From Terriglobales bacterium (lineage in GTDB: Bacteria; Acidobacteriota; Terriglobia; Terriglobales; Acidobacteriaceae): a DNA stretch of 64,000 nt. Positions 1-64,000 of the stretch are shown in pieces. The position numbers were made by a program, and so were the translations under genes. The stretch is taken from contig JAOAPE010000002.1 of NCBI GenBank assembly GCA_025462725.1, positions 248,001 to 312,000 on the forward strand, written 5' to 3'. A model generated the notes under the pieces. It ran no database searches. It was not told where the DNA came from and saw only the letters and a program-made list of their open reading frames with translations. How positions within the stretch are numbered: position 1 is the stretch's first letter; every line of letters starts with the position of its first letter.

Positions 1-4
1 ATAC

Positions 5-433
5 ATGATTGAATTTGGAACGCGCGTTGAAAACGTTTCATACGTTGAGCGCCCCGGCGCTTACGCCATCATCAGAAACGATGTCGGCGAAGTCGCCGTT
101 CTGCACACACAAAACGGTGTGTTCCTGCCCGGCGGCGGAGTCGAGCCGGGTGAAGAGTTCGAAGAAGCGTTACGGCGGGAAATCCTGGAAGAGCTAGGGT
201 ACGGGGTCAACATCGCTGCAAAGATCGGCTCAGCCGCTCAATATCTGTATTCGAAAGTAGCAGGCAAGCACTTCAAGAAAATCGGACACTTCTACAGGGC
301 CGCGCTCACCGAGAAAATCACCGACGCGATCCACCCGGATCATCAACTGCTCTGGCGTTCGCCCGAGGATGGCGCGAAACTGCTGAGCCAGGAATTCCAA
401 AGCTGGGCAGTAGGCCAAGCAATAGATATTTAA
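5..433 (+). CDS. NUDIX hydrolase
   Basis: A 142-residue protein with a clear Nudix box at about residues 43-66: GGGVEPGEE followed by REILEELGY. This matches the family pattern of Gly, Glu, then Arg-Glu-x-x-Glu-Glu that binds Mg2+. Nudix enzymes hydrolyse nucleoside diphosphates linked to another moiety, such as oxidised dNTPs or NDP-sugars. The length fits a single-domain member; substrate cannot be read from sequence. The start ATG lies five bases into the window, so its ribosome binding site is not visible and an upstream start cannot be excluded. It is alone on the plus strand here. Confidence 0.88.
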   Translation: MIEFGTRVENVSYVERPGAYAIIRNDVGEVAVLHTQNGVFLPGGGVEPGEEFEEALRREILEELGYGVNIAAKIGSAAQYLYSKVAGKHFKKIGHFYRAALTEKITDAIHPDHQLLWRSPEDGAKLLSQEFQSWAVGQAIDI

Positions 434-476
434 CATTGTAAGCAGCTTTTCCGCCTTGCAACTGATAAACATAAAC

Positions 477-665
477 TCATTTCTTGCTCGGTGTAATCAA
501 CAGATATGCCGATCTGCCGCTTGCCACGCCAACAACCAGCGCAAGTGAAACAGCAATAGCTAAGCCGTGCATGAAACGGCCTGCCATCCAATTGAAGATA
601 GGAAATGACAATCCTCCGAAGAAGACTGCAATGACAAAGCACGCAATGAACTCAAAGTTTTTCAC
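477..665 (-). CDS. small two-helix membrane protein, unknown
   Basis: A 62-residue ORF with a GTG start and an AAGGAAC-like ribosome site about ten bases upstream. Two hydrophobic stretches (about residues 5-24 and 32-52) predict two membrane helices, with a short positively charged C-terminus. I do not recognise a family. It lies just beyond the terminator of the M13 peptidase gene, so it probably has its own promoter or depends on read-through. The hydrophobic pattern is unlikely to arise by chance, but the small size keeps confidence modest. Confidence 0.45.
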   Translation of the reverse strand: MKNFEFIACFVIAVFFGGLSFPIFNWMAGRFMHGLAIAVSLALVVGVASGRSAYLLITPSKK

Positions 666-700
666 AGCCCAAGGGTTCCTTCGTATTTCTTCTGCTAATA

Positions 701-742
701 AAAAGCCCGAAGATCTTTGCAGACCTTCGGGCCGATTTTTTC
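701..742 (-). terminator. rho-independent terminator of the M13 peptidase gene
   Basis: An 8-bp stem gcccgaag / cttcgggc (705-712 with 725-732) is flanked by an A-run on the left and a T-run on the right. It can therefore act in both directions. It sits just past the stop codon of the minus-strand peptidase gene. Confidence 0.8.
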
Positions 743-749
743 TGCTTTG

Positions 750-2849
750 CTACCAGACGCGGCAGGCGTTCTCGCGGACCATTGGCTGTCCGACTTTGCA
801 GCCGAACGCCTTCTGAAATTCCGGAGAATTGCTGACTACGCCGTTCGTCCGGAATTCTCCCGGAGAGTGCGGGTCAGTGTTCGCAAGTTCACGACGCGAT
901 TGCTCCGTGGAGTTCTCGCACCAGATCTGTGCGAAGCCCAGGAAGAAGCGCTGTTCCGGCGTGAAGCCGTCGATGGTCTTTCTCGGCTTCCCTTCCAGCG
1001 TCTTCTGCAATGCCAGGTAGGAGACGTGAACACCACCGTTGTCGCCGGTGTTCTCGCCCAGCGTTAATCTGCCTTTCAGATGGACGTCGCCGTTCTTCTC
1101 ATCTTTTACTGAGACGAACCCGGAGTACTCATCTGCAATGCAGGCTGTCTTTTCATTGAACGCCTTCAAGTCGTCAGGGCTCCACCAGTTCTTGAAGTTT
1201 CCTTCGTAATCGAACTTGCTGCCCTGGTCGTCAAATCCGTGCGTGTACTCGTGTCCGATCACCACACCGATTCCGCCAAAGTTAACCGCATCATCAATGT
1301 TGCGGTCGAAGAACGGCGGCTGCAGGATGCCGGCCGGGAAGACGATCTCGTTGTTTGAAGAATTGTAATAAGCATTCACCGTCGGAGGCGTCATGCCCCA
1401 TTCGGTGCGGTCAGTGGGCTTGCCGATCTTGTTCAAGTTGCGTCGGCGTTCGAATGTAGCTGCGCGCAGACGGTTGCCAAGATAGTCGTTACGACTTACT
1501 TTCACAGTGGAGTAATCCTTCCACTTGTCCGGATAGCCGACCTTGCCCGTGTTGAATGCTGCCAGTTTCTGCAGCGCCTTCTCTTTGGTTTCGGCCGTCA
1601 TCCACGGCAAGTCTTTGATGTCCGCGCGAAGTGCTTCGGTGAGCGCGTCGATCATCTTGTGCATGCGGACTTTGCCATCTGCGCCAAACGTCTTCTTGAC
1701 GTAGAGTTGACCCAGGGCCTCGCCCAGTCCGCCATCGGTCGCGCGTACACATTTCTTCCAACGCGGTTCCATTTCCTTGGTGCCATTAAGGTAGGCGCCA
1801 TTGAAATCGAAGTCTTCCTTTACCAGCGCTGCTGTCAATGCGGGTGCCGCCACGTCAATGACTCTCCAACGCAGGTAGGTCTTCCAATCGTCGAGTGGCT
1901 TGTTTTCAACTAACGCATTTACTTGTTTGAAAAAGTTCGGGCTGCTGTTGTTGAGTTCCGTGAATTCCGGCGCCTTGATGGCTTCAAAATAGGAGACGAA
2001 CTCAAAGCTGGGAGCCATCTTCGCCAGATCATCCTTGGTCATCTTGTTGTCGCGGTTTTTAGGATCTCGCATGGAGATGCGGTCCATCTGTGCGCGCGCC
2101 AATTCCGTCTCAATGGACATCACGGTCTTTGCATCGGCTTCTGCTGCACTGGAACTTTCGCCAGCCAACTCGAGCATCTTCTGGACGTGCGCCACATACT
2201 TCGCGCGTTTTTCCACCGACTTGGCGTCGTCTTTGAGATAGTCATCGCGGTCACCCAAGGTGGTTCCACCTTGGCCCACGCTGGCAATCGTCTGCTTGGA
2301 ATTTTTCATGTCCGGAGCAGCGCCGAAGCCAAACATGCCGGGAAGCCCTTCGCCTTGGAACTGCGCAAATGTCTTGAACAGGTCCGCACGGCTGCCGATA
2401 GCATCCACCTGCTGGAGGTATTGCTTGATCGGCGTAGTACCTTTTTCTTCAATCGTCTTTTCATCCATGCAGGCTGCGTAATAGTCGCCGACCTTGGCTT
2501 CCAGCGGAGTGCGCTTGGCCTTCGGGTCAGCTAGCTTTTCCAACATTTCGTGGAGAATGTTGCGGTTTCGTTCAGCCAGTTCACTGAAACGGCCCCATCG
2601 CGATTGGTCGCCGGGAATGGGATTATTCTTGCGCCATCCGCCACAGGCATACTGATAAAAGTTTTCACAAGGCTCTACAGTCTTGTCCATTGAGTCGATG
2701 CTAAATCCAGTCACCTTGGTGCTTTTTGCTGCAGGGGCTGCAGCCTTGCTGGCAGGTTTCGCTGCCGGTTTGGCGGCGGGTTTGGCTTGGGCGAACATGG
2801 TGCCGGCTCCAAGCAGTAGGGCAAACACACTGAGCGTAATGCGACGCAT
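750..2849 (-). CDS. M13 family zinc metallopeptidase (neprilysin/PepO-like)
   Basis: A 699-residue secreted peptidase. A signal peptide of about 20 residues ends near AQA and is followed by a low-complexity Ala/Lys/Pro linker. The C-terminal catalytic half has the zinc motif HEYTH inside VIGHEYTHGFDD, then GENTGDNGG, which provides the third zinc ligand (Glu of ENxxD). The protein ends with the family hallmark CxVW. Length matches M13 enzymes (650-750 residues), which cleave short peptides outside the cytoplasm. The start has a good ribosome site (GAGGAAAA). It is a stand-alone gene followed by a terminator. Substrate is unknown. Confidence 0.96.
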   Translation of the reverse strand: MRRITLSVFALLLGAGTMFAQAKPAAKPAAKPASKAAAPAAKSTKVTGFSIDSMDKTVEPCENFYQYACGGWRKNNPIPGDQSRWGRFSELAERNRNILHEMLEKLADPKAKRTPLEAKVGDYYAACMDEKTIEEKGTTPIKQYLQQVDAIGSRADLFKTFAQFQGEGLPGMFGFGAAPDMKNSKQTIASVGQGGTTLGDRDDYLKDDAKSVEKRAKYVAHVQKMLELAGESSSAAEADAKTVMSIETELARAQMDRISMRDPKNRDNKMTKDDLAKMAPSFEFVSYFEAIKAPEFTELNNSSPNFFKQVNALVENKPLDDWKTYLRWRVIDVAAPALTAALVKEDFDFNGAYLNGTKEMEPRWKKCVRATDGGLGEALGQLYVKKTFGADGKVRMHKMIDALTEALRADIKDLPWMTAETKEKALQKLAAFNTGKVGYPDKWKDYSTVKVSRNDYLGNRLRAATFERRRNLNKIGKPTDRTEWGMTPPTVNAYYNSSNNEIVFPAGILQPPFFDRNIDDAVNFGGIGVVIGHEYTHGFDDQGSKFDYEGNFKNWWSPDDLKAFNEKTACIADEYSGFVSVKDEKNGDVHLKGRLTLGENTGDNGGVHVSYLALQKTLEGKPRKTIDGFTPEQRFFLGFAQIWCENSTEQSRRELANTDPHSPGEFRTNGVVSNSPEFQKAFGCKVGQPMVRENACRVW

Positions 2850-2973
2850 AGTTTTCCTCAGAATTTTTGATTTGGCAGTGGTATGGGACGTTCTACTCTG
2901 TTCGGGAACTTACCTTGAGACCTTAGACGGATGACTTGTCCGTTTAGTTTCGGGGTATTTTTCGACCCGCAAA

Positions 2974-4773
2974 CTATACTCCACGGGCGATGGTTCCGGT
3001 AGAGTCCGTTTTTCGGCGCTTCCACGCCTGCTTCGGCTGCACGGATGCCACTTCCGGATACACTACCCGTGCCCGTTCTAACGCATCAGCCACATTGGCG
3101 CAGATATTCTCCCGCCCTACGCGGTCCTCGAATCCGGCCTGATGCAAGAGTCTGGCCGGCTGTGAGCGACTGCCGCACATGATGAATGCACGCCCACTCG
3201 ATCGCACTTGCTCAGACAACAACTCCAACTCGTGCAGCCCAGTCGCATCAATGGCAGTCATGTTGCGCAGCCGCAGGATCACTACGGGCGATAATTCGGG
3301 AAGTCGCTGCGCTATCTCGTTCACTTTTTCTGTTGCCCCAAAAAGAAACGGCCCGTGGATTCGGAACATGCTCACGTAAGGAGGGATATCTTTTCCCTGT
3401 AAAACGTGTGCGCGGCCTTCTTCTAAGTCTTCAGCCGTGATCTCAGATACGGTCGTAGTCGCCGTGACGTTGCGGATGAAAACCAACGCGGCCAGGATCA
3501 TCCCGAATTCCACCGCAACGGTCAGGTCAGCGAAAACAGTGAGCGAAAACGTCAGCAGCCATATCCAGATATCGGATTTTCCCAGTTTGAGCAGTTCCGG
3601 TATCTCATGCCACTCGCCCATGTTGTAGGAGACGACGAGCAGGATCGCAGCCAGAACAGATAGTGGAATGAACTTCGCCAGCGGAGCCGCCGCCACAAGT
3701 ATTACCAGCAGGGTAAGAGCATGGACGATGCCTGAAATCGGCGTCTTTGCGCCAGAGCGGATATTTGTCGCAGTCCGGGCGATAGCCCCGGTTGCCGGAA
3801 GCCCGCCAACCAGCGGACTGAGGATGTTGGCAATACCTTGGGCCATCAGTTCCTGATTGGGATTGTGCTTCTCGCGGGTCATCCTGTCAGCCACAACCGC
3901 CGACATCATCGACTCAATGGCTCCCAGCATCGCCACCGTGATCGCCGGCGATATCAGCGGGAGCATCAACTTGAAATGAAATTCCGGCAGGATGATCTTT
4001 GGAAGTCCGCTGGGAATCCCGCCGAAGCGCGTACCGATGGTCTCAACCGGAAGCTTCAGAGCGATCACTGCGATTGTCCCGAACAGCAACGCGACAATAT
4101 ATCCGGGAACGCGCTTTATGTAGCGCATGCACACGATAATGATGACGAGTGCGGAAACCCCGAGAACCGTCTCTAATTTTGAGAACGTGTGAAAGCTCTT
4201 GCCGATCGCTTCCATCCGGGCCAGGAACTCGCCCGGAACCTTCACGATCTTCAACCCGAAGAAATCCTTGATCTGCGTGCTTGCGATGAGTACGGCGATC
4301 CCGTTCGTGAATCCCACGATCACCGGTCGAGGAATATATCGCACCGCTGTGCCCAGTCCGGTGGCACCTAGCACCAGCAGCAATATCCCGGCCATGAGCG
4401 TGCACATGAACAGGCCGGTTACGTCATACTTCTGCACAATCCCGTACACAATGACCACGAACGCGCCCGTTGGCCCGCCGATCTGCGTGCGTGATCCGCC
4501 CAACGCCGAAATAAGAAATCCGGCGATTACCGCGGTATATAGCCCTGATTCCGGAGTCATTCCGGAAGAGATCGCAAACGCCATCGCCAGCGGCAGAGCG
4601 ACGAGTCCCACAGTGACACCGGCGATCAGGTCGCCACGAAGCTCAGAGAGGTTGTAGTCGCGCAGAGCGTCCACAAGTGCAGGACGAAAGAATTTTTGTC
4701 CGGAGAAAGGCAGCGCCAAGTATTCAACTCCAAATGGAACAAAGTGACACAAAGAGCGCGGCACAGGCCGCAC
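2974..4773 (-). CDS. SulP family anion transporter with STAS domain
   Basis: A 599-residue integral membrane transporter. The N-terminal half is a run of hydrophobic helices with SulP signatures (GDLIAGVTVGLVALPLAMAF, and GGLPATGAIARTATN near the middle). A cytoplasmic STAS domain of about 110 residues follows (PPYVSMFRIHGPFLFG to about residue 560). SulP proteins carry sulfate, bicarbonate or other anions. The annotated start lacks a ribosome site. A TTG at 4719, preceded by GGAG eight bases away, may be the true start and would shorten the protein by 18 residues. Substrate cannot be assigned. Confidence 0.93.
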   Translation of the reverse strand: MRPVPRSLCHFVPFGVEYLALPFSGQKFFRPALVDALRDYNLSELRGDLIAGVTVGLVALPLAMAFAISSGMTPESGLYTAVIAGFLISALGGSRTQIGGPTGAFVVIVYGIVQKYDVTGLFMCTLMAGILLLVLGATGLGTAVRYIPRPVIVGFTNGIAVLIASTQIKDFFGLKIVKVPGEFLARMEAIGKSFHTFSKLETVLGVSALVIIIVCMRYIKRVPGYIVALLFGTIAVIALKLPVETIGTRFGGIPSGLPKIILPEFHFKLMLPLISPAITVAMLGAIESMMSAVVADRMTREKHNPNQELMAQGIANILSPLVGGLPATGAIARTATNIRSGAKTPISGIVHALTLLVILVAAAPLAKFIPLSVLAAILLVVSYNMGEWHEIPELLKLGKSDIWIWLLTFSLTVFADLTVAVEFGMILAALVFIRNVTATTTVSEITAEDLEEGRAHVLQGKDIPPYVSMFRIHGPFLFGATEKVNEIAQRLPELSPVVILRLRNMTAIDATGLHELELLSEQVRSSGRAFIMCGSRSQPARLLHQAGFEDRVGRENICANVADALERARVVYPEVASVQPKQAWKRRKTDSTGTIARGV

Positions 4774-4834
4774 TCCAAAGCAAGAAATGATAGGCGAAGT
4801 CTAAATAATGCGCCTTTTGGATGGCGCTGCCAAA

Positions 4835-4867
4835 TAAAAAACGCCCGAAGCTCTGTGGCTTCGGGCG
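4835..4867 (-). terminator. rho-independent terminator of the Mce gene
   Basis: A 10-bp stem cgcccgaagc / gcttcgggcg (4842-4851 with 4858-4867) is followed, on the minus strand, by a T-run read from the A-rich stretch 4835-4841. It lies just past the minus-strand Mce gene stop at 4888. Confidence 0.82.
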
Positions 4868-4887
4868 CTTGATCTACTGAACTCTGC

Positions 4888-5961
4888 CTAGAACAACTTG
4901 AAATGAATCGTCAGGTACTTCTTAGGATTCTCTCGCACAGCCTTGACCAGGTTTCGTGATTCCACCAACATCTGATCTGCATTTGTATACAGCGAAGGAT
5001 CATTAAACAGTTTTCCTGCGCTGCCTTCGCCTTTGTCCAATTTTTCGGTCAGGTGCGAGAGGTTCGTAATAACACCATCGATCTTCTTCGCGAACTCTTC
5101 ATCATGTGCAAACTTGCCCAACGTGCCCTTGCCGGCATTAATGTCAGTCATCAACTGGTTGGCTTTGGCGATCGTCTCGTTGGCGTTGCGATAAAGGGTC
5201 TCATCCTTCAGCAGCTTGCCGACACTGCCCTTGCCATCATCAATCTCATTGATGATCTTCGAGAGCTTGTCCACCGAGCCATTCATCTTGTTGTAGAGTT
5301 CGTCGTCATTGAGCAGCTTGCCAATGCTGCCTTTTCCCGAATTCACCTGACCAACGATTTGCTGCATTTGCGCCAACAGGGCGTTGGCTTTGTCGAAGAG
5401 TGCAGGATCGTTCAACACCTTGCCCACTGATCCTTGGCCATTTTCAATCGTAGCCATGATGCGGTCCAGCCGCTTCAGCAGGACGTCCATATTCTGCAGA
5501 GTTCCCTGTCCGGCTTTCAACACGTCATCAATAGAATTCGCTTCTTGCGACTGCAGCGTGTCGCCGTCTTCGGCTGGCGGCCCTTTGGCATTCTTGCTGT
5601 TGATGTCCACAAACAGTTCGCCAAGAACGCCTGCCGTCGCAAGACTTGCGATTGAATCCTTCCTGATGTGGAACGCGTAATCGCGACTGACCTTCATCAC
5701 AACTAGTACAGGAGTCAGCTTCTGTCCGGGTACCACCTCAATGGATTTCACGTTCCCTATAGTCACACCGTGAAGTGCAACCGGCGCGCCCACGCGCACG
5801 CCTTCCGTGGACTGGAAGTACGATTTCAATGTGAGTTTTTTCGCGAAGGGACCGGAACTGCCGGACATCAAGAAGATCAGTATCGCCAAGGTGATACTGG
5901 CGAAGATCACGGTTATTCCAACGCGGAGTTCAGACCATCGGAGTTGCTGCTGGCTAGGCAT
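4888..5961 (-). CDS. Mce/MlaD family lipid-transport substrate-binding protein
   Basis: A 357-residue protein with one N-terminal membrane helix (about residues 13-33) and an Mce domain from about residue 42 to 125. The domain shows the typical YFxxxxGVRVGAPVxLxGVxIGxV pattern. MlaD-type proteins form hexameric rings in the periplasm that move phospholipids between membranes, with an ABC transporter; no such partner genes lie nearby. The C-terminal half is an ordered set of five repeats of exactly 34 residues. The start has an adjacent GAGGGGAA ribosome site, and a terminator follows. Confidence 0.9.
   Translation of the reverse strand: MPSQQQLRWSELRVGITVIFASITLAILIFLMSGSSGPFAKKLTLKSYFQSTEGVRVGAPVALHGVTIGNVKSIEVVPGQKLTPVLVVMKVSRDYAFHIRKDSIASLATAGVLGELFVDINSKNAKGPPAEDGDTLQSQEANSIDDVLKAGQGTLQNMDVLLKRLDRIMATIENGQGSVGKVLNDPALFDKANALLAQMQQIVGQVNSGKGSIGKLLNDDELYNKMNGSVDKLSKIINEIDDGKGSVGKLLKDETLYRNANETIAKANQLMTDINAGKGTLGKFAHDEEFAKKIDGVITNLSHLTEKLDKGEGSAGKLFNDPSLYTNADQMLVESRNLVKAVRENPKKYLTIHFKLF
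4930..5439 (-). repeat. five 34-residue repeats in the Mce protein
   Basis: A motif of the form G-K/Q/E-G-S/T-x-G-K-x-x-x-D starts at residues 175, 209, 243, 277 and 311, giving an exact period of 34 residues (102 bases). The stretches between are rich in Asn, Leu and charged residues and look helical. This corresponds to the helical extension seen after the Mce domain in related proteins. Confidence 0.8.
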
Positions 5962-6055
5962 TTCCCCTCACACTCGTGCGATCAATCGATTCTTAATGGA
6001 GCGCCGAATCATAGCAGATGAACGCCGCAGAGTCAGCAATCACCTGCCATTTTCA

Positions 6056-8575
6056 CTATGCCGATGCCGACTGCCGAAAACTCCCCACCAGTAGCATCGC
6101 CGTCAAATACGCAATGGCCCCGCAAAGCAGCGTTGCGTTGAGTCCAAAGTGGATCGCGATGATCATCGCCGACACTGAACCAAGCACACTCGCCGCCGCA
6201 TTCATCGCCCACGCCCATTCCACCCGATTGTCATTCAGGTCAGAGAGTGCCCGTAATCCAGTCGGAAACGGCATTCCCATGGCGAAGCCAAGTGGCACCA
6301 GCAGGACGCCGCTCAACAACAGTTTTAAACCGAATTCCAAGCCTATGAACGCCGAGAGTAGCAGGGGTAGCGCAAATACGTAAGCAACGATGCCCACTGC
6401 AATCGCAAATAGCGGGACTCGAACACTCGACGTCTGCCTCAACCACTTGCGCGAAACGAAACTTCCCGCGCCGCTCGACAGCAGCATGAGAAATACCACC
6501 ACGGTGAGTGCGTAAGTCGGATGTCCTAAGAACAAAACGAATCTTTGGATCAGCGCGATCTCCACCAGGATGAATCCTAAGCCCACTGCAATGAAATAGA
6601 ACAGCCTGCTCGCCGGGCCGGTCGCGGCTGCGGACGTATGCAATGCAAGCGGCAGAATCAGAAATGCGAGCACGGCCACAATGCTTATGACAAAGACCAT
6701 GAAGAGCACTGTAACGCCGAGATTGACCTTCCAATCCATGCCCTTGCCGGTTCCGGCAACCACTTGCTTCATCACATCACTTGTCTTCAGCGTGAAAAAG
6801 AAAAATGGATTTTGGTCGTAAACCGGAGTGATGTTGTAGTCGTATGCGTCCTCGTACGCCCCGCTCGATTGCTGCCAGCTGATCAGCCGATGAAACGCGT
6901 TGTCGCCAGTGGGAGGTGTCGAGTACACAGCCGCCGTCACGAATGCCGCTGGATCAGTCGATCCCGCTTTCACCGTATGTTCTTCCATGGGCATATAAAG
7001 CGCGAAAAGATTTGGATTTCCCGCCAGGTGCTCCCGCACGGACTTCTCTTCTTCAAGGGTAAAGGCTGATTTTTTTGCGAGCACGGCAACAGGTCGCCCG
7101 TCCTGATCAAGCGCGCCGTCTGAAACGATGATGAAATTGTGGCGCGGATCTGTCACTCCCATTCGCCGCAACGCTTCCATCGCTTGCGATACCACGCGCA
7201 ACGCCTCTCGGGGCTTCTTGAATTCCCAGCGGGTGATGGCGATGAATCCGTCTGGCTTGAGGTGCCGAAAATACTCCTCGAACGCTTCCACCGTGTACAG
7301 ATTATTTTCGCTGAGTGCGAATGCGCCCGCGGCGGTCGAGGCCCACGTGTCCACCAGCGTCATCTGGATCACGTCGTACCGGTCTTTGGAATTTCGGACC
7401 CAGCTCCGGCCATCGGCAACATTCATGTGCACTTCCGGCCGTTCGTATAAGTGATACGAATAGTCGGCGCGATTGCCCCGCATGATCGTGGTGGCAATGA
7501 TCGGATTGATCTCGATCCCAGTCACATCTTTGCTGCCATTGGCCACGGCACGCAGCACATCCACTCCACCACCCGGACCGATGATGGCGAACTTACCATT
7601 GGGACGCAGCACATTCGCGACTGCGGGCGCTGCGGCCATCAAGTCCTTCTTCCAGTTGTAACCCGGCACCGGCGGGTTGCCGCCCATGTCGTGCAGCCCC
7701 GCCTTCACATCGAGCGCCCAATTCTTCGGGTCGACATTCATGATCGCTGTGGATGCGTCAGCGTCGATGACGATGTACTCGGATTCGCCTTTCCGGTTGA
7801 TCTCCACTCTCGAGATTGCATTCCACTTGGCAAAAACCATCCAGGGCTGGTCGCGCCTCATTCCTTTTGCAAAGACAATGTCGATCAATTTGCCCGAGTG
7901 ATTTGCCGCGATCAGCAAAATGAAGAGACCGCCCAAGCCCACAGCGATGTTTCGGGTACGCTTCTCAGCCGCCCAAAGTGCGGCAGCACCTGTCATTGTG
8001 ACTGCAGAAACCAGGATCGCATTTGGCCCACCCACAATGTTCAGCAACGGCACGATTGCCATGCAAGCCAGCGCGCCGCCAAAAAGGTCAGCGGCGTAGA
8101 TGGTGCCAATGCCCTTCGTCTCGCGCGCGAAGACCACAGAGAACAGCCATCCCGTGAAGAAAAAGGGCAGAGCAGACGCAATGTAGATGATCGTTAGCTT
8201 GCCGAAATTCCCGGGCGTCAATTCCAGAGAAATAGGGACGTGCAGCACGATCTCCAACACCAGCAACGTGACCGCTGCATTGAGTGCGCAGAGGCTAACA
8301 CCGAGCACTGAAATGCTCCATCGCGAAAGCCATTGTTGCTTTACGTGCGCGAACACTCCCCCTGCTCCCAATCCAAGCAACGCGACGGAGATGGCAAGAA
8401 ACGCGAAATGGTAGAAGAGCACGACGGAGAAGAGCCGCGTCAGTCCGAGTTCAAGTAATAGGCTGGAGAAACTGACTAGCGCGATGGCGAGCATGATGCG
8501 CGTTCGCCCCGCGCTCTGCCGCTCTCCAATGCTGGATGGGAATTCGATCGTGGATGAGGTCATGAGTAAGCCCAT
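6056..8575 (-). CDS. membrane protein with central spermidine synthase-like domain
   Basis: An 839-residue fusion. About six hydrophobic helices (residues 28-225) are followed by a soluble SAM/aminopropyltransferase-type Rossmann domain, then about six more helices (from about residue 630 to 830). The Rossmann motif GPGGGVDVL is at 333-341 and is followed by VTGIEINP. Several such fusions are annotated as spermidine synthase-like. Whether this one makes polyamines is open, because the canonical YHE-type substrate motif is not obvious. It lies alone between the Mce gene and acpS. A second membrane spermidine synthase, with intact motifs, is at 59,680. Confidence 0.82.
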   Translation of the reverse strand: MGLLMTSSTIEFPSSIGERQSAGRTRIMLAIALVSFSSLLLELGLTRLFSVVLFYHFAFLAISVALLGLGAGGVFAHVKQQWLSRWSISVLGVSLCALNAAVTLLVLEIVLHVPISLELTPGNFGKLTIIYIASALPFFFTGWLFSVVFARETKGIGTIYAADLFGGALACMAIVPLLNIVGGPNAILVSAVTMTGAAALWAAEKRTRNIAVGLGGLFILLIAANHSGKLIDIVFAKGMRRDQPWMVFAKWNAISRVEINRKGESEYIVIDADASTAIMNVDPKNWALDVKAGLHDMGGNPPVPGYNWKKDLMAAAPAVANVLRPNGKFAIIGPGGGVDVLRAVANGSKDVTGIEINPIIATTIMRGNRADYSYHLYERPEVHMNVADGRSWVRNSKDRYDVIQMTLVDTWASTAAGAFALSENNLYTVEAFEEYFRHLKPDGFIAITRWEFKKPREALRVVSQAMEALRRMGVTDPRHNFIIVSDGALDQDGRPVAVLAKKSAFTLEEEKSVREHLAGNPNLFALYMPMEEHTVKAGSTDPAAFVTAAVYSTPPTGDNAFHRLISWQQSSGAYEDAYDYNITPVYDQNPFFFFTLKTSDVMKQVVAGTGKGMDWKVNLGVTVLFMVFVISIVAVLAFLILPLALHTSAAATGPASRLFYFIAVGLGFILVEIALIQRFVLFLGHPTYALTVVVFLMLLSSGAGSFVSRKWLRQTSSVRVPLFAIAVGIVAYVFALPLLLSAFIGLEFGLKLLLSGVLLVPLGFAMGMPFPTGLRALSDLNDNRVEWAWAMNAAASVLGSVSAMIIAIHFGLNATLLCGAIAYLTAMLLVGSFRQSASA

Positions 8576-8628
8576 CCATAATCAATGAAGCACTACTTTC
8601 GGTCAACCGTCACCCGGCGCTCGCGGGT

Positions 8629-9012
8629 TCAGTCTTCCAGTATCACCTGTGCCATCGCCTGATGCTCGGTATGCGTGAGTGACAGCGAGACTCGTCTCAT
8701 GCCCAGCTTCGCCGCGAATTCCGCTGCCTTGCCGCTGAAAATGATCGTAGGACGTCCACCCGGCTCGCGGGCCACTTCAACATCATGCCAGGTGACTCCC
8801 CGACGCAGCCCCGTGCCGATGGCCTTCATCGCTGCTTCCTTCGCCGCGAAACGCGCCGCAAAACTTTCCGCCGCTCCGCGCTTCTTCGACTGGCAATACG
8901 CGATCTCAGCGGGCGTGAACACGCGATTCAGGAACCGCTCACCAAATCGTGCGATGGACGCAGCCACCCTCGCGACTTCGGTGATATCAACGCCTGTGCC
9001 CACGATTGCCAT
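8629..9012 (-). CDS. acpS: holo-[acyl carrier protein] synthase
   Basis: A 127-residue 4'-phosphopantetheinyl transferase of the AcpS type. It moves phosphopantetheine from CoA to the serine of acyl carrier protein. The metal-binding pair is visible: Asp9 in GTGVDI and Glu59 in RFAAKEAAMKA. Length matches the family. The substrates, two acyl carrier proteins, are encoded at 20,854 and 21,190. It follows the DUF488 gene by 14 bases on the same strand, so it is probably the last gene of the recG-selA-DUF488-acpS unit. Confidence 0.95.
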   Translation of the reverse strand: MAIVGTGVDITEVARVAASIARFGERFLNRVFTPAEIAYCQSKKRGAAESFAARFAAKEAAMKAIGTGLRRGVTWHDVEVAREPGGRPTIIFSGKAAEFAAKLGMRRVSLSLTHTEHQAMAQVILED

Positions 9013-9026
9013 GCAGGATTAAGACG

Positions 9027-9557
9027 TTACAACAAACGGTCGCCGCGGTAAATCAACTTGCCCTCGACCACTCGCGCTTCGTCCATCGGTTTGTGCTCGC
9101 GCGGCGGCTTCTCATCAATGATGTGCAGCACGCGATGTCCATTCGCGGTGAGGTAGTCTGACACCATCATGCGATGGCACTGGAAATACATCTTCTCTGC
9201 GCACATGATCGCCAACCGGCGCGGTTCCGCCAGCGTTGCCACTTCGTTCGCAGCCGATTGGAACTGCTCCGTCAGCATGTAGTCGGCGTAGTTGCGGAAC
9301 GAGTCATTCCGCAGCGCGATGTTCGGCGACTCAGCCAGTGTCTTCTTGCGCCGGCCGCCGAGGTCCTGCATCCATTTGTACTCGAGGCCAATCTCCGGCA
9401 ACCACCACTCCAGCCGCTCGCGGTTGAAATGCGGCAATCGGCGCGACATCGGGAACGCGCGGATATCCACCAGCACTTGGATCTCATGCGCTTGCAGCAC
9501 AGCGGAAAACTCGGCGAGGTCGCGGGTGGAATGGCCGAGCGTGTAGATCGTAGCCAC
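9027..9557 (-). CDS. DUF488 family protein
   Basis: A 176-residue protein with the DUF488 hallmarks: the N-terminal IYTLGHSTR motif, VDIRAFPMSR, and a C-terminal CAEKMYFQCHR segment. The family function is unknown. Conserved Cys and His residues suggest metal binding or redox chemistry, but that is speculative. The GTG start overlaps the selA stop codon by one base (taGTG), which implies translational coupling to selA. Confidence 0.9.
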   Translation of the reverse strand: MATIYTLGHSTRDLAEFSAVLQAHEIQVLVDIRAFPMSRRLPHFNRERLEWWLPEIGLEYKWMQDLGGRRKKTLAESPNIALRNDSFRNYADYMLTEQFQSAANEVATLAEPRRLAIMCAEKMYFQCHRMMVSDYLTANGHRVLHIIDEKPPREHKPMDEARVVEGKLIYRGDRLL

Positions 9558-10981
9558 TATGCTGAGATGGCAGCCAGAGCTTCGGCGATTTGGCGATCCT
9601 GCCCCGGCAACACCGTCCGCAGATCAATGACCACCCGGCCGTCTTCCACCCGAGCAGCGATCGGCACAACATTCGAACGCAAGCGCGCGAGCAATTCATC
9701 CGCGCTGAGATTGGCGCAGGTCAATGTGACAAGGAATGTAGGCAACACCGCTGTGGGTGCCGTCCCGCCGCCGATGATCGATTCCCCAGCTATCACTCCA
9801 GCCAAAACTCTTGGCGCATTGCCAATTGCTTTCGACAAGGATTCCGCACGGAGCCGGATCTCATCTGCGCTGAGTCTCATCATGCGTAGCGCCGGAATCG
9901 CATCATGATTCCCTCTGAGGTAGTCCATGAGCGTCGCTTCCAAAGCGGCGTATGTGAGCTTACCCACACGGAGCGCGCGGAACATAGGATTGCTACGGAT
10001 CTTCGCGATCAGCTCCGGACGGCCACTCAGCATTCCGGCTTGCGGGCCGCCAAGAAGTTTGTCACCGCTGTACGTGATCACGTCCACTCCGGCGCGGATG
10101 CTCTCTGCCACGCCCGTCTCGCCGGTTACTCCCACGAATTCCAGATTCACCAGCGCGCCATTTCCTAAGTCTTCGAGCACTGGGATCTTGTGCTTGCGTC
10201 CGAGCGCGACTAGCTCCTCGAGTGATGGCTGCTCTGTAAATCCTACAATCGCGAAATTCGAGCGATGCACCCGCAGCAGCAACCGTGTTTTCTCGTTAAT
10301 AGCTTTTTCGTAATCGGCGATGCGCGTGCGGTTCGTCGTCCCGACTTCTCGCAACGTAGCTTGCGATTTCGCCATCACATCGGGCACGCGGAAGCTCCCG
10401 CCAATTTCGACCAGTTCGCCGCGCGAGACGATCACCTCTCCGCCTTCTGCCAGCGAATTCAGCGCCAGCATCACCGCCGCAGCGCAATTGTTGACGACAA
10501 CTGTATGAACTTCGTACGAACTTTCCCGTTCAACATTGAGCAATCGCGAGAACAACCCCTGCACGTGCACGTCGCGCTTGCCGCGCTCGCCGGTCTCAAT
10601 GTCGTACTCGAGATTCGAATATCCGCGTGCGACCTCACCAATATGCGCAATTGCCGCTTCAGATAGCGGCGCACGCCCCAGATTCGTATGAAGAATCACT
10701 CCCGTTGCGTTGATGATTCTCGTCAATGACGGAGCAAACTCCCGGCGCAAGTGTTGCTGCACGGCGAGCACAATCCTGCTCACGGCAGCGTCCACCTCTT
10801 CAGCTCTCAGTTTCTCTGTCGCAATCTCCTCGCGCAATCGAGCTAGTACCTCGCGAGCGGCATCGGTCACCGCTCCGACCGAAGCCCCGTGTTGTGACGC
10901 AAGCTCTGCGATGGCCGGCATCCGCATCAGCTCGTCAATGGACGGCAGCTTGCGAAACAACGCGTTGGAAGCACTTGGCAT
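9557..10981 (-). CDS. selA: L-seryl-tRNA(Sec) selenium transferase
   Basis: A 474-residue PLP enzyme that converts Ser-tRNA(Sec) to selenocysteinyl-tRNA(Sec) using selenophosphate. The sequence has the SelA N-terminal domain (KLPSIDELMRMP), then a fold-type I aminotransferase core. The PLP-binding lysine is in TYSGDKLLGGPQAG at about residue 308. Length matches bacterial SelA. It sits nine bases after recG and is coupled to the DUF488 gene. No selB, selD, tRNA(Sec) or SECIS-bearing gene is visible in the window, so the rest of the pathway must be elsewhere if it is functional. Confidence 0.95.
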   Translation of the reverse strand: MPSASNALFRKLPSIDELMRMPAIAELASQHGASVGAVTDAAREVLARLREEIATEKLRAEEVDAAVSRIVLAVQQHLRREFAPSLTRIINATGVILHTNLGRAPLSEAAIAHIGEVARGYSNLEYDIETGERGKRDVHVQGLFSRLLNVERESSYEVHTVVVNNCAAAVMLALNSLAEGGEVIVSRGELVEIGGSFRVPDVMAKSQATLREVGTTNRTRIADYEKAINEKTRLLLRVHRSNFAIVGFTEQPSLEELVALGRKHKIPVLEDLGNGALVNLEFVGVTGETGVAESIRAGVDVITYSGDKLLGGPQAGMLSGRPELIAKIRSNPMFRALRVGKLTYAALEATLMDYLRGNHDAIPALRMMRLSADEIRLRAESLSKAIGNAPRVLAGVIAGESIIGGGTAPTAVLPTFLVTLTCANLSADELLARLRSNVVPIAARVEDGRVVIDLRTVLPGQDRQIAEALAAISA

Positions 10982-10989
10982 TCGGATTA

Positions 10990-13215
10990 TTATCCCACCT
11001 CCACCAGTCCGTACCGCCGCTGCCAGTGTTTCTTCAGGTGCTCCATTACCGCCGACATCTCCTGTTGCGTTATCGCCGAATCGCCGCCAGCCACCACCGC
11101 TGACGCCTCACGTTTTGCAATCTCCAAAATCTTGCGGTCACGCAGCAGGTTCGCAACACGCAATTCCGGCATTCCCGCTTGCCGTGTTCCGAAGAACTCT
11201 CCCGGACCACGCAGTTCGAGGTCCAGTTCCGCGATCTCGAAACCATTTTGCGTCCGCACCATCTCGTCCAGTCGGCGCTCCGCTTCCTCTGAGACTTTCG
11301 CAGTCGCGTCCGTCATAAGGATGCAATACGACTTCGCCGCTCCCCGCCCGATGCGTCCGCGAAGCTGATGCATCTGCGCCAGTCCGAAGCGCTCAGCATG
11401 TTCCACCACCATGATGTTCGCGTTGGCAACGTCCACGCCGACTTCAATGACTGTTGTCGAAACCAGCAGATCGAGTTCCCCACGCTGGAAGCGGCGCATG
11501 ATGGCTTCCTTCTCTTCGGAATCCAGCTTGCCGTGTAACAGACCGATGCGCAGGTCAGGAAAGATCTTCTTACGCAGTTCGTCATACATCGCGACTGCGG
11601 CTTTCAGTCCCATCTTCGAGCGCCCTTTTTTTGTGGGATCAGCCTCCATCCCCGGCCACTCCGATTCATCCTCTGCGGCCTCAATCACCGGATACACCAC
11701 GTACGCCTGGTGCCCCGCCTTGATCTGCTTGCGAACAAACGCCCAGACTTCTTCCGCGCGCTCGTCCGTCACGCGCCGCGTAGTGATCGGCGTCCTTCCC
11801 GGCGGAAGCTCGTCCAGCGTACTCGTATCCAAGTCTCCGTAGAGAGTCAGCGCCAACGTGCGCGGGATAGGCGTCGCCGTCATCACGAGTACGTCCGGCT
11901 CCGCAGCGCCTTTCTTCATCAGCTTGAAACGCTGCATCACGCCGAAGCGATGCTGTTCATCCACGACTACCAATCCGATTTTCGCGAACTCCACTTTCTC
12001 TTCGATCAGCGCATGTGTACCGATGACCAGCTGCGCGTTTCCCTGCGCGATGTGTCGCCTGATCTGCCGCTTGCGGTCTTGATCGAGCGAACCCGTGAGC
12101 AGCACCACTCGATATCCGCACGGCTCCAGCATCCGGCGCGCCGCAAGATAATGTTGCGTCGCCAGGATTTCCGTCGGCGCCATCAACGCAGCCTGGTATC
12201 CGTTCTCGATGGCAATTACCGCCGCTTGTAGTGCCACGATGGTCTTTCCGGATCCCACATCGCCCTGCAGCAATCGACGCATCGGCGCGGGATGCAACAT
12301 GTCATCGGCGATCTCTTTCAATACTCGTTTCTGCGCCGTGGTCGGATGAAACGGAAGAAACTTCTTGATCGCCGCGCGAACAGGCTGATCGAGCTTGAAT
12401 GAGATTCCCTGCCGTGCACGCAGCTTCTTGCGCTTGAGTTCCAATCCCACTTCGAGGAAAAACAACTCTTCAAATATCAAACGAAAGTGCGCGGGCGTCC
12501 GCGCCGATTGCAGATCCGCAAAGCTCTCCCCTGCAGGCGGAAAGTGCACCTTCTCGAATGCTTCCCGCCGATCGATCAGCGACACCCGTTCGGCTATCGC
12601 ACGCGGTACGCCATCCAGAATCTCGTTTGAGAGGTTCTGCAGCGCTCGATAGATCGCATTCCGAAACCATCGCGACGTCAGCTTCTGGTTTGCCGCCGAT
12701 TCATAGATAGGAACGATCCGCCCGATCTCCAGCGACTCCTCAACTTTGCGGTCAGCCTCTTTCTCCGTATCCTCTGTGCCACTTCCCGCCTCCTGGGGTT
12801 CCGCCAAGATCTCGTATTGCGGCTGGATGACCTGCAAGCCGCCGCGTCCGCGAGTGCTCTTGTCCACCTTGCCGTAGAGCGCGACCAATTGCCCCGGCTT
12901 GAATTTGTCTTTTAGATACGTTCCGTGGAACCAGACGCCCTTCAGCGTGGAGCGGCCTTGTCCGAACGTGACTTCGAAGATTGGCATGCGCTTGGTGCGG
13001 AACAGCATTGCCGTGCGCACTTCGGCGATCACGCTGGCCATTTCGCCCGCTTTCAATTCCGCAATGGTTCGCGCATTTAACCGGTCTTCATACCGAAACG
13101 GGAGGTAATAGAGCAGGTCTTCGACTGTGTCAATGCCTTTGGCCTTGAGCAACTCCGCCAGTCGCGGACCAATCCCTTTCACGTACATCACCGGTGTGTT
13201 CAGTTCCAGCACCAC
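10990..13215 (-). CDS. recG: ATP-dependent DNA helicase RecG
   Basis: A 741-residue helicase that remodels stalled replication forks and Holliday junctions. The N-terminal wedge/OB region begins with the helix-hairpin-helix-like YVKGIGPRLAELLKAKGI. The helicase core has Walker A GDVGSGKT, motif II DEQH (VVVDEQHRFG), TATPIPRTL, and the motif VI region QLRGRIGRG. About 70 residues between the wedge and the core carry an acidic insertion. Start and length are normal for RecG. It heads the minus-strand unit recG-selA-DUF488-acpS. Confidence 0.97.
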   Translation of the reverse strand: MVLELNTPVMYVKGIGPRLAELLKAKGIDTVEDLLYYLPFRYEDRLNARTIAELKAGEMASVIAEVRTAMLFRTKRMPIFEVTFGQGRSTLKGVWFHGTYLKDKFKPGQLVALYGKVDKSTRGRGGLQVIQPQYEILAEPQEAGSGTEDTEKEADRKVEESLEIGRIVPIYESAANQKLTSRWFRNAIYRALQNLSNEILDGVPRAIAERVSLIDRREAFEKVHFPPAGESFADLQSARTPAHFRLIFEELFFLEVGLELKRKKLRARQGISFKLDQPVRAAIKKFLPFHPTTAQKRVLKEIADDMLHPAPMRRLLQGDVGSGKTIVALQAAVIAIENGYQAALMAPTEILATQHYLAARRMLEPCGYRVVLLTGSLDQDRKRQIRRHIAQGNAQLVIGTHALIEEKVEFAKIGLVVVDEQHRFGVMQRFKLMKKGAAEPDVLVMTATPIPRTLALTLYGDLDTSTLDELPPGRTPITTRRVTDERAEEVWAFVRKQIKAGHQAYVVYPVIEAAEDESEWPGMEADPTKKGRSKMGLKAAVAMYDELRKKIFPDLRIGLLHGKLDSEEKEAIMRRFQRGELDLLVSTTVIEVGVDVANANIMVVEHAERFGLAQMHQLRGRIGRGAAKSYCILMTDATAKVSEEAERRLDEMVRTQNGFEIAELDLELRGPGEFFGTRQAGMPELRVANLLRDRKILEIAKREASAVVAGGDSAITQQEMSAVMEHLKKHWQRRYGLVEVG

Positions 13216-13332
13216 TGGATGGTAACAAACGCACTAACGCGCATTTCGCAGAATTTACGGGCTTCCCTTGCCGTTCCGCGCTAAAATTCTTTCAATTCTC
13301 CTGCCCACGCTCGCTCCGCAGGATTTCCTCCC

Positions 13333-14817
13333 ATGCAGAAAATCGCGATTTTGTACGACCTCAGTCAGGCAGTCATGTCCACCTTTGATCTGGACGAGGT
13401 GCTTAACCGCACCCTCGCCATCATGCGGGACTACTTCCAGATGCCGAATTCGTCGATTTTTCTCATCGATCCGCACACCAAGGAACTCTATCTCCGCGCA
13501 GGTTTCGGACGCCCGCAAACAGAAGCCGAAGTCCGCCAGCGAATCGGCGAGGGCATTGTCGGGTCGGCAGCAAAGGTAAAGCGACCCGTCTACGTGCGCG
13601 ATGTGACCACCGATGCGCGCTACATCATGCGCCTTTCCACCACTCGATCAGAGGTCGCCATCCCTCTCATGGTGCGCGACGATGTTGTTGGCGTGCTCGA
13701 CTTCCAAAGCGAAGTCCCCGATTATTTTGACAACGAGACCATCGACCTGCTCACGCTCTTTTCGACGCAGGCATCATTAGGACTGGAAAACGCCCGCCTA
13801 TATTCGCTCGAGCAACGTCGATCGCGGCAATTGGAAGCCATCAATGCCATCGCTCGGCAGACCACCGCGGTCGTCGACCTCGATCAGCTTCTCGAAAAAG
13901 TCTGCCGCCTGATCCTCGAACGCTTCGCTGTGGACCACGTTGCAATTCTGCTCTTTGAAGACGGACAACTCCAGATCCGCGCGCACCATGGCAAACTTAC
14001 CGCCAGTGTGGAGACCGGAGCACTGCTTGCGCCGGGCACCGGGATCGCTTGGCGCGCCATGGATGCGGGAAAAACGATGCTCGAGAATGACGTGACCAAA
14101 GACAGCCGCTATCTTCCCGGCTTCGAAGAGACCCAATCCGAGATGTGCGTTCCACTCATTTTCTTTGGCGAAAAACTGGGAACGCTCGTCCTAGACAGCG
14201 CAAAGATCCACGCCTTCGATCAAGGGGACATTCAGCCTCTAGAAGCCGTGGCCGACATCTGCGCCGCTGCCATCCAAAACGCCAAACACTTCGAGCGCAC
14301 GCAACAGCTCGCTTATCTTGACGGACTCACCGGCATCTTCAATCGACGCTTCTTCGAACTGCGTATTGCTGAAGAGCTGGAGCGCGTCAATCGTTACAAT
14401 TCCTCGATGTCGGTCATTATGATTGACATCGATCGCTTCAAGAAACTCAATGACGAGTTCGGACACCTGCTCGGCGACGAGGTCCTCCGCCAGGCTTCAC
14501 ACATTTTTTCCCAGCAGCTTCGCAAAGGCGACGTTGTCTGCCGCTACGGTGGCGAGGAATTCGCCCTGCTGCTCCCGCAGACTACTGGCGAGAATGCAAT
14601 GGAAGTCGCTGAAAAATTGCGCCGCACTGTGGAAGCCACTCACTTTCCCGGCGTTCCCCGCAAAGTCACCGTCAGTGCCGGCGTCGCGGATTCTCCTGCG
14701 TTTGGCAAAGTCCGCGATGAGATCGTTGCCGCCGCTGACTCCGCACTCTATCAAGCCAAGCAGGCGGGACGAAACAAGGTCATCGCCGCTTCCCGCGTGA
14801 AACAGGTGCCCGCATAG
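13333..14817 (+). CDS. GAF-GAF-GGDEF diguanylate cyclase
   Basis: A 494-residue cytoplasmic signalling protein with no membrane helices. Two GAF sensor domains (about residues 18-160 and 180-325) precede a GGDEF domain. The active-site motif is GGEEF at about 406-410, so it should make cyclic di-GMP. The DxLTxxxNRR entry motif (DGLTGIFNRR) is intact. I see no classical RxxD inhibitory site just before GGEEF. The GAF ligands are unknown. It is divergent from recG and not in an obvious operon. Confidence 0.93.
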   Translation: MQKIAILYDLSQAVMSTFDLDEVLNRTLAIMRDYFQMPNSSIFLIDPHTKELYLRAGFGRPQTEAEVRQRIGEGIVGSAAKVKRPVYVRDVTTDARYIMRLSTTRSEVAIPLMVRDDVVGVLDFQSEVPDYFDNETIDLLTLFSTQASLGLENARLYSLEQRRSRQLEAINAIARQTTAVVDLDQLLEKVCRLILERFAVDHVAILLFEDGQLQIRAHHGKLTASVETGALLAPGTGIAWRAMDAGKTMLENDVTKDSRYLPGFEETQSEMCVPLIFFGEKLGTLVLDSAKIHAFDQGDIQPLEAVADICAAAIQNAKHFERTQQLAYLDGLTGIFNRRFFELRIAEELERVNRYNSSMSVIMIDIDRFKKLNDEFGHLLGDEVLRQASHIFSQQLRKGDVVCRYGGEEFALLLPQTTGENAMEVAEKLRRTVEATHFPGVPRKVTVSAGVADSPAFGKVRDEIVAAADSALYQAKQAGRNKVIAASRVKQVPA

Positions 14818-14924
14818 ACTGTAAGCCGTAATCCCGTGAAACTTTCATAAGGCGAACGCCGTATCGTAGTCAACTTCCCCAGGTTATAAGTTTGTAGTTT
14901 GCGGATTTCCCGCCCGAAAGAACC

Positions 14925-15833
14925 ATGTCCACAGTCGAATTGAAAAATGTATGCAAGGCGTATGACAAGTTCATCGCCGTCGATGATCTTTCATTCTCCA
15001 TCGCGCCCGGCACCATGTTCGGGCTTTTGGGCCCGAACGGCGCGGGCAAGACCAGCACTATCCGCATGATGATAGGCATCACCATGCCTGACTCAGGCGA
15101 AGTGCGCATGTTCGGCCAGCCCTTCACGCGTGACATCCTCAAGCGTGTGGGATACCTCCCCGAAGAACGCGGCCTCTACCCCAAGATGGTCGTGCTGGAA
15201 CAGCTGGTCTTCATCGGCGAACTTCACGGATTGTCGGCAGCCGAAGCGAAAAAGCGCGCAATCGCCTGGGGAGAGCGCCTTGAGATCGCCAGCAGTTATG
15301 CGAAGAAGACGAATGAACTATCTAAGGGTATGCAGCAGAAGATCCAGTTCATCGCCACGTTGCTGCACGATCCAGACTTCATCATCATGGACGAGCCATT
15401 CTCCGGACTCGATCCCGTCAACTCCAAGCTGCTCGAAGACGTGTTGATCGACTTGCGCAAGCAAGGCAAGACGATTCTCTTTTCTACCCACCGCATGGAA
15501 CAGGTCGAAAAACTTTGCGATTCCATCTGCCTGGTCAATAAAGGCAAAGCGGTGCTGGCGGGCGAACTTCGCGAAGTCAAATCGCGATACGGAAAAAATC
15601 AAGTGGAGATCACCTTCGAGGAATCTGACGATGGCGCATTCCTGCAACAGGATCAAACAGTGCGTTCCCTCGACCGGTATGAAGGACACGTCGTCGTCCG
15701 CTTAGCACCCGGCGCTGACGCGCAAACATTGCTGAAGACCGTTACCCAGCGCTCACGCGTAAACAAATTCGAGCTGATGGAACCATCGCTCGAAGAGATA
15801 TTTATAGAAGTGGTGGGCAAGACCGATGCATAA
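14925..15833 (+). CDS. ABC transporter ATP-binding protein (NatA-like)
   Basis: A 302-residue ATPase subunit. Walker A is GPNGAGKT (36-43), the signature is LSKGMQQ (132-138), Walker B is FIIMDEP (152-158), and the D-loop reads SGLDP. A C-terminal extension of about 90 residues follows, as in NatA/DUF4162 proteins. It overlaps the permease gene by eight bases, so the two form one exporter. NatAB-type systems export Na+ or antibiotics, but the substrate here cannot be read from sequence. Confidence 0.94.
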   Translation: MSTVELKNVCKAYDKFIAVDDLSFSIAPGTMFGLLGPNGAGKTSTIRMMIGITMPDSGEVRMFGQPFTRDILKRVGYLPEERGLYPKMVVLEQLVFIGELHGLSAAEAKKRAIAWGERLEIASSYAKKTNELSKGMQQKIQFIATLLHDPDFIIMDEPFSGLDPVNSKLLEDVLIDLRKQGKTILFSTHRMEQVEKLCDSICLVNKGKAVLAGELREVKSRYGKNQVEITFEESDDGAFLQQDQTVRSLDRYEGHVVVRLAPGADAQTLLKTVTQRSRVNKFELMEPSLEEIFIEVVGKTDA

Positions 15834-17154
15834 CATGACTCTCCGAAACGTTTGGCTCATCGCGAAGCGCGAATACCTCGAGCGCGTCCGTACCAAGGCG
15901 TTCCTTATATTCACGTTGCTGACTCCCGCTCTCGCCATCACCTGGGCCGTGCTTCCTTCGCTGATGTTGAGCAAGAAGACTGGCGGCACTCAGCATCTTG
16001 TGGTCGCCACTGCGAATGTGGAACTCGGTTCGGCAATCAAGGCTCGTATTGAAGAGCCGCCAGTTGACACTGATTCCGAATCCGGCACTGCGCAGCAATC
16101 AAAGCAAGCGAAACAAGTTCCCGGCGTGAATGACACGAAGTATCGCGTGGACGTGGACACGAATGTCTCGGACGAGGAACGCAAGGCGCTGCAAGCCAGG
16201 ATCGATTCGAAACAGATCGACGCCTTTCTCTGGCTTGACCAGAAGTCGCTGGATAATCATTCTCTTACGTATACCGCCCGTTCTGTTGCGGACTTCATCG
16301 AGTTGAACAGTTTGAATTCCGCCGTTCGCGACGCTTTGACTAAGCAGCGTCTTCATGCACAAGGGCTCTCCCCTGCCGCCGTGGAGGATGTACTCAAGCG
16401 TTTCAAGATCGACACAGTTCAGTGGACCGAAGGAAAAGCGACGAAAACGGACCGAGACATTCAGTTCCTGAGCGTCTTCCTTCTCGGATTCGTCATGTAC
16501 ATGACTGTAATGATCTTCGGCATGAGCGTGATGCGCTCCATCGTGCAGGAAAAAACCTCCCGCATCATGGAAGTGCTCATGTCCACGGTCTCCGCCAGTG
16601 ATCTCATGGCTGGGAAGATCTTAGGGGTGGGCGCGGTAGGACTCACGCAGATCGCGATCTGGGGAGTGATGGGCACAGTCGCTGCCAGCCCCGGCGCTAC
16701 CATGGCCGCGAAAATCATCAAGCAGGCAAACTACTCGCTGCTGACATTGGTTTACTTCGCGTTGTTCTTCCTCGCCGGATACTTCCTCTACAGCTCTCTC
16801 TGCGCCGCGCTCGGTGCCATGGTGAACTCTGAGCAGGAAGCCCAACAGGTCCAAATGTTCGTGATGATGCCCTTGATCATCTCGTTCATGTTCCTGTTCT
16901 TCGCCATGAAAGCTCCGAACGACCCTACAGTGGTCATCGTTTCCATGATTCCCTTCGCGGCTCCTATCATCATGATCACGCGTATCGTCGCGCAAACGCC
17001 ACCTGTCTGGCAGATAGCGCTATCACTCACAATCATGGTTGTGACTACGTACCTGGTCTTGCTGGTGACGTCGCGCATCTACCGCGTCGGGATTCTCATG
17101 TATGGCAAGCGCCCTACTTTGCCCGAAATCATCAAGTGGATCAAGTACGCTTGA
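15826..17154 (+). CDS. ABC-2 type permease (NatB-like)
   Basis: A 442-residue membrane subunit. One N-terminal helix (about residues 23-45) is followed by a large extracytoplasmic domain of about 170 residues, then five to six helices in the C-terminal half. The motif VQEKTSRIMEVLMSTVS is typical of the NatB/ABC2 family. It is co-translated with the preceding ATPase (eight-base overlap) and ends at a strong terminator. Confidence 0.92.
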   Translation: MHNMTLRNVWLIAKREYLERVRTKAFLIFTLLTPALAITWAVLPSLMLSKKTGGTQHLVVATANVELGSAIKARIEEPPVDTDSESGTAQQSKQAKQVPGVNDTKYRVDVDTNVSDEERKALQARIDSKQIDAFLWLDQKSLDNHSLTYTARSVADFIELNSLNSAVRDALTKQRLHAQGLSPAAVEDVLKRFKIDTVQWTEGKATKTDRDIQFLSVFLLGFVMYMTVMIFGMSVMRSIVQEKTSRIMEVLMSTVSASDLMAGKILGVGAVGLTQIAIWGVMGTVAASPGATMAAKIIKQANYSLLTLVYFALFFLAGYFLYSSLCAALGAMVNSEQEAQQVQMFVMMPLIISFMFLFFAMKAPNDPTVVIVSMIPFAAPIIMITRIVAQTPPVWQIALSLTIMVVTTYLVLLVTSRIYRVGILMYGKRPTLPEIIKWIKYA

Positions 17155-17171
17155 TCGCTCGCAGAATCTCT

Positions 17172-17203
17172 AAAAGCCTGCTCTTTTCGAGCAGGCTTTT
17201 TTC
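17172..17203 (+). terminator. rho-independent terminator of the ABC operon
   Basis: A 12-bp stem aaaagcctgctc / gagcaggctttt (17172-17183 with 17189-17200) ends in a T-run, 18 bases after the permease stop codon. Confidence 0.9.
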
Positions 17204-17233
17204 TTTTGCGGCGCAGCAGCACTCGTTCACAGA

Positions 17234-17251
17234 GCGGCGCTTTAGCGCCGC
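17234..17251. repeat. short palindrome gcggcgct / agcgccgc
   Basis: An 8-bp inverted repeat with a two-base loop in the gap between the ABC operon and the acyltransferase gene. It resembles dispersed palindromes of acidobacterial intergenic regions but only one copy is seen here. The rest of the gap holds a 13-base direct repeat aagctaagagcta (17290-17302 and 17304-17316). Confidence 0.5.
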
Positions 17252-17331
17252 GTCAGCTCATAAAGTGAAGGGCTTCAGCCTTGTTCCTCAAGCTAAGAGC
17301 TAAAAGCTAAGAGCTACTTTACAATCCTTCC

Positions 17332-18042
17332 GTGCCCGATTCCCCTCAACCCACCGACGCGCCCCCACAGTCCGATGCCCAGCGCTTCACCCTCCGCCAG
17401 CGTATCACCATTGCGCTGATCAGCGGGCTCGGCACTCTCGCCATCCGCCTCATCGGGCCAACAATAAGATTGAAGGTAGGTATCGAAGACGGCGGCCCTC
17501 CGGAAGTCCTCCGTGTTCCCGCCGTCTATTGTTTCTGGCATCAGTGTGTATTCGCATCGGCTTGGGTTTACCGTAACCGCGATGTCGCAGTTATGACCAG
17601 CCGCAGTTTTGATGGCGAATACATCGCGCGCATCATCGAGAACCTCGGATTCCGCGCCGTTCGCGGCTCCAGTTCGCGCGGTGGAGTATCCGCGCTGTTG
17701 GGCATGCACACCGAGATTGAAGAAGGACGCGTCGCCGCTTTCACCATCGACGGCCCTCGGGGCCCCAAGCACATCGTCAAGCCTGGTCCGGTTCTGCTCG
17801 CCCGCAACACCCAGGTCCCGATCGTCTGCTTTCACCTGGCGCTCGAACGTAAGTGGACTCTCAACTCCTGGGACAGCACCATGATCCCCAAGCCGTTCAC
17901 CCGCGCCTACATGCGCATCAGCAAAGCGATTCCAGTTCCCGCCGAACTCGATGACGCGGGAATGCAATCACTCCAATCCGAATTGCAGGCCACGCTCGAC
18001 CGCGTGACCGCCTTTGCGGAAGAAAAGGTGGCCCACTCTTAG
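17332..18042 (+). CDS. DUF374 lysophospholipid acyltransferase-like protein
   Basis: A 236-residue protein with the DUF374 pattern: FWHQCVFAS for the HX4D-like catalytic block, SRSFDGEYIARII, LGFRAVRGSSSRGG, and TIDGPRGPKHIVKPG. Members are thought to acylate lipid A or lysophospholipids at the inner membrane. The start is a GTG with no clear ribosome site. The gene stands alone after the ABC terminator and is followed directly by the REP repeats. Confidence 0.87.
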   Translation: MPDSPQPTDAPPQSDAQRFTLRQRITIALISGLGTLAIRLIGPTIRLKVGIEDGGPPEVLRVPAVYCFWHQCVFASAWVYRNRDVAVMTSRSFDGEYIARIIENLGFRAVRGSSSRGGVSALLGMHTEIEEGRVAAFTIDGPRGPKHIVKPGPVLLARNTQVPIVCFHLALERKWTLNSWDSTMIPKPFTRAYMRISKAIPVPAELDDAGMQSLQSELQATLDRVTAFAEEKVAHS

Positions 18043-18046
18043 CCCG

Positions 18047-18128
18047 CTGCGGGTGCCCCGTCCTAGCTCCTCTACGGCGGGGTTTTGCTTCTTGTTTCAA
18101 AAAGTTGACACACTTCCGCGCCATGCCC
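18047..18128 (+). repeat. REP-containing repeat unit A
   Basis: About 82 bases, starting ctgcgggtgccccgtcctag, with the palindromic core cctagct...ggcgggg, then a T-rich tract and a stretch ending cacttccgcgccatgccc. Unit B, 96 bases downstream, matches it over nearly its full length. Unit A ends in an ATGCCC that matches the start of the transposase gene after unit B, so it looks like a 5' remnant of a duplicated transposase locus. Confidence 0.75.
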
Positions 18129-18142
18129 GCGGCTCGAACTCA

Positions 18143-18226
18143 CTGCGGGTGCCCAGTCCTAGCTCCGCTAGGGCGGGGGTTTTGCTTCTCGTTTCAAAAG
18201 AATTGATACACTTCCGCGCATGCCCC
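18143..18226 (+). repeat. REP-containing repeat unit B, leading into RAYT
   Basis: The second direct copy, starting ctgcgggtgcccagtcctag with core gctccgctagggcgggggtt. It contains the upstream region of the RAYT gene, and its last bases include the RAYT start codon at 18220. Confidence 0.78.
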
Positions 18227-18762
18227 GGGGACTCAAACGCTTTCACGAAACCCGACGACTGCACTTCATCACCTTCAGCTGTTTTCACCGCCGACCGAAA
18301 TTGGGCACGGCTGCGCGTCGCAGAGTTTTCGAATTCAGCCTCGAGCGTGTTCGCCGCCAATATGCTCTGGTTGTTATCGGATACGTGGTCATGCCCGAGC
18401 ACGTCCATTTACTTATTGGCGAACCCGAAAACCATCTGCTCTCGCGGGCAATCCAATCGTTGAAGCAGGGTGTGGCAAGAAGGCTTGCGTTGAGAAGTGC
18501 TGAACCCTTTTGGCAGGCGCGATACTATGATTTCAATCTTTGGAGTGACCGCAAGAGAATTGAAAAGCTTCGTTATATGCACCGCAATCCGGTCAAGCGC
18601 GGATTAGTTGAGAAACCTGAAGATTGGGGATGGAGCAGTTTCAATCATTATGCGACCGGAGTGGAAGGAGTGGTCGAGATTGAAACACAGTGGACGGCAA
18701 GAAAAAGAGAACAGATGGGGATTGTCCCAGCGCTGAAGATTAAGTCAACTACCCCGCCCTAG
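18220..18762 (+). CDS. REP-associated tyrosine transposase (RAYT)
   Basis: A 180-residue Y1/IS200-like HUH nuclease. It has the family order: HFITFSCFHRR near the N-terminus, the HUH motif MPEHVHLLI at about residue 60, and FWQARYYDFNLWSDRKRIEKLRYMHRNPVKRG towards the C-terminus, which carries candidate nucleophile tyrosines. RAYTs process REP palindromes and are usually domesticated, single-copy genes. Here REP units lie directly upstream (A, B) and downstream, inverted (C), which fits. There is no terminal repeat structure of a full insertion sequence. Confidence 0.93.
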   Translation: MPRGLKRFHETRRLHFITFSCFHRRPKLGTAARRRVFEFSLERVRRQYALVVIGYVVMPEHVHLLIGEPENHLLSRAIQSLKQGVARRLALRSAEPFWQARYYDFNLWSDRKRIEKLRYMHRNPVKRGLVEKPEDWGWSSFNHYATGVEGVVEIETQWTARKREQMGIVPALKIKSTTPP

Positions 18763-18783
18763 CAAAGCTAGGACGGGGCACCC
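18751..18783 (-). repeat. REP palindrome C (inverted)
   Basis: The inverted copy of the REP core: ccccgccctagc / gctaggacgggg (18752-18763 with 18767-18778), one mismatch in a 12-bp stem, followed by caccc. It starts at the tail end of the RAYT gene. A degenerate partial copy (ggatgggccaccc) follows at 18794-18806. Confidence 0.85.
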
Positions 18784-18811
18784 TCAAAAGGATAGGATGG
18801 GCCACCCGCCG

Positions 18812-19100
18812 ATGGTCGCGCAAGACTACAAGCGTGCGTATGACTTTGGCAGCAATGAGTTTCAGGAAGCAATGACGTTCCAAGCTTTTTGTGGAGAGTC
18901 AAAGCGAACCAACTCTCGGAAAGTTGTTGAAGGTCGACGAAGTTAAGTCCAGCGTACGAGGGCAAGGTCGCCCGATATCATGGACTGGTGTCGTCCAAGC
19001 GAATTACAAATACGAGAAAGCTAATGCCCGTTTCATCGCTCGATTTAAGAAGAGTGACGGCGTTTGGAAACTCTTCTACTTCAAAATAACTAGGGAGTAG
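18812..19100 (+). pseudogene. frameshifted, truncated gene of unknown function
   Basis: Two ORFs in different frames join into one plausible protein. The first runs 18812-18946 (MVAQDYKRAYDF...); the second begins in frame at a GTG at 18891 and ends at 19100. The switch is at the run of five T's near 18876-18880: removing one T gives ...FQAF then VESQSEPTLGK without a break. The product would be about 95 residues and ends in a beta-rich pattern (WKLFYFKITRE). Its N-terminus abuts the REP C remnant, suggesting REP-associated truncation. I recognise no family. It may instead be a sequencing error in a homopolymer. Confidence 0.55.
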
Positions 19101-19202
19101 AGTGGAATCATGTGGAGAAATGGCCAGATGAAACGAACTTGCAGCCACCCAGAGACCGGGCCGCGACCGGTCTTGCTGAAGACAACATTTGCGAGAAGTC
19201 CG

Positions 19203-19886
19203 ATGAATAGAACGTCAGTTGTGATGCTGCTTGTTTCGATTCTCGTCATTGCAGCGGAGTTGAACGCCCAGAATCCAGCGCCCGCCTCGTCGCCGAGCAA
19301 CACTCCACCACTGGCTTTGCGAATCAAGCGCTTCGAAGTGAAAGAGAAAACGTTGCCACAAGCGATTGCAGAGTTAACTCATCTGCCAGCGGATCTTCAT
19401 CTTGGGTTGGAAGAACTGCCGCGCGCCAACATGAACGATCCTCGAGACACGAGCATACAGTTCTCAATGCTCCTCCAGAATAAGACGATAAAACAGATTC
19501 TCGAGGCAATATGCGATGCAGACAAACGCTACACCTGGTCGGTGGATCAGAGCACAATCAACGTTTATCCATTGTCCATAGCTGAAGAGCGGGACTACCT
19601 TCTAAATCTCAAGATCAGAGCGATATCCATCAATGACATCAGCCATCCGGAGGAGGCGCTCACGCCCTTGGCACAACTGATGCCGACAAGGCAGATCGGA
19701 TATATGGGTCTGAGCGGCAACAATGAGTATCCAAGCAAGTGGAGCGCGGATTTCAATGACATCACCGTCAAGCAATTCATAAATAGGATTGCCGAGCACA
19801 TGGGAAGCAAAGGGTTTTGGGTTTATCAAGGCACTGAACGCGAGAGATTTTTTACCTTCCTGAATGGCCCTGCTCACACCGACTGA
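19203..19886 (+). CDS. secreted protein with STN-like region, unknown
   Basis: From the ATG at 19203 this is a 227-residue protein with a signal peptide (hydrophobic residues 5-18, cleavage near LNAQ). An upstream in-frame ATG at 19110 would place 31 extra polar residues before the signal, so the internal start is preferred. The region after the signal (FEVKEKTLPQAIAELTHL) resembles the short secretin/TonB N-terminal (STN) module: a strand, then LPQAIxxL, then VQFxxxNKTIKQILEAI. I do not recognise the rest. It may be co-transcribed with the next gene, 39 bases downstream. Confidence 0.65.
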   Translation: MNRTSVVMLLVSILVIAAELNAQNPAPASSPSNTPPLALRIKRFEVKEKTLPQAIAELTHLPADLHLGLEELPRANMNDPRDTSIQFSMLLQNKTIKQILEAICDADKRYTWSVDQSTINVYPLSIAEERDYLLNLKIRAISINDISHPEEALTPLAQLMPTRQIGYMGLSGNNEYPSKWSADFNDITVKQFINRIAEHMGSKGFWVYQGTERERFFTFLNGPAHTD

Positions 19887-19925
19887 GCCAACAGCGTGTA
19901 AGAGATGAAGCGAGTAGGAGCGACT

Positions 19926-20396
19926 ATGAAGATTTTCACCCAAATTGCGATCCTGCTGATGTTCGGCTCGATGACAAGCCTCGTTGCCGTCGGCCAAGCC
20001 GCACAACCTTTTTCAATCTCCATCAATGCCCTGAAAGGCGATATTAAATTTGGTGAACCCATTGAGATTAGAGTCACTATCACAAATACCTCGGGTCGTG
20101 ACCTGGATGTTTCAAGTTCTTGGGAAGCAGGGACGGACGTGAGTCTCGAATTTGACGTTCGAGACACTAGCGGAAATCCACTTAGAAGGAAGGCGCGGCG
20201 CGAAGGCCCCGAATCTTTGAGCGTGAAAACTGCAACGCTAAAACCAGGCGAAACCATCAAAGAAACAACTCTGGTTAGCGCTCACTATATGGATGAACCG
20301 GGGCAATACGTGATTCAGCTGGCGCGACGCGTTTCTACCGACGCAAAACAAGGAAAAGTGAAATCCAACAAGATCACAGTAACTGTGACCCCATAA
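19926..20396 (+). CDS. secreted Ig-fold/BsuPI-like protein
   Basis: A 156-residue protein starting at ATG 19926, which has GGAG six bases upstream; an in-frame ATG at 19905 lacks one. A signal peptide (residues 1-22) is followed by a single beta-sandwich domain. The pattern GEPIEIRVTITNTSGRDL, then LKPGETIKETTLV and GQYVIQL, is typical of BsuPI-like or CARDB-type all-beta modules. Function is unknown. It sits behind the STN-like gene and is followed by REP copy D, which doubles as a terminator. Confidence 0.65.
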   Translation: MKIFTQIAILLMFGSMTSLVAVGQAAQPFSISINALKGDIKFGEPIEIRVTITNTSGRDLDVSSSWEAGTDVSLEFDVRDTSGNPLRRKARREGPESLSVKTATLKPGETIKETTLVSAHYMDEPGQYVIQLARRVSTDAKQGKVKSNKITVTVTP

Positions 20397-20412
20397 TGCT
20401 CGCTAGAAGGCC

Positions 20413-20449
20413 GGGTGCCCCGTCCTAGCTCCGCTAGGGCGGGGGTTTT
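20413..20449 (+). repeat. REP palindrome D, probably also a terminator
   Basis: The same sense as units A and B: gggtgccccgtcctag then ctccgctagggcgggggtttt. The stem of gccccgtcctag with ctagggcgggg and the T's that follow make it a likely transcription terminator for the preceding plus-strand genes. It is about 1.6 kb from REP C. Confidence 0.8.
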
Positions 20450-20853
20450 CCTTCTTGATCAACGGCTTCAATCTGCGTCCATCCGCGTTCATCCGCGGCT
20501 AAAGATGTTTCGCTTCTATCTTCCTCCGTGTCTCCGCGCCTCCGAGGTGAATAACTTATCTTTTAGCTAATTGACAATCTTTGTCATTGACAGCCAGCAT
20601 GGAATGAATTACGTTCATTTCTCCGCACCCTTTCCCGCTAAAGTCGTCATTCTGGCTATCTTAGAGGTGGGGGGAGGGGGTATGGTGGTGTCTAAAACAA
20701 ATGACAAATCAAACATCAGAAATCACTATTTCCATGGCCTCCGTTGACCGTCTTGGCCGCAGCATTTAGGATTTAAGTTTGCCTCACACCTCTTGGCCGC
20801 TTCGTCACTCTCCGGCCGGTTCGCGGGGCAAACACTTCGGAGGAATCACAAAA
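20450..20853. other. 404-base non-coding stretch before the acp-fabF genes
   Basis: No credible gene. It holds an inverted pair of 9-mers, tttgtcatt at 20580-20588 and aatgacaaa at 20700-20708, a G-rich run near 20668-20680, and a candidate promoter. It is presumably the leader and control region of the acp-acp-fabF operon. Confidence 0.6.
20587..20615 (+). promoter_or_regulatory. candidate sigma-70 promoter upstream of acpP
   Basis: A perfect -35 TTGACA (20587-20592), a 17-base spacer and a weak -10 TACGTT (20610-20615). It points to the acyl carrier protein gene 239 bases downstream. The -10 matches the consensus poorly, so this is tentative. Confidence 0.35.
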
Positions 20854-21102
20854 ATGCCCGGTATTGAAGACAAAGTAAAACAGATCATCATCGACCAGCT
20901 CAGCGTGGAAGAGAGCGAGATCACCCCCAGCGCGTCATTCGTTGACGACCTCGGTGCCGATTCCCTTGACCGCGTGGAACTCATTATGGCCTTTGAAGAG
21001 GCGTTCGACCTTGAGATCCCTGACGAGCAGGCTGAGACCATCAAGACCGTGCAGGACGCCGTCAGCTACATCGAGAAGAATTCCAAGGCCGTGAAACAAT
21101 AA
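20854..21102 (+). CDS. acpP: acyl carrier protein (first copy)
   Basis: An 82-residue acidic carrier protein. The attachment serine is Ser37 in [12 protein letters not shown], where AcpS adds phosphopantetheine. The start at 20854 has GGAGG nine bases upstream, and an upstream in-frame ATG at 20779 is not supported by a ribosome site or by homology to normal ACP length. It carries acyl chains for fatty acid synthesis and is followed by a second ACP gene and fabF. Confidence 0.95.
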
Positions 21103-21189
21103 CTGCATCCGGCAGCTTTCGCCCGTAATCTGAATAAATCCGATAAACTGGGCTGTTCTAAATAGCTTCAGGAAAGGCCTACACAAAAC

Positions 21190-21438
21190 ATGGCTAGTGC
21201 CGTTGAAGACAAAGTAAAACAGATCATTGTGGAACAGCTTGGAGTGGATGAAGGTGAAGTCACTTCCAGCGCCTCCTTCGTAGACGACCTCGGCGCCGAT
21301 TCCCTCGACACCGTCGAGTTGGTCATGGCCTTTGAAGAATCGTTCGACATCGAGATCCCTGACGAAGACGCCGAGAAGATCCGCACCGTGAAAGACGCGG
21401 TCGAATACATCGAAAAGAATTCGAAAGGCGGCAAGTAG
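21190..21438 (+). CDS. acyl carrier protein (second, tandem copy)
   Basis: A second 82-residue ACP, similar to the first along its whole length (shared VEDKVKQII-type start, DDLGADSLD motif with Ser38, and a Tyr-Ile-Glu-Lys end). It has no in-frame fusion to the first gene; 87 bases separate them. It ends two bases before the fabF start, so it is probably co-translated with fabF. The two copies may serve different acyl pathways or reflect a recent duplication. Confidence 0.95.
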
Positions 21439-21439
21439 T

Positions 21440-22702
21440 TTGTCGTCCGGGCGCCCGAACCGTCGCGTGGTTGTCACTGGCATGGGCCTCATCTGTGGGG
21501 TCGGCCACACCACTCCCGAAGTTTGGGAGAACCTCAAGGCCGGTAAAAGCGGCGTCGCGGCCATCACTCACTTCGACACCACCAACTTCGCCTGCACCAT
21601 CGCCGCTGAGGTCAAGAACTTCGATCCCCTGAAGTTCATCGAGAAAAAAGAGATCAAGAAAATGGGACGCTTCATCCACCTGGCGCTCGCCGCCAGTGAT
21701 GAAGCCATGAAGATGTGCGGCCTCGAAGTCACGCCGGAGATCTCCGAGCGAGTGGGCGTGCACATCGGCAGCGGCATCGGCGGGTTCGACGTGATCGAGC
21801 GCGAGCACAACAACCTGCTGCAAGGGGGCCCGCGAAAAATATCACCCTTCTTCATCCCCGCGTCGATCGTCAACCTCGCTGCCGGACACGTCAGCATCCG
21901 TTACAACGCGAAAGGCCCGAATGAAGCCACTTGCACCGCTTGCACCACCAGTGCGCACGCAATCGGCGACGCCTACAAAATAATCGAGCGCGACGACGCG
22001 GACGTGATGATCGCCGGCGGAACCGAAGCCGCGATCACCCCGATGGGCGTTGGCGGATTCGCTGCCATGCGCGCGCTTTCCACTCGCAATGACGCTCCCG
22101 AAAAGGCCAGCCGTCCCTGGGACAAAGATCGTGACGGATTCGTCATCGGCGAAGGCGCTGGAATCCTGATCCTCGAAGAACTGGAACACGCGAAGGCTCG
22201 GGGCGCGAACATCCTCGCCGAGATCATCGGATACGGCATGAGTGCCGACGCATTTCACATCACCCAACCGGCAGAAGATGGCGAAGGCGGTTTCCGGGTA
22301 ATGATGAATGCCATCAAGGACGCGGGCATAAAACCCGAGGACGTGGACTACGTCAACGCACATGGCACTTCAACACCGATCGGCGACGTGCTCGAGACCA
22401 AAGCTATCAAGCGCGCCTTCGGCGAACACGCGACCAGCAAGAAACTTCACGTGAGTTCCACCAAGTCCATGACCGGACACCTCCTCGGCGGCGCCGGCGG
22501 CCTCGAAGCGGGTATCACCATCATGGCGCTTTGTGACCAGATCATCCCGCCCACCATCAACATCGAAAACCTCGATCCCGATTGCGATTTGGATTACGTC
22601 CCCAACACCGCCCGCCAGGCGAAACTCGACATCGCTTTGTCCAACAGCTTCGGATTCGGCGGCACTAACGGTTCACTGATCTTCCGCCGCTGGACGAAGT
22701 AA
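21440..22702 (+). CDS. fabF: beta-ketoacyl-ACP synthase II
   Basis: A 420-residue condensing enzyme that elongates acyl-ACP with malonyl-ACP. The catalytic triad is visible: Cys168 in CTACTTSAHAIG, His in NAHGTSTPIGD at about residue 305, and His in TGHLLGGAGG at about 342. The start is TTG, one base after the stop of the second ACP. Length and motifs are those of FabF, not FabB or FabH. Acp-acp-fabF is a natural fatty acid synthesis operon. Confidence 0.96.
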   Translation: MSSGRPNRRVVVTGMGLICGVGHTTPEVWENLKAGKSGVAAITHFDTTNFACTIAAEVKNFDPLKFIEKKEIKKMGRFIHLALAASDEAMKMCGLEVTPEISERVGVHIGSGIGGFDVIEREHNNLLQGGPRKISPFFIPASIVNLAAGHVSIRYNAKGPNEATCTACTTSAHAIGDAYKIIERDDADVMIAGGTEAAITPMGVGGFAAMRALSTRNDAPEKASRPWDKDRDGFVIGEGAGILILEELEHAKARGANILAEIIGYGMSADAFHITQPAEDGEGGFRVMMNAIKDAGIKPEDVDYVNAHGTSTPIGDVLETKAIKRAFGEHATSKKLHVSSTKSMTGHLLGGAGGLEAGITIMALCDQIIPPTINIENLDPDCDLDYVPNTARQAKLDIALSNSFGFGGTNGSLIFRRWTK

Positions 22703-22727
22703 CTTTCTTTACCTCTCCGGAGGAGTC

Positions 22728-23609
22728 ATGAAGTTCTCTCGCATCGCTCACCTAGTCGTCGCTTTTCTTGTTTGTTTTTCTTGCGCAGCACAAACCGCCG
22801 CGCCCGACGAATGGGCTCCAGTCGGCAAAACTCTGGGCCGATCGGGAAAATTACAGGATGGTGTTTACAAAGTCACTTTCCCGCGCACAGATCTCTATGT
22901 CCGCATCGGTAACACGAAAGTCGAAGCCGCCGCAGGGCTCGGGTCCTGGATGGCATTCCGCAAAACAGCTTCTGGCGCAGCGATCGCCGACGGCGACCTC
23001 GTGCTACTCGCTGATGAAGTGAATCCGGTGATATCGGCATTGCAAGCTGGACGTATGGAAGTCACTGCCATTCATAATCATCTGATCGGCGAACAGCCGC
23101 AGGTCATGTATGTTCATTTCTTCGGTCAAGGTGACGCACAAGCACTCGCAACAACCCTCAAGTCCGCGCTCGACAAAACCAAGACTCCCACTGTTGCAGC
23201 CGCATCACCCCCGGCAATTCCGTTTCCCGATCAGAAGCTGATTGAAACAACTTTGGGGAAATCCGGAACGGTGAACGGAAAAGTGCTGGCCTTCGGATTT
23301 CCCCGTCCACATGCCATCAGTATGCACAAAGAAACCTTGCCTCCCGCCATGGGCATGGCTACTGCCATCAATTTTCAACCCTCACCGAAGGGCGTTGCCG
23401 CTACAGGTGATTTCGTTTTGGGGGAAGACGAAGTTCAGAGGGTTGTGGCGGCATTGCGAAAAGGCGACATAGCCGTAACCGCCATGCACAATCACTTGCT
23501 CGACGATGAGCCGCGCATGGTCTTCGTCCATTTCTGGGCGGAAGGTGCCGCGGAAACAGTGGCAAAGACACTGAAGACCGCGCTTGACGCGGTTACGCAG
23601 AATAAGTAG
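22728..23609 (+). CDS. DUF1259 (LppY/LpqO-like) secreted protein
   Basis: A 293-residue protein with a signal peptide (about residues 1-20) and two tandem DUF1259 domains (about 22-150 and 160-290). Both domains carry the marker HNHL (HNHLIGEQP; HNHLLDDEP) and a HFxxxG motif that follows. The family is known only as LppY/LpqO-like; function is unknown and conserved His suggest metal binding. It follows fabF by 25 bases and may be read-through from it. Confidence 0.85.
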   Translation: MKFSRIAHLVVAFLVCFSCAAQTAAPDEWAPVGKTLGRSGKLQDGVYKVTFPRTDLYVRIGNTKVEAAAGLGSWMAFRKTASGAAIADGDLVLLADEVNPVISALQAGRMEVTAIHNHLIGEQPQVMYVHFFGQGDAQALATTLKSALDKTKTPTVAAASPPAIPFPDQKLIETTLGKSGTVNGKVLAFGFPRPHAISMHKETLPPAMGMATAINFQPSPKGVAATGDFVLGEDEVQRVVAALRKGDIAVTAMHNHLLDDEPRMVFVHFWAEGAAETVAKTLKTALDAVTQNK

Positions 23610-23610
23610 C

Positions 23611-23641
23611 AAATAAAAAACCCGGCCGATTTTCAGCCGGG
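23611..23641 (-). terminator. terminator of the PDZ/DUF4097/sigma operon
   Basis: Stem cccggc / gccggg around 23621-23641, with an A-rich run at 23611-23620 that reads as a T-run on the minus strand. It lies just past the stop of the minus-strand PDZ gene. The T side is weak for the plus strand. Confidence 0.72.
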
Positions 23642-23662
23642 CCGGTGTATCACTTCCGCTAC

Positions 23663-24826
23663 TTATTCTTGATTCAGTCGTTGCAGCTTGAGCTCTAACG
23701 TCTTCATCTCGCGTTCAATCTGCTTTTGCGCGTTGTTCAACTCGACATTGATCTTCGGTTGGATCAGCTTCATCCGTCTGGCAACTTCCAGTTGCGCCAA
23801 AGCAATTTGGCGCTGCGCTTGCGGCAACACCAATCGGATCTGCTCATTGATCATCGGCAAAGTGTTCAGATTTTCCAGTTCTCCGATGTCGAAGTCCGTA
23901 TCCATGTCCATATCGAAGTCTAACTCCTCACTCTTGCCAGGAAACATCCGCATGCGTGAATCATCGCGGTTTCTGCGCTCCGGAAGCGTTAGAGTCAAGG
24001 TCTGTTCACGCTTGTCTCGGATGATGCCCACAGTTACCTTGCCGCTCTTCCGCATCATGGCCCTGTTCCAATCGCTTTGGTTGGAGACCTTTTCTCCGTT
24101 GACCTTAGTGATCACATCGCCTGCTTTCAGGCCGCCCGCTTCTGCTGCGCTGCCCTTTTCGACAGACTGAACCAGCACTCCTTCCCCGGACTTCACTCCA
24201 AAAAATTCTCCCAGTTGCGGGGTCAGATTGCCGACCATCATTCCTGCAACTCGCGAGTACGACCGCAACACTGTGAAGGCCTGCACGCCGGGCATGTCGG
24301 GCATCTCCGGAGGTTCAGGCATCGCCATCGGAGGCATAGTTTGCGTGTTCCATATCTTCGTTGCCATCTTGCGGCGATCACCCAAGGTGGCTTTGAGCTG
24401 CATTGGTTGTCCATCGCGGCTGATGCCTAGCGTCACTTCGCGTCCCGGCGGAGTCTCACGCAGCATGCGCCGCAACTGCTCTTCTCCTTCAACACGGTTT
24501 CCGTTGAAATCCAGAATGACGTCGTGCTCTTTCACTCCTGCTTTGCCGGCCGGAGCATCGCGGTCCACCATGGTGACTTCTACGCCGTGTTCATCCTTGA
24601 GCTTCAATGCAGAGACACGATCGGAGCTGACTTCCGTGATGTCGACTCCCAGATACGATCCCGATCCGCTGCCGCCAGTGTTGTAGACCCAAGTCATGTT
24701 TTTCGGCGGCGCTGGAGGTGCAGGTGTCGCCTTTGGGATCTGTGCCACTGCGCTGCTGGCTGCCAGCGTAGCTGTCGTCGCTAGCATCGATGCTGTTACG
24801 GTGATTCTTTTCCAATTCATTCCCAT
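23663..24826 (-). CDS. secreted double-PDZ protein
   Basis: A 387-residue exported protein. A signal peptide (to about residue 29) is followed by a Pro-rich linker and two PDZ domains (about 58-150 and 200-290). Each has the GVxVxxVxxxSPA-type carboxylate loop (YLGVDITEV; GVLVQSVEKGSAA). A helical, charged C-terminus (about 325-387) could be a coiled coil. There is no protease domain, so it is a peptide-binding or scaffold protein of the envelope. It is the last gene of the ECF sigma operon. Confidence 0.88.
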   Translation of the reverse strand: MGMNWKRITVTASMLATTATLAASSAVAQIPKATPAPPAPPKNMTWVYNTGGSGSGSYLGVDITEVSSDRVSALKLKDEHGVEVTMVDRDAPAGKAGVKEHDVILDFNGNRVEGEEQLRRMLRETPPGREVTLGISRDGQPMQLKATLGDRRKMATKIWNTQTMPPMAMPEPPEMPDMPGVQAFTVLRSYSRVAGMMVGNLTPQLGEFFGVKSGEGVLVQSVEKGSAAEAGGLKAGDVITKVNGEKVSNQSDWNRAMMRKSGKVTVGIIRDKREQTLTLTLPERRNRDDSRMRMFPGKSEELDFDMDMDTDFDIGELENLNTLPMINEQIRLVLPQAQRQIALAQLEVARRMKLIQPKINVELNNAQKQIEREMKTLELKLQRLNQE

Positions 24827-24862
24827 GTTGCTCCTGGTTTCTTCTGCGATCCTCGCAGTAAA

Positions 24863-26083
24863 TTATTTGCGGCTCTTGCTTTTCCTGATCTCGATATTGC
24901 CGTTCGTGGTGTGCAGTTTCAAAATTGGCCCACCGCCGTTGATTTTGCCGTCCGCATACATCTCGCGTGGGCCGTACTGGCCACCTTCACTCGTCTTCTT
25001 CAAGCCTTCAAATTCCGAAGTGATGGTGTGACCGTTCACAAAATCGATCGCCGCTCTGATCGTCACTGCCAAGTCAGACGGAAGATAAACGACAATGTCA
25101 CCAACCGTCGTGTCGAGATGTGATTCAGTGAACTGACCGCGACCCGCGATGAACTCCGCTTCGATCGGGCCTGCCATCGTCTCTGCGCGCACGCCGCTGG
25201 TGAGATTCATTAAGCGGATGCCGCCACTCGCGGTATTCGCGCTGACGATTCCTTTTGCGGAAGCAAGGCGTATTCCACCACCCATTGATTCCAGATGCGC
25301 TCCCCCGCCGACGTCACCGATATCAATCGTTCCGCCCGCCGTGGTAGCGCGTAATTCACCGTTGCACTTCGTAACGCTAATGCTGCCGCCTGCGGAGTCG
25401 ACTGTCACTCCGCGGCTGCCAGTGCCAACCTGAATGCTTCCACCGGATGTGCTCGCAGATATCCATCCGCCCACTGAGCCGATATTGATGCTGCCGCCTT
25501 GCGTCTCCAGCTTCGCATCGCCGCCCACGCGACCTACATCAATGCTGCCGCCCATCGTGTTCGCGATCACGGACTGGCCAATATCGTCAGCCGTAATGCT
25601 ACCGCCGGCTGTGGCCGCATCCACTTTTCCCGAGATGCCGTTTACGCCAACGCTTCCGCCGCGAGTCTCAACTTTTACCCAATTTGTTTCTTTCGGGACA
25701 TTGATAAAAAACTCAGCATTCAGCTTGCCGGAACGTTCCTGCGCCCAATCCGCATCGATGTAAACGGCATCGGGGCCTTTCTTGGCGGTGACGGTGAAGC
25801 TCGCCATGTCGTGACGTGCAGCCTGCTCAGAGCTGCGGTTCACACGCTTCTTGATCGTGTACGTTATATTTTGTTGGGAACCGCCGCGAACCTGCACGGC
25901 GCCTTGCGCGGCTTGCAGTCTGAATCCTTTACCGGCGGCCAGCGTTCCGGTTGTCTCCTCGACCCAGGCGTTGCCGTCGCGGTACACGCGTACTTCTCTT
26001 TGCTGCGCGCTGGCGCTCAGGGCTGATCCCAGGGCCATCCCGAGGATCATCGTTAATGTTTTCCTGCTTGTTGCGTTGATCAC
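24863..26083 (-). CDS. DUF4097 beta-repeat exported protein
   Basis: A 406-residue protein with a signal peptide (cleavage near SASAQ). The rest is a run of about ten short beta-strand repeats of the type GGSIxVGxVGG or GGxIxIxxV, from about residue 140 to 300, forming a likely beta-helix of the DUF4097 family. Function is unknown; members often lie beside ECF sigma or DUF4097-PDZ gene sets. It is 20 bases upstream of the preceding anti-sigma-like gene and in the same operon. Confidence 0.85.
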   Translation of the reverse strand: MINATSRKTLTMILGMALGSALSASAQQREVRVYRDGNAWVEETTGTLAAGKGFRLQAAQGAVQVRGGSQQNITYTIKKRVNRSSEQAARHDMASFTVTAKKGPDAVYIDADWAQERSGKLNAEFFINVPKETNWVKVETRGGSVGVNGISGKVDAATAGGSITADDIGQSVIANTMGGSIDVGRVGGDAKLETQGGSINIGSVGGWISASTSGGSIQVGTGSRGVTVDSAGGSISVTKCNGELRATTAGGTIDIGDVGGGAHLESMGGGIRLASAKGIVSANTASGGIRLMNLTSGVRAETMAGPIEAEFIAGRGQFTESHLDTTVGDIVVYLPSDLAVTIRAAIDFVNGHTITSEFEGLKKTSEGGQYGPREMYADGKINGGGPILKLHTTNGNIEIRKSKSRK

Positions 26084-26103
26084 TTTGATCTTCCCGATTC
26101 CTT

Positions 26104-27039
26104 CTATTCGATCTCTGGCAATGAAGCCAGTACACGCCGCGATTCATTGCGGATGAACTTGTTGCTGTCTTTCTCAGCCAATGCGAGCAATGTTGCCCTG
26201 ACGCTGGAGTCGGCCGTGACCGGTTGCAGCGAGCGGATCGCTTCCGTGCGAACACCAGAGTTTGAATCGCGCAGCAATGCTTCAAGCATCACATCGCGCA
26301 CCCGCACGTCGGACTTCACATACGGCTTCAATCCTGAGAGTGCCTTCAAGCGTACACCCGGGTTCTTGTCATAACGCAACGCAAATATCAGGGCCTCGCG
26401 GACTTGCGCATCGTCAGGCTTCTGCGTCAGCACGTCGATCGAATCCAGTCGCACGCCCGAGTTGTAGTTGTTGCGGGCCGCATAGAGCAGAAGCTGCTGG
26501 ATCTTAGGATCGTTCATTGAACCCTGTGCCCTGTCCGGCACCAGTCTGTCGTATTGAACTTCGATATTGTTTGTCTGCGGATTCTGCGTGATGCCCCGGA
26601 TCGAAGCGATCGTATCCGCTGCATTTCCGATCGATTGATCATTAGTGCCGCTGCCATTGTTCGGCTTCACGCCGCCCCTGAAGGTCGTCATAATGCCGCC
26701 GCCGAAGCCAATCATCAGCAGTACGACTGCCAGGGCGGGCGAAAACCGCAATTGCTGCATCAAGGAAGCCAGGTCCATTGTCCAGCGTGACCATCCGCGG
26801 TTCTGCTCAGCCGATTCCAACGCCTCTTGCAGGTGCATCCGCGACGCTGCCAGCAGGCTCGGCGAAGGCTCTTCACCCTTGAGGCCGGTCAGCGCGGAGT
26901 GGAACACGCGCAACGAATTCAATTCGGCCGTGCACGCGGGACACCCCGCCAAATGCTGCTCTAATTCATGTCGTGCGTCGTCTGGCAGCTCGTCATACAG
27001 AAGCAGCGTGCCATTCGTTTGTACCCATTCGCATTTCAT
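26104..27039 (-). CDS. zinc-finger anti-sigma-like protein with HEAT repeats
   Basis: A 311-residue protein. The N-terminal 40 residues form a zf-HC2 zinc finger (His29, Cys33, Cys36 in HLAGCPAC), which binds and restrains ECF sigma factors. A membrane helix spans about 101-120. The C-terminal 145 residues (about 165-311) form HEAT-like repeats (SGVRLDSID, PGVRLKALSG, SGVRTEAIRSL). The topology fits an anti-sigma factor with an extracytoplasmic repeat domain as sensor. It is directly downstream of the sigma gene. Confidence 0.86.
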   Translation of the reverse strand: MKCEWVQTNGTLLLYDELPDDARHELEQHLAGCPACTAELNSLRVFHSALTGLKGEEPSPSLLAASRMHLQEALESAEQNRGWSRWTMDLASLMQQLRFSPALAVVLLMIGFGGGIMTTFRGGVKPNNGSGTNDQSIGNAADTIASIRGITQNPQTNNIEVQYDRLVPDRAQGSMNDPKIQQLLLYAARNNYNSGVRLDSIDVLTQKPDDAQVREALIFALRYDKNPGVRLKALSGLKPYVKSDVRVRDVMLEALLRDSNSGVRTEAIRSLQPVTADSSVRATLLALAEKDSNKFIRNESRRVLASLPEIE

Positions 27040-27094
27040 ATTCTTACTACCTCAGTTCCAAACTCATTCGCACAGTTTTCACTGCGCGCAATCC

Positions 27095-27790
27095 TTATCT
27101 CATTGGCGCTAGTGAAGAGCGCAATTTCTGTGTAGCCCGGAACAACGTGTTCTTCGCAGTCTCCTCGGTGGTGTTCAGCATCTCGCCGATCGTCCGCAGC
27201 TTCAGTCCTTGATAGTGCTTAAGTTCGAATACCATCCGCTCGCGCGGTGTCAGCTTGTTCAACGCCATCCCGATCCGCTTTCCCAACTCACGGCGCATCA
27301 GGTCGCGTTCCGGACTCGCTCCTGAACGTTCGTCAGCGACGTTGCTCAGCAGGTCAAACTCCTCGCCGCTTGAATCGACAGCCACGGGAGCGTCTTCCCT
27401 CCGCGTCTGTTTGCGACGGAGATGGTCAAGACACAGATTCGTGACGATCCTGTAAATCCACGTATAGAAGGAGCACTCGAAGCGGAAATTGCCCACGTGC
27501 CGATACGCCTTCAGGAAAGCTTCCTGATAAATGTCCTGGGCATCCTGCTCCGAGCGGGTCAGGTGGAAGGCCAGCTTCAAAACGGCTTGGTCATACTGAC
27601 GCACGAGTGCTTCAAACGCAGCGCGGTCTCCGCGCTGTGCCTGGCGTATCAGATCGGTATCGTCTACGCGAGTGGTAATCGTGCTTGCCATGCCTGCCCC
27701 GATCGGGGGCTGAGAATTTGAACCCTTTGCCTTGGTGCCTGCCGCTGAGCTGAATACCGAAATCTCTAAGCTCTCTGCGATTGACTTCAC
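27095..27790 (-). CDS. ECF RNA polymerase sigma factor
   Basis: A sigma-70 family factor of 231 residues from the proposed GTG start at 27790, which has AAGGAA six bases upstream; the ORF itself is open to 28003 but that would add an atypical 71-residue leader. Region 2 is LVRQYDQAVLKLAFHLTRSEQDAQDIYQEAFLKAYR..., and region 4 contains an HTH ending TKNTLFRATQKLRSSL. It would direct RNA polymerase to envelope-stress promoters under control of the anti-sigma encoded downstream. Confidence 0.9.
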   Translation of the reverse strand: MKSIAESLEISVFSSAAGTKAKGSNSQPPIGAGMASTITTRVDDTDLIRQAQRGDRAAFEALVRQYDQAVLKLAFHLTRSEQDAQDIYQEAFLKAYRHVGNFRFECSFYTWIYRIVTNLCLDHLRRKQTRREDAPVAVDSSGEEFDLLSNVADERSGASPERDLMRRELGKRIGMALNKLTPRERMVFELKHYQGLKLRTIGEMLNTTEETAKNTLFRATQKLRSSLAPMR

Positions 27791-27852
27791 GTTTGTTTCC
27801 TTATGCTTGCCACAAGGAAATAGACGCGGCTCAGGGCAATTCGTAAGCAGCA

Positions 27853-27858
27853 TTATAA
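27853..27858 (-). promoter_or_regulatory. candidate -10 element for the sigma operon
   Basis: Reads TATAAT on the minus strand, about 62 bases before the proposed sigma-factor start. The matching -35 is unconvincing, so this is only a candidate. Confidence 0.3.
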
Positions 27859-28021
27859 ATGTGGCAGGGGAATTGCTAGGTACTTCCTTAACCCCCTCGA
27901 ATGAGCCTGAATACGATTCGTCCGGCAAGCTCAGTCTGACTACACACCCTCCAGAAGCCTCTGGCATCTGACTCCGAATACCCGCAAGCCAATCAAAATA
28001 CAAATGGAGTGATTTTCAATC

Positions 28022-28969
28022 ATGGTTAACAGAAGCAATCCGTCCGTTTCAAATGCCCAGACAGGCCAAACTCTCTCGGGCAGAGTGGCAGCCATTTTTC
28101 GCGACCGCAGCGCAGCTCAATCCGCATTGAAAGAACTCAAGAAAGCAGGCTTTTCGAATGACGATATCGGAATAGCTACTCTGGCGGATGATTCCAGCAG
28201 CACCGGGGTGAGCGGCCAAGCGCCCTCCCGCAGTGGTTCGACAAACCGAACCGCCGATTCGAAAGATGACAAGAGTTTCTGGGAAGAGATAAAAGGCTTT
28301 TTCGGAGGCGGAGCAGAATCCGACGACGCTCGCACCGACTACAACGACTTCCGAGGCCACCTCAGCGGCATTGGCGTCACAGATCGCGATTCCGACTATT
28401 ACTATTCTCACCTTCGGTCCGGCGGCGTTCTTGTGACCGTGAGAGCCACTGGCAATCGCGAAGGTGAAGCCAGACGAATACTTCAGAGAATGGGCGGCGA
28501 GTTCCAGAGTGGAGCAGATTACAAGCCTTCCATGCGGACTGATGTAGGCAGCGAAGCCAATCAGCGCCTTGAGCTCAGAGGCGAGATGCTCCGAGTTCAT
28601 AAAGAAAGGATCTCTCGGGGCGAAGTCCGTCTCCGCAAAGAAGTAGTCACTGAGAACCAAACCTTCGAAGTGCCAGTCAGCCGCGAAGAACTTGTTATTG
28701 AGCGACGGCCAGTCGAAAGCGGTCGTGAAGCCGCCTCTGGCTCTATCGGTGAGGGACAGGACATTCGTGTACCTCTCTCAGAAGAGCAGGTTCGCATCGA
28801 AAAGAAGCCGGTCGTTAAGGAAGAAGTGCGAGTTGGTAAGAAGGCGGTACAGGACAGCCAGACTGTTTCCGAAGATGTCCGGCATGAAGAGATAAGAGTG
28901 GAAGGAGAAGGCGACGTCGATGTGACTGGTGATACTGCAACTCCCAAGCGAAAGAAACCGGCAGCGTAG
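28022..28969 (+). CDS. DUF2382/YsnF-type stress protein
   Basis: A 315-residue cytoplasmic protein. The N-terminal part (about 22-150) resembles the general-stress GsiB/YflT-type module (VAAIFRDRSAAQSALKELKKAGF). The C-terminal part is DUF2382 (HKERISRGEVRLRKEVVTENQTFEVPVSREEL..., then RVPLSEEQVRIEKKPVVKEEVRVGKK). Proteins of this kind are linked to stress and tolerance, but the mechanism is unknown. It is divergent from the ECF sigma operon and could be one of its targets. Confidence 0.82.
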   Translation: MVNRSNPSVSNAQTGQTLSGRVAAIFRDRSAAQSALKELKKAGFSNDDIGIATLADDSSSTGVSGQAPSRSGSTNRTADSKDDKSFWEEIKGFFGGGAESDDARTDYNDFRGHLSGIGVTDRDSDYYYSHLRSGGVLVTVRATGNREGEARRILQRMGGEFQSGADYKPSMRTDVGSEANQRLELRGEMLRVHKERISRGEVRLRKEVVTENQTFEVPVSREELVIERRPVESGREAASGSIGEGQDIRVPLSEEQVRIEKKPVVKEEVRVGKKAVQDSQTVSEDVRHEEIRVEGEGDVDVTGDTATPKRKKPAA

Positions 28970-28971
28970 TC

Positions 28972-29001
28972 CAAAATAAAAGGGCTGGCGCGAGCCAGCC
29001 C
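28972..29001 (-). terminator. terminator of the rpsF-rpsR-rplI operon
   Basis: An 8-bp stem gggctggc / gccagccc with a gcga tetraloop (28982-29001), preceded on the plus strand by an A-rich run (28972-28981) that becomes a T-run on the minus strand. It lies just past the rplI stop. Confidence 0.78.
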
Positions 29002-29023
29002 CTCTCAAATCAACAATAGCCGA

Positions 29024-29476
29024 CTACTCGCCGGGTTCCTTCTTCACGATCACTTTGAATCGTGCGGTCACATCACGATGCAACCGGATCGGCACATCGA
29101 ACTCGCCCAAGCTCTTCAAAGGCTCTTCCAGTTGGATCTTGCGACGGTCCGCGTTGAAGCCCTTCTTCTCGAGCGCTTCCGCGATGTCGGCCGAGGTGAC
29201 TGACCCAAACAGGTGGTCTTTCTCGCCGGTCTTGCGTGTGAACTCAACGGAAACGGCCTCGTACTGCTTTGCCAATGCTTCCGCTTCGACCTTCTCGCCA
29301 GCGCTACGGCGGACAGCCGACGCTTTCATCTGGTCAATGACGGTCTTGTTAGCTTTGGTCGCTTCGATCGCCAGCTTGCGCGGCAGAAGGAAATTGCGCC
29401 CGTATCCCTCGGCGACTTTCACCACGTCGCCGCGCGAGCCCAGTGTTGCTACATCTTCTTTCAGGATGACTTCCAT
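29024..29476 (-). CDS. rplI: 50S ribosomal protein bL9
   Basis: A 150-residue bL9. The start at 29476 gives the canonical MEVILKEDVATLG and has GGAG seven bases upstream; the longer ORF start is eight codons upstream and unsupported. The N-terminal domain (GYGRNFLLPRKLA) and long helix linking to the C-terminal domain are intact. It follows rpsR, as is usual in bacterial rpsF-rpsR-rplI clusters. Confidence 0.97.
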   Translation of the reverse strand: MEVILKEDVATLGSRGDVVKVAEGYGRNFLLPRKLAIEATKANKTVIDQMKASAVRRSAGEKVEAEALAKQYEAVSVEFTRKTGEKDHLFGSVTSADIAEALEKKGFNADRRKIQLEEPLKSLGEFDVPIRLHRDVTARFKVIVKKEPGE

Positions 29477-29527
29477 TTCAAAACTCCAGAGCACGCCCAT
29501 GGACGTGCGAGATTTTTTGTTGCTGCC

Positions 29528-29899
29528 TTATCCGCGCGAGGCGAATGGCAGCAGCGCGATGTTGCGGGCCTGTTTGATAGCGGCGGAGACACGACGCTGG
29601 TGCGGCGTGCACACACCGGTCAGGCGGCGCGGAACGATCTTGCCCTTCTCGGCAACAAACTGCCCGAGCAGGCGAACGTCTTTGTAATTGATGGAGTCGA
29701 TCTTCTCCACGCAGAACTTGCAGACCTTCTTGCGACGGAAGAACTTGCGGCCACCTTCACGGCCACCACCGCCTTCGCGTCCACCACCAGGGCCGCCCTG
29801 CGGGCGTGAACCTTGCGGACGTGGTCCGCCTTCACGACGTTGATATCCGCCACTCGACGGAGCTCCTGTACTTGCCGGCTTTACTACTTCATCAGCCAT
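29528..29899 (-). CDS. rpsR: 30S ribosomal protein bS18 with Gly/Arg-rich extension
   Basis: A 123-residue bS18. The ribosomal core is the last 70 residues ([12 protein letters not shown] onwards), with the zinc-type CxxC and CTPHQRR. The first 50 residues are a Gly/Arg/Pro-rich repeat tail ([12 protein letters not shown]...). Canonical bS18 is 75-80 residues, so the tail is extra. There is no ssb gene between rpsF and rpsR, unlike in many bacteria. Confidence 0.95.
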
Positions 29900-29950
29900 A
29901 ATTCCCTCTCTATTCCCTTCAATGTCTTAAAACTGAATTCTGTTTCGCGA

Positions 29951-30388
29951 TTAGGCGCTTGCTTCCGGAGCCGCGTCAATCGTCGGAGTTGCGGCTTCAA
30001 CTGGCAACGGAGCCGGAGCTTCCGGTGCGGGCGTAGGAATCGCGCTGCGCTTGACCTTGCTCGCGCGAAGCTTCTGGATCTTCTCTGCGCGCTTCTGGAT
30101 CTCATCAATGCGAACAGTGATGAACTTGATCACCGGTTCACTGACTCGCAGGCGACGCTCCACTTCGTGGATCGCCGGGCCATCCGCTTCAAGCGTCATG
30201 AGGATGTAAATGCCATCGTTGAAATTGCGCACCATATACGCCAGACGACGCTTGCCCATGCGCTCAGAGTTCTTCACCTTCGCCCCTGCGGTGGTTGCGT
30301 TGGTCTCCAGGTTTGAGACCAGCTTGTCGAGATCTTCGTCCGCCATGTCAGGACGAACGATAAACATTACTTCGTAGATACGTTGCAT
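29951..30388 (-). CDS. rpsF: 30S ribosomal protein bS6 with Ala/Pro tail
   Basis: A 145-residue bS6. The core is residues 1-95 (MQRIYEVMFIVRPD, then KLVSNLETN...RRLAYMVRNFNDGIY). About 35 residues at the C-terminus are Ala/Pro-rich (PTPAPEAPAPLPVEAAT) and are not part of the standard bS6 fold. It is the first gene of rpsF-rpsR-rplI and is separated from pth by 25 bases. Confidence 0.95.
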   Translation of the reverse strand: MQRIYEVMFIVRPDMADEDLDKLVSNLETNATTAGAKVKNSERMGKRRLAYMVRNFNDGIYILMTLEADGPAIHEVERRLRVSEPVIKFITVRIDEIQKRAEKIQKLRASKVKRSAIPTPAPEAPAPLPVEAATPTIDAAPEASA

Positions 30389-30413
30389 TTGTTGTCTCCA
30401 AAATTCTTTGCGC

Positions 30414-31007
30414 TTACTTCGCGCTTTCCGCTTTGCGATTGAAGCGGTTCATCGCCGCCGCAGCGCCTTCTTTAATGATCGTTTCCACTGCATCGGCCGC
30501 GCGGTCAAGCATTTCATCCACTACGGTCAATTCTTTCTTTTTCCACGGAGCCAGGACGTATCCTGCACCGTCTTTCACCGGATGCTCCGGCGCAATCCCT
30601 AACCTGATCCGCAAGAATTCTTGCGTGCCCATCGCACCTATGACTGACTCGATCCCGTTGTGTCCCGCCGAACTGCCCCGCTGCTGCACTTTCATCGTGC
30701 CTAGCGGAAAATCCAGTTCGTCGTAGATCACGATCAAGTCCCGGCTCAGCTCCAACTCGTTCGCTTCGCCGTACTTCGCCCACAACTCCCTCACGGACAT
30801 CCCGCTCAGGTTCATGAACGTCTCCGGCTTTGCCAACAACACCGGCTCTTTCTCGATCACAGCTCTTGCCGTGAGCGCCTTGCAGTGGCGGTTTGCCACT
30901 TGCACCTTGCATCGGTCGGCGATTCGGTCGACTGCCAGAAAGCCCAGGTTATGCGGCGTGAACTGGTATTCGATACCCGGATTGCCCAACCCGACAATCA
31001 GCTTCAC
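30414..31007 (-). CDS. pth: peptidyl-tRNA hydrolase
   Basis: A 197-residue Pth that frees tRNA from peptidyl-tRNA dropped by the ribosome. Family marks include MKLIVGLGNPGIEYQFTPHNLGF with the catalytic His21, KPETFMNLSG, and HNGIESV near the middle. Length is normal. It lies between rpsF and rplY in the same direction, in the usual translation-quality neighbourhood. Confidence 0.97.
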   Translation of the reverse strand: MKLIVGLGNPGIEYQFTPHNLGFLAVDRIADRCKVQVANRHCKALTARAVIEKEPVLLAKPETFMNLSGMSVRELWAKYGEANELELSRDLIVIYDELDFPLGTMKVQQRGSSAGHNGIESVIGAMGTQEFLRIRLGIAPEHPVKDGAGYVLAPWKKKELTVVDEMLDRAADAVETIIKEGAAAAMNRFNRKAESAK

Positions 31008-31012
31008 GCCGT

Positions 31013-31711
31013 TTACTTCTTGCCAGCCGGCGCAGCGGGAGCAGTTGCATCCTCAGCATCCTGCTTGCCCTTCTTGATGACTTCCGGCTCGGCAGCAGCA
31101 GTCGCATCGACGGCGGCAGCATCAGGAGTCGCCACAACTTCTTCCTTCACCGTGGTGATGTGCGCAATAGCCTGGTCTTCCGGCGTCAAGAATTTCAGCT
31201 TGCCGCCATGTGGCAGGTCAGCAACGCGGATCACTTGTCCGAACACCAACTGGCTCACGTCAACATCGATGTGGCTAGGGATGTCACTCGGCAAACACTC
31301 GACTTCCACCTCGCGCAGCACCTGGTCCATGATTCCGCCCTGTTGCTTCACGCCAGCGGATTCGCCCACCAACACCAGCGGCACGGCAACCTTGATAACC
31401 GCCTTCATGTCAATGCGCTTGAGGTCGATGTGCAGCAAGTTGCTCTTGATCGGGTCGTATTGCCAGTCCACGATCATGACTTTTTCTTTGCCGCCATTGG
31501 CGATCTGCAGGTCAAAGATGGTGTTGTGTCCGGAATCAGAATGCAGGATCTTGGTGATCTGCTTGGGATTCACTGTGAGTGCGATGGACTCTTTCTTCGC
31601 GCCATAGACGACTGCCGGGATCTTTCCCGTAACGCGGACGCGCCGGGCTTCATTCTTCCCGCGCGATTCATTCGTCCTCTGCTCTGCTTCTACCACTTCA
31701 TTCGAGATCAT
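31013..31711 (-). CDS. rplY: 50S ribosomal protein bL25 (CTC form)
   Basis: A 232-residue long form of bL25, also called Ctc. The N-terminal bL25 domain (RVRVTGKIPAVVYG) is followed by the CTC C-terminal domain (AVPLVLVGESAGV, then DIPSHIDVDVSQLVFG). The tail ends in Ala/Pro-rich sequence. It binds 5S rRNA. It ends five bases before the pth start, and pth-rplY is a common pairing. Confidence 0.94.
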   Translation of the reverse strand: MISNEVVEAEQRTNESRGKNEARRVRVTGKIPAVVYGAKKESIALTVNPKQITKILHSDSGHNTIFDLQIANGGKEKVMIVDWQYDPIKSNLLHIDLKRIDMKAVIKVAVPLVLVGESAGVKQQGGIMDQVLREVEVECLPSDIPSHIDVDVSQLVFGQVIRVADLPHGGKLKFLTPEDQAIAHITTVKEEVVATPDAAAVDATAAAEPEVIKKGKQDAEDATAPAAPAGKK

Positions 31712-31754
31712 TTTGCTATTCCTTCGTAGAAAAACTTCGATTCAAAACTCTGCG

Positions 31755-32804
31755 TTACAAGAACAACGTGCTTACTGATGTCTCTTCGTGTATCGACTGG
31801 ATCGCCCTTGCTACCAATCCTGCTATCGACAACACTTTGATCTTCGGCTCGGCTTTTGCCGCTTCGCTGGCCGGAATGGTGTTTGTTACCACCACCTGCT
31901 CCAGCACCGACTTTCCGATTCGTTCAATCGCCGGATGCGAAAGCACCGCGTGCGACGCGCACGCAAAAACTTTCGTAGCTCCGGCATTCTTCAATGCCTC
32001 GGCTGTCTTAACTGTGGTACCGGCAGTGTCGATGATGTCATCGATGATCAAGCAATTTCTGCCGGTCACGTCTCCGATGACGTTCATCACTTCTGTCGTA
32101 TTCAAATCCGTGCGGCGCTTATCCACGATGGCCAGTGCTGCATCCATCTTCTTCGCCACAAATCTTGCGCGTTCCACACCGCCCGCATCCGGCGATACCA
32201 CTGTCAAATTCGGCAGTTCCATCTTCCGGAAGTAATCCACCAGCACCGGCGACGCAAACAAATGGTCCACCGGGATGTTGAAATACCCTTGTATCTGCGG
32301 CGCGTGTAGATCAACTACCAGCGCCCTGTGCGCCCCTGCGGTGGTCAGCAGGTCCGCAACTAACTTTGCCGATATCGCCACGCGCGGCTTGTCTTTCCTG
32401 TCTTGCCGCGCATACCCGAAATACGGGATCACCGTGGTGATTCTTCTTGCCGATGCGCGCTTCAGCGCGTCAATCATCAGCAACAATTCCATCAAGTGCT
32501 GGTCCACCGGTTTCGAGGTGGGCTGCACTACAAAAACATCCGCTCCGCGTACGTTCTCCATGATCTGGAGATAAACTTCGCCATCCGCAAACCGCGTTAA
32601 GTGCGCCTGGCCGCGCTGCATCCCCAGGAACTGGCAGATCTCGTCTGCCAATGGCTCGTTGGCCGTACCGGAAAAGATCTTCAGCTTGTCATCCATCCGG
32701 CCGCGATGTGGTTTCCGCTCGCCCTTTGGATCCTGCTGATGTCCGTCTTTCTTTTCCGCTTGCGCTTGAGGAATCTGCGCCTTATCAGTTGCCGTGATCG
32801 CCAT
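31755..32804 (-). CDS. prs: ribose-phosphate pyrophosphokinase
   Basis: A PRPP synthase that makes phosphoribosyl pyrophosphate for nucleotide, His and Trp synthesis. The start at 32804 (second ATG) has GGGAG six bases upstream; the first ATG at 32810 would put the ribosome site on top of the start. The catalytic core has the marker IFSGTANEPLADEI, HRALVVDLHAPQIQGYF and the PRPP loop DIIDTAGTTV. About 40 N-terminal residues are a charged extension not seen in typical Prs. Confidence 0.95.
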   Translation of the reverse strand: MAITATDKAQIPQAQAEKKDGHQQDPKGERKPHRGRMDDKLKIFSGTANEPLADEICQFLGMQRGQAHLTRFADGEVYLQIMENVRGADVFVVQPTSKPVDQHLMELLLMIDALKRASARRITTVIPYFGYARQDRKDKPRVAISAKLVADLLTTAGAHRALVVDLHAPQIQGYFNIPVDHLFASPVLVDYFRKMELPNLTVVSPDAGGVERARFVAKKMDAALAIVDKRRTDLNTTEVMNVIGDVTGRNCLIIDDIIDTAGTTVKTAEALKNAGATKVFACASHAVLSHPAIERIGKSVLEQVVVTNTIPASEAAKAEPKIKVLSIAGLVARAIQSIHEETSVSTLFL

Positions 32805-32934
32805 GTTCATCTCCCACTGCTGAGCTGGTTTTCTACAAGCCTGGGTTGTGGACGATCAACTCTCGCGAACCGTCCGCTGACGAATTATGTTCCCGAACAA
32901 CGACTGCACTTTGCTGCTTACTTCTAATCTCTGG

Positions 32935-33005
32935 CTGGGCGACTAGGATTCGAACCTAGACAAAGTGCTCCAAAGGCACTTGACCTACCATTAGTCGATC
33001 GCCCA
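32935..33005 (-). tRNA. tRNA-Gln (anticodon TTG)
   Basis: A 71-base tRNA on the minus strand. The acceptor stem TGGGCGA pairs with TCGCCCA, the D-arm is closed by GAC/GTC, and the anticodon loop CTTTGGA carries TTG between AGTGC and GCACT. The T-arm is CTAGG TTCGAAT CCTAG. The discriminator base is G. No CCA is encoded. Confidence 0.95.
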
Positions 33006-33011
33006 AGAACC

Positions 33012-33040
33012 GTTTCTAGTTTCTCGTTTCTAGTTTCTCG
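33012..33040. repeat. tandem 14-mer tttctagtttctcg
   Basis: Two head-to-tail copies lie between the tRNA and ispE, with an imperfect inverted partner (aactagaaaccagaactag) at 33056-33074. A reverse-complement version sits near 38082. Low-complexity, function unknown. Confidence 0.5.
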
Positions 33041-33070
33041 AAAACGCCAAACCACAACTAGAAACCAGAA

Positions 33071-34066
33071 CTAGACTATCGACTTCCAATACTCTTCTCG
33101 CGACAACGTTACCGTCGCCTGGGCCGGAATGTCTTTAGCATTCAGGTTTTCAGCGGCCTTTGCCGCCTCTGCCTTTGACCCGAAAAATCCATACAGCGTT
33201 GATCCGGAGCCGGAGAGCGAGGCGTAACTGGAGCCTTCGCGTTCTATTGCACGCTTAACGTCACGTAATTCTGGGAATTGAGTAAAGACAACGCGTTCGA
33301 AGTCGTTTTCAATCCCGGTACGGACAAGGTCGAGAAGCAGTGCCTCGGCCCGGTTCCCGCCTCTTGCGGAAACACCGGATGTTGCTGCGGAAAAACTTGT
33401 TCCATTCAGCCATGAATACACCTCAGAACTGAACCTGTTTAGTGTACTTGTTTGCTCTGAAACCGTCAATCCGGAGCCATTCTTGGCGCCTCCGAAAAGC
33501 CCATCCCAAGCGGCAAACGCCTTCGGCGTGGACACCCCGATATCCGGAGTCGCAACCACCATATTGATAGGCGGCAGATCCGGCAACGGAAACACCTGCT
33601 CGCCCCTTCCGATTCCCAATACCGTTCCGCCAATCAAAAACAGCGGTAAATCAGACCCGACTTCCGCTGCAATCCGCAGCCGATCCAATGGTTCGAGCCG
33701 CTTCTTCAGCAGCTTCTCGATTCCCACCATGGTCGCCACGGCGTTCGACGACCCGGCTCCCAATCCGCCCTTCACCGGAAGCTGCTTTTCGATGGTGATG
33801 GTCAGCTTGCCACGAGTCTTAAGCGTTTTCATCACCCGCTCGGCCACCCGATAGCAAGTGTTCGACTCATCCTGCGGAACCCGCGGATTCCGGCACTTAA
33901 TCTCAATTCCAGTGCTGCCGTTCGTCAACCCCAACTTTATGGTGTCATGTAGCGCAATCGTCTGGTACACCGTACGCAGCTCATGGAATTCGTCCTCCCG
34001 CATCTCCGGCGGCCCAATGTATAAACCGATATTTATTTTCGCGAATGAGCGAACAGAGACTGGCAT
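33071..34066 (-). CDS. ispE: 4-diphosphocytidyl-2-C-methyl-D-erythritol kinase
   Basis: A 331-residue GHMP kinase of the non-mevalonate isoprenoid (MEP) pathway. The N-terminus (RSFAKINIGLYIG) and the ATP-binding GLGAGSSNAV motif are typical of IspE, and SGSGSTLYGFF is the C-terminal GHMP motif. It is slightly longer than common IspE (about 290) owing to an insertion around residues 200-240. It is alone on the minus strand, divergent from a nucleotidyltransferase-like gene. Confidence 0.95.
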   Translation of the reverse strand: MPVSVRSFAKINIGLYIGPPEMREDEFHELRTVYQTIALHDTIKLGLTNGSTGIEIKCRNPRVPQDESNTCYRVAERVMKTLKTRGKLTITIEKQLPVKGGLGAGSSNAVATMVGIEKLLKKRLEPLDRLRIAAEVGSDLPLFLIGGTVLGIGRGEQVFPLPDLPPINMVVATPDIGVSTPKAFAAWDGLFGGAKNGSGLTVSEQTSTLNRFSSEVYSWLNGTSFSAATSGVSARGGNRAEALLLDLVRTGIENDFERVVFTQFPELRDVKRAIEREGSSYASLSGSGSTLYGFFGSKAEAAKAAENLNAKDIPAQATVTLSREEYWKSIV

Positions 34067-34106
34067 CTAGTCTGGATTCTAACGCAAGCGGGAAAGGCGT
34101 AAGCTA

Positions 34107-34633
34107 TTGAACGGAGAAAGATTGAAAGAAACTCTCGAACTGATAAATCGGATGCAACGTGATGGCGTTATTGAGAAATATGCCATTGGTGGGGCCGTGG
34201 CCGCAATCTACTATCTTGAACCGGCATCTACGCTCGACATCGACATTTTCGTAAATCTTTCCACTTCGCCTGGGACTACGCTGTTGACCATTGCTCCCGT
34301 CTACGACTACTTAAAAGCGCACGGCTGTAAGGTCGAGAAGGAATACATCGTTATTGGGAAATGGCCAGTTCAATTTCGCCAGCTGACGCATTAGAAGAAG
34401 AAGCAGTAGAAAAAGCCATTCCGGTCAAAGTGGATCGAGTCAGGACATGGGTCATGACAGCCGAACACTTGGTTGCTATTGCCCTGAAGGTAGGCCGCCC
34501 CAAAGACATCGCTCGTATTCTCCAATTCATTCAAGAGAAAGCGATAAACGGAGCCAAGCTGAAACGAGTATTATCAAGACATGGCCTCTCCTCCCAATGG
34601 CGAGCATTCGAGAAAAAGTATCTTCCTCAATAA
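34107..34633 (+). pseudogene. nucleotidyltransferase (AbiEii/DUF6036-like), frameshifted
   Basis: The reading frame 34107-34394 and the frame 34361-34633 join into one protein. N-terminal markers are AIGGAVAAIYY and TLDIDIFV, typical of nucleotidyltransferases. After KWPVQF the expected continuation is LPADALEEEAVEKA, which the second frame supplies if one T is restored near 34378 (cg to ctg). The repaired protein is about 175 residues. Such nucleotidyltransferases occur in AbiE-type abortive-infection or toxin-antitoxin modules. It is either a pseudogene or a sequencing error. The start is a TTG and uncertain. Confidence 0.72.
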
Positions 34634-34748
34634 GGACAAAACCAGGAAAATACTTGCAAAGCTCAGCTTCAGTAAGAAGCTAGAAATGCTCGAACAGCTG
34701 CGCGATCGGACTCTGCTCATCTTGGCCAGCCGCAAAAGAAAATCTTAA
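34581..34748 (+). CDS. small basic protein paired with the nucleotidyltransferase gene
   Basis: A 55-residue protein (MASPPNGEHSRKSI...), rich in Lys and Arg, overlapping the 3' end of the nucleotidyltransferase in another frame. The KILAKLSFSKKLEMLEQLR stretch is amphipathic and looks helical. Small basic partners overlapping such nucleotidyltransferase genes are seen in two-gene modules, but I cannot name the family. An alternative is a chance ORF. Confidence 0.5.
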   Translation: MASPPNGEHSRKSIFLNKDKTRKILAKLSFSKKLEMLEQLRDRTLLILASRKRKS

Positions 34749-34796
34749 ATGGCAGCTAGAAGCCCCATTTCAAGAACCTAACTTGGGGTATCCTGG

Positions 34797-34832
34797 CCAA
34801 AAAATGCCCACCCCAGCTCTCGCCAGGGTGGG
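34797..34832 (-). terminator. terminator of the beta-propeller gene
   Basis: Stem cccaccc / gggtggg (34807-34813 with 34826-34832), followed on the minus strand by a T-run (from the A-run at 34799-34804). It lies just past the stop of the propeller gene at 34862. Confidence 0.75.
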
Positions 34833-34861
34833 AACCAGAGACTTGAAAACGAGAACTGCAC

Positions 34862-35932
34862 TCACTTCCCGTACACAATCACCGTGAACGAATTCGGCAC
34901 CATTGCCGGACGCGGTCGCGGATTCTCCGCCGTAGCAGCAGGTGCTGCTCCAAACTGGGCGGTCACTAAGAACGCGCGATGCGTCTGCGGATCGTATGTC
35001 ATCGTTCTGGCGCGTGGCAGCGTCGTCACATTCTCGACCACGCTGTACGCATCCGGCGAATCCTCGTGAACCACCGTCATCGTGCCTTCGCCATTCGATG
35101 CGAACGCATTCATCGTTCCCGGATCGAACGACGCTGCATCCGTGCCATCCCCGGTCGGCAGCGACTTCACTACTTTGCCGTTCTGCGCGTTCATTACCAC
35201 CATGACTTTGTTGCCGCACACTGAGAACAAGCGATGGTTCTTGTTGTCGAGCGCCAGTCCGGAAGGGCTCTCGCATTTCTGGGCTTCCGTCGAAAGAGGC
35301 CAGCGCGACTTGATCGTCATAGCCTTCGCATCGATCACATCCACTTCTGCCTTGTCTTCGTCGTTGACGAACACTTGGCCGGTGCCATCTGCCACTGCAA
35401 ACTCCGGCTTGCCGCCAATTGCGACCGTTCCTAAAACCTTGCCCGTCACTGCGTCGATCACACTGGCATCCTTGCTCCGGCCGTTGAATGTGAACACGCG
35501 CTTGGTGCTCGGCTCATACATGATGGCGTCCGGATTCGTTGCCGGTGAAACGCTTACTTTGTCCAGAGTCTTCAGCGTCTTCAGGTCGAAGATGGTGACA
35601 GAATTATCGCGGCCGTTGCTCGTGAAACCCTTGTTCAGGTCTTGCGCGATCGCAATGCCGTGTACTCCCGCCGTATCCGCGATGTCGCCTGCCACTTTGC
35701 CCGATTCCGTATCCACTATCATCACGTGCGTTCCGCGGGAAATGAACAACCGTTTTCCGTTGGGATCAAACGTGAGGTAGTCCCATCCGCCCTCACCGCC
35801 AACGTCCCACTTCGCAACCTGGTGATATCCGCTTTTGCCCGCTGGCGCAGCAGACTTAGCGTACTGCGCAACAACGCCGACACACAACGCCACCGCAATG
35901 ACGGCAACAACTATCGATTTCAGCTTAAACAT
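34862..35932 (-). CDS. secreted YncE-like beta-propeller protein
   Basis: A 356-residue protein from the ATG at 35932, which has GGAGGAA six bases upstream. A signal peptide (about 1-25) is followed by about seven beta-propeller blades with the pattern T-x-x-x-L-x-x-V-S. Repeats such as DVIDAKAMTIKSRWPL and VIDAVTGKVLGTV are typical of YncE/YVTN proteins. They bind to DNA-like or protein partners or act as scaffolds; the role here is unknown. It is divergent from a phosphoesterase gene. Confidence 0.85.
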   Translation of the reverse strand: MFKLKSIVVAVIAVALCVGVVAQYAKSAAPAGKSGYHQVAKWDVGGEGGWDYLTFDPNGKRLFISRGTHVMIVDTESGKVAGDIADTAGVHGIAIAQDLNKGFTSNGRDNSVTIFDLKTLKTLDKVSVSPATNPDAIMYEPSTKRVFTFNGRSKDASVIDAVTGKVLGTVAIGGKPEFAVADGTGQVFVNDEDKAEVDVIDAKAMTIKSRWPLSTEAQKCESPSGLALDNKNHRLFSVCGNKVMVVMNAQNGKVVKSLPTGDGTDAASFDPGTMNAFASNGEGTMTVVHEDSPDAYSVVENVTTLPRARTMTYDPQTHRAFLVTAQFGAAPAATAENPRPRPAMVPNSFTVIVYGK

Positions 35933-36058
35933 GAATTTCCTCCGAGGCCAGAAAGCATAGCAGAGCGATTGCTCGTGTGTCTTATGGTTCGGGGATCCCC
36001 GGCGAACACCCAACGCGTACTGGGCATCTACCTACCTTGTCAAGAAAGTGGGCCCGCA

Positions 36059-36910
36059 TTGCTGCATCGAAAGATTCTTCTTCTCGCATTGATCTTCTCG
36101 TTTTTCTCGAGTCTGCACGCCGCAACGCCCCGGTCTAACCACGTGGTCGTCGTAGTGGAAGAGAACCGCAGCTACTTGTCCGTGATCAACGATGCATCCA
36201 TGCCATATCTCAATTCGCTGGCCGCAAAATATGGCCTGGCAGTGAACTACTACGGCAACGTGCACCCTTCCATCGGCAATTACTTCATGATGACCACCGG
36301 CCAAGTCATCGCCACCTCTGACGGATATCCCGGAACGGTCACAGCCAATAACATCGTTCGGCAGATCATTACGGCCGGAAAAACATGGAAAGTATATGCA
36401 GAAAGTCTGCCGTCAGTCGGCTATGTGGGGCCAAGTCAATATCCATATTCCAAAGACCACAACCCCATGGCCTATTTCTCAGACGTCAAAAACAGCAGCA
36501 TGGAGAAGTTGAAGCTGGTTCCTTTTACTCAGTTCCCCACTGATCTGAAAAACGGCGACCTGCCAGACCTCAGCTTCATCGTCCCCAATCAACTACACAA
36601 TGCCCATGACGGCACTCGCAACGCCGCCGACCAATGGCTCAAGGCGAACATTGCTCCCCTGATCGCAAACCCCGCTTTCAAGCAGGACGGCATTCTCATC
36701 ATCACTTTCGACGAATCCGTCTCTTCCGATACCGCCCACGGTGGTGGTCACGTGGCCACAGTCGTGATCGGCCCCCGAGTCATTCTGGGGAAGAAGAGCA
36801 CGACGTTGTTCCAGCATCAATCGCTTTTGCGGACCATCGAATTCGCGCTCGGACTGCCCACCATCGCCGCCGCACAGACCTGCACCAGCTTAGGCGGGCT
36901 GTTTTTCTGA
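36059..36910 (+). CDS. secreted phosphoesterase (PF04185-like)
   Basis: From the TTG at 36059 this is a 283-residue protein with a signal peptide (LLLALIFSFFSSLHA). The ORF is open far upstream but there is no homology there. Core motifs are VVVVEENRSY, GLAVNYYGNVHPSIGNYFMMTTG and LIITFDES, which are the metal-binding blocks of the phosphoesterase/AcpA/PLC family. Activity on phospholipids or phosphomonoesters is likely. The start is uncertain. Confidence 0.78.
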   Translation: MLHRKILLLALIFSFFSSLHAATPRSNHVVVVVEENRSYLSVINDASMPYLNSLAAKYGLAVNYYGNVHPSIGNYFMMTTGQVIATSDGYPGTVTANNIVRQIITAGKTWKVYAESLPSVGYVGPSQYPYSKDHNPMAYFSDVKNSSMEKLKLVPFTQFPTDLKNGDLPDLSFIVPNQLHNAHDGTRNAADQWLKANIAPLIANPAFKQDGILIITFDESVSSDTAHGGGHVATVVIGPRVILGKKSTTLFQHQSLLRTIEFALGLPTIAAAQTCTSLGGLFF

Positions 36911-36927
36911 AGTTGAAGTGAGTGCCG

Positions 36928-37974
36928 CTAAAACAGAGAGCTCTGTTTGCGATTTGGCACAATGCCGAAGTGGTCATACGCAAGTCGCGTAGCTGTGCGA
37001 CCTCTTGGTGTGCGGTTCAAAAATCCGATCTGAATGAGAAACGGCTCATAGATGTCCTCAATCGCGTCAGACTCCTCAGCCAGCGCCGCCGCCAGGGTGT
37101 TCAGTCCAACCGGTCCACCCTGATATTTCTCGATGATCGTCAGCATCAGCTTGCGGTCGATCTCGTCGAATCCATGCTTGTCCACTGCGAGCATGGCAAG
37201 CGCTTTTTCTGCAGTGGGCTGATCGATCTTGCCTGCACCACGCACTTGCGCAAAGTCGCGCACTCGACGTAACAACCGATTCGCAATGCGAGGTGTCCCT
37301 CGCGCACGGCTGGCAATCTCGTTCGCTCCTGCATCATCTACTTCAATGCCGAGAATCTCAGCCGACCGCTCAACGATTACCTTCAAGTCTTCTGTGTTGT
37401 AAAACTCCAACCGCAAGACGATGCCGAATCGCGAACGCAGCGGCGCCGACACCAGCCCAGCCCTCGTAGTCGCCGCAATAAACGTAAACTCCGGGATATC
37501 CATGGTGTGCGTACGCGCCGACGGCCCCTGCCCAATGATGATGTCCAGCTTGTAATCTTCCAGCGCCGAGTAGAGGATCTCCTCCAACACCGGTTGCAAC
37601 CGATGCACCTCATCGAAGAACATCACTTGTTTCGCGCGAATGTTAGTGAGAATCGCAGTGAGGTCGCCCTTGATCTGCAAAACCGGACCGGATGTCTGCT
37701 GATACTCCACTCCCATCTCATTGGCGATAATGCTCGCAAGAGTGGTTTTGCCGAGTCCCGGCGGCCCGTACAGCAGCACGTGGTCTAACGATTCGCCACG
37801 AGATTTCGCCGCCTCGATAGCTACCGCAAGATTTTCTTTCACCTTGGATTGCCCGATGAACTCCTGCAAATGCCGCGGACGCAGCTTCAACTCAAAAGAA
37901 GCGTCATCGTCAACGACAACGGCCGAGACCAGCCGGTCGTTTTCTAAATTGTCTTTTTGGTCTTTAGGAGTGGC
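36928..37974 (-). CDS. ruvB: Holliday junction branch migration helicase RuvB
   Basis: An AAA+ motor of about 348 residues from the proposed GTG at 37974, which starts ATPKDQKDN. The Walker A is GPPGLGKT (residues 71-78) and the Walker [32 protein letters not shown] and the C-terminal winged-helix ([12 protein letters not shown]) follow. RuvB drives branch migration with RuvA, absent here. A TTG at 38010 would add a hydrophobic 12-residue lead and is not preferred. No clear ribosome site is seen for either start. Confidence 0.95.
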
Positions 37975-38081
37975 CACTTGGAGTTCGATGGTAAGGCAAA
38001 AGAAAAGCAAAAGCTAGCAGGAGAAACTACCTAGATTGAAGTTGTCGCGCAAGCCCAGCCTAAGGATGTCGCTTTCGTTTC

Positions 38082-38104
38082 ACTAGAAACTAGAAACGAG
38101 AAAC
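38082..38104. repeat. copy of the actagaaactagaaacgag motif
   Basis: Reverse complement of the tttctagtttctcg sequence that occurs in tandem at 33012-33040. It lies between ruvB and a small unknown gene. Confidence 0.45.
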
Positions 38105-38109
38105 CGCCT

Positions 38110-38316
38110 TTAAGGCTCTTCCCGCGTGCTGCCCACTTCCGCGATGATGTCCTGCTGCATGACTTTTCCATCTTCATAGACCGCGTGCACCAGTTTCTGC
38201 CTATAAGTTCGGTTCTTGAAAACGGCCGACGCCACATCCAGTTCATTGAAATGGGCCACCAACTCCCATTTCCCCTGGTTCATCACCCAGACCTCGAACT
38301 GTTCCCATCGCGGCAT
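38110..38316 (-). CDS. conserved small protein, unknown
   Basis: A 68-residue soluble protein starting MPRWEQFEVWVM. It has an aromatic-rich N-terminus (WELVAHFNELD) and a mixed alpha/beta-like pattern (VFKNRTYRQKLVHAVYEDGK). I recognise no domain. The ribosome site is weak. The reading frame has no hydrophobic segment and codon usage resembles neighbours, so it is a plausible small gene on the ruvB side. Confidence 0.6.
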   Translation of the reverse strand: MPRWEQFEVWVMNQGKWELVAHFNELDVASAVFKNRTYRQKLVHAVYEDGKVMQQDIIAEVGSTREEP

Positions 38317-38352
38317 CGTTCTTGCATTTTAGATGCTCGGCGAAATTGCTGC

Positions 38353-39015
38353 TCAGCCACCCAAGTCGAAATACGCCTTCTTGTGCATAGGACTATTCTC
38401 ATGGCCGATTAAGAACGAATTCGGCCATTCGGTATTGCTGACAAACATCTTCAGCTCTCGCGCGTCTTCAGGAACCCGGAACAATAATTTTGTCTCGTAG
38501 GCTTGCCCTGGACGAACAGATTGTGACAACGGCGCGCCAGTACTTGCAACAGGCGAGTACAGTTTGCCGCTGCCATCCCGCAGAGACACGTCACGTGAAT
38601 TCGGATAAAGCAGCCCGTCTCCTCGTTTAGCACCGATAGTGGTCTCATCAAACCGTGTCCGCAGCGTGACAATGAGGTAGCGCCCTGCCTTCTCCGGAGT
38701 TGCTCCGAATTCTGTAGGAACCGTTGGTGTCTGCGCCACGGCAGTCACGGAATATGCCAGGTGGCAATCCAACTCGCAGAAATGTTTTTCCGCGCCGCGC
38801 CCCAGCAGATACTCCTTGCTGAATAACGATGTCCCGATCAGCGCGACCGCGTAAAGTGCGATTCCTCCAGCGAGGATTTCGAGCGTCTTGCGCGCTCGTT
38901 GTGGTCTTCCAGACACTTGGAAGTAGATAATCATTCCAAACATCGCCACCACGAATAGGCACGTACCCAGAAATGCCAATATGGAAATCGGCGCCAATGG
39001 CAGATCAACAATCAT
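38353..39015 (-). CDS. membrane protein with extracytoplasmic DUF4352-like domain
   Basis: A 220-residue protein from the ATG at 39015, which has a strong GAGGAG site six bases upstream (an in-frame start at 39060 does not). Two membrane helices (about residues 10-32 and 45-62) precede a soluble domain of about 140 residues with beta-rich pattern (YLIVTLRTRFDETT, ETKLLFRVPEDARELKMFV). That resembles DUF4352-type telomeric-like or Ig-like domains. A palindrome lies in its promoter. Confidence 0.7.
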   Translation of the reverse strand: MIVDLPLAPISILAFLGTCLFVVAMFGMIIYFQVSGRPQRARKTLEILAGGIALYAVALIGTSLFSKEYLLGRGAEKHFCELDCHLAYSVTAVAQTPTVPTEFGATPEKAGRYLIVTLRTRFDETTIGAKRGDGLLYPNSRDVSLRDGSGKLYSPVASTGAPLSQSVRPGQAYETKLLFRVPEDARELKMFVSNTEWPNSFLIGHENSPMHKKAYFDLGG

Positions 39016-39034
39016 TGCAATCTCCTCAATCAAG

Positions 39035-39053
39035 TACTTTGCATTACAAAGTA
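39035..39053 (-). promoter_or_regulatory. palindromic operator tactttg-5-caaagta
   Basis: A perfect 7-bp inverted repeat with a 5-base spacer, 20 bases upstream of the ATG at 39015. It is near the end of the regulator gene that precedes it. A second, near-identical element lies upstream of the 40,179 gene. This is a strong candidate for a binding site of the winged-helix regulator at 39,069. Confidence 0.65.
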
Positions 39054-39068
39054 ATCGCACAAAAAAAT

Positions 39069-39488
39069 TTACTGCTTAATATTCCTTGCGCTCTGGATCA
39101 GCGCTTCCATCTCGTCCAAATAGCGTTCCAGCGCTTTGCGTCCAGTCGCCGTCATCCGATACTCCGTCTTCGGCATGCGGCCTTCAAACGATTTTTCGCA
39201 CGAAACGTATTCCGCTTCTTCCAACTTGCGCGCATGTACGCTCAGATTGCCATCAGTTGTGTTGAGCAATTTTTTGAGTTCGTTAAATGTCAGCGCGCTG
39301 TTCACCGCCAACGCACTCAAGATGCCCAGTCGCAATCTCTCATGTATCAGGCGATCAAGTTCTAGCGATGCCGGCTCTGCTTTAGAACTGGCCGACGCCG
39401 CCGTTACGCCGCTTTCCCGATTTCGCGAAGCGGGCTTTTCGCTCGCCGGAGCAAACGCATCGCGCTTTGAATTTGTTTGTTTACCCAT
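39069..39488 (-). CDS. winged-helix transcriptional regulator
   Basis: A 139-residue protein from the ATG at 39488. The first 45 residues are polar and disordered-looking; the DNA-binding winged helix follows ([43 protein letters not shown]) and a [16 protein letters not shown] wing. This matches HTH_34/PadR-type regulators. The gene starts five bases after the stop of the membrane protein gene, so the two are co-transcribed. The longer ORF start (39548) overlaps that gene and is not preferred. Confidence 0.85.
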
Positions 39489-39492
39489 TTTT

Positions 39493-40179
39493 TTACCCGC
39501 CGTGTTTCTTGGCGATGATCCCGCCGAAAATGATGTGCAATCCGCCAAAGCCGAGCGCCATGTACCAGTTCGCCCACGCCGCAGGAGTAAACACCGCTAA
39601 GGCACCCAACGAGAGGAAGCAGACTCCCATCACCGGCACAATACCCACGGAGAATGCGCCTCCGGTTATGACTGCGGTTCCGTAAAGAAGTAACCACATT
39701 GCCGGAACCAGGGCGAGCATCTCCGCGCGATACAACAAGAACGTCAGCAGCGCTCCCACTACCAGCGGCGGCGCAAAACTCAGCGCGAACTTTCTCGCCG
39801 GACCAGACAACAACGACTGGTTCGCTCCCCGCGCTTTCCGTGCCACTGCATAAGCCGCGATCGCCAAAGCGATCACCGATTCGGTCAACCAAGTCGCGAC
39901 CCACTTCTCATCCACAACTGCACTTGCCTTCGCGGCAAAGTATGTCGCAGCCAATGCAGATACCCCGATGACGATCTGTCCTACTCCCGGAACCGCAGTG
40001 AATGATCCTGCCGACTCCATCGTCTGCCGGATGTACTTGAGCTGCTCCAGCGGATCAGAATGGGCTTGTGTCTCCGCAAATTCAGTATTTGCCTCGACTG
40101 CATTGGCAAACGCCTGCTCGGTGAACTCTGATTCAAGTCCTCTCGAACGACGTCTGCGCGGCTTGCGGCAAGACTGCAT
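39493..40179 (-). CDS. multi-helix membrane protein paired with regulator
   Basis: A 228-residue protein from the ATG at 40179 (GGAGG eleven bases upstream). A basic N-terminus (KPRRRRSRG) precedes about six hydrophobic helices from residue 70 on ([34 protein letters not shown] and others). Function is unknown; with the adjacent winged-helix gene it looks like a sensor or transporter with its regulator, as in other PadR-type gene pairs. Confidence 0.75.
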
Positions 40180-40211
40180 ACATGTATATTCCTCCGGGAA
40201 ACCCCCATTGT

Positions 40212-40235
40212 CAAGTACTTTACATAGCAAAGCTA
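40212..40235 (-). promoter_or_regulatory. second operator copy caagtactttacatagcaaagcta
   Basis: Shares caagtactttRcat and caaag spacing with the palindrome at 39035-39053, in the same orientation relative to the start of the gene downstream on the minus strand (40179). Imperfect symmetry. Confidence 0.55.
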
Positions 40236-40287
40236 TACTCGCAAAAAGAACCGGCCGGGCGGAGGCCGATCCTTGATCTAGCATTTG

Positions 40288-40584
40288 CTACGCAGCATTC
40301 TCTTCATCCGACTCTTCATCAATCTCGTTCTCATCATCTTCCGTTTCTATGTCCGTGCTAGCTACTGCAGTTTCATCCTCGTCGATATCGGCATCATCAG
40401 TCTGCGGGTCCTGAGCTGAAGCGTCATTTCGGATGCCGCTCTGATTTTGTTGCTCACCGCCCTTTCCGAATCCGAACCTTTCGCTAGCCTTGTTCCCGAA
40501 ATCCTTCTTAAGCTCTTCAGCCTTCTCCATCAACTTCTGCTTATCTTCGTCTGATATCTGATCTTTTAGTTTGTTGAAATCCAT
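40288..40584 (-). CDS. small acidic protein, paralogue of next gene
   Basis: A 98-residue soluble protein. The first 40 residues are an amphipathic helix (LKDQISDEDKQKLMEKAEELKKDFG) then KASERFGFGKGG; the C-terminal half is Asp/Glu-rich and unstructured. The next gene upstream shares the DEDKxxLxEKAEE and RFGxxGG patterns, so they are paralogues. Function unknown; the shape resembles small antitoxin-like or stress proteins, which is only a guess. Confidence 0.6.
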   Translation of the reverse strand: MDFNKLKDQISDEDKQKLMEKAEELKKDFGNKASERFGFGKGGEQQNQSGIRNDASAQDPQTDDADIDEDETAVASTDIETEDDENEIDEESDEENAA

Positions 40585-40659
40585 GTTGGTTCTCCTGTTG
40601 GCGATTGGATGCTTCAGGATATGAATACGAAAATCGAGTAGTTGGAAATGGCAAGTACG

Positions 40660-40887
40660 TTAAGCTGCGTCTTTCTCTTCTGGTTCGTCATCCGCGCCCA
40701 CATTTGTACTCGCAACCTCCTGCTCGCCTTCTGCTTGTCGGTCAAACGAACTCTCATCCGACTTCGATCCGAACCCGCCCTTTTCGCCAAACCGGTTCCG
40801 GATCGCATCCCTTACTTCTTCTGCCTTTTCTTTTAGTCGTTCCTTGTCTTCATCTGATCTCGACTCCCCTATCTTGTGCGGATCCAT
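40660..40887 (-). CDS. small acidic protein, paralogue of previous gene
   Basis: A 75-residue protein from the ATG at 40887, which has AAGGAG seven bases upstream; an in-frame ATG at 40962 is less likely. It starts MDPHKIGESRSDEDKERLKEKAEEV, then RNRFGEKGGFGSK, matching the pattern of the next gene downstream (40288-40584). Both end acidic. The two lie tail to head, 75 bases apart. Function unknown. Confidence 0.62.
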   Translation of the reverse strand: MDPHKIGESRSDEDKERLKEKAEEVRDAIRNRFGEKGGFGSKSDESSFDRQAEGEQEVASTNVGADDEPEEKDAA

Positions 40888-40991
40888 TGCAATCTCCTTT
40901 CGCCGATTGGATGCGGACGGGCACAACGCTGAATGACTCACATCCACCCTCGCGTGGTACAAAGGTTTACTAATTTTTAGCTGGAGAATTC

Positions 40992-42449
40992 ATGTACCGA
41001 TTCTTTCTGATCTCCTCTTTTGTCATTGCAATGTCTCTCTCCACTCTCGCGCAAGAACCAGCAGCAAAGCCCGGCTGGACTCCGCAAGAACTTGCCGACA
41101 TGCAAAAGCTCCAGCAAGCTGCGTTGCACAGCGACTACGGCTATGAAAAGCTCGCGTATCTCACTGACAGCATCGGCCCGCGGCTGAGTGGTTCACCACA
41201 GCACACCGCGGCGGCCGAATACGTCGCTGCAGAAATGCGCAAACTCGGACTCGATGTTCATCTCGAAGCCGCCACAGTCCACCACTGGATCCGCGGAGAA
41301 GAGCGTGGAGAACTCACGACCTATCCAGGACAACCGCAGTCCTTGCCGCAGAAGATCGTCCTTACCGCGCTCGGCGGAAGCAGCGCGACGTCAGCGAGTG
41401 GGCTTACCGCTCCCATAGTCGTCGTTAGCACTTTCAAGCATCTAGAAGCACTCGGACGTGATCAGGTCGCAGGCAAAATCGTCCTATTCAATGCTGTGTA
41501 TGACAAGCGACTCGCCGCCGCCGGGTTCGCTCTGGAAGCTTATGGACAAGCCGTCGCTTACCGCGGCGGGGGTCCCAGTGCGGCATCAAAACTTGGTGCG
41601 ATTGGTGTGCTCGTTCGCTCTGTAGGAAACGCCGACTATCGTCTCCCGCACACCGGTCAAACTCGTTATGACCCCAAGTACCCAGCAATTCCCGCTGCCG
41701 CCATCACAGCCGAAGACGCTGATCTTATCGCGCGACTCGCCGCTCGCGGGCCCGTGCAAATGCATTTGCTTCTCACGCCGCAGACTCTTCCTGACACCAC
41801 GGGCTACAACGTCATCGCCGATCTCAAAGGAAGCGAGCATCCCGAGCAGATCGTCATCGTCTCCGGACACCTCGATTCATGGGACCTCGGCACCGGAGCG
41901 CTCGACGACGGCGCTGGCGTTGCAGTCTCCATGGAGACGCTGAATCTCATCAAGCAATTGAAGCTTCGTCCCAAAAAAACGATTCGTTTCATAGCTTGGG
42001 TGGAAGAGGAAAGCGGATCCGGCGGCGCAAGAGCGTATTACAAGAATCACGCTGCGGACATGGCAAACCATTTCGCTGCGGTTGAGACTGACCTCGGCGC
42101 AGGACATCCAATGGGAATCTTCTCTGACGGCTCGCCCGCGATTCTTCCTATACTTCAGCCGGTCAGCGAAATATTGCAATCGCAAGGAGCGGGAATGATT
42201 AAGATCACCGACGAAGCCGGTGCAGATTTAGTGCTGCTCAACATTGCCGGCGTGCCCGGCTTCGCTCCCATTCAGGATTCGCGCAAGTATTTTGAGTATC
42301 ACCACACGGCCGCTGACACTCTAGACAAAGTGGACCCGCAGGAACTCCGCGAGAATTCCAGCGCGATTGCTGTGCTCACGTATGCGCTTGCAAACATGTC
42401 GCAATCTCTCCCGCGGACTGCGAAGCCTCTTCCAGATTGGATGAAGTAA
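40992..42449 (+). CDS. M28 family zinc peptidase with PA domain
   Basis: A 485-residue secreted peptidase. A signal peptide (to about residue 20) is followed by an M28 catalytic domain interrupted by a PA domain. The metal ligands are visible as SGHLDSWD, LDDGAG, EEESGSGG and, towards the end, FEYHHTAADT. M28 enzymes are aminopeptidases or carboxypeptidases acting on peptides outside the cell. It is separated by ten bases from a convergent gene. Confidence 0.93.
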   Translation: MYRFFLISSFVIAMSLSTLAQEPAAKPGWTPQELADMQKLQQAALHSDYGYEKLAYLTDSIGPRLSGSPQHTAAAEYVAAEMRKLGLDVHLEAATVHHWIRGEERGELTTYPGQPQSLPQKIVLTALGGSSATSASGLTAPIVVVSTFKHLEALGRDQVAGKIVLFNAVYDKRLAAAGFALEAYGQAVAYRGGGPSAASKLGAIGVLVRSVGNADYRLPHTGQTRYDPKYPAIPAAAITAEDADLIARLAARGPVQMHLLLTPQTLPDTTGYNVIADLKGSEHPEQIVIVSGHLDSWDLGTGALDDGAGVAVSMETLNLIKQLKLRPKKTIRFIAWVEEESGSGGARAYYKNHAADMANHFAAVETDLGAGHPMGIFSDGSPAILPILQPVSEILQSQGAGMIKITDEAGADLVLLNIAGVPGFAPIQDSRKYFEYHHTAADTLDKVDPQELRENSSAIAVLTYALANMSQSLPRTAKPLPDWMK

Positions 42450-42458
42450 TTTAGGCAG

Positions 42459-43869
42459 TTAGTTCTTGATTGCCCTCATCCACGGCCTGATCTGCTGCAT
42501 CGCCTTCTCAGCTGCTGGCGGATCGTAGTTGCTGAGCACAATGATCACGTCCCCGCTTTTGGGATCGAACTCTAACGCACCGTTAATCCCCGGGGCTCCG
42601 CCTGCGATTCCCATTCCCGTGAGCACAGGCTTCCCGGTTTCAGGCGACATCGTCGTCAGCTTTCCGTCCGCGATCGCTTTGGTGAAACGGAGCAGATCAT
42701 TCGCGGTTGAGTATCCACCGCCAGCAGAACTTCCCCGCGCTGGACGTGTGGAGACATTGTTCCTCCGCCCTTTGCCGTCAGCGCCTTCGGTTGTATACCC
42801 TTCGGCCCGGTTCGGAACCTTCTCGTCGGTTAGGTATGAATCAGTGTCCTTCATGCCTGCCGGACGGAAGATGTTTTCTTTCACGTACTCGTAATAAGTT
42901 TTTCCGGACACTTTCTCGATGATCAATCCCAGCACTACATATCCACCGTTAGAATATTGTTGTTTCGTCCCAGGTTCGAAAAGGAGTGGTTTGTCAGCAA
43001 AGAGCGGAAGGTAATCCTTCAGTGTTTTTAGCTTCTGCGGCTTCAAATCGCTCGCCGAAGAAATCGCCGATTCCGGAACGCATCGTTAGCAGTTGTTTGA
43101 TCGTTACTTTCTCTGCCGCATCGCGGTTTGGATAGTCCGGTAGAAATTTTCCCAGTTTGTCGTCGTAAGACAATTTGCCCTGGCTCGCCAATTGGTCAAT
43201 GCTCATCCGTGTGAAGATCTTGTTCATTGAACCCAGGTTGAACTTGGTTTCCATATTATTCGGTGTTTTCTTCTCTTTGTCGGCAAACCCATAGGCCTTC
43301 TGCACAACAGGTTTGCCCCTGCGCGCCACCAGTACAACTCCGGAGAATTCGTCTTTTTTCGCGAGATCATCGAGATAAGCGGACACATTGTTAACGAACT
43401 CCGATTCGCTCATTGCAACTGTACTGCTGCCGGGTGAAGGTCGCGGCCCTTCCCCCGCATCTTCCACGCGCAGAAAAAGAAGTTTGTTGGGTGCTTGCGG
43501 ATCAAAGTTGAAAGTGAGATTGATCTTTTCTCCGCTGCCTGTTTGCATTAATGTCGTGACTGACTGCTCGGTGCCGCTGATTTGCACCTCAGGCACACCG
43601 CGAATCTCAAGGCTCTTCATACGGTCCCGCATCTGCTTGTAAATCTCTAAACGATCTTCCACAGAGCGCTGCTTCAGTCCTGCTTCAGCAACGTTCTCTT
43701 TCAGGAACTTCTTCATCGCCTCGTCGCCCGCGTTAAACGCCGATACGTAAGCGCGGATCCGTTCAGCATTTGGCACATCGTCGGGAACCGCTCCGGCCTG
43801 GCTCTGGGCCAAGGCCATCCAACTGCAAATTAGAAACAGTCCGCCAACAGCAAGATCGCGTATCCGCAT
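42459..43869 (-). pseudogene. serine hydrolase (class C beta-lactamase-like), frameshifted
   Basis: Two ORFs in different frames (43869-42994 and 43046-42459) join near 43045. The first half has a signal peptide, a ~130-residue N-terminal domain, then the SxxK motif in FNLGSMNKIF and MRSGIGDFFGERF. The second half continues with LLFEPGTKQQYSNGGYVVLG (YxN) and ends with a terminal block typical of penicillin-binding-like serine hydrolases. The repaired protein is about 460 residues. A single indel explains the break; it could be decay or a sequencing error. Confidence 0.75.
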
Positions 43870-44037
43870 GAATTCTCCGATCAGTTCTTGTGAGTACAGC
43901 TTTGGACTCGACTACTCAGCTCTTGTTAGCCGTGGTATCCAAGTCTCTGGCGTCTGTTGGCGGATACTGTCGTACAAACCTGCGTCGCCACTCTTCTTCC
44001 AAACTGTTTGCGTTATGTCCCGACTCGAGGGGGAAGT

Positions 44038-44634
44038 ATGAAGAAGCGGTTCTTTTCGGCGCTGTGCATGAAGAGCAGTCTTTTGTTTTCCGTGGTTGTC
44101 CTACTTTACACATCGGCATTGGCGCAAGACCCGGGCCGAGTGACCGCCGGCGTAAGTTACGTTCACAAGACCGGAGGCGGGGCAGCCAACGGACTCGAGG
44201 GCTCCGGCGAATACAGGTTGAGCCGCTACGTCAGGGTCGTGGCTGAGGTAAGCCCGTTTTGGGGAGGAACCACGGTCGCGACTGTCAAGAGTTCCTTCAA
44301 TGAACAGGACTACATGTTCGGAGGCCGCTTCAACATTCCGTATGCCTTTCGCAATCCGAAGTTGATCCCCTATGGGCAATTACTCTATGGCGTCGCTCGC
44401 CAATCATCGACAGTAAAAACCATCAATGGACCCGAGCTCGCAAACGACACTGCAACTGACTGGGCCTGGGATTTAGGTGGAGGGGTTGAATACAGATATC
44501 GTCCAAACTGGAAGCTGCGCGGCGGAATCTCACTGTGGAAGACACATTTCGCGGATCTAAGCCAGACGAATGCCAAGTTTCGTTTCGGCCTTGTTTATTG
44601 TCTCGGTCAAGCAGGCTGCGGTGGGGCCAAATAG
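44038..44634 (+). CDS. outer-membrane beta-barrel protein
   Basis: A 198-residue protein from the ATG at 44038, which has GGGGGAA close upstream. It has a signal peptide (about 1-30, ending SALAQ) and alternating beta strands with aromatic ends (GVSYVHKTGGG, YRLSRYVRVVAEVSPFWGG, YRYRPNWKLRGGISLW, FRFGLVYC). This fits a small eight-strand outer-membrane barrel. Function unknown. It is convergent with the next gene. Confidence 0.75.
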   Translation: MKKRFFSALCMKSSLLFSVVVLLYTSALAQDPGRVTAGVSYVHKTGGGAANGLEGSGEYRLSRYVRVVAEVSPFWGGTTVATVKSSFNEQDYMFGGRFNIPYAFRNPKLIPYGQLLYGVARQSSTVKTINGPELANDTATDWAWDLGGGVEYRYRPNWKLRGGISLWKTHFADLSQTNAKFRFGLVYCLGQAGCGGAK

Positions 44635-44665
44635 ATTTCCCGATCGGTGAAGTAATTCTCATCAT

Positions 44666-45490
44666 TCAAGGCGCGACTTTCATCAGCCCCACCCTCGTCT
44701 GATTCAACGTTGTAAATAGCGACTCCTTCGGCACCTCAGTGATGAACGGCTTGATCATCCACCCAAGCCCCGCGGGAATATCGCGTGTCAGCGATATCGC
44801 TTCGCATTGCACGTAAACGCCGCCGTCTTTTTCTTCCATTCGCCAGTAGGAGTTGAGCGCCCAGAGAAATCCATTGTCGTGGCCTTCGGGTTTCTCGCGC
44901 TCGTCTTTCGTATCCGCGTTCTCCACCTCGGCCACATGTGTAGTGTGCGAGATGCTGAACGCGCGGGTTGCTGACACAGTCTCATAATGCGCGGCGTGCT
45001 CCGTGTTCATAGTCACGGCAATGACTTTCTTCTGGTAAAAGCGCAGAAACGCTTTGAAGTCGTTGCCCTTTCGGCTTATGAGACGTGAATCTGCGACCTG
45101 CGGCTTGTATAGATTCTTATGGTTGTTGTAATCCTGCAGCAGCGCTAGCGTGGACTTGAGACTTGCGCCCGGAATGAAGACAGTCCCGATCCAATGATGA
45201 ACAAGCGCATTGGGTACTTCTATTGCTTTCCCGTTTTCCTTCTCTTGAAGCGCCTCAGTAACCACCTCACCGGACTTTAGCTTCGCCAACATCTCGTTTC
45301 GATGCGATACCTCCACTCCCTCAACCCAGAGAAATGCTTTGTTCTCCTTCGCGGCTGCGGATATTTCACCTTGCATGCGTGCCTCTGCGACTTGCGAATA
45401 GTGGTCGAATGCCTTCCTCGTCGCGGGTTTCAACTCCGCCGCGAAGGCTTGTTGGGAAAGGACTAGAAGAATGAAAGCAAAGTAGCGCAT
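44666..45490 (-). CDS. secreted protein, possibly START/SRPBCC-like
   Basis: A 274-residue protein with a signal peptide (about 1-17). The rest shows no motif that I can name with certainty. The repeated alternation of beta strands and a long C-terminal helix (DIPAGLGWMIKPFITEVPKESLFTTL) is compatible with a ligand-binding SRPBCC/START fold. It is divergent from the gas-vesicle ATPase gene, 53 bases away. Confidence 0.6.
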   Translation of the reverse strand: MRYFAFILLVLSQQAFAAELKPATRKAFDHYSQVAEARMQGEISAAAKENKAFLWVEGVEVSHRNEMLAKLKSGEVVTEALQEKENGKAIEVPNALVHHWIGTVFIPGASLKSTLALLQDYNNHKNLYKPQVADSRLISRKGNDFKAFLRFYQKKVIAVTMNTEHAAHYETVSATRAFSISHTTHVAEVENADTKDEREKPEGHDNGFLWALNSYWRMEEKDGGVYVQCEAISLTRDIPAGLGWMIKPFITEVPKESLFTTLNQTRVGLMKVAP

Positions 45491-45543
45491 TTATCCATTT
45501 AACCATTGATAAGCTTTCTGATTGCCTCACGTAGAATGAGCGC

Positions 45544-47505
45544 GTGGCGGAACTCGCGTTTTTTATCGGCAAAGGCGGCGTCGGCAAGACTACGATTTCC
45601 TCCGCATACGCCGTCCGCGAGGCCGCTCGCAATCCGCGCAAGAAATTCCTGCTGCTCTCCACCGATCCCGCGCACTCACTCGCTGATATCTTCAAAGTGA
45701 AATTCGGCGACAAGCCGCAGCGCATTCGTCTTTCCCTTGGCGGACAACTCTTCGCATGGCAGATCAACGCAGAAAAACAATTCCGTTCTTTCCTCGAACC
45801 GTATCGTGAAGACCTGCTTAACTTGATCGAAAGTGGCACGATTTTTTCCCGCAGTGAGATTGAGCCGCTCCTGGAAACTACGCTCCCCGGTATGGCCGAG
45901 CTTTCTGCCCTCATCGCAATAGACGAACTGCTGCGCGAGGGTCGCTATGACCGCATCATCGTGGACACCGCTCCCATCGGCCACACTTTGCGCATGTTCG
46001 AGTTGCCGCAGCACTTCGCGCGGTTCCTCGAGTTCCTCGATCTCGCCGGAAGCCGCGACCGGTGGCTCTCGCAACGATTCAGCAAGAGCGGCGCGAAGTC
46101 CGGCTCGCAGCCATTCCTCGAACGTTGGCAGGAGATGGTCATTTCGGTCGGCGCGGCTCTGACCTCTGAGAATTCGGAATTGTTCATGGTGACATCGCCC
46201 GAGGAATTTTCGTTGAACGAAGCAGCTCGCTCTGCAGACGCGCTCGCTGGCTCCGTCCCGGGCCTGGCCATCAGCGGGATAGTCTTGAATCGTGCCGTTC
46301 AGGGCAAGAACTCATGCGACATCTGTGCCAGCCGCGCGAGCATGACTGCATCCGCAAAAAAGTTCATCGCGAAGAACTTCCCTGACGTCCCAGTCCTCGT
46401 CGGCGAAGATGCAGGCAATCCCGTTCTCGGTGCTGGCGAACTGCTCAAATTCGGCGAGCATGTCTTCGGAAAAAAGAAGCTGGCTGCTTCCCCCGCTGCC
46501 TCGCGTGCAAAAATGCCCGAAATCGAAACCGCGCCGTGGCCGGAGATCACAGCTCCATTGATTTTCACCATGGGCAAGGGTGGCGTTGGCAAAACCACCG
46601 TCTCTGCTGCACTTGGATTCCGTCAACGACTTGAAACCGGTCAACCTGTCACGGTCTGCTCCACAGATCCCGCGCCGTCACTCGACGACGTCTTCCAAAG
46701 CAACGTCAGTTCCAAGCCCAAACCGGTTCTAGGAGACAAGCATTTCGAAGCGCTCGAGGTTGATTCCGTCGGCGAGTTTCGGGCTTGGGCGAACGCCATG
46801 CAGGACAAGATCGCTGCCGCTTTCTCGACGCAATCAGCCAGCGGCATCCACGTGGATCTCTCGTTCGATCGTCAGATATTCTCCTCGCTGCTGAATATCG
46901 TCCCGCCCGGCGTGGACGAGATCTTCGCGATTTTCAAAATCCTCGACCTGCTCCGTTCCGAAAATAAGGGTGCGCGCCGCACCGTTATCATTGACATGGC
47001 TCCCACAGGACACGCCCTTGAACTGCTACGCATGCCGGAGCGCATGCTGATGTGGTCGCGCCTGCTGTTGAAAAGCCTCGCACCGCACCGTACACTACCT
47101 CTCGCGCAGGATGTGGCTGTTGAGATCGCTGGGTTAGGACAACAGGTACGCGAGTTGGTGAATATTCTGCAGGATCCCGCTCGCTCATCAGCCTTCGCCG
47201 TGATGTTGGCCGAGCCTATGCCTGATCGGGAAACCTCGCGGCTGCTGGATACATTGAAAGAGTTGCCGGTTTCCGTAGAAGCAGTATTCGTAAACCGCAT
47301 CCTAATGCCTGTGTCGAACAAGGTTGCTGCCCGATGCGCCCGATGCGATCGCGCCCGGCGGTGGCAGATAGCAACATTGGCGGGTTTGAAGAAACGATAT
47401 CGCGGGAAGGCCGGAGCGATTTACCTGCTGCCGAATCTTCCCGATGAGATCGCCGGAAAGAAAGCGTTGCAATCGTTCACCAAAGAGTTATGGCTACTAG
47501 CCTGA
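45544..47505 (+). CDS. tandem ArsA/Get3-type ATPase, first gene of gas-vesicle cluster
   Basis: A 653-residue protein with two homologous ATPase halves. Walker A is GKGGVGKTT at 9-17 and again at 344-352. Switch I reads DPAHS (41-45) and DPAPS (375-379), and switch II reads DTAPIGHTLRM and DMAPTGHALELLRM. Each half carries a CxxC pair (Cys258/261 and Cys598/601). Yeast Get3 has such a CxxC, which binds zinc at its dimer interface, so this looks like a fused Get3-like dimer rather than an arsenite pump ATPase. The GTG start has no clear ribosome site. It overlaps the next gene by 16 bases. Confidence 0.88.
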   Translation: MAELAFFIGKGGVGKTTISSAYAVREAARNPRKKFLLLSTDPAHSLADIFKVKFGDKPQRIRLSLGGQLFAWQINAEKQFRSFLEPYREDLLNLIESGTIFSRSEIEPLLETTLPGMAELSALIAIDELLREGRYDRIIVDTAPIGHTLRMFELPQHFARFLEFLDLAGSRDRWLSQRFSKSGAKSGSQPFLERWQEMVISVGAALTSENSELFMVTSPEEFSLNEAARSADALAGSVPGLAISGIVLNRAVQGKNSCDICASRASMTASAKKFIAKNFPDVPVLVGEDAGNPVLGAGELLKFGEHVFGKKKLAASPAASRAKMPEIETAPWPEITAPLIFTMGKGGVGKTTVSAALGFRQRLETGQPVTVCSTDPAPSLDDVFQSNVSSKPKPVLGDKHFEALEVDSVGEFRAWANAMQDKIAAAFSTQSASGIHVDLSFDRQIFSSLLNIVPPGVDEIFAIFKILDLLRSENKGARRTVIIDMAPTGHALELLRMPERMLMWSRLLLKSLAPHRTLPLAQDVAVEIAGLGQQVRELVNILQDPARSSAFAVMLAEPMPDRETSRLLDTLKELPVSVEAVFVNRILMPVSNKVAARCARCDRARRWQIATLAGLKKRYRGKAGAIYLLPNLPDEIAGKKALQSFTKELWLLA

Positions 47506-48329
47506 AGAAATCAAAATCCCGGAAAGCTGAAAAGCGACAGCCCACGCCCAAGTCGAACTCCCGCGTGCTCACCATTCCGGTGAATCGAATTCCCAAGCAT
47601 CAGCCTCAAGCCAAGGCACTCTATTTGTACGGCGTTTCCAAGCCCGAAAGACTCAATCTTCCCAGCATCTCCGTTCCCGGCATTGATGGCGAGCACAGGA
47701 TCGAAGCCATTCACTGCGCCGGACTTTTATGTTGGATCACCCGCGTGAACGCGCAGGAATTTGCCGCTGAGTTGAACCGCAAAATGGAAGAACTGGAATG
47801 GCTCGCTGAATCGAGTGTTCGACACCAGCGCGCGGTCGCCGCGATATCCGCGAAAACAACGCTGCTGCCAACTCGCTTCGGCACCGTCTTCCTTGGCGAG
47901 AACTCACTGGCCGCCGACATTGCCTCGCGCAAGCCCACGCTCAACGCCGCTTTCAAGCGAGTCGCTGGCGCAGACGAATGGGGCGTGAAAGTTTTCCTTA
48001 AAGCGCAACCGCAACCCGCTGTTGAAGCCACCTCCGGACGCGACTACCTGCAGAAGAAAGCGCAATCCATCGCGGCCAGCGGGAAGCCCGCGCCTGATGC
48101 GGAGATCGACGCCTTCTTCGCTCAGCTAACGAAGATTGCCACGGCGAGTGCCGTTACCGGCAAGGTCAGCAGTGGACAGCAAGGATTGCAATGGCAAGCA
48201 TCATTCCTGTTGCCGCGCAGCCGCCGCAAGAAGTGGGATGCAGTGCTGAAAAAATTCGCCGAGCAGTGGGCGGGAAAGCGGAAGATAGAATCCTCCGGCC
48301 CCTGGCCGCCGTATTCATTCGTGGAGTAA
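47490..48329 (+). CDS. gas vesicle protein GvpF/GvpL family (first copy)
   Basis: A 279-residue protein. About 40 N-terminal residues are basic and disordered (KKSKSRKAEKRQPTPKS). The GvpF/L core follows (ALYLYGVSKPERL, then ELEWLAESSVRHQRAV, RFGTVF) and ends in GPWPPYSF. GvpF/L proteins are accessory factors that help assemble the gas vesicle wall. It overlaps the ATPase gene by 16 bases, which fits co-translation. Confidence 0.9.
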   Translation: MATSLKKSKSRKAEKRQPTPKSNSRVLTIPVNRIPKHQPQAKALYLYGVSKPERLNLPSISVPGIDGEHRIEAIHCAGLLCWITRVNAQEFAAELNRKMEELEWLAESSVRHQRAVAAISAKTTLLPTRFGTVFLGENSLAADIASRKPTLNAAFKRVAGADEWGVKVFLKAQPQPAVEATSGRDYLQKKAQSIAASGKPAPDAEIDAFFAQLTKIATASAVTGKVSSGQQGLQWQASFLLPRSRRKKWDAVLKKFAEQWAGKRKIESSGPWPPYSFVE

Positions 48330-48339
48330 CTCCGAAAAT

Positions 48340-48582
48340 ATGGCCACGCCACCACAACGCGTATCACTGGGTTCCGCTACCGACTCCAATGACGAAGTCT
48401 CCCTGCTTGAGATTCTCGATCACGTCCTCAATTCCGGAGTGGTCATCCAGGGCAGCATTGTCATCTCCGTCGCTGGCGTGGATCTGCTATACGTCGGATT
48501 AAACGTCGTGCTCACCTCGGTGGAAACCGCGCTGAAGACGTTGCGCAATGAAGAAGCTGCCGCCCGCAAGCAGCTGCGCTAG
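48340..48582 (+). CDS. gas vesicle structural paralogue, GvpS-like
   Basis: An 80-residue GvpA-family protein. The core SLLEILDHVLNSGVVIQGSIVISVAGVDLLYVGLNVVLTSVETAL resembles GvpS or GvpM more than GvpA, because the conserved DKGIVIDAW of GvpA is replaced by NSGVVIQGS. It is a minor wall or nucleation protein. It lies ten bases after the first GvpF/L gene. Confidence 0.85.
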   Translation: MATPPQRVSLGSATDSNDEVSLLEILDHVLNSGVVIQGSIVISVAGVDLLYVGLNVVLTSVETALKTLRNEEAAARKQLR

Positions 48583-48594
48583 AACAACAATCCA

Positions 48595-49251
48595 ATGCTC
48601 CTCCTCTATTGCGTCACAGAATCCGTCGCCGATGCGCACATTCCCGGAGTGCATGGCAGCCCAGTTTCAACCATCGCTGAAGGTGGAGTGCTCTGCCATT
48701 CCAGCGAATGGTCGGAGCGAAATAAGGATGACGCTCAGCAGGACGCTCTGGCTTATTGGTCGGTAGTGAACCGCTTGTTCCAGCAAACGGCGGTTATCCC
48801 GTTTCGTTTTCCCACGTTCATGAAGGACCAAGCCGCAATGCAAGAATTTCTCGCGCTGAATGCGCAGGGATTCCTGAGCGAACTCCGCCGCCTCCGCGAT
48901 TTGGTTCAAATGCGAATCACTATTCCCTCCGAACCTACCTCCAATGCGGCCCCACCAACTTCCGGAACAGAATTCCTCAAGCAACGGCAGAAATCATCGC
49001 GCGTTTCGCAAGACACCATTGCCGCCCTGAGAGCCAGCGGAGAAGACCTGGTCCGCGAATGGAAACAGTCCCATCGCACAGGTTCCACTCTTCTATTCGC
49101 GCTTATCGGACGAGGTGCGCTTGAAGACCTCAAGTCGCGGATTTCCCAAATCGAAGCTTCCGCAAACGTCCGTGTCTCCGGCCCTTGGCCGCCAAGCGAA
49201 TTCATCAAGTGCGAGTTGGAACTCCCCATGAGCACAGAAACGACCCTATGA
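48595..49251 (+). CDS. gas vesicle protein GvpF/GvpL family (second copy)
   Basis: A 218-residue GvpL-type protein. It starts MLLLYCVTESVADAHIPG, has AVIPFRFPTFM in the middle and ends with the family's GPWPPSEFIKCELEL. Unlike the other two copies it has no basic N-terminal tail. It is 12 bases after the GvpS-like gene, and its stop overlaps the gvpK start by four bases (ATGA). Confidence 0.87.
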   Translation: MLLLYCVTESVADAHIPGVHGSPVSTIAEGGVLCHSSEWSERNKDDAQQDALAYWSVVNRLFQQTAVIPFRFPTFMKDQAAMQEFLALNAQGFLSELRRLRDLVQMRITIPSEPTSNAAPPTSGTEFLKQRQKSSRVSQDTIAALRASGEDLVREWKQSHRTGSTLLFALIGRGALEDLKSRISQIEASANVRVSGPWPPSEFIKCELELPMSTETTL

Positions 49252-49613
49252 AGGATCCTAACCAAGTCACTCCCGCCGACGTTGAAGCTGCAATCTCTGA
49301 TCTCAAACGTCAGTTGCAGACGGCCGCCTCTGGCGGACAGCAAAGAATCGAATGTGACGGCGAAAATATCGAGCAGGGGTTGGCGAAGTTAGTATTAACT
49401 TTGATAGAATTCCTTAGACGCCTGCTCGAGCGTCAGGCCATCCGGCGCATGGAAGGTGGCTCCCTCAATGACACCCAAGTGGAAGAATTGGGTACCGCAT
49501 TAATGAAGTTAGAGCAAAAGATTCATGAACTTACGAACACTTTCGGCCTGAAACCGGAAGACTTAAACTTGGATTTGGGGCCAGTTGGGAAGCTTTTGGA
49601 TGACGACAAATGA
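49248..49613 (+). CDS. gvpK: gas vesicle protein GvpK
   Basis: A 121-residue protein. The pattern ECDGENIEQGLAKLVLTLIEFLRRLLERQAIRRMEGGSL is the GvpK hallmark, and LMKLEQKIHEL follows. GvpK is a minor accessory protein needed for gas vesicle formation. It is translationally coupled to the second GvpF/L gene by an ATGA overlap. Confidence 0.92.
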   Translation: MKDPNQVTPADVEAAISDLKRQLQTAASGGQQRIECDGENIEQGLAKLVLTLIEFLRRLLERQAIRRMEGGSLNDTQVEELGTALMKLEQKIHELTNTFGLKPEDLNLDLGPVGKLLDDDK

Positions 49614-49867
49614 ACCGCCGGCCATCCACTTCTTTAACCCTGAAATTTTTACACGAAGCCTGACAACTCGGCACCTGAGTACCGCATCTGAGACTCAGGA
49701 TACAAACTTTCAGACTCAAATACCAGGCAGACCGCACCAGCAAGCCCCCCGCAAAACAATTTGAAGTTTAGCTGTTCACAAAATGCTTGAAGATGCTGTA
49801 ATCTGCGACTCCCACTTTCTCAGTATCGAAATTGGAGTCTGCTCGCACGGAAGAACGTCTTACTGAC
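49614..49867. other. 254-base non-coding gap inside the gvp cluster
   Basis: No gene. It holds a perfect short palindrome, ctgag-a-ctcag (49688-49698), and is the only large gap in the cluster. It is therefore a candidate internal promoter and control region for gvpJ-gvpA onwards. I see no clear -35/-10 pair or sigma-54 site. Confidence 0.4.
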
Positions 49868-50257
49868 ATGGAAAGAGTACCCACAGTTTCCGGCACTACA
49901 AACCTGATTGATATCCTCGACCGGGTTTTGGACAAAGGTCTCGTGATCGCGGGCGATATCCGCGTCTCGTTGGCCAATGTCGAGTTGCTAACCATTCGCA
50001 TCAGGTTGCTGGTATGTTCCGTCGATAAGGCAGAGCAGATCGGCTTAAATTGGTGGAAGCACGATCCTAACCTGACAACCCCTCTTCCCGCTCCGATATC
50101 GCAGTTAGGATTGCCCCCAAGCGGAAAGGTACCAAGGAGGAGGACGGTCACTCGCACATCTGTGCAAGCGCCCACAACGGCAGCAAGAGTAGTTCGCAAG
50201 AAGACAACAAAATCAAGTTCAAAGAAAAAAAGTACGGTGCCCAGCCGGCGGAAGTAA
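49868..50257 (+). CDS. gvpJ: gas vesicle protein GvpJ with basic tail
   Basis: A 129-residue GvpA-family protein. The core [51 protein letters not shown] is the GvpJ pattern, with AGD at the position where GvpA has DAW. The last 40 residues are Lys/Arg/Ser/Thr-rich (RRRTVTRTSV, then RKKTTKSSSKKK) and unusual for GvpJ. The ATG at 49868 is preferred to a TTG at 49832. Confidence 0.9.
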   Translation: MERVPTVSGTTNLIDILDRVLDKGLVIAGDIRVSLANVELLTIRIRLLVCSVDKAEQIGLNWWKHDPNLTTPLPAPISQLGLPPSGKVPRRRTVTRTSVQAPTTAARVVRKKTTKSSSKKKSTVPSRRK

Positions 50258-50286
50258 GCCGATAGGGAGATTGAAGGAGCTTTGCA

Positions 50287-50601
50287 ATGGCAGTTGAGCG
50301 TGTATCTGGTGGATCAAGTCTTATTGACGTTCTTGATCGCGTCCTCGACAAAGGTATCGTCATCGATGCCTGGGTCCGCATCTCCCTGGTCGGTATCGAC
50401 CTCATCACCGTGGAAGCCCGCGTCGTCGTGGCCTCCATTGACACATATTTGAAGTACGCCGATGCAGTCGGACTCACGGGTCTGGTATCGCGGCCGCAAC
50501 TTGAGGCTCCCGACGAAGTCGAAAGCATCGAAGAAGTGGAAACAACCCGTCGTCGCACCGCGAAACCTAAGGTGCGCAGGGCGACGACTGCACGCCGCTA
50601 G
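50287..50601 (+). CDS. gvpA: major gas vesicle protein GvpA with C-terminal extension
   Basis: A 104-residue protein. Residues 1-68 match the highly conserved GvpA core ([20 protein letters not shown], then [33 protein letters not shown]). GvpA is normally about 70-75 residues; here about 36 extra residues carry acidic then basic sequence ([10 protein letters not shown], then [12 protein letters not shown]). The tail should face the outside of the vesicle wall. The gene sits 29 bases after gvpJ. Confidence 0.95.
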
Positions 50602-50657
50602 AAACGGCAATACTCCGCTACGGCTAAGAGGGTCTGGCGGGAGGAAGGTCGACTCTA

Positions 50658-52781
50658 TTGGCAACGCCGCAAATGCGCTTGAAATCTCTGGAACTGGTGA
50701 AGGGTGGCGGAAATATCCTGAAGGAAGCGGACTCCCGCATCCCCGCTACCCTGCGCCTGCTCCATGCTGAGCGTTCAGATGAGATCTTCCCCATCCTCAT
50801 GGAGGAGATCGTCAAGCTTGGTTATCCCCGCGCGTTTGTTCTTTCTGTAAATTTCGAGACCGGTGAAGTCTCACCCATCGCGGGTATTAAGTGTTCTGAT
50901 TCTTACCTGCAAAAATTCCGTACTTCGCTCTACGCGGATCACCCCATCGTCAGCATCTTTCATGGCCTGAAGCCGAGCATACTTCCACGGTCATCTTCCA
51001 CGGGGCGTGCCCTCTATTGCCACCCCATTATTTATCGAAATCCAAATCAATGTTGGGAAGCGGAGCGCCAACGTCGGCCAGAATGTATGGCCACTGATAA
51101 CTTCCGCAACGCGCGCAAGCTAAGTCTCGAAGGCCAGCAATGCAAGACCTGCGAGATGCGCTCCTACGCAGCCGCCATTGTCGTTGAGTTTCCGAAAAAA
51201 GCCTCTGAGCGCGCCGTCGGCGAGCTGGGCACTCTCATTGAACTCGCTAACAAGTATCTCGCCCGTCTCTTCAAGATTGAGCATTATTACAACCGCATGC
51301 GAGACATGGAAGACACCATCTCGCAGATGAATGCGGTCATGATGAGCATGGCCGATCCTGTCGTCCTGACTGACATGCACTTCCGCGTGGTCATGCAGAA
51401 CCAGGCTGCAGCCAAGTTCTTCAAACTTCCTGACGAGACCACGGAAGGTCTCATCCGCGCGATCGAACTCAACAACATGCTGTTCTCCGCCGCGCTGTCC
51501 TCCATGGCGATATCCGGCACTGAGACCCATCGCGATCTCACGCTCGTCGATCCCAACGAAGGCGAAGAACTCCTTTTCGAAGCTGTTTGCGTGCCATCAT
51601 TCACCCGCGAAGGCCTGCCATCGGGACTCGTCACCGTCATGCGCGATGTTACCGACCTCCGCCGTGCTGACCAGGAATTGCAAGCGAACTACGAAAAATT
51701 GCGTGCTGCTGAAGATGTCGTTCGTCAAGACCGTGACCGCCTCAACCTCATCATTGAGAACGTTGGCGATCCAATCATTGTTTGCGATAGCGACGGCAAA
51801 GTTGTACTCGTCGATCCCTTGGCAGAAGCCCTCTTTGGTAGTGATACTGACCGTGATCCAACACGTGTCACCAATCAGGCAGTGCTCGATGCCTACGTCA
51901 GCAACTTCACCTATTCATTCTCTGACACTGTCACCCAGGCTCTGAACTTTACCGATCCGAGCACGCTGCAAGTAACCGAGTTTGACGCCCGCTCCGGCAA
52001 GATCTACGACGAACGCGGACAAGTCGCCTACACCGTCACGGTGCTTCGCGACTGGTCGCCGATCCGCAAGCTTGAGCAGCTCAAAGTCGAGCGCCGCATG
52101 TTGGAGATCGAGAAGTTCGCCTCCGCCGGACGCCTCGCCGCCACCATCGCCCATGAAGTCAACAATCCCATGGAGGCGATCAAGAACGCTATCTACCTGC
52201 TCGCGGGCAAGGTGAAACCGGAAGCTGAACCTGTTTACGGCATCCTGAAATCTGAGACCGAGCGCGTTGCCCGCATCGTTCGCCAGATGCTTGGACTCTA
52301 TCGCAACCAGGAATCCGTCAAGCCGGTGAATGTAAACACTCTCGCGGAAGACACGCTTCTTCTGCTTGCACGCCAATTGCAACGCTCCAACGTTGAAGTG
52401 GTGCAGGAGTTCGCGGAGCTTCCTCCTGCCGTCGTGTCTTCTGACCAGATGCGTCAGGTTTTTTCTAACATCGTCATCAATGCCAAAGACTCAATGCCGA
52501 ATGGCGGCAGGTTAAAGATTCGCACTCGGCAGATTCGCAGTTCTGACGGCCTTCATGGCTGGATTCGCGTGCTCATCGCCGATACCGGCAGCGGCATTCC
52601 CAAAGACATCCTCGATTCAGTCTTTGAACCTTTCGTCACCACCAAGGGCGAAAAGGGTACAGGCTTGGGGCTTTGGATCGTTAAAGGCATCATCGGTAAT
52701 CACGGAGGCAAGATCTCCGTCCGCAGCAAAGTGGGATTTGGGACCGTTTTCAAGATTGATCTACCGATGGTGCGCCTATGA
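50658..52781 (+). CDS. sensor histidine kinase with Cys-rich N-terminal domain and two PAS domains
   Basis: A 707-residue cytoplasmic kinase. The N-terminal 215 residues form a GAF-like or unknown sensor with Cys79, 121, 132, 143, 162 and 165; the last pair is CKTC. PAS domains follow (about 222-335 and 360-470), then HisKA with phosphoacceptor His499 in IAHEVNNPMEAIKNA, and a HATPase_c domain with GTGLGLWIVKG. No membrane helix is seen, so it senses an internal cue. The spaced Cys set could hold an Fe-S cluster or zinc. The start is TTG, with GGAGGAAG upstream. It overlaps the next gene by four bases. Confidence 0.92.
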   Translation: MATPQMRLKSLELVKGGGNILKEADSRIPATLRLLHAERSDEIFPILMEEIVKLGYPRAFVLSVNFETGEVSPIAGIKCSDSYLQKFRTSLYADHPIVSIFHGLKPSILPRSSSTGRALYCHPIIYRNPNQCWEAERQRRPECMATDNFRNARKLSLEGQQCKTCEMRSYAAAIVVEFPKKASERAVGELGTLIELANKYLARLFKIEHYYNRMRDMEDTISQMNAVMMSMADPVVLTDMHFRVVMQNQAAAKFFKLPDETTEGLIRAIELNNMLFSAALSSMAISGTETHRDLTLVDPNEGEELLFEAVCVPSFTREGLPSGLVTVMRDVTDLRRADQELQANYEKLRAAEDVVRQDRDRLNLIIENVGDPIIVCDSDGKVVLVDPLAEALFGSDTDRDPTRVTNQAVLDAYVSNFTYSFSDTVTQALNFTDPSTLQVTEFDARSGKIYDERGQVAYTVTVLRDWSPIRKLEQLKVERRMLEIEKFASAGRLAATIAHEVNNPMEAIKNAIYLLAGKVKPEAEPVYGILKSETERVARIVRQMLGLYRNQESVKPVNVNTLAEDTLLLLARQLQRSNVEVVQEFAELPPAVVSSDQMRQVFSNIVINAKDSMPNGGRLKIRTRQIRSSDGLHGWIRVLIADTGSGIPKDILDSVFEPFVTTKGEKGTGLGLWIVKGIIGNHGGKISVRSKVGFGTVFKIDLPMVRL

Positions 52782-53200
52782 GCACGGGTTCGAAAAAGTC
52801 GCCGAGCAAGGCACGCGTGCTCGTTGTGGACGATGAGTCCTCGGTCTTGTTCACCTACAAGCTGATTTTGGAGCAGCAGGGCTACGCCGTGACCGCGGCG
52901 ATCTCCTCAGAGGAAGCAAAGCGGGCCATCGAAGCGCAGGAGTTTGATTTGGTATTGTGTGATTACTCTTTAGAACAACAGCACACCGGTTTTGAAGTCA
53001 TCGCGGCCGCGCGCGCTCGTAGGCCTGACGTCCCCTCGTTGCTCCTTACGGGATACGCAACCATTGAAACAACCGAGCAGGCGAAATCGGACGGGATAGG
53101 GGTGTTATTCAAGCCCATTGATATCGCGGAATTTCTGAGCACCACTTCCGCATTCTTGAGGAACGAACATGAGTCCCAAAAAGTTAACAAAGACGAGTAA
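52778..53200 (+). CDS. receiver-only response regulator
   Basis: A 140-residue single receiver domain. The phosphorylation site is Asp62 in LVLCDYS, with the acidic pair in VVDDE and the Thr/Lys switch residues in LLTGYAT and FKPID. There is no output domain, so it works through phosphotransfer or protein contact. It overlaps the histidine kinase by four bases (ATGA) and the following GvpF gene by 32 bases, so the three are translated together. Confidence 0.94.
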   Translation: MSTGSKKSPSKARVLVVDDESSVLFTYKLILEQQGYAVTAAISSEEAKRAIEAQEFDLVLCDYSLEQQHTGFEVIAAARARRPDVPSLLLTGYATIETTEQAKSDGIGVLFKPIDIAEFLSTTSAFLRNEHESQKVNKDE

Positions 53201-54113
53201 GCCAGCCAAGAAGAAGAGTACGGAAAAGATCTCGTCGATTAAGAAAACCACCAATGGCAATGGAAGCTTGACCTCCATTGATGTCAACAGCATGGCGTCA
53301 CAGCAGTTCGCTGCCGCCTCTATCTCCCGCATGGCAGAAGGCCAGGACGGAGTAGAGGGCCGCTACGTCTACGGCATCATTCAAGCCAATCAACCTGCGA
53401 CCTTCGGCAAGACGGGAATAGGCGGCTCCGGCGAGAGTGTTTACACCGTCCACCATGGCGACGTTGCCGCCGTAGTAAGCAAGACCTCCGTCTTCATCTT
53501 CGACCCCACGCGTGAAAACGCGCTCGCTCACGAACACGTGATTGAAACCGTCATGAAGACCAATACCATCATCCCCATGAGCTTCGGTACTGTCTTCCGC
53601 ACCGATCAGGACATCAAGGAAGTCCTCAAGAGTATCTATCCGTCTTTGAAAGATGTTCTCAAGCAGATGTCCGGCAAACTGGAGTTCGGATTAAAAGTCA
53701 CTTGGGATCGTGACCGAGTCATCGAAGAACTCAAGCGCAATCACGAAGAGATTCACCGCTTCCATATCGAGCTGACGAAGAAGCACTTGCAATCCACTTA
53801 CTTCGCTCGCATGCAGTTGGGTCGCATGATCGATAAAGCCCTCGCCGAGCGCTCGGCGGATTATGTTCGCGAGATCTATGACGCGCTTCGTTCCATCTGC
53901 GTCGCATCGCGCGACAACAAGCCTATCGGCGACAAGATGATCATGAACGCGGCATTCCTCATCAACCGGGACCGTGAAGCTCACTTCGACGCTGCCGTGA
54001 ACAAAGTGGCGCAGAAGTTTGCCGACCGCTTGAATTTCAAGTACACCGGCCCTTGGCCTCCGTATAACTTCGTCAACATTCGCCTCAAGTTGGAGAGAGG
54101 AACATCGTCCTAA
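53169..54113 (+). CDS. gas vesicle protein GvpF/GvpL family (third copy)
   Basis: A 314-residue protein, the longest of the three. A Lys/Ser-rich N-terminal tail (about 1-30) and a linker precede the GvpF core (GRYVYGIIQANQP, then VHHGDVAAVVSKT, IIPMSFGTVF). The protein ends GPWPPYNFVNIRLKLE. It overlaps the response regulator by 32 bases. It is probably the GvpF of the cluster. Confidence 0.92.
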   Translation: MSPKKLTKTSKPAKKKSTEKISSIKKTTNGNGSLTSIDVNSMASQQFAAASISRMAEGQDGVEGRYVYGIIQANQPATFGKTGIGGSGESVYTVHHGDVAAVVSKTSVFIFDPTRENALAHEHVIETVMKTNTIIPMSFGTVFRTDQDIKEVLKSIYPSLKDVLKQMSGKLEFGLKVTWDRDRVIEELKRNHEEIHRFHIELTKKHLQSTYFARMQLGRMIDKALAERSADYVREIYDALRSICVASRDNKPIGDKMIMNAAFLINRDREAHFDAAVNKVAQKFADRLNFKYTGPWPPYNFVNIRLKLERGTSS

Positions 54114-54122
54114 GTTTCGAAC

Positions 54123-54446
54123 ATGATCTTCAGCTTGCTCACATTGCCGATCGACGGATTCAAGTTCATCTTCAACACGCTCGCCAAAGTTGCGGAAGAA
54201 CAATGGACAGACGACGCGCCGCTTAAAGAGCAGTTGCTGGAGTTGCAGGTCCATCTCGAGAATGGCGACATCACCGAAGATCAGTACGTAGAAGCCGAAG
54301 CTGAAATCTTGCGCGCCTTGCGTGACATTCAAAATCGCAAGCGCGAACTTGCAGGCGCTCCTCCAGAGGACGGCACCGGACTCTCCGGCAAAGTCGAAGA
54401 AGGCTCCGGCGCTTCTATTACTTTCAACATTGACGAACGCAAATAA
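54123..54446 (+). CDS. gvpG: gas vesicle protein GvpG
   Basis: A 107-residue protein. It starts MIFSLLTLPIDGFKFIFNTLAKVAEEQW, the GvpG hallmark, and has a helical middle (LLELQVHLENGDITEDQYVEAEAEILRAL). GvpG interacts with GvpF/L in assembly. It is the last gene of the gas-vesicle module, nine bases after gvpF. The next gene, a rhomboid protease, starts 46 bases later. Confidence 0.93.
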   Translation: MIFSLLTLPIDGFKFIFNTLAKVAEEQWTDDAPLKEQLLELQVHLENGDITEDQYVEAEAEILRALRDIQNRKRELAGAPPEDGTGLSGKVEEGSGASITFNIDERK

Positions 54447-54492
54447 AACCGTCTCGCTGCGGGATTCAGCATTTCTCCTCTAGAATCAGCTA

Positions 54493-55368
54493 ATGGCTAA
54501 TTGCGCCACCTGTGGAACTGCATTACAGACCAGCCCCTTCGGAGGCACAGAACCGATTTGCGTAGCCTGCGAGCCGGCTTCCGCCCTCGCCCCAGCGCAG
54601 CAGAACTCCCCAGAAAGCGAGCAGCAGCTTTCCATCTCCACCGCAGATCAGACCTTTCGCACCACCACCTACATCGTCCTCGCCAACGTTCTCTATTACC
54701 TTTACTTCGTCGCGATGATTTATGCGCGCTATGGGCAAGTTCTCTTAGGTCCGATAGACGCTCGGTTTTACCTGCTTTTCGGTGCCGACCAGGGCCAATT
54801 CACCTTCGGCGGACAATACTGGCGCCTGCTCGCTAGCAATTACATCCACTTTGGCGTTTACCACTTGCTTGGCAACATGTGGTGCCTGTGGGGACTAGGC
54901 CGCCTCACCCAACTCTTTTACAGCCCTCGCAACTACTTCATGGTTTATACCTACGCTGGGCTATGCGGAAGCCTGCTGAGCGTATGGGCACATCCTCAAG
55001 TCATCAGCGCAGGGGCATCTGGTGCAGTTTTTGGCGTGGCGGGTGTGATGTTGACCACCCTGCAGTTCGGCAAACTTCCTATCGACAAACAGGTAAGACA
55101 AAACATTTTCAAGGGCGTGCTGCAGTTCGCGGCCCTGAACCTTGTCATCGGGCTCGCCATCCCTCACGTGGACAACATCGGTCACATTGGCGGACTGCTC
55201 TCAGGAATGCTGTTGGGGATCGTCTTTGGCAAGCATCTCGACAGCTCAAAAAAATCGCGCAAGTATCGCCGCGTAGCCTGGCTCTCGTTGATCTTCTTCT
55301 ATCTACTCGCGTTGATTTATGTCGCTTTTACTTGGAACGGAGTCTCTTTTCATGTGACCCGCACCTAG
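54493..55368 (+). CDS. rhomboid-family intramembrane serine protease with zinc ribbon
   Basis: A 291-residue protein. The first 30 residues form a zinc ribbon (Cys4, 7, 23, 26). Six to seven membrane helices follow. The catalytic Ser176 is in GASGAVFG, and His231 in DNIGHIGGLL completes the dyad. Rhomboids cut substrates within the membrane. It is in line with the gvp cluster and the SPFH gene, so it may belong to a super-operon. Confidence 0.9.
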   Translation: MANCATCGTALQTSPFGGTEPICVACEPASALAPAQQNSPESEQQLSISTADQTFRTTTYIVLANVLYYLYFVAMIYARYGQVLLGPIDARFYLLFGADQGQFTFGGQYWRLLASNYIHFGVYHLLGNMWCLWGLGRLTQLFYSPRNYFMVYTYAGLCGSLLSVWAHPQVISAGASGAVFGVAGVMLTTLQFGKLPIDKQVRQNIFKGVLQFAALNLVIGLAIPHVDNIGHIGGLLSGMLLGIVFGKHLDSSKKSRKYRRVAWLSLIFFYLLALIYVAFTWNGVSFHVTRT

Positions 55369-55446
55369 CCTGGTGCCCAGCCACTCTGGATTGGCGAAAC
55401 TTCCCCGGGCGTACTATCGTATTCTTTACGAGTGTAAGGAGCAGCC

Positions 55447-56454
55447 ATGTCTCTGAAGGATTTCCTCAAGAAACAGTTTATTGACGTTATTCACTGGACC
55501 GAGCCCAGCGACGGCATTCTCGCTTGGCGCTTCCCTATGCAGGACTTCGAGATCCAGAACGGCGCCAAGCTGACCGTACGCGACTCCGAAGCCGCCGCCT
55601 TCGTGAACGAGGGCAAAGTCGCCGATATCTTTGGTCCCGGCCTTTACACACTCAACACCAACACTCTGCCGCTGCTTACGAACCTGATGAACTGGGAGAA
55701 ACAGTTCCAGTCGCCATTCAAGTCTGACGTTTATTTCTTCTCCACTCGTCAGCAGTTGAACCAGCATTGGGGAACGCCGAACCCGATCACCTTCCGCGAC
55801 AAGGAATTCGGCGCCATTCGCATGCGCGCCTTCGGCATCTACTCCTACCACATCTCTGACGCTAAGGCTTTTTACTCCAAGGTTAGCGGTACGCGTGACA
55901 TCTATACCGTCCCTGAGATCGAAGGACAGCTTCGCAACACCATCATCGGCCGCATGACAGACACGATCGCCGAAAGCACAGTCCCCTTTCTCGACATGGC
56001 CGCCAACCAAATGGAGTTTTCCCAGAAGATCTCGGACTTCCTCGCGCCTTCGTTCGCCACGCTCGGACTCGCACTCGATTCCTTCGTCGTCGAAAATCTT
56101 TCGCTGCCAGATGAACTCCAGAAGCGTCTTGACGAGCGCATTGGCATGACCATGGTCGGCGACATGAACCGCTACACCCAATTCCAGGTCGCCCAGTCTA
56201 TGCCTATTGCCGCAGCCAATGAAGGCGGCGGAGCAGCAGGCATTGGCGCAGGACTCGGCGCAGGCGTCGTCATGGCCAATCAGATGATGAATGCTTTGAA
56301 CCGCCCGGGTGGCGGTGGCGGCGCGGCTCCAGCCGATGCCTCACAAGCTGGCGCCCCAGCAGCAGGTGGCGACACAAAGTTCTGCGGCGACTGTGGCACG
56401 AAAATCCCGAAGGCTTCGAAGTTTTGTGCCAATTGCGGCAAGCCGCAAGCGTGA
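55447..56454 (+). CDS. SPFH domain protein with zinc-ribbon C-terminus (YdjI-like)
   Basis: A 335-residue protein. The SPFH-like core (MQDFEIQNGAKLTVRDSEAAAFVNEGK, then IFGPGLYTLNTNTLPLL) occupies residues 20-240 with a C-terminal helical stretch. A Gly/Ala-rich linker follows (about 255-305). The last 25 residues form a zinc ribbon with Cys313, 316, 327 and 330. SPFH/YdjI proteins form membrane rafts and are often linked to membrane-stress and PspA genes. It is the second gene after the gvp module. Confidence 0.88.
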   Translation: MSLKDFLKKQFIDVIHWTEPSDGILAWRFPMQDFEIQNGAKLTVRDSEAAAFVNEGKVADIFGPGLYTLNTNTLPLLTNLMNWEKQFQSPFKSDVYFFSTRQQLNQHWGTPNPITFRDKEFGAIRMRAFGIYSYHISDAKAFYSKVSGTRDIYTVPEIEGQLRNTIIGRMTDTIAESTVPFLDMAANQMEFSQKISDFLAPSFATLGLALDSFVVENLSLPDELQKRLDERIGMTMVGDMNRYTQFQVAQSMPIAAANEGGGAAGIGAGLGAGVVMANQMMNALNRPGGGGGAAPADASQAGAPAAGGDTKFCGDCGTKIPKASKFCANCGKPQA

Positions 56455-56477
56455 GAAGTTGTTAAGGGAAATCGAAA

Positions 56478-56865
56478 ATGATCAAAAAATTGCTTGTTGC
56501 TGTCTTGCTTGCTTCAGCCAGTCCCATCCTTCTGCAAACGGCTTCGGCTCAAACTGGCTGTGACAAGAAAAGTGAGTTTGTCGTGCGTGAAGTCAGATTC
56601 GAAGAAAAAGCCCTTCTCTCGCCTAAACGATATGCCGCCCTCAAATCAGGTTTAGTAGGCCTGCTACACTCAGGCGCAACTTGGCGACACTACAAAAGAA
56701 GTCTTCCGTGCTCTTAAGCAAGAAGGCTACCGTCACGCCTTTGTGCAAGATCCCATCCTGAAGGTTCTTGACTCAAAACGTAAGCCCAAGCCAGTCTCTC
56801 TCGTTTTCGATGTAAACCCGGGCGCGCGGCAGGTTGCATCCACCCGGAAGCAAGACACTAAATAG
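56478..56865 (+). pseudogene. secreted POTRA-like protein, frameshifted
   Basis: The frame starting at 56478 gives a signal peptide (MIKKLLVAVLLASASPILLQ to about residue 24) and SEFVVREVRFEEKALLSPKRYAALKS, a POTRA-like first strand and helix. It then hits a stop at 56717. Shifting by one base near 56675 gives AQLGDTTKEVFRALKQEGYRHAFV and VSLVFDVNPGARQ, the matching POTRA second half, ending at the TAG at 56865. The repaired protein is about 128 residues with a signal peptide and one POTRA domain. It may be a pseudogene or a sequencing error. Confidence 0.6.
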
Positions 56866-56918
56866 TCTGCGCATAGCAGCGACTTGCGTTAACATCTTCT
56901 GTCCTATCACTCTCACAC

Positions 56919-57287
56919 ATGAGCGGAATCGAATGGATCGTCGAGGCGCACGGCTGTGACCCTCGCGCATTGGCCGATATCGATGAACTGCGCACGCTCT
57001 TCTCGCGCATGATCGCCGACCTCGGCCTCCGGCCCGTCGCCGAAACTCAATGGCATCAATTCCCGGCACCCGGCGGAATCACTGGCCTCTGTCTTCTCGC
57101 CGAATCGCATCTCGCCATCCATACATTTCCCGAACATGGTTCGCTCTGCCTCAATCTGTTCTGCTGCAAGCCACGTCCTGATTGGGATTTCGCCACTTAT
57201 CTAAAAACGCACTTCGCCGCCGATTCCGTCGAGGTCCGCCGTCTCGAACGCGCGTATGCTGCCTCGGCCACGGGAGTCCGCGCATGA
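56919..57287 (+). CDS. speD: S-adenosylmethionine decarboxylase proenzyme
   Basis: A 122-residue proenzyme. Self-cleavage between Glu62 and Ser63 (in LAESHLAIHTF) gives the pyruvoyl group; His68 and Cys residues near FCC are at the expected places. SpeD supplies decarboxylated SAM, the aminopropyl donor for spermidine synthase. It is coupled to the next gene by an ATGA overlap, and a membrane spermidine synthase lies 2.4 kb downstream. Confidence 0.94.
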   Translation: MSGIEWIVEAHGCDPRALADIDELRTLFSRMIADLGLRPVAETQWHQFPAPGGITGLCLLAESHLAIHTFPEHGSLCLNLFCCKPRPDWDFATYLKTHFAADSVEVRRLERAYAASATGVRA

Positions 57288-57925
57288 GCAAGGTCACGCT
57301 GAATTGCCCAAACTGCGGCGCGCCTGTTGAATTCGCCTGGGCCAGCAGTGTGCAAGCTGTCTGCGCCTACTGCGCTTCCATCCTCGTCCGCACTGACGTG
57401 GACGTAAAGAAAGTCGGCGAGGTCAGCGACCTTCCCAATGACGCCTCTCCCATCCAGATTGGCACGGAAGGCATTTACAAGAACCTGGGATTCGTCGTCG
57501 CCGGACGCATCCTTTACGAATACGAGAATGGCGGTTGGAACGAGTGGCACATCGTCTTCAATGACGGCACCAGCGGATGGCTATCTGACGCGCAGCTCGA
57601 GTACACCATCTCCACGCAGTTCAACAGTCCCGGTGCGATCCCGCCCGCCACTGACATCAACATAGGAAAACAATTCCATTGGGGAGACTTGAATTACGAA
57701 GTCACCTCGCTCACGCAGGCGCACTACCGCGGCGTCGAAGGACAACTCCCCTTCCAATACTGGGACAAAGAAGATTGTTTCTTCGCCGACCTCCGCACTA
57801 CCGCCGGACGCTTCGGCACCATTGATTACAGCGATGAAAAGCCACTCGTGTTCATCGGCGAAGCGCTCGACTTCACCGCCTTGAAGTTGAAGAACCTCCG
57901 CGAGTTCGAAGGATGGACGCAATGA
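57284..57925 (+). CDS. DUF4178 protein with zinc ribbon (first copy)
   Basis: A 213-residue protein from the ATG at 57284. An N-terminal zinc ribbon (Cys8, 11, 27, 30; CPNC and CAYC) precedes one DUF4178 domain (VAGRILYEYENGGWNEWHIVFNDGTSGWLSDAQLEY). Function is unknown; DUF4178 proteins are linked to envelope stress and polyamine clusters. It starts in the speD stop (ATGA) and its stop overlaps the next start (ATGA), so it is co-translated with both. Confidence 0.88.
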   Translation: MSKVTLNCPNCGAPVEFAWASSVQAVCAYCASILVRTDVDVKKVGEVSDLPNDASPIQIGTEGIYKNLGFVVAGRILYEYENGGWNEWHIVFNDGTSGWLSDAQLEYTISTQFNSPGAIPPATDINIGKQFHWGDLNYEVTSLTQAHYRGVEGQLPFQYWDKEDCFFADLRTTAGRFGTIDYSDEKPLVFIGEALDFTALKLKNLREFEGWTQ

Positions 57926-59271
57926 GCGCCGCGCCTCCTCCCACTCCGCCCCAATCTCCGAAGCTTTCACGGCCCAGTCTCGTCCGCAAAGCCGTCGGAC
58001 TGAACTGTCCCAATTGCGGCGCAGTCATGACCCTGCGGACTTTTTCCAACGCAGTCAACATCGTCTGTCCCGGATGCGCCAGTGTCCTAGATGCCACTGA
58101 TCCGCGGATGCAGATCCTGCAAGAGGCCTCGAACAGAAAACCTCCAACGCTGCTCCTCCCGCTTGGTTCACGTGGAAAATGGAAAGGCACCAGCTACGAG
58201 GTGGTCGGCTGCCAATTGCGCGCCATCACTGTTGACGGCCAGAGCTATCACTGGTTTGAATACCTGCTCTTCAATCCCTTCGCCGGATACCGCTACCTCA
58301 CCGAGTACGAAGGCCACTGGAATGACGTGACCGTCTGTCGCGCGATTCCCAAGTCGATTTCGAATACCACAAAGCCCAAAGTGATTATGGGCGACCAAAC
58401 ATTCACCCACTTCCAGACTGCGAACGCGACCACCACTTACGTCATCGGTGAATTTCCCTGGCAAGTCCGGCGCGACGACAAGGTCTTCACCAAGGATTAC
58501 ATCTCGCCGCCTTTCATGCTCTCCTCGGAGAACGTCGCGCAGGAGACCACTTGGTCAATCGGCGAATACACATCCGGTAAGGACATTTGGCAGGCATTTA
58601 AGTTGCCCGGCAGCCCTCCATCGCCGCGTGGGATCTTCGCAAACCAGCCATCTCCATTTGCGGATCGCCCCAAGACATTCTGGAATACTTCAGTGCTGCT
58701 TCTGTCGTTGGCTCTTCTGGTGCTGATGATTTCCTATGTCATCTCGTCGAACAAAGAAGTATTCTCCAGCACATACGACTTCTCCCAGCGCCCCGGACAG
58801 GAAGCCTCGTTCGTCACTCCGGTCTTTGAGATCGGCGGACACCCTTCCAATGTCGAACTGAAGATCAACACCGACCTCAGTAACAATTGGGTCTACTTCA
58901 ATTTTGCATTGATAAACGAGCAGACTGGCGAAGCCTACGACTTCGGGCGCGAAGTCAGCTATTACACCGGTTCTGATAGCGATGGGGTTTGGACAGAAGG
59001 CGATCGCAGCAATACCGCAACGGTTCCCACCGTCCCTCCCGGACATTACTACCTCCGCGTCGAACCGGAGATGTCAGCGGGCTCAGTTCCCGTGCATTAC
59101 ACCTTGCAGGTGGTTCGCGACGTCCCGTCCTTCTCGTTCTTCCTGATCGCCGCAGTCTTACTATTGATCCCGCCGATCTGGCTCACGGGACGCGCCTACC
59201 GATTCGAATTCAACAGATGGCAAGAAAGCGATTACGCGGTATCTTCGGGAGGCAGCAGCGATGATGAATAA
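57922..59271 (+). CDS. DUF4178 membrane protein with zinc ribbon (second copy)
   Basis: A 449-residue protein from the ATG at 57922. It has an N-terminal zinc ribbon (Cys29, 32, 49, 52; CPNC and CPGC), then DUF4178 (WFEYLLFNPFAGYRYLTEYEGHWNDV), a membrane helix (VLLLSLALLVLMISYVISS), a beta-rich extracytoplasmic domain with Tyr/Asp (SYYTGSDSDGVWTEGDRS), and a final helix (FFLIAAVLLLIPPIWLTG). It is coupled to the first DUF4178 gene. Confidence 0.87.
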   Translation: MSAAPPPTPPQSPKLSRPSLVRKAVGLNCPNCGAVMTLRTFSNAVNIVCPGCASVLDATDPRMQILQEASNRKPPTLLLPLGSRGKWKGTSYEVVGCQLRAITVDGQSYHWFEYLLFNPFAGYRYLTEYEGHWNDVTVCRAIPKSISNTTKPKVIMGDQTFTHFQTANATTTYVIGEFPWQVRRDDKVFTKDYISPPFMLSSENVAQETTWSIGEYTSGKDIWQAFKLPGSPPSPRGIFANQPSPFADRPKTFWNTSVLLLSLALLVLMISYVISSNKEVFSSTYDFSQRPGQEASFVTPVFEIGGHPSNVELKINTDLSNNWVYFNFALINEQTGEAYDFGREVSYYTGSDSDGVWTEGDRSNTATVPTVPPGHYYLRVEPEMSAGSVPVHYTLQVVRDVPSFSFFLIAAVLLLIPPIWLTGRAYRFEFNRWQESDYAVSSGGSSDDE

Positions 59272-59446
59272 ACTTTATCTCGGTTACGGCGCGTTGATCC
59301 TCAGCCTGCTCGCCACGTCTGAATATCGCGGTTGGAGCATGATGCCTGTCAACCAGCTAAAGGACGTCCCCAAATCTATACGCGATAACCCTGGCGCGTA
59401 TCGTTCGCATTACGCCTTTTATCACCACTACAGCGGAGGCAAGTAA
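59261..59446 (+). CDS. small membrane protein of the polyamine cluster
   Basis: A 61-residue protein. One hydrophobic helix at the N-terminus (LYLGYGALILSLLATSE) is followed by a soluble, His/Tyr-rich C-terminus (SIRDNPGAYRSHYAFYHHYSGGK). I do not recognise a family, though such small proteins often sit between DUF4178 and DUF350. It overlaps the preceding gene (59261 before its stop at 59271). Confidence 0.65.
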   Translation: MMNKLYLGYGALILSLLATSEYRGWSMMPVNQLKDVPKSIRDNPGAYRSHYAFYHHYSGGK

Positions 59447-59448
59447 GA

Positions 59449-59667
59449 ATGAATCCGAGTCCGAATTTTGTGAACAGCATGCTTAGCGCGGTGACGTTTG
59501 CCATCATCGGCATCGTCATCTTCGTGGTCTTCTTCGTGATCCTTGACTGGATCACGCCCTACGACCTTTGGAAAGAACTGAACGAAGAAAAAAATATGGC
59601 ACTGGCGATCGTAGTCGGCGCAGTGGCGCTCGGACTCTGCATCATCATCGCCGCAGCCATTCACTAA
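59449..59667 (+). CDS. DUF350 membrane protein
   Basis: A 72-residue protein with two membrane helices (AVTFAIIGIVIFVVFFVILDW and ALAIVVGAVALGLCIIIAA) and the DUF350 signature DWITPYDLWKELNEEKNMA. It is half the size of two-module DUF350 proteins. DUF350 partners polyamine and PspA-type clusters, but its function is unknown. It lies two bases after the small membrane gene. Confidence 0.85.
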   Translation: MNPSPNFVNSMLSAVTFAIIGIVIFVVFFVILDWITPYDLWKELNEEKNMALAIVVGAVALGLCIIIAAAIH

Positions 59668-59679
59668 AGCGAACCCACA

Positions 59680-61182
59680 TTGCCCGCATTACTGTTCATC
59701 TCAATCCTGCTCATCGCCGCGTGCGGGCTCATCTATGAGCTCATCGCCGGCGCGCTCGCCAGCTATCTCCTCGGCGACAGCATCACCCAGTTCTCCACCA
59801 TCATCGGCAGCTATCTCTTCGCCATGGGCATCGGCAGTTGGCTCTCGCGATACATCTCCCGCGGCCTCGTCACGCAATTCATCTGGATCGAGTTGATGGT
59901 CGCTATCTTCGGCGGATTCTCCTCCTCCATCCTCTTCCTCACATTCGCCTACACGCAGGGTTTCCGCATCATCCTCTATTTCATCGTGATCGCCATCGGC
60001 ATGCTGGTGGGACTCGAGATCCCGCTGCTGATGCGCATCCTGAAAGACCGCTTCGAGTTTCGCGACGTCGTCGCCCACGTCCTCACCTTCGACTACCTCG
60101 GCGCGCTCGGTGCGTCGCTGCTCTTTCCTATCGTGCTCGTCCCGCAGCTCGGACTAGTCCGTTCCGCGGTGCTCTTTGGCATCGTGAACGCCGCCGTCGC
60201 GCTCTGGGGAACATTCTTGTTCAAAGACCAGCTACGCTCGCCGCAACCGCTGCGCGTCGCCTGCTTACTCGTACTCACGCTGTTGTGCGGCGGAATGGCT
60301 GGCGCGAAGCACGTCATCGCCGCCGCTGATGACAGCCTCTACGCGGACGAAGTCATCTTTGCCAAGGACACCCGCTATCAGCGCATCGTGCTCACCCGCT
60401 GGCGTGACGACACGCGTCTTTTTCTCAACTCGCATCTCCAATTCAGTTCGCGCGACGAATACCGATACCACGAAGCGCTCGTACATCCGGGCCTGGCTGC
60501 GAATTCATCTGCCCGGCGCGTGCTTGTCCTCGGCGGCGGCGACGGCCTTGCTGTCCGTGAGATTCTGAAATATCCCAATATCGAGAGCATCACGCTCGTC
60601 GATCTCGACAGGCAGATGACGGACATGTTTCGCAGCAACGATGTCCTCACCAAACTAAACGGCGGATCGCTCGCCTCGCCCAAACTCCACGTCATCACCG
60701 CCGACGCATTCCCCTGGCTCGAACAATCCACTGACATGTTCGACTTCGCCATCGTCGACTTCCCTGATCCGACCAACTACTCGCTCGGCAAGCTCTACAC
60801 AACGGCGTTTTACCGCTTGCTCGCGAAGCACATCAGCGCGAATGGCATGATCGTCGTGCAAAGCACTTCGCCCATGTTCGCCCGCCAGTCTTACTGGACT
60901 ATCGTTGAAACGCTGAAGCAAGCCGGGCTACAAACATTTCCGTATCACACGTACGTTCCGTCATTCGGCGAATGGGGGTTCGTCCTCGCTAACGCAAAGG
61001 GAGCAACCTACTCACCGCCGCGCCAGCTTCCGAAGGACTTGCGCTTCCTCACCGTCTCCGCCATTCCCGAACTCTTCGAGTTCCCCGCGGACATGCAGCC
61101 TGTCGCTGCAGAAGCCAATCGCCTGAACGATCAAAATCTTGTCCGTCATTACGATCGCGAATGGCGCGACATCAGCCATTAG
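59680..61182 (+). CDS. speE: membrane-anchored spermidine synthase
   Basis: A 500-residue protein from a TTG start. About seven membrane helices (residues 1-205) precede a spermidine synthase domain. Its motifs are intact: RYQRIVLT, LFLNSHLQFSSRDEYRYHEALVHP, Rossmann GGGDG (285-289), VDLD (307-310), TADAF (340-344) and VDFPDP (359-364). It should transfer the aminopropyl group from decarboxylated SAM (made by SpeD) to putrescine or a related amine, near the membrane. It overlaps the next gene's ORF but not its proposed start. Confidence 0.9.
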   Translation: MPALLFISILLIAACGLIYELIAGALASYLLGDSITQFSTIIGSYLFAMGIGSWLSRYISRGLVTQFIWIELMVAIFGGFSSSILFLTFAYTQGFRIILYFIVIAIGMLVGLEIPLLMRILKDRFEFRDVVAHVLTFDYLGALGASLLFPIVLVPQLGLVRSAVLFGIVNAAVALWGTFLFKDQLRSPQPLRVACLLVLTLLCGGMAGAKHVIAAADDSLYADEVIFAKDTRYQRIVLTRWRDDTRLFLNSHLQFSSRDEYRYHEALVHPGLAANSSARRVLVLGGGDGLAVREILKYPNIESITLVDLDRQMTDMFRSNDVLTKLNGGSLASPKLHVITADAFPWLEQSTDMFDFAIVDFPDPTNYSLGKLYTTAFYRLLAKHISANGMIVVQSTSPMFARQSYWTIVETLKQAGLQTFPYHTYVPSFGEWGFVLANAKGATYSPPRQLPKDLRFLTVSAIPELFEFPADMQPVAAEANRLNDQNLVRHYDREWRDISH

Positions 61183-61193
61183 CCATTTTCGCG

Positions 61194-62786
61194 ATGCCCA
61201 AGCGCTCCAAGCCGACGCAACTCTCCCGCCGCGAATTTCTCGCCGCCACTAGCGCCGCGCTGATTGGCCTCGGCATGAAAACGGACAAGCCAATTGCCGG
61301 CGAATTCGTGAACGAATCCTTCCAACTCGGACACATGCTCCGCGACCGCACACCTTTTCCCGCACCGACTAAGAAAGAGAAATTTGCGATTGTCATCGTC
61401 GGCGGCGGCATGGCCGGACTCTCCGCTGCATGGCAGCTTGAGCGTCGCAGCTTCCGCGACTTCGTTCTCCTCGAAATGGACAAGCAGCCCGGTGGCAATT
61501 CCCGATGGGGAGAGAACGACATCACCGCCTATCCCTGGGCTGCGCATTATGTTCCCGTGCCCAACGCCAAGGCCACGCTCGTGCGCGAACTCTTCGAGGA
61601 ATTTGGCGCGCTCAAGAACGGCAAGTGGGAAGAGCGCTATCTCTGCTTTACTCCGCAAGAGCGCCTCTTCATTCATGGACGCTGGCAGGACGGTATCGAG
61701 CCTGCCGTCGGACTCACCGATCGTGATCGGGAACAATTCAAACGCTTTGACGATCTCATGCAGCGCTTCCGCGCGAGCAACAACTTCACCATTCCAACGC
61801 AACTCGGAATGGACATTACACAGAAGCCGGACATCGCCGCCCTCGACCGCGTCTCCATCGCCGAATGGCTACAGCAGCAGAAACTCGATTCCCCATACCT
61901 GCGCTGGTACGTTGACTACGCCTGTCGCGACGACTACGGCGCGCCCGCATCAGCCACTTCCGCGTGGGCCGGCGCGCATTACTACGCCTCGCGCGAGCAC
62001 GAAGAGAAAGGCCCGCTCACTTGGCCAGAGGGCAACGGCTGGATCGCCCGACGCCTCATCAAAAAACTCGACAGCTACATCCGCCGCAACGCACTCGTTC
62101 ACCGCATCACCAAAGACAAGAACCGCTACCGCATTCTCGCCGGCGACACAGAGTTCACCGCCGACTCCGTCATCTTCGCCGCTCCAACATTTCTCGCGCC
62201 CTATCTCATCGAAGGCATGCCGCCTGCGCTTACAAAGGATCTTGTTTACTCCCCTTGGCTCACCGCCAACCTCACTCTCGACCGACTACCGCGCGAGATC
62301 GGCGGCACTGAGACCGCATGGGACAACGTCATCTACAACTCGCCCTCACTTGGATACATTGTTGCCAACCACCAAAGCATCCGCCAGCACGAGGACCGCA
62401 GCGTCTGGACGTACTACTGGGCGCTTGCGGAAAGATCTCCGCTAGAATCCCGTCGCTTTTTGCTCGAAAAAGATTGGAACTATTGGAAGGAAGCGATTCT
62501 TACCGACCTCGCCCGCATTCATCCTGATATTCGCGATTGCGTCAGCCGCCTCGACATCATGCGCATGGGCCATGCCATGATTCGCCCGTCAGTCGGCTTC
62601 ATGTTCTCAGACAGCCGACGCGCCCTCACCCGCCCTCATGCGGGACTTGAACGCTTGTTCTTCGCCAATTCCGACCTCAGCGGTATTTCCATCTTCGAAG
62701 AGGCGCAGTATCGAGGAGTCACTGCGGCACAGCAAGCACTCGCCATCATCTCCGGCTCACAAGAATCTACTGCGCCGACCGCTTAA
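61194..62786 (+). CDS. FAD-dependent amine oxidase, Tat-exported
   Basis: A 530-residue flavoprotein from the ATG at 61194. A twin-arginine signal (SRREFLAATSAALIGLG) is followed by the FAD-binding IVGGGMAGLSAAWQLE, then LLEMDKQPGGNSRW and a C-terminal SGISIFEEAQYRGV. It belongs to the NAD(P)/FAD amine oxidase family, so polyamines from the SpeD/SpeE step are candidate substrates. It starts 11 bases after the speE stop and ends the cluster. Confidence 0.88.
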   Translation: MPKRSKPTQLSRREFLAATSAALIGLGMKTDKPIAGEFVNESFQLGHMLRDRTPFPAPTKKEKFAIVIVGGGMAGLSAAWQLERRSFRDFVLLEMDKQPGGNSRWGENDITAYPWAAHYVPVPNAKATLVRELFEEFGALKNGKWEERYLCFTPQERLFIHGRWQDGIEPAVGLTDRDREQFKRFDDLMQRFRASNNFTIPTQLGMDITQKPDIAALDRVSIAEWLQQQKLDSPYLRWYVDYACRDDYGAPASATSAWAGAHYYASREHEEKGPLTWPEGNGWIARRLIKKLDSYIRRNALVHRITKDKNRYRILAGDTEFTADSVIFAAPTFLAPYLIEGMPPALTKDLVYSPWLTANLTLDRLPREIGGTETAWDNVIYNSPSLGYIVANHQSIRQHEDRSVWTYYWALAERSPLESRRFLLEKDWNYWKEAILTDLARIHPDIRDCVSRLDIMRMGHAMIRPSVGFMFSDSRRALTRPHAGLERLFFANSDLSGISIFEEAQYRGVTAAQQALAIISGSQESTAPTA

Positions 62787-64000
62787 ACACCGCACTATTC
62801 CGCTCGTCCGCCGAGATCTGCCGATACGTCGAGTTCAACTCCTTCAACCCTTCCAGCGGAACGCTGACCTGGTTCAACGTGTATTCGCGCCTATATGACA
62901 GGACGTTGCCATCCATCTTTATTTCGCTCTTGTAGCTTGCGCCTGGGCTGCTGACCTTTGTCGGTGTCGGAAGTTCATCCACCGTGAATCCCGCTGGCAT
63001 GGCGATGTTAAATTCATCGGTCTGCAATGTGGGTGCTCCAAGCTCAAAAGCATATTTGCGTTCTTTGAGGTCGATCGTGCCTTCCATCTTGCTGCCAAAC
63101 ACTCGTGGACGGATCAATAGCAGCGCACCCATCTGCTTTGCGTAATTATTGGCTTCAAACTTGTAATGGACGATCAGGTCCTTGTCATAGTCCTCAAGGT
63201 TTTCCACTTGATAGTCCTTCAAGGTGAACCCTGTCAGGAATTCTCCCAAAAAAGATTCCATTTTTTTCATGCGTTGCGGCGCCGGCATGGCCAGCAACTC
63301 GCCGCGATATTGCACCGCATTACCGCCCGTGCGGACTTCCTTCACTTCGCCGCTCAGCATTCCCGCGGCACTCAGCGAAAGGTTCGCCGTGCGTGACAAC
63401 CGGTTTCCCGATGGCGGTTGCAAAGGGAAATCGATCAGTTCGCCGTCCTTTTCCGTGATCAGCAGCCCGAAGTTCCCTTGTGTGTAGGAAGGCAGGAATC
63501 CCACGGGAGTCAACTCGCTCGTCGGATCGAATATCAGCAACCGCCCCAGCTTCGGATGTTGCACCACGGAATAAAGAGGCTCCGCCGACAAAGCTTCGTC
63601 GGCCGGCAATTTGATCGCAAGGATCATGTGGTTGAAGCTCGCAGCTGAGGGGAATGCGGGCGCGATCACTCCCCGGTCAGTCTGGGCAAGCACGTTGTAA
63701 GACTCGATTCCCACTTCATGCAACATGGTTCCCATCAACGTGGCTTTGTCTTTGCAATCGCCATAACGATTGCTGAATATGGCCGGAGCCATATGCGGCT
63801 GATAACCGCCGATTCCGATCTCGATCGCAACATACCGAATGTCATGCTGCGCGAAACCGGCCAATGCTCTGATCTTTTCAATTGTGCTGGTCTTTCCCGC
63901 AACCAATGCTCTGGCCTTCTGCTGCATCTCTGGAGTCGCTTGCCTGCGGTCGGCCGTCAACTGCCAAGCCCATGAGCCCACGTCATGCCAGGAGCCATGT
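62767..64000 (-). CDS. DUF3857/transglutaminase-type protein, cut by window end
   Basis: Incomplete at the 5' end: the reading frame runs open to the window edge (residues before the internal GTG at 63981 read HGSWHDVGSWAWQ). The visible 410 residues contain a transglutaminase core with Cys in RYGDCKDKATLM, His in SFNHMILAI, and Asp in IFDPTSE, then a beta-rich C-terminal region. Such proteins are usually exported. It is convergent with, and overlaps by 20 bases, the amine oxidase gene. Confidence 0.82.
   Translation of the reverse strand, partial: HGSWHDVGSWAWQLTADRRQATPEMQQKARALVAGKTSTIEKIRALAGFAQHDIRYVAIEIGIGGYQPHMAPAIFSNRYGDCKDKATLMGTMLHEVGIESYNVLAQTDRGVIAPAFPSAASFNHMILAIKLPADEALSAEPLYSVVQHPKLGRLLIFDPTSELTPVGFLPSYTQGNFGLLITEKDGELIDFPLQPPSGNRLSRTANLSLSAAGMLSGEVKEVRTGGNAVQYRGELLAMPAPQRMKKMESFLGEFLTGFTLKDYQVENLEDYDKDLIVHYKFEANNYAKQMGALLLIRPRVFGSKMEGTIDLKERKYAFELGAPTLQTDEFNIAMPAGFTVDELPTPTKVSSPGASYKSEIKMDGNVLSYRREYTLNQVSVPLEGLKELNSTYRQISADERNSAVFKRSAQ

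Follow-up and report, generated by a model that had tools for sequence, protein, structure and literature searches.

The window, by which we mean the whole 64,000-nucleotide stretch of Terriglobales bacterium DNA that was analyzed (assembly GCA_025462725.1, contig JAOAPE010000002.1, positions 248,001 to 312,000 of the forward strand), carries a gas-vesicle (gvp) cluster that opens with a gene for a two-domain ATPase. The genes of the cluster are as follows, with profile matches in brackets.

45544..47505, + strand: two-domain Get3/ArsA-family ATPase, 653 aa, first gene of the gvp cluster
47490..48329, + strand: GvpL/GvpF-family gene, 16-base overlap with the ATPase gene (PF06386, 129 bits)
48340..48582, + strand: gas-vesicle shell-family gene of the GvpA/J type, 80 aa (PF00741, 56.5 bits)
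48595..49251, + strand: GvpL/GvpF-family gene (PF06386, 87 bits)
49185..49613, + strand: GvpK, start codon uncertain (PF05121, 120 bits)
49832..50257, + strand: gas-vesicle shell-family gene of the GvpA/J type (PF00741, 62 bits)
50287..50601, + strand: GvpA-like shell gene (NF006874, 115 bits, cut-off 100)
50658..52781, + strand: PAS-domain histidine kinase within the cluster (Pfam)
52778..53200, + strand: response-regulator receiver protein, named from its sequence
53169..54113, + strand: GvpL/GvpF-family gene, with the top score of the three (PF06386, 260 bits)
54123..54446, + strand: GvpG (PF05120, 59 bits)

The ATPase gene is a single open frame with a GTG start, and its stop lies 16 bases inside the first GvpL/F frame (ATG at 47490, end of the ATPase gene at 47505), just as the preliminary description of this DNA had stated. 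A frequent cluster order among relatives is L/F, G, ATPase, L/F, shell gene, L/F, K, shell gene, shell gene, and the cluster of the window is a rotated version of it; the GvpG labels at the fetched loci rest on the window's GvpG alone. Matches to the histidine kinase are found within the gvp clusters of many relatives, and matches to the receiver protein lie close to the kinase in many relatives as well.

Each half of the ATPase contains the same series of motifs, all on the + strand; the names switch I and switch II are taken over from Get3.

45568..45591, + strand: P-loop of the N half, GKGGVGKT, residues 9-16
45661..45681, + strand: switch I of the N half, TDPAHSL, residues 40-46
45964..45987, + strand: switch II of the N half, DTAPIGHT, residues 141-148
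46315..46326, + strand: CxxC of the N half, CDIC, residues 258-261, in the archaeal Get3 zinc column
46573..46596, + strand: P-loop of the C half, GKGGVGKT, residues 344-351
46663..46683, + strand: switch I of the C half, TDPAPSL, residues 374-380
46993..47016, + strand: switch II of the C half, DMAPTGHA, residues 484-491
47335..47346, + strand: CxxC of the C half, CARC, residues 598-601

The tandem architecture first proposed from the letters alone, that of an ArsA-family protein with CxxC pairs at 258/261 and 598/601, is borne out by two separate matches to PF02374 (317 bits, cut-off 24.3 in Pfam) and by the presence of both CxxC motifs. The accompanying claim that Walker A, switch I and switch II are intact in each half holds in that all of them are present, but "intact" is slightly generous for the switches of the C half because DMAP replaces DTAP and DPAP replaces DPAH there. 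With 311 bits against a cut-off of 135 for TIGR00345 (GET3_arsA_TRC40), the protein is a member of the Get3/ArsA superfamily, and it reaches only 162 bits against the cut-off of 650 for the arsenite-pump equivalog TIGR04291. Comparison with a congener of 76% identity gave a pN of 0.15 and a pS of 0.70, the silent sites being near saturation, and both halves are thus under purifying selection. Together with the relatives found in the gvp clusters of several phyla, this establishes that the gene is not a chance frame. There are also weak matches to MinD and ParA-type profiles, and the protein has the deviant Walker A of the same P-loop class, so that a role in positioning or partitioning gas vesicles, similar to that of MinD/ParA-type relatives, deserves mention; the Serratia gas-vesicle cluster includes a parA gene, which would fit it. 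We nevertheless consider such a role improbable, since ArsA/Get3 is by far the best match in both sequence and fold, and the tandem and CxxC pairs follow Get3/ArsA rather than ParA/MinD.

The association of the ATPase with gvp genes is strict in the window's own family. Among 250 genomes, GvpK was detected in 46, all 46 of which have a gvp-type copy of the ATPase, and only 4 of the 204 GvpK-negative genomes have one (G471, G518, G551 and G570; completeness 71-83%). Copies were counted as matches with an E value of 1e-50 or better plus fragments in three genomes (G503, G534, G559); the count leaves aside weaker ArsA-like rows in six genomes (G345, G410, G500, G526, G580, G591) and second rows in two (G073, G565). 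The ATPase and GvpK share a contig in 38 of these genomes, where the starts of the two hits are separated by 728-4412 bases, and lie on different contigs in the remaining 8, at least once (G416) in long contigs. Of the 20 regions fetched from the family (L200-L219), 16 have GvpL/F after the ATPase gene. The other four comprise two loci with GvpN and a different order (L202, L203), the remainder of a split cluster (L201) and L206, whose contig ends just past the ATPase gene and which has no gvp gene at the locus. Across the phylum, in a sample of 396 genomes, the ATPase stands beside gvp genes in 15 of the 23 genomes with a gvp cluster. These 23 are the genomes with GvpA and/or GvpK in the fetched DNA among 65 that are positive for PF06386; of the other 42, five show GvpL/F only in their fetched DNA (G007, G139, G257, G265, G367), and 37 have a single match and fall outside the count. 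Presence was scored as a match of the A1 type (A1 being a profile built from gvp-linked proteins) beside gvp genes in the fetched DNA; weaker family matches elsewhere in five genomes (G074, G093, G120, G226, G325) were not counted, and the gvp cluster is split over two contigs in G067 and G254. Outside Acidobacteriota, gvp-linked copies occur, among the matches listed, in Myxococcota, Pseudomonadota, Planctomycetota and Cyanobacteriota, and, again among the matches listed, in Chlorobiaceae as a single-domain protein; gvp genes are present at 7 of the best 80 loci of a wider relative scan.

The survey of other Acidobacteriota thus upholds the view that the ATPase is a regular neighbor of gvp genes. 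Its implied novelty does not stand, because the linkage was described by Castillo & Saier in 2010, Acidobacteria included (PMC2963123). The linkage also bears on whether the ATPase might be a passenger that is selected for another role and merely co-transcribed with gvp genes. Consistent with a passenger, the ATPase is missing from three GvpN-less and five GvpN-bearing gvp genomes of the phylum sample, the Lyngbya locus L069 has no gvp gene within ~10 kb even though its genome has GvpN, and the nearest gvp gene at locus L068 is ~4 kb off. In most fetched clusters, however, a GvpL/F, GvpG or GvpA/J-type gene adjoins the ATPase in spite of varied order and phylum, and co-occurrence in the window's family is near-perfect, which makes the passenger explanation quite improbable.

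A structure model built from the window's protein and 27 relatives (pLDDT 87, pTM 0.88) places each CxxC at the start of a helix (helices 259-278 and 599-619). Comparison of the model with Get3 and ArsA, as had been suggested for this protein, did not decide between the two. The N half aligns to chain B of Get3 3zs9 (Z 25.2) and the C half to chain A of Get3 2woo (Z 23.0), but the whole chain aligns best to the closed ArsA pseudodimer 9nbw (Z 32.1, 537 residues, 3.0 A), so the fold itself does not favor Get3. This match and the two-domain length speak for a true arsenite-pump ATPase that happens to lie beside gvp genes, as does the listing of Nodularia nsp15480, whose tag number comes directly after the gvp cluster, as ArsA in the genome paper (PMC3610870).

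Phylogeny and cysteine content argue otherwise. For the half-domain tree, two-domain proteins were split at the second P-loop, yielding 84 half-domains or single domains (IQ-TREE) that took in 22 two-domain and 2 single-domain proteins, a subset of the gvp-linked ones; 15 of the 84 rows were flagged for unusual letter composition, and the Get3-type rows in the trees are archaeal only. Yardsticks were provided by rows L075, which matches E. coli ArsA (1f48) at 1e-265, and L130, which matches the M. thermautotrophicus TRC40 structure 3zq6 at 1e-136. All 46 gvp-linked rows form one group (support 98/92), within which the N halves (100/92) and C halves (99/96) are two subgroups, and the N and C halves of true ArsA form a separate group (100/99). 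The gvp-linked group lies on the same side of the tree as four single-domain archaeal rows, of which two bear a Get3-type CxxC; this branch has support of 94/93, just below the star threshold. A single clade of all N halves, gvp-linked and ArsA alike, was rejected (p-AU 9.8e-7), as were the corresponding clade of all C halves (p-AU 1.0e-3) and a tree that forces all two-domain halves together (p-AU 0.005). The gvp-linked tandem therefore arose separately from the ArsA tandem, and its fusion is independent of the ArsA fusion. A quicker tree of 171 rows recovered the same groups, with the two CxxC-bearing archaeal rows unresolved. Since the A1 profile was itself built from gvp-linked proteins, its score gap is partly circular, and it is the tree that serves as the test.

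Both CxxC motifs of the window's protein share an alignment column with the CDFC motif found in L128 and L130, two archaeal rows of the Get3 type. The comparison took in 43 two-domain proteins of the gvp type, of which 41 have a gvp gene at their locus and the other two are L069 and L206; the cut-off copy L156, of 458 aa, is left out. CxxC occurs in both halves of 34, in the N half only of 3, in the C half only of 0 and in neither half of 6; the nine that are without one or both include the cyanobacterial and planctomycete proteins. It was seen in 2 of 38 comparison rows, both of the archaeal Get3 type, and in 0 of 18 ArsA halves (9 ArsA proteins). In Get3, CXXC coordinates zinc at the dimer interface and is not needed in all Get3 proteins, according to PMC10248533. 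A single shared zinc would fit the distribution observed here because the two CxxC motifs tend to be retained or lost together, although the losses are concentrated in a few related groups. The positions of the arsenite cysteines C113, C172 and C422 are occupied by G, R and G in the window's protein and by G (22/22), K/R/H (22/22) and G (22/22) in the gvp-linked proteins, and by cysteine in 9, 8 and 9 of 9 ArsA rows. These replacements differ from those that PMC2963123 gives for its Clusters 4 and 6; either way, no cysteine is conserved.

Tree, zinc-type CxxC and loss of the arsenite cysteines agree with one another, so the proposal that this is a Get3-like protein and not an arsenite-pump ArsA has held up, and the gvp-linked group stands apart from ArsA rather than firmly within it. 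Calling the protein Get3-like has more support than calling it ArsA. With the arsenite cysteines replaced in 22/22, the TIGR04291 score far below cut-off, a shared fusion rejected and a strict gvp linkage, we regard a misplaced arsenite pump as exceedingly improbable, judging from sequence. Arsenite-pump identity was accordingly dropped as a candidate on the grounds of cysteines, cut-off and tree. The region that corresponds to the Get3 client groove spoke neither for nor against a Get3-like client. By mean Kyte-Doolittle hydropathy, a crude measure, it scores -0.26 in gvp-linked N halves and +0.10 in C halves, -0.23 and -0.48 in ArsA and -0.33 and -0.41 in the two archaeal Get3-type rows, and so does not separate the three sets; many relatives have a charged K-[HY]-R pattern in this region.

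GvpN is the main ATPase discussed for gas vesicles, and its mutants form bicones that fail to elongate, according to PMC11445434. How a cluster manages without GvpN therefore calls for an explanation, and the Get3-like ATPase is the candidate that first suggests itself. In the window's genome, no protein passed the curated profile cut-off for GvpN. The same is true of 44 of the 50 family genomes with the ATPase, drafts included, the other 6 having GvpN; single absences are weak evidence because many genomes are drafts. The GvpN profile was passed in 9 of the 23 gvp genomes of the phylum sample and in 11 of 13 gvp genomes found among 282 sampled from Myxococcota, the phylum of locus L115. Six of those 13 have the ATPase, scored as A1 matches of ~580 bits or more (the match of G677 is off the GvpK contig), and 2 of the 6 are without GvpN over cut-off. 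Acidobacteriota and Myxococcota combined, the ATPase is present in 13 of 16 GvpN-less versus 8 of 20 GvpN-bearing gvp genomes (Fisher p 0.019, relatedness ignored); for Acidobacteriota alone the figures are 11 of 14 versus 4 of 9 (p 0.18). Both proteins are missing from G293, G317 and G325, three of the 14 genomes in the phylum sample that have a gvp cluster but no GvpN, and the ATPase is thus not strictly required. Mapping the presence or absence of GvpN for the 22 two-domain proteins requires one change of state on the C-half tree and three on the N-half tree, so the pattern may reflect few evolutionary events. Repeated, independent replacement of GvpN, which we considered, is not borne out given these few changes and the p of 0.18 in Acidobacteriota alone.

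The nearest alternative to a carrier is a motor that sits on the growing vesicle in place of GvpN, where ATP would drive the opening or proofreading of the insertion site. Such a motor is consistent with the lack of a GvpN match above the cut-off in the genome of the window, in 44 of the 50 ATPase-bearing genomes of its family and in 2 of the 6 from the Myxococcota sample. An elongating cluster of this kind would need another energy source, given the mutants described in PMC11445434. Against it, GvpN and the ATPase coexist in 8 of 21 survey genomes with the ATPase, and the Get3/ArsA family works as a dimeric switch and not as an AAA+ ring. We consider a vesicle-bound motor less likely than a carrier.

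The interpretation we favor, with modest confidence, is that the protein is a gas-vesicle-dedicated, covalently fused Get3-type ATPase that acts as an ATP switch for assembly. With two Get3 domains on one chain, it would be a permanent pseudodimer whose paired CxxC motifs, like those of the two subunits in the Get3 homodimer, would bind a single structural zinc between them. Its two nucleotide sites would face each other, and the pseudodimer would open and close as ATP is bound and hydrolyzed there, allowing it to hold and then pass on a hydrophobic gas-vesicle protein during assembly. The likeliest client would be a shell protein of the GvpA or GvpJ/S type, handled together with GvpF and GvpG. 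PMC11445434 reports that GvpF, and possibly GvpG, has been proposed as a shell-protein chaperone. As the only candidate assembly ATPase recognized in the cluster, the protein may supply the energy that GvpN gives elsewhere. A role in powering the assembly of gas vesicles is probable, above all where a cluster is without GvpN. One tentative extension is that there is a second, GvpN-independent way of powering gas-vesicle growth, for which a bacterial Get3, fused independently of ArsA, was recruited as a carrier of shell protein. Gas-vesicle assembly would then be a soluble, non-membrane counterpart of the delivery of tail-anchored proteins, and the single-domain gvp-linked relatives of Chlorobiaceae may represent the pre-fusion form.

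How a very hydrophobic shell protein is kept soluble, and how it is inserted into the growing gas vesicle, are unsolved problems, and a conserved two-domain ATPase that appears dedicated to gas vesicles is of interest for both. If it is Get3-like in action, Get3 chemistry extends from membrane targeting to the building of a protein organelle, and clusters without GvpN could be explained. Gas vesicles are in use as acoustic reporters, and an additional assembly factor could help in this practical application. There is also a naming problem, in that gvp-linked ATPases often carry arsenic-pump names, as with the listing of nsp15480 as an arsenic gene in PMC3610870. Within the literature searched, which left most subscription journals and all preprints outside, nothing was found that ties gas vesicles to Get3 or to an anion-transporting ATPase, and, with the same scope, "tail-anchored" was found together with gas vesicles only as a term in a reference list.

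Among known systems, GvpN is a gas-vesicle-cluster ATPase of the AAA+ family and has a different fold from that of the window's protein. Get3d has a C-terminal alpha-crystallin domain and no CxxC, as described in PMC10248533, whereas the window's protein has no such Pfam match and does have CxxC. The top PDB sequence match of the latter is Chlamydomonas ArsA1 (5zme; 1.7e-42), a two-domain ArsA/Get3 protein of a eukaryote. ArsA resembles it in the two tandem domains and the similar pseudodimer fold (Z 32) but differs in its separate fusion (AU test), in the presence of C113/C172/C422, in having no CxxC in the nine proteins compared and in an arsenic rather than gvp context. Get3/TRC40 shares with it TIGR00345, the switch motifs, the zinc-column CxxC and the nearest side of the tree, as represented by archaeal rows; Get3/TRC40, however, is a single-domain homodimer that targets tail-anchored proteins, and the window's protein is a covalent tandem in a gas-vesicle operon. 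The closest precedent is in Castillo & Saier (PMC2963123), who describe two-domain ArsA homologues of ~640 aa from gvp clusters in four phyla. The proteins of their Clusters 4 and 6 share with the window's ATPase the two domains, the length of ~640 aa, the gvp operon and the lack of arsenite cysteines, which the paper notes are not conserved in the gvp-linked homologues. The acidobacterial gvp cluster given there, with two L/F genes and one each of J, K and M, closely resembles that of the window, and its gene list names no gvpN, without comment. The same authors proposed that the two-domain homologue energizes an unnamed step of gas-vesicle biogenesis, and they discuss Get3 as Arr4p; the words "Get3" and "CxxC" do not occur in the accessible text, nor is a separate fusion proposed in it. 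The gvp-linked proteins are treated there as ArsA homologues, and to this the present analysis adds their placement on the Get3 side and the separate origin of their fusion.

Two features of the window belong, respectively, to the interior of the gas-vesicle cluster and to its upstream edge:

50658-53200, PAS histidine kinase and response regulator, between the shell genes and GvpL/F
44666-45490, (-) strand, gene divergent to the ATPase gene and 53 bases upstream of it

Matches to the window's kinase were present in the fetched DNA of nine of the 14 gas-vesicle genomes of the phylum sample that lack GvpN, and also in that of two Myxococcota loci (L066 and L115); some of these matches are weak, and kinases form a large family. 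Separately, a GvpL/F gene lies near strong matches to both the histidine kinase and the response regulator in the fetched regions L171 (genome G257) and L173 (genome G265), where neither GvpA nor GvpK was found.

Matches to the divergent gene at 44666-45490 also occur in the regions fetched from four congeners (L204-L207). On the other side of the cluster, downstream of GvpG (54493-61182), the products include what we take, judging by their sequences, to be one rhomboid-like and one spermidine-synthase-like membrane protein, an SPFH-type protein that carries a zinc ribbon, a protein resembling AdoMet decarboxylase and two other zinc-ribbon proteins.

A GvpL/F homologue at G000:C70:312697-313401 (L178) stands alone, and in the phylum-sample search 39 of the 44 genomes of the window's family with any GvpL/F match had just one each. 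No gvp gene besides GvpL/F was seen in five fetched regions (L170, L172, L178, L179 and L180), and when the neighbours of L178 were compared across them, only GvpL/F itself was common to all.

A Chlorobiaceae locus (L089, 9424-13073) is a gas-vesicle cluster with GvpN, a single-domain Get3-like ATPase and, as labelled from their sequences, an Hsp20-like gene and a CDC48-like AAA ATPase. Its Get3-like ATPase carries Ser-Gly-Phe-Cys where the CxxC would stand.
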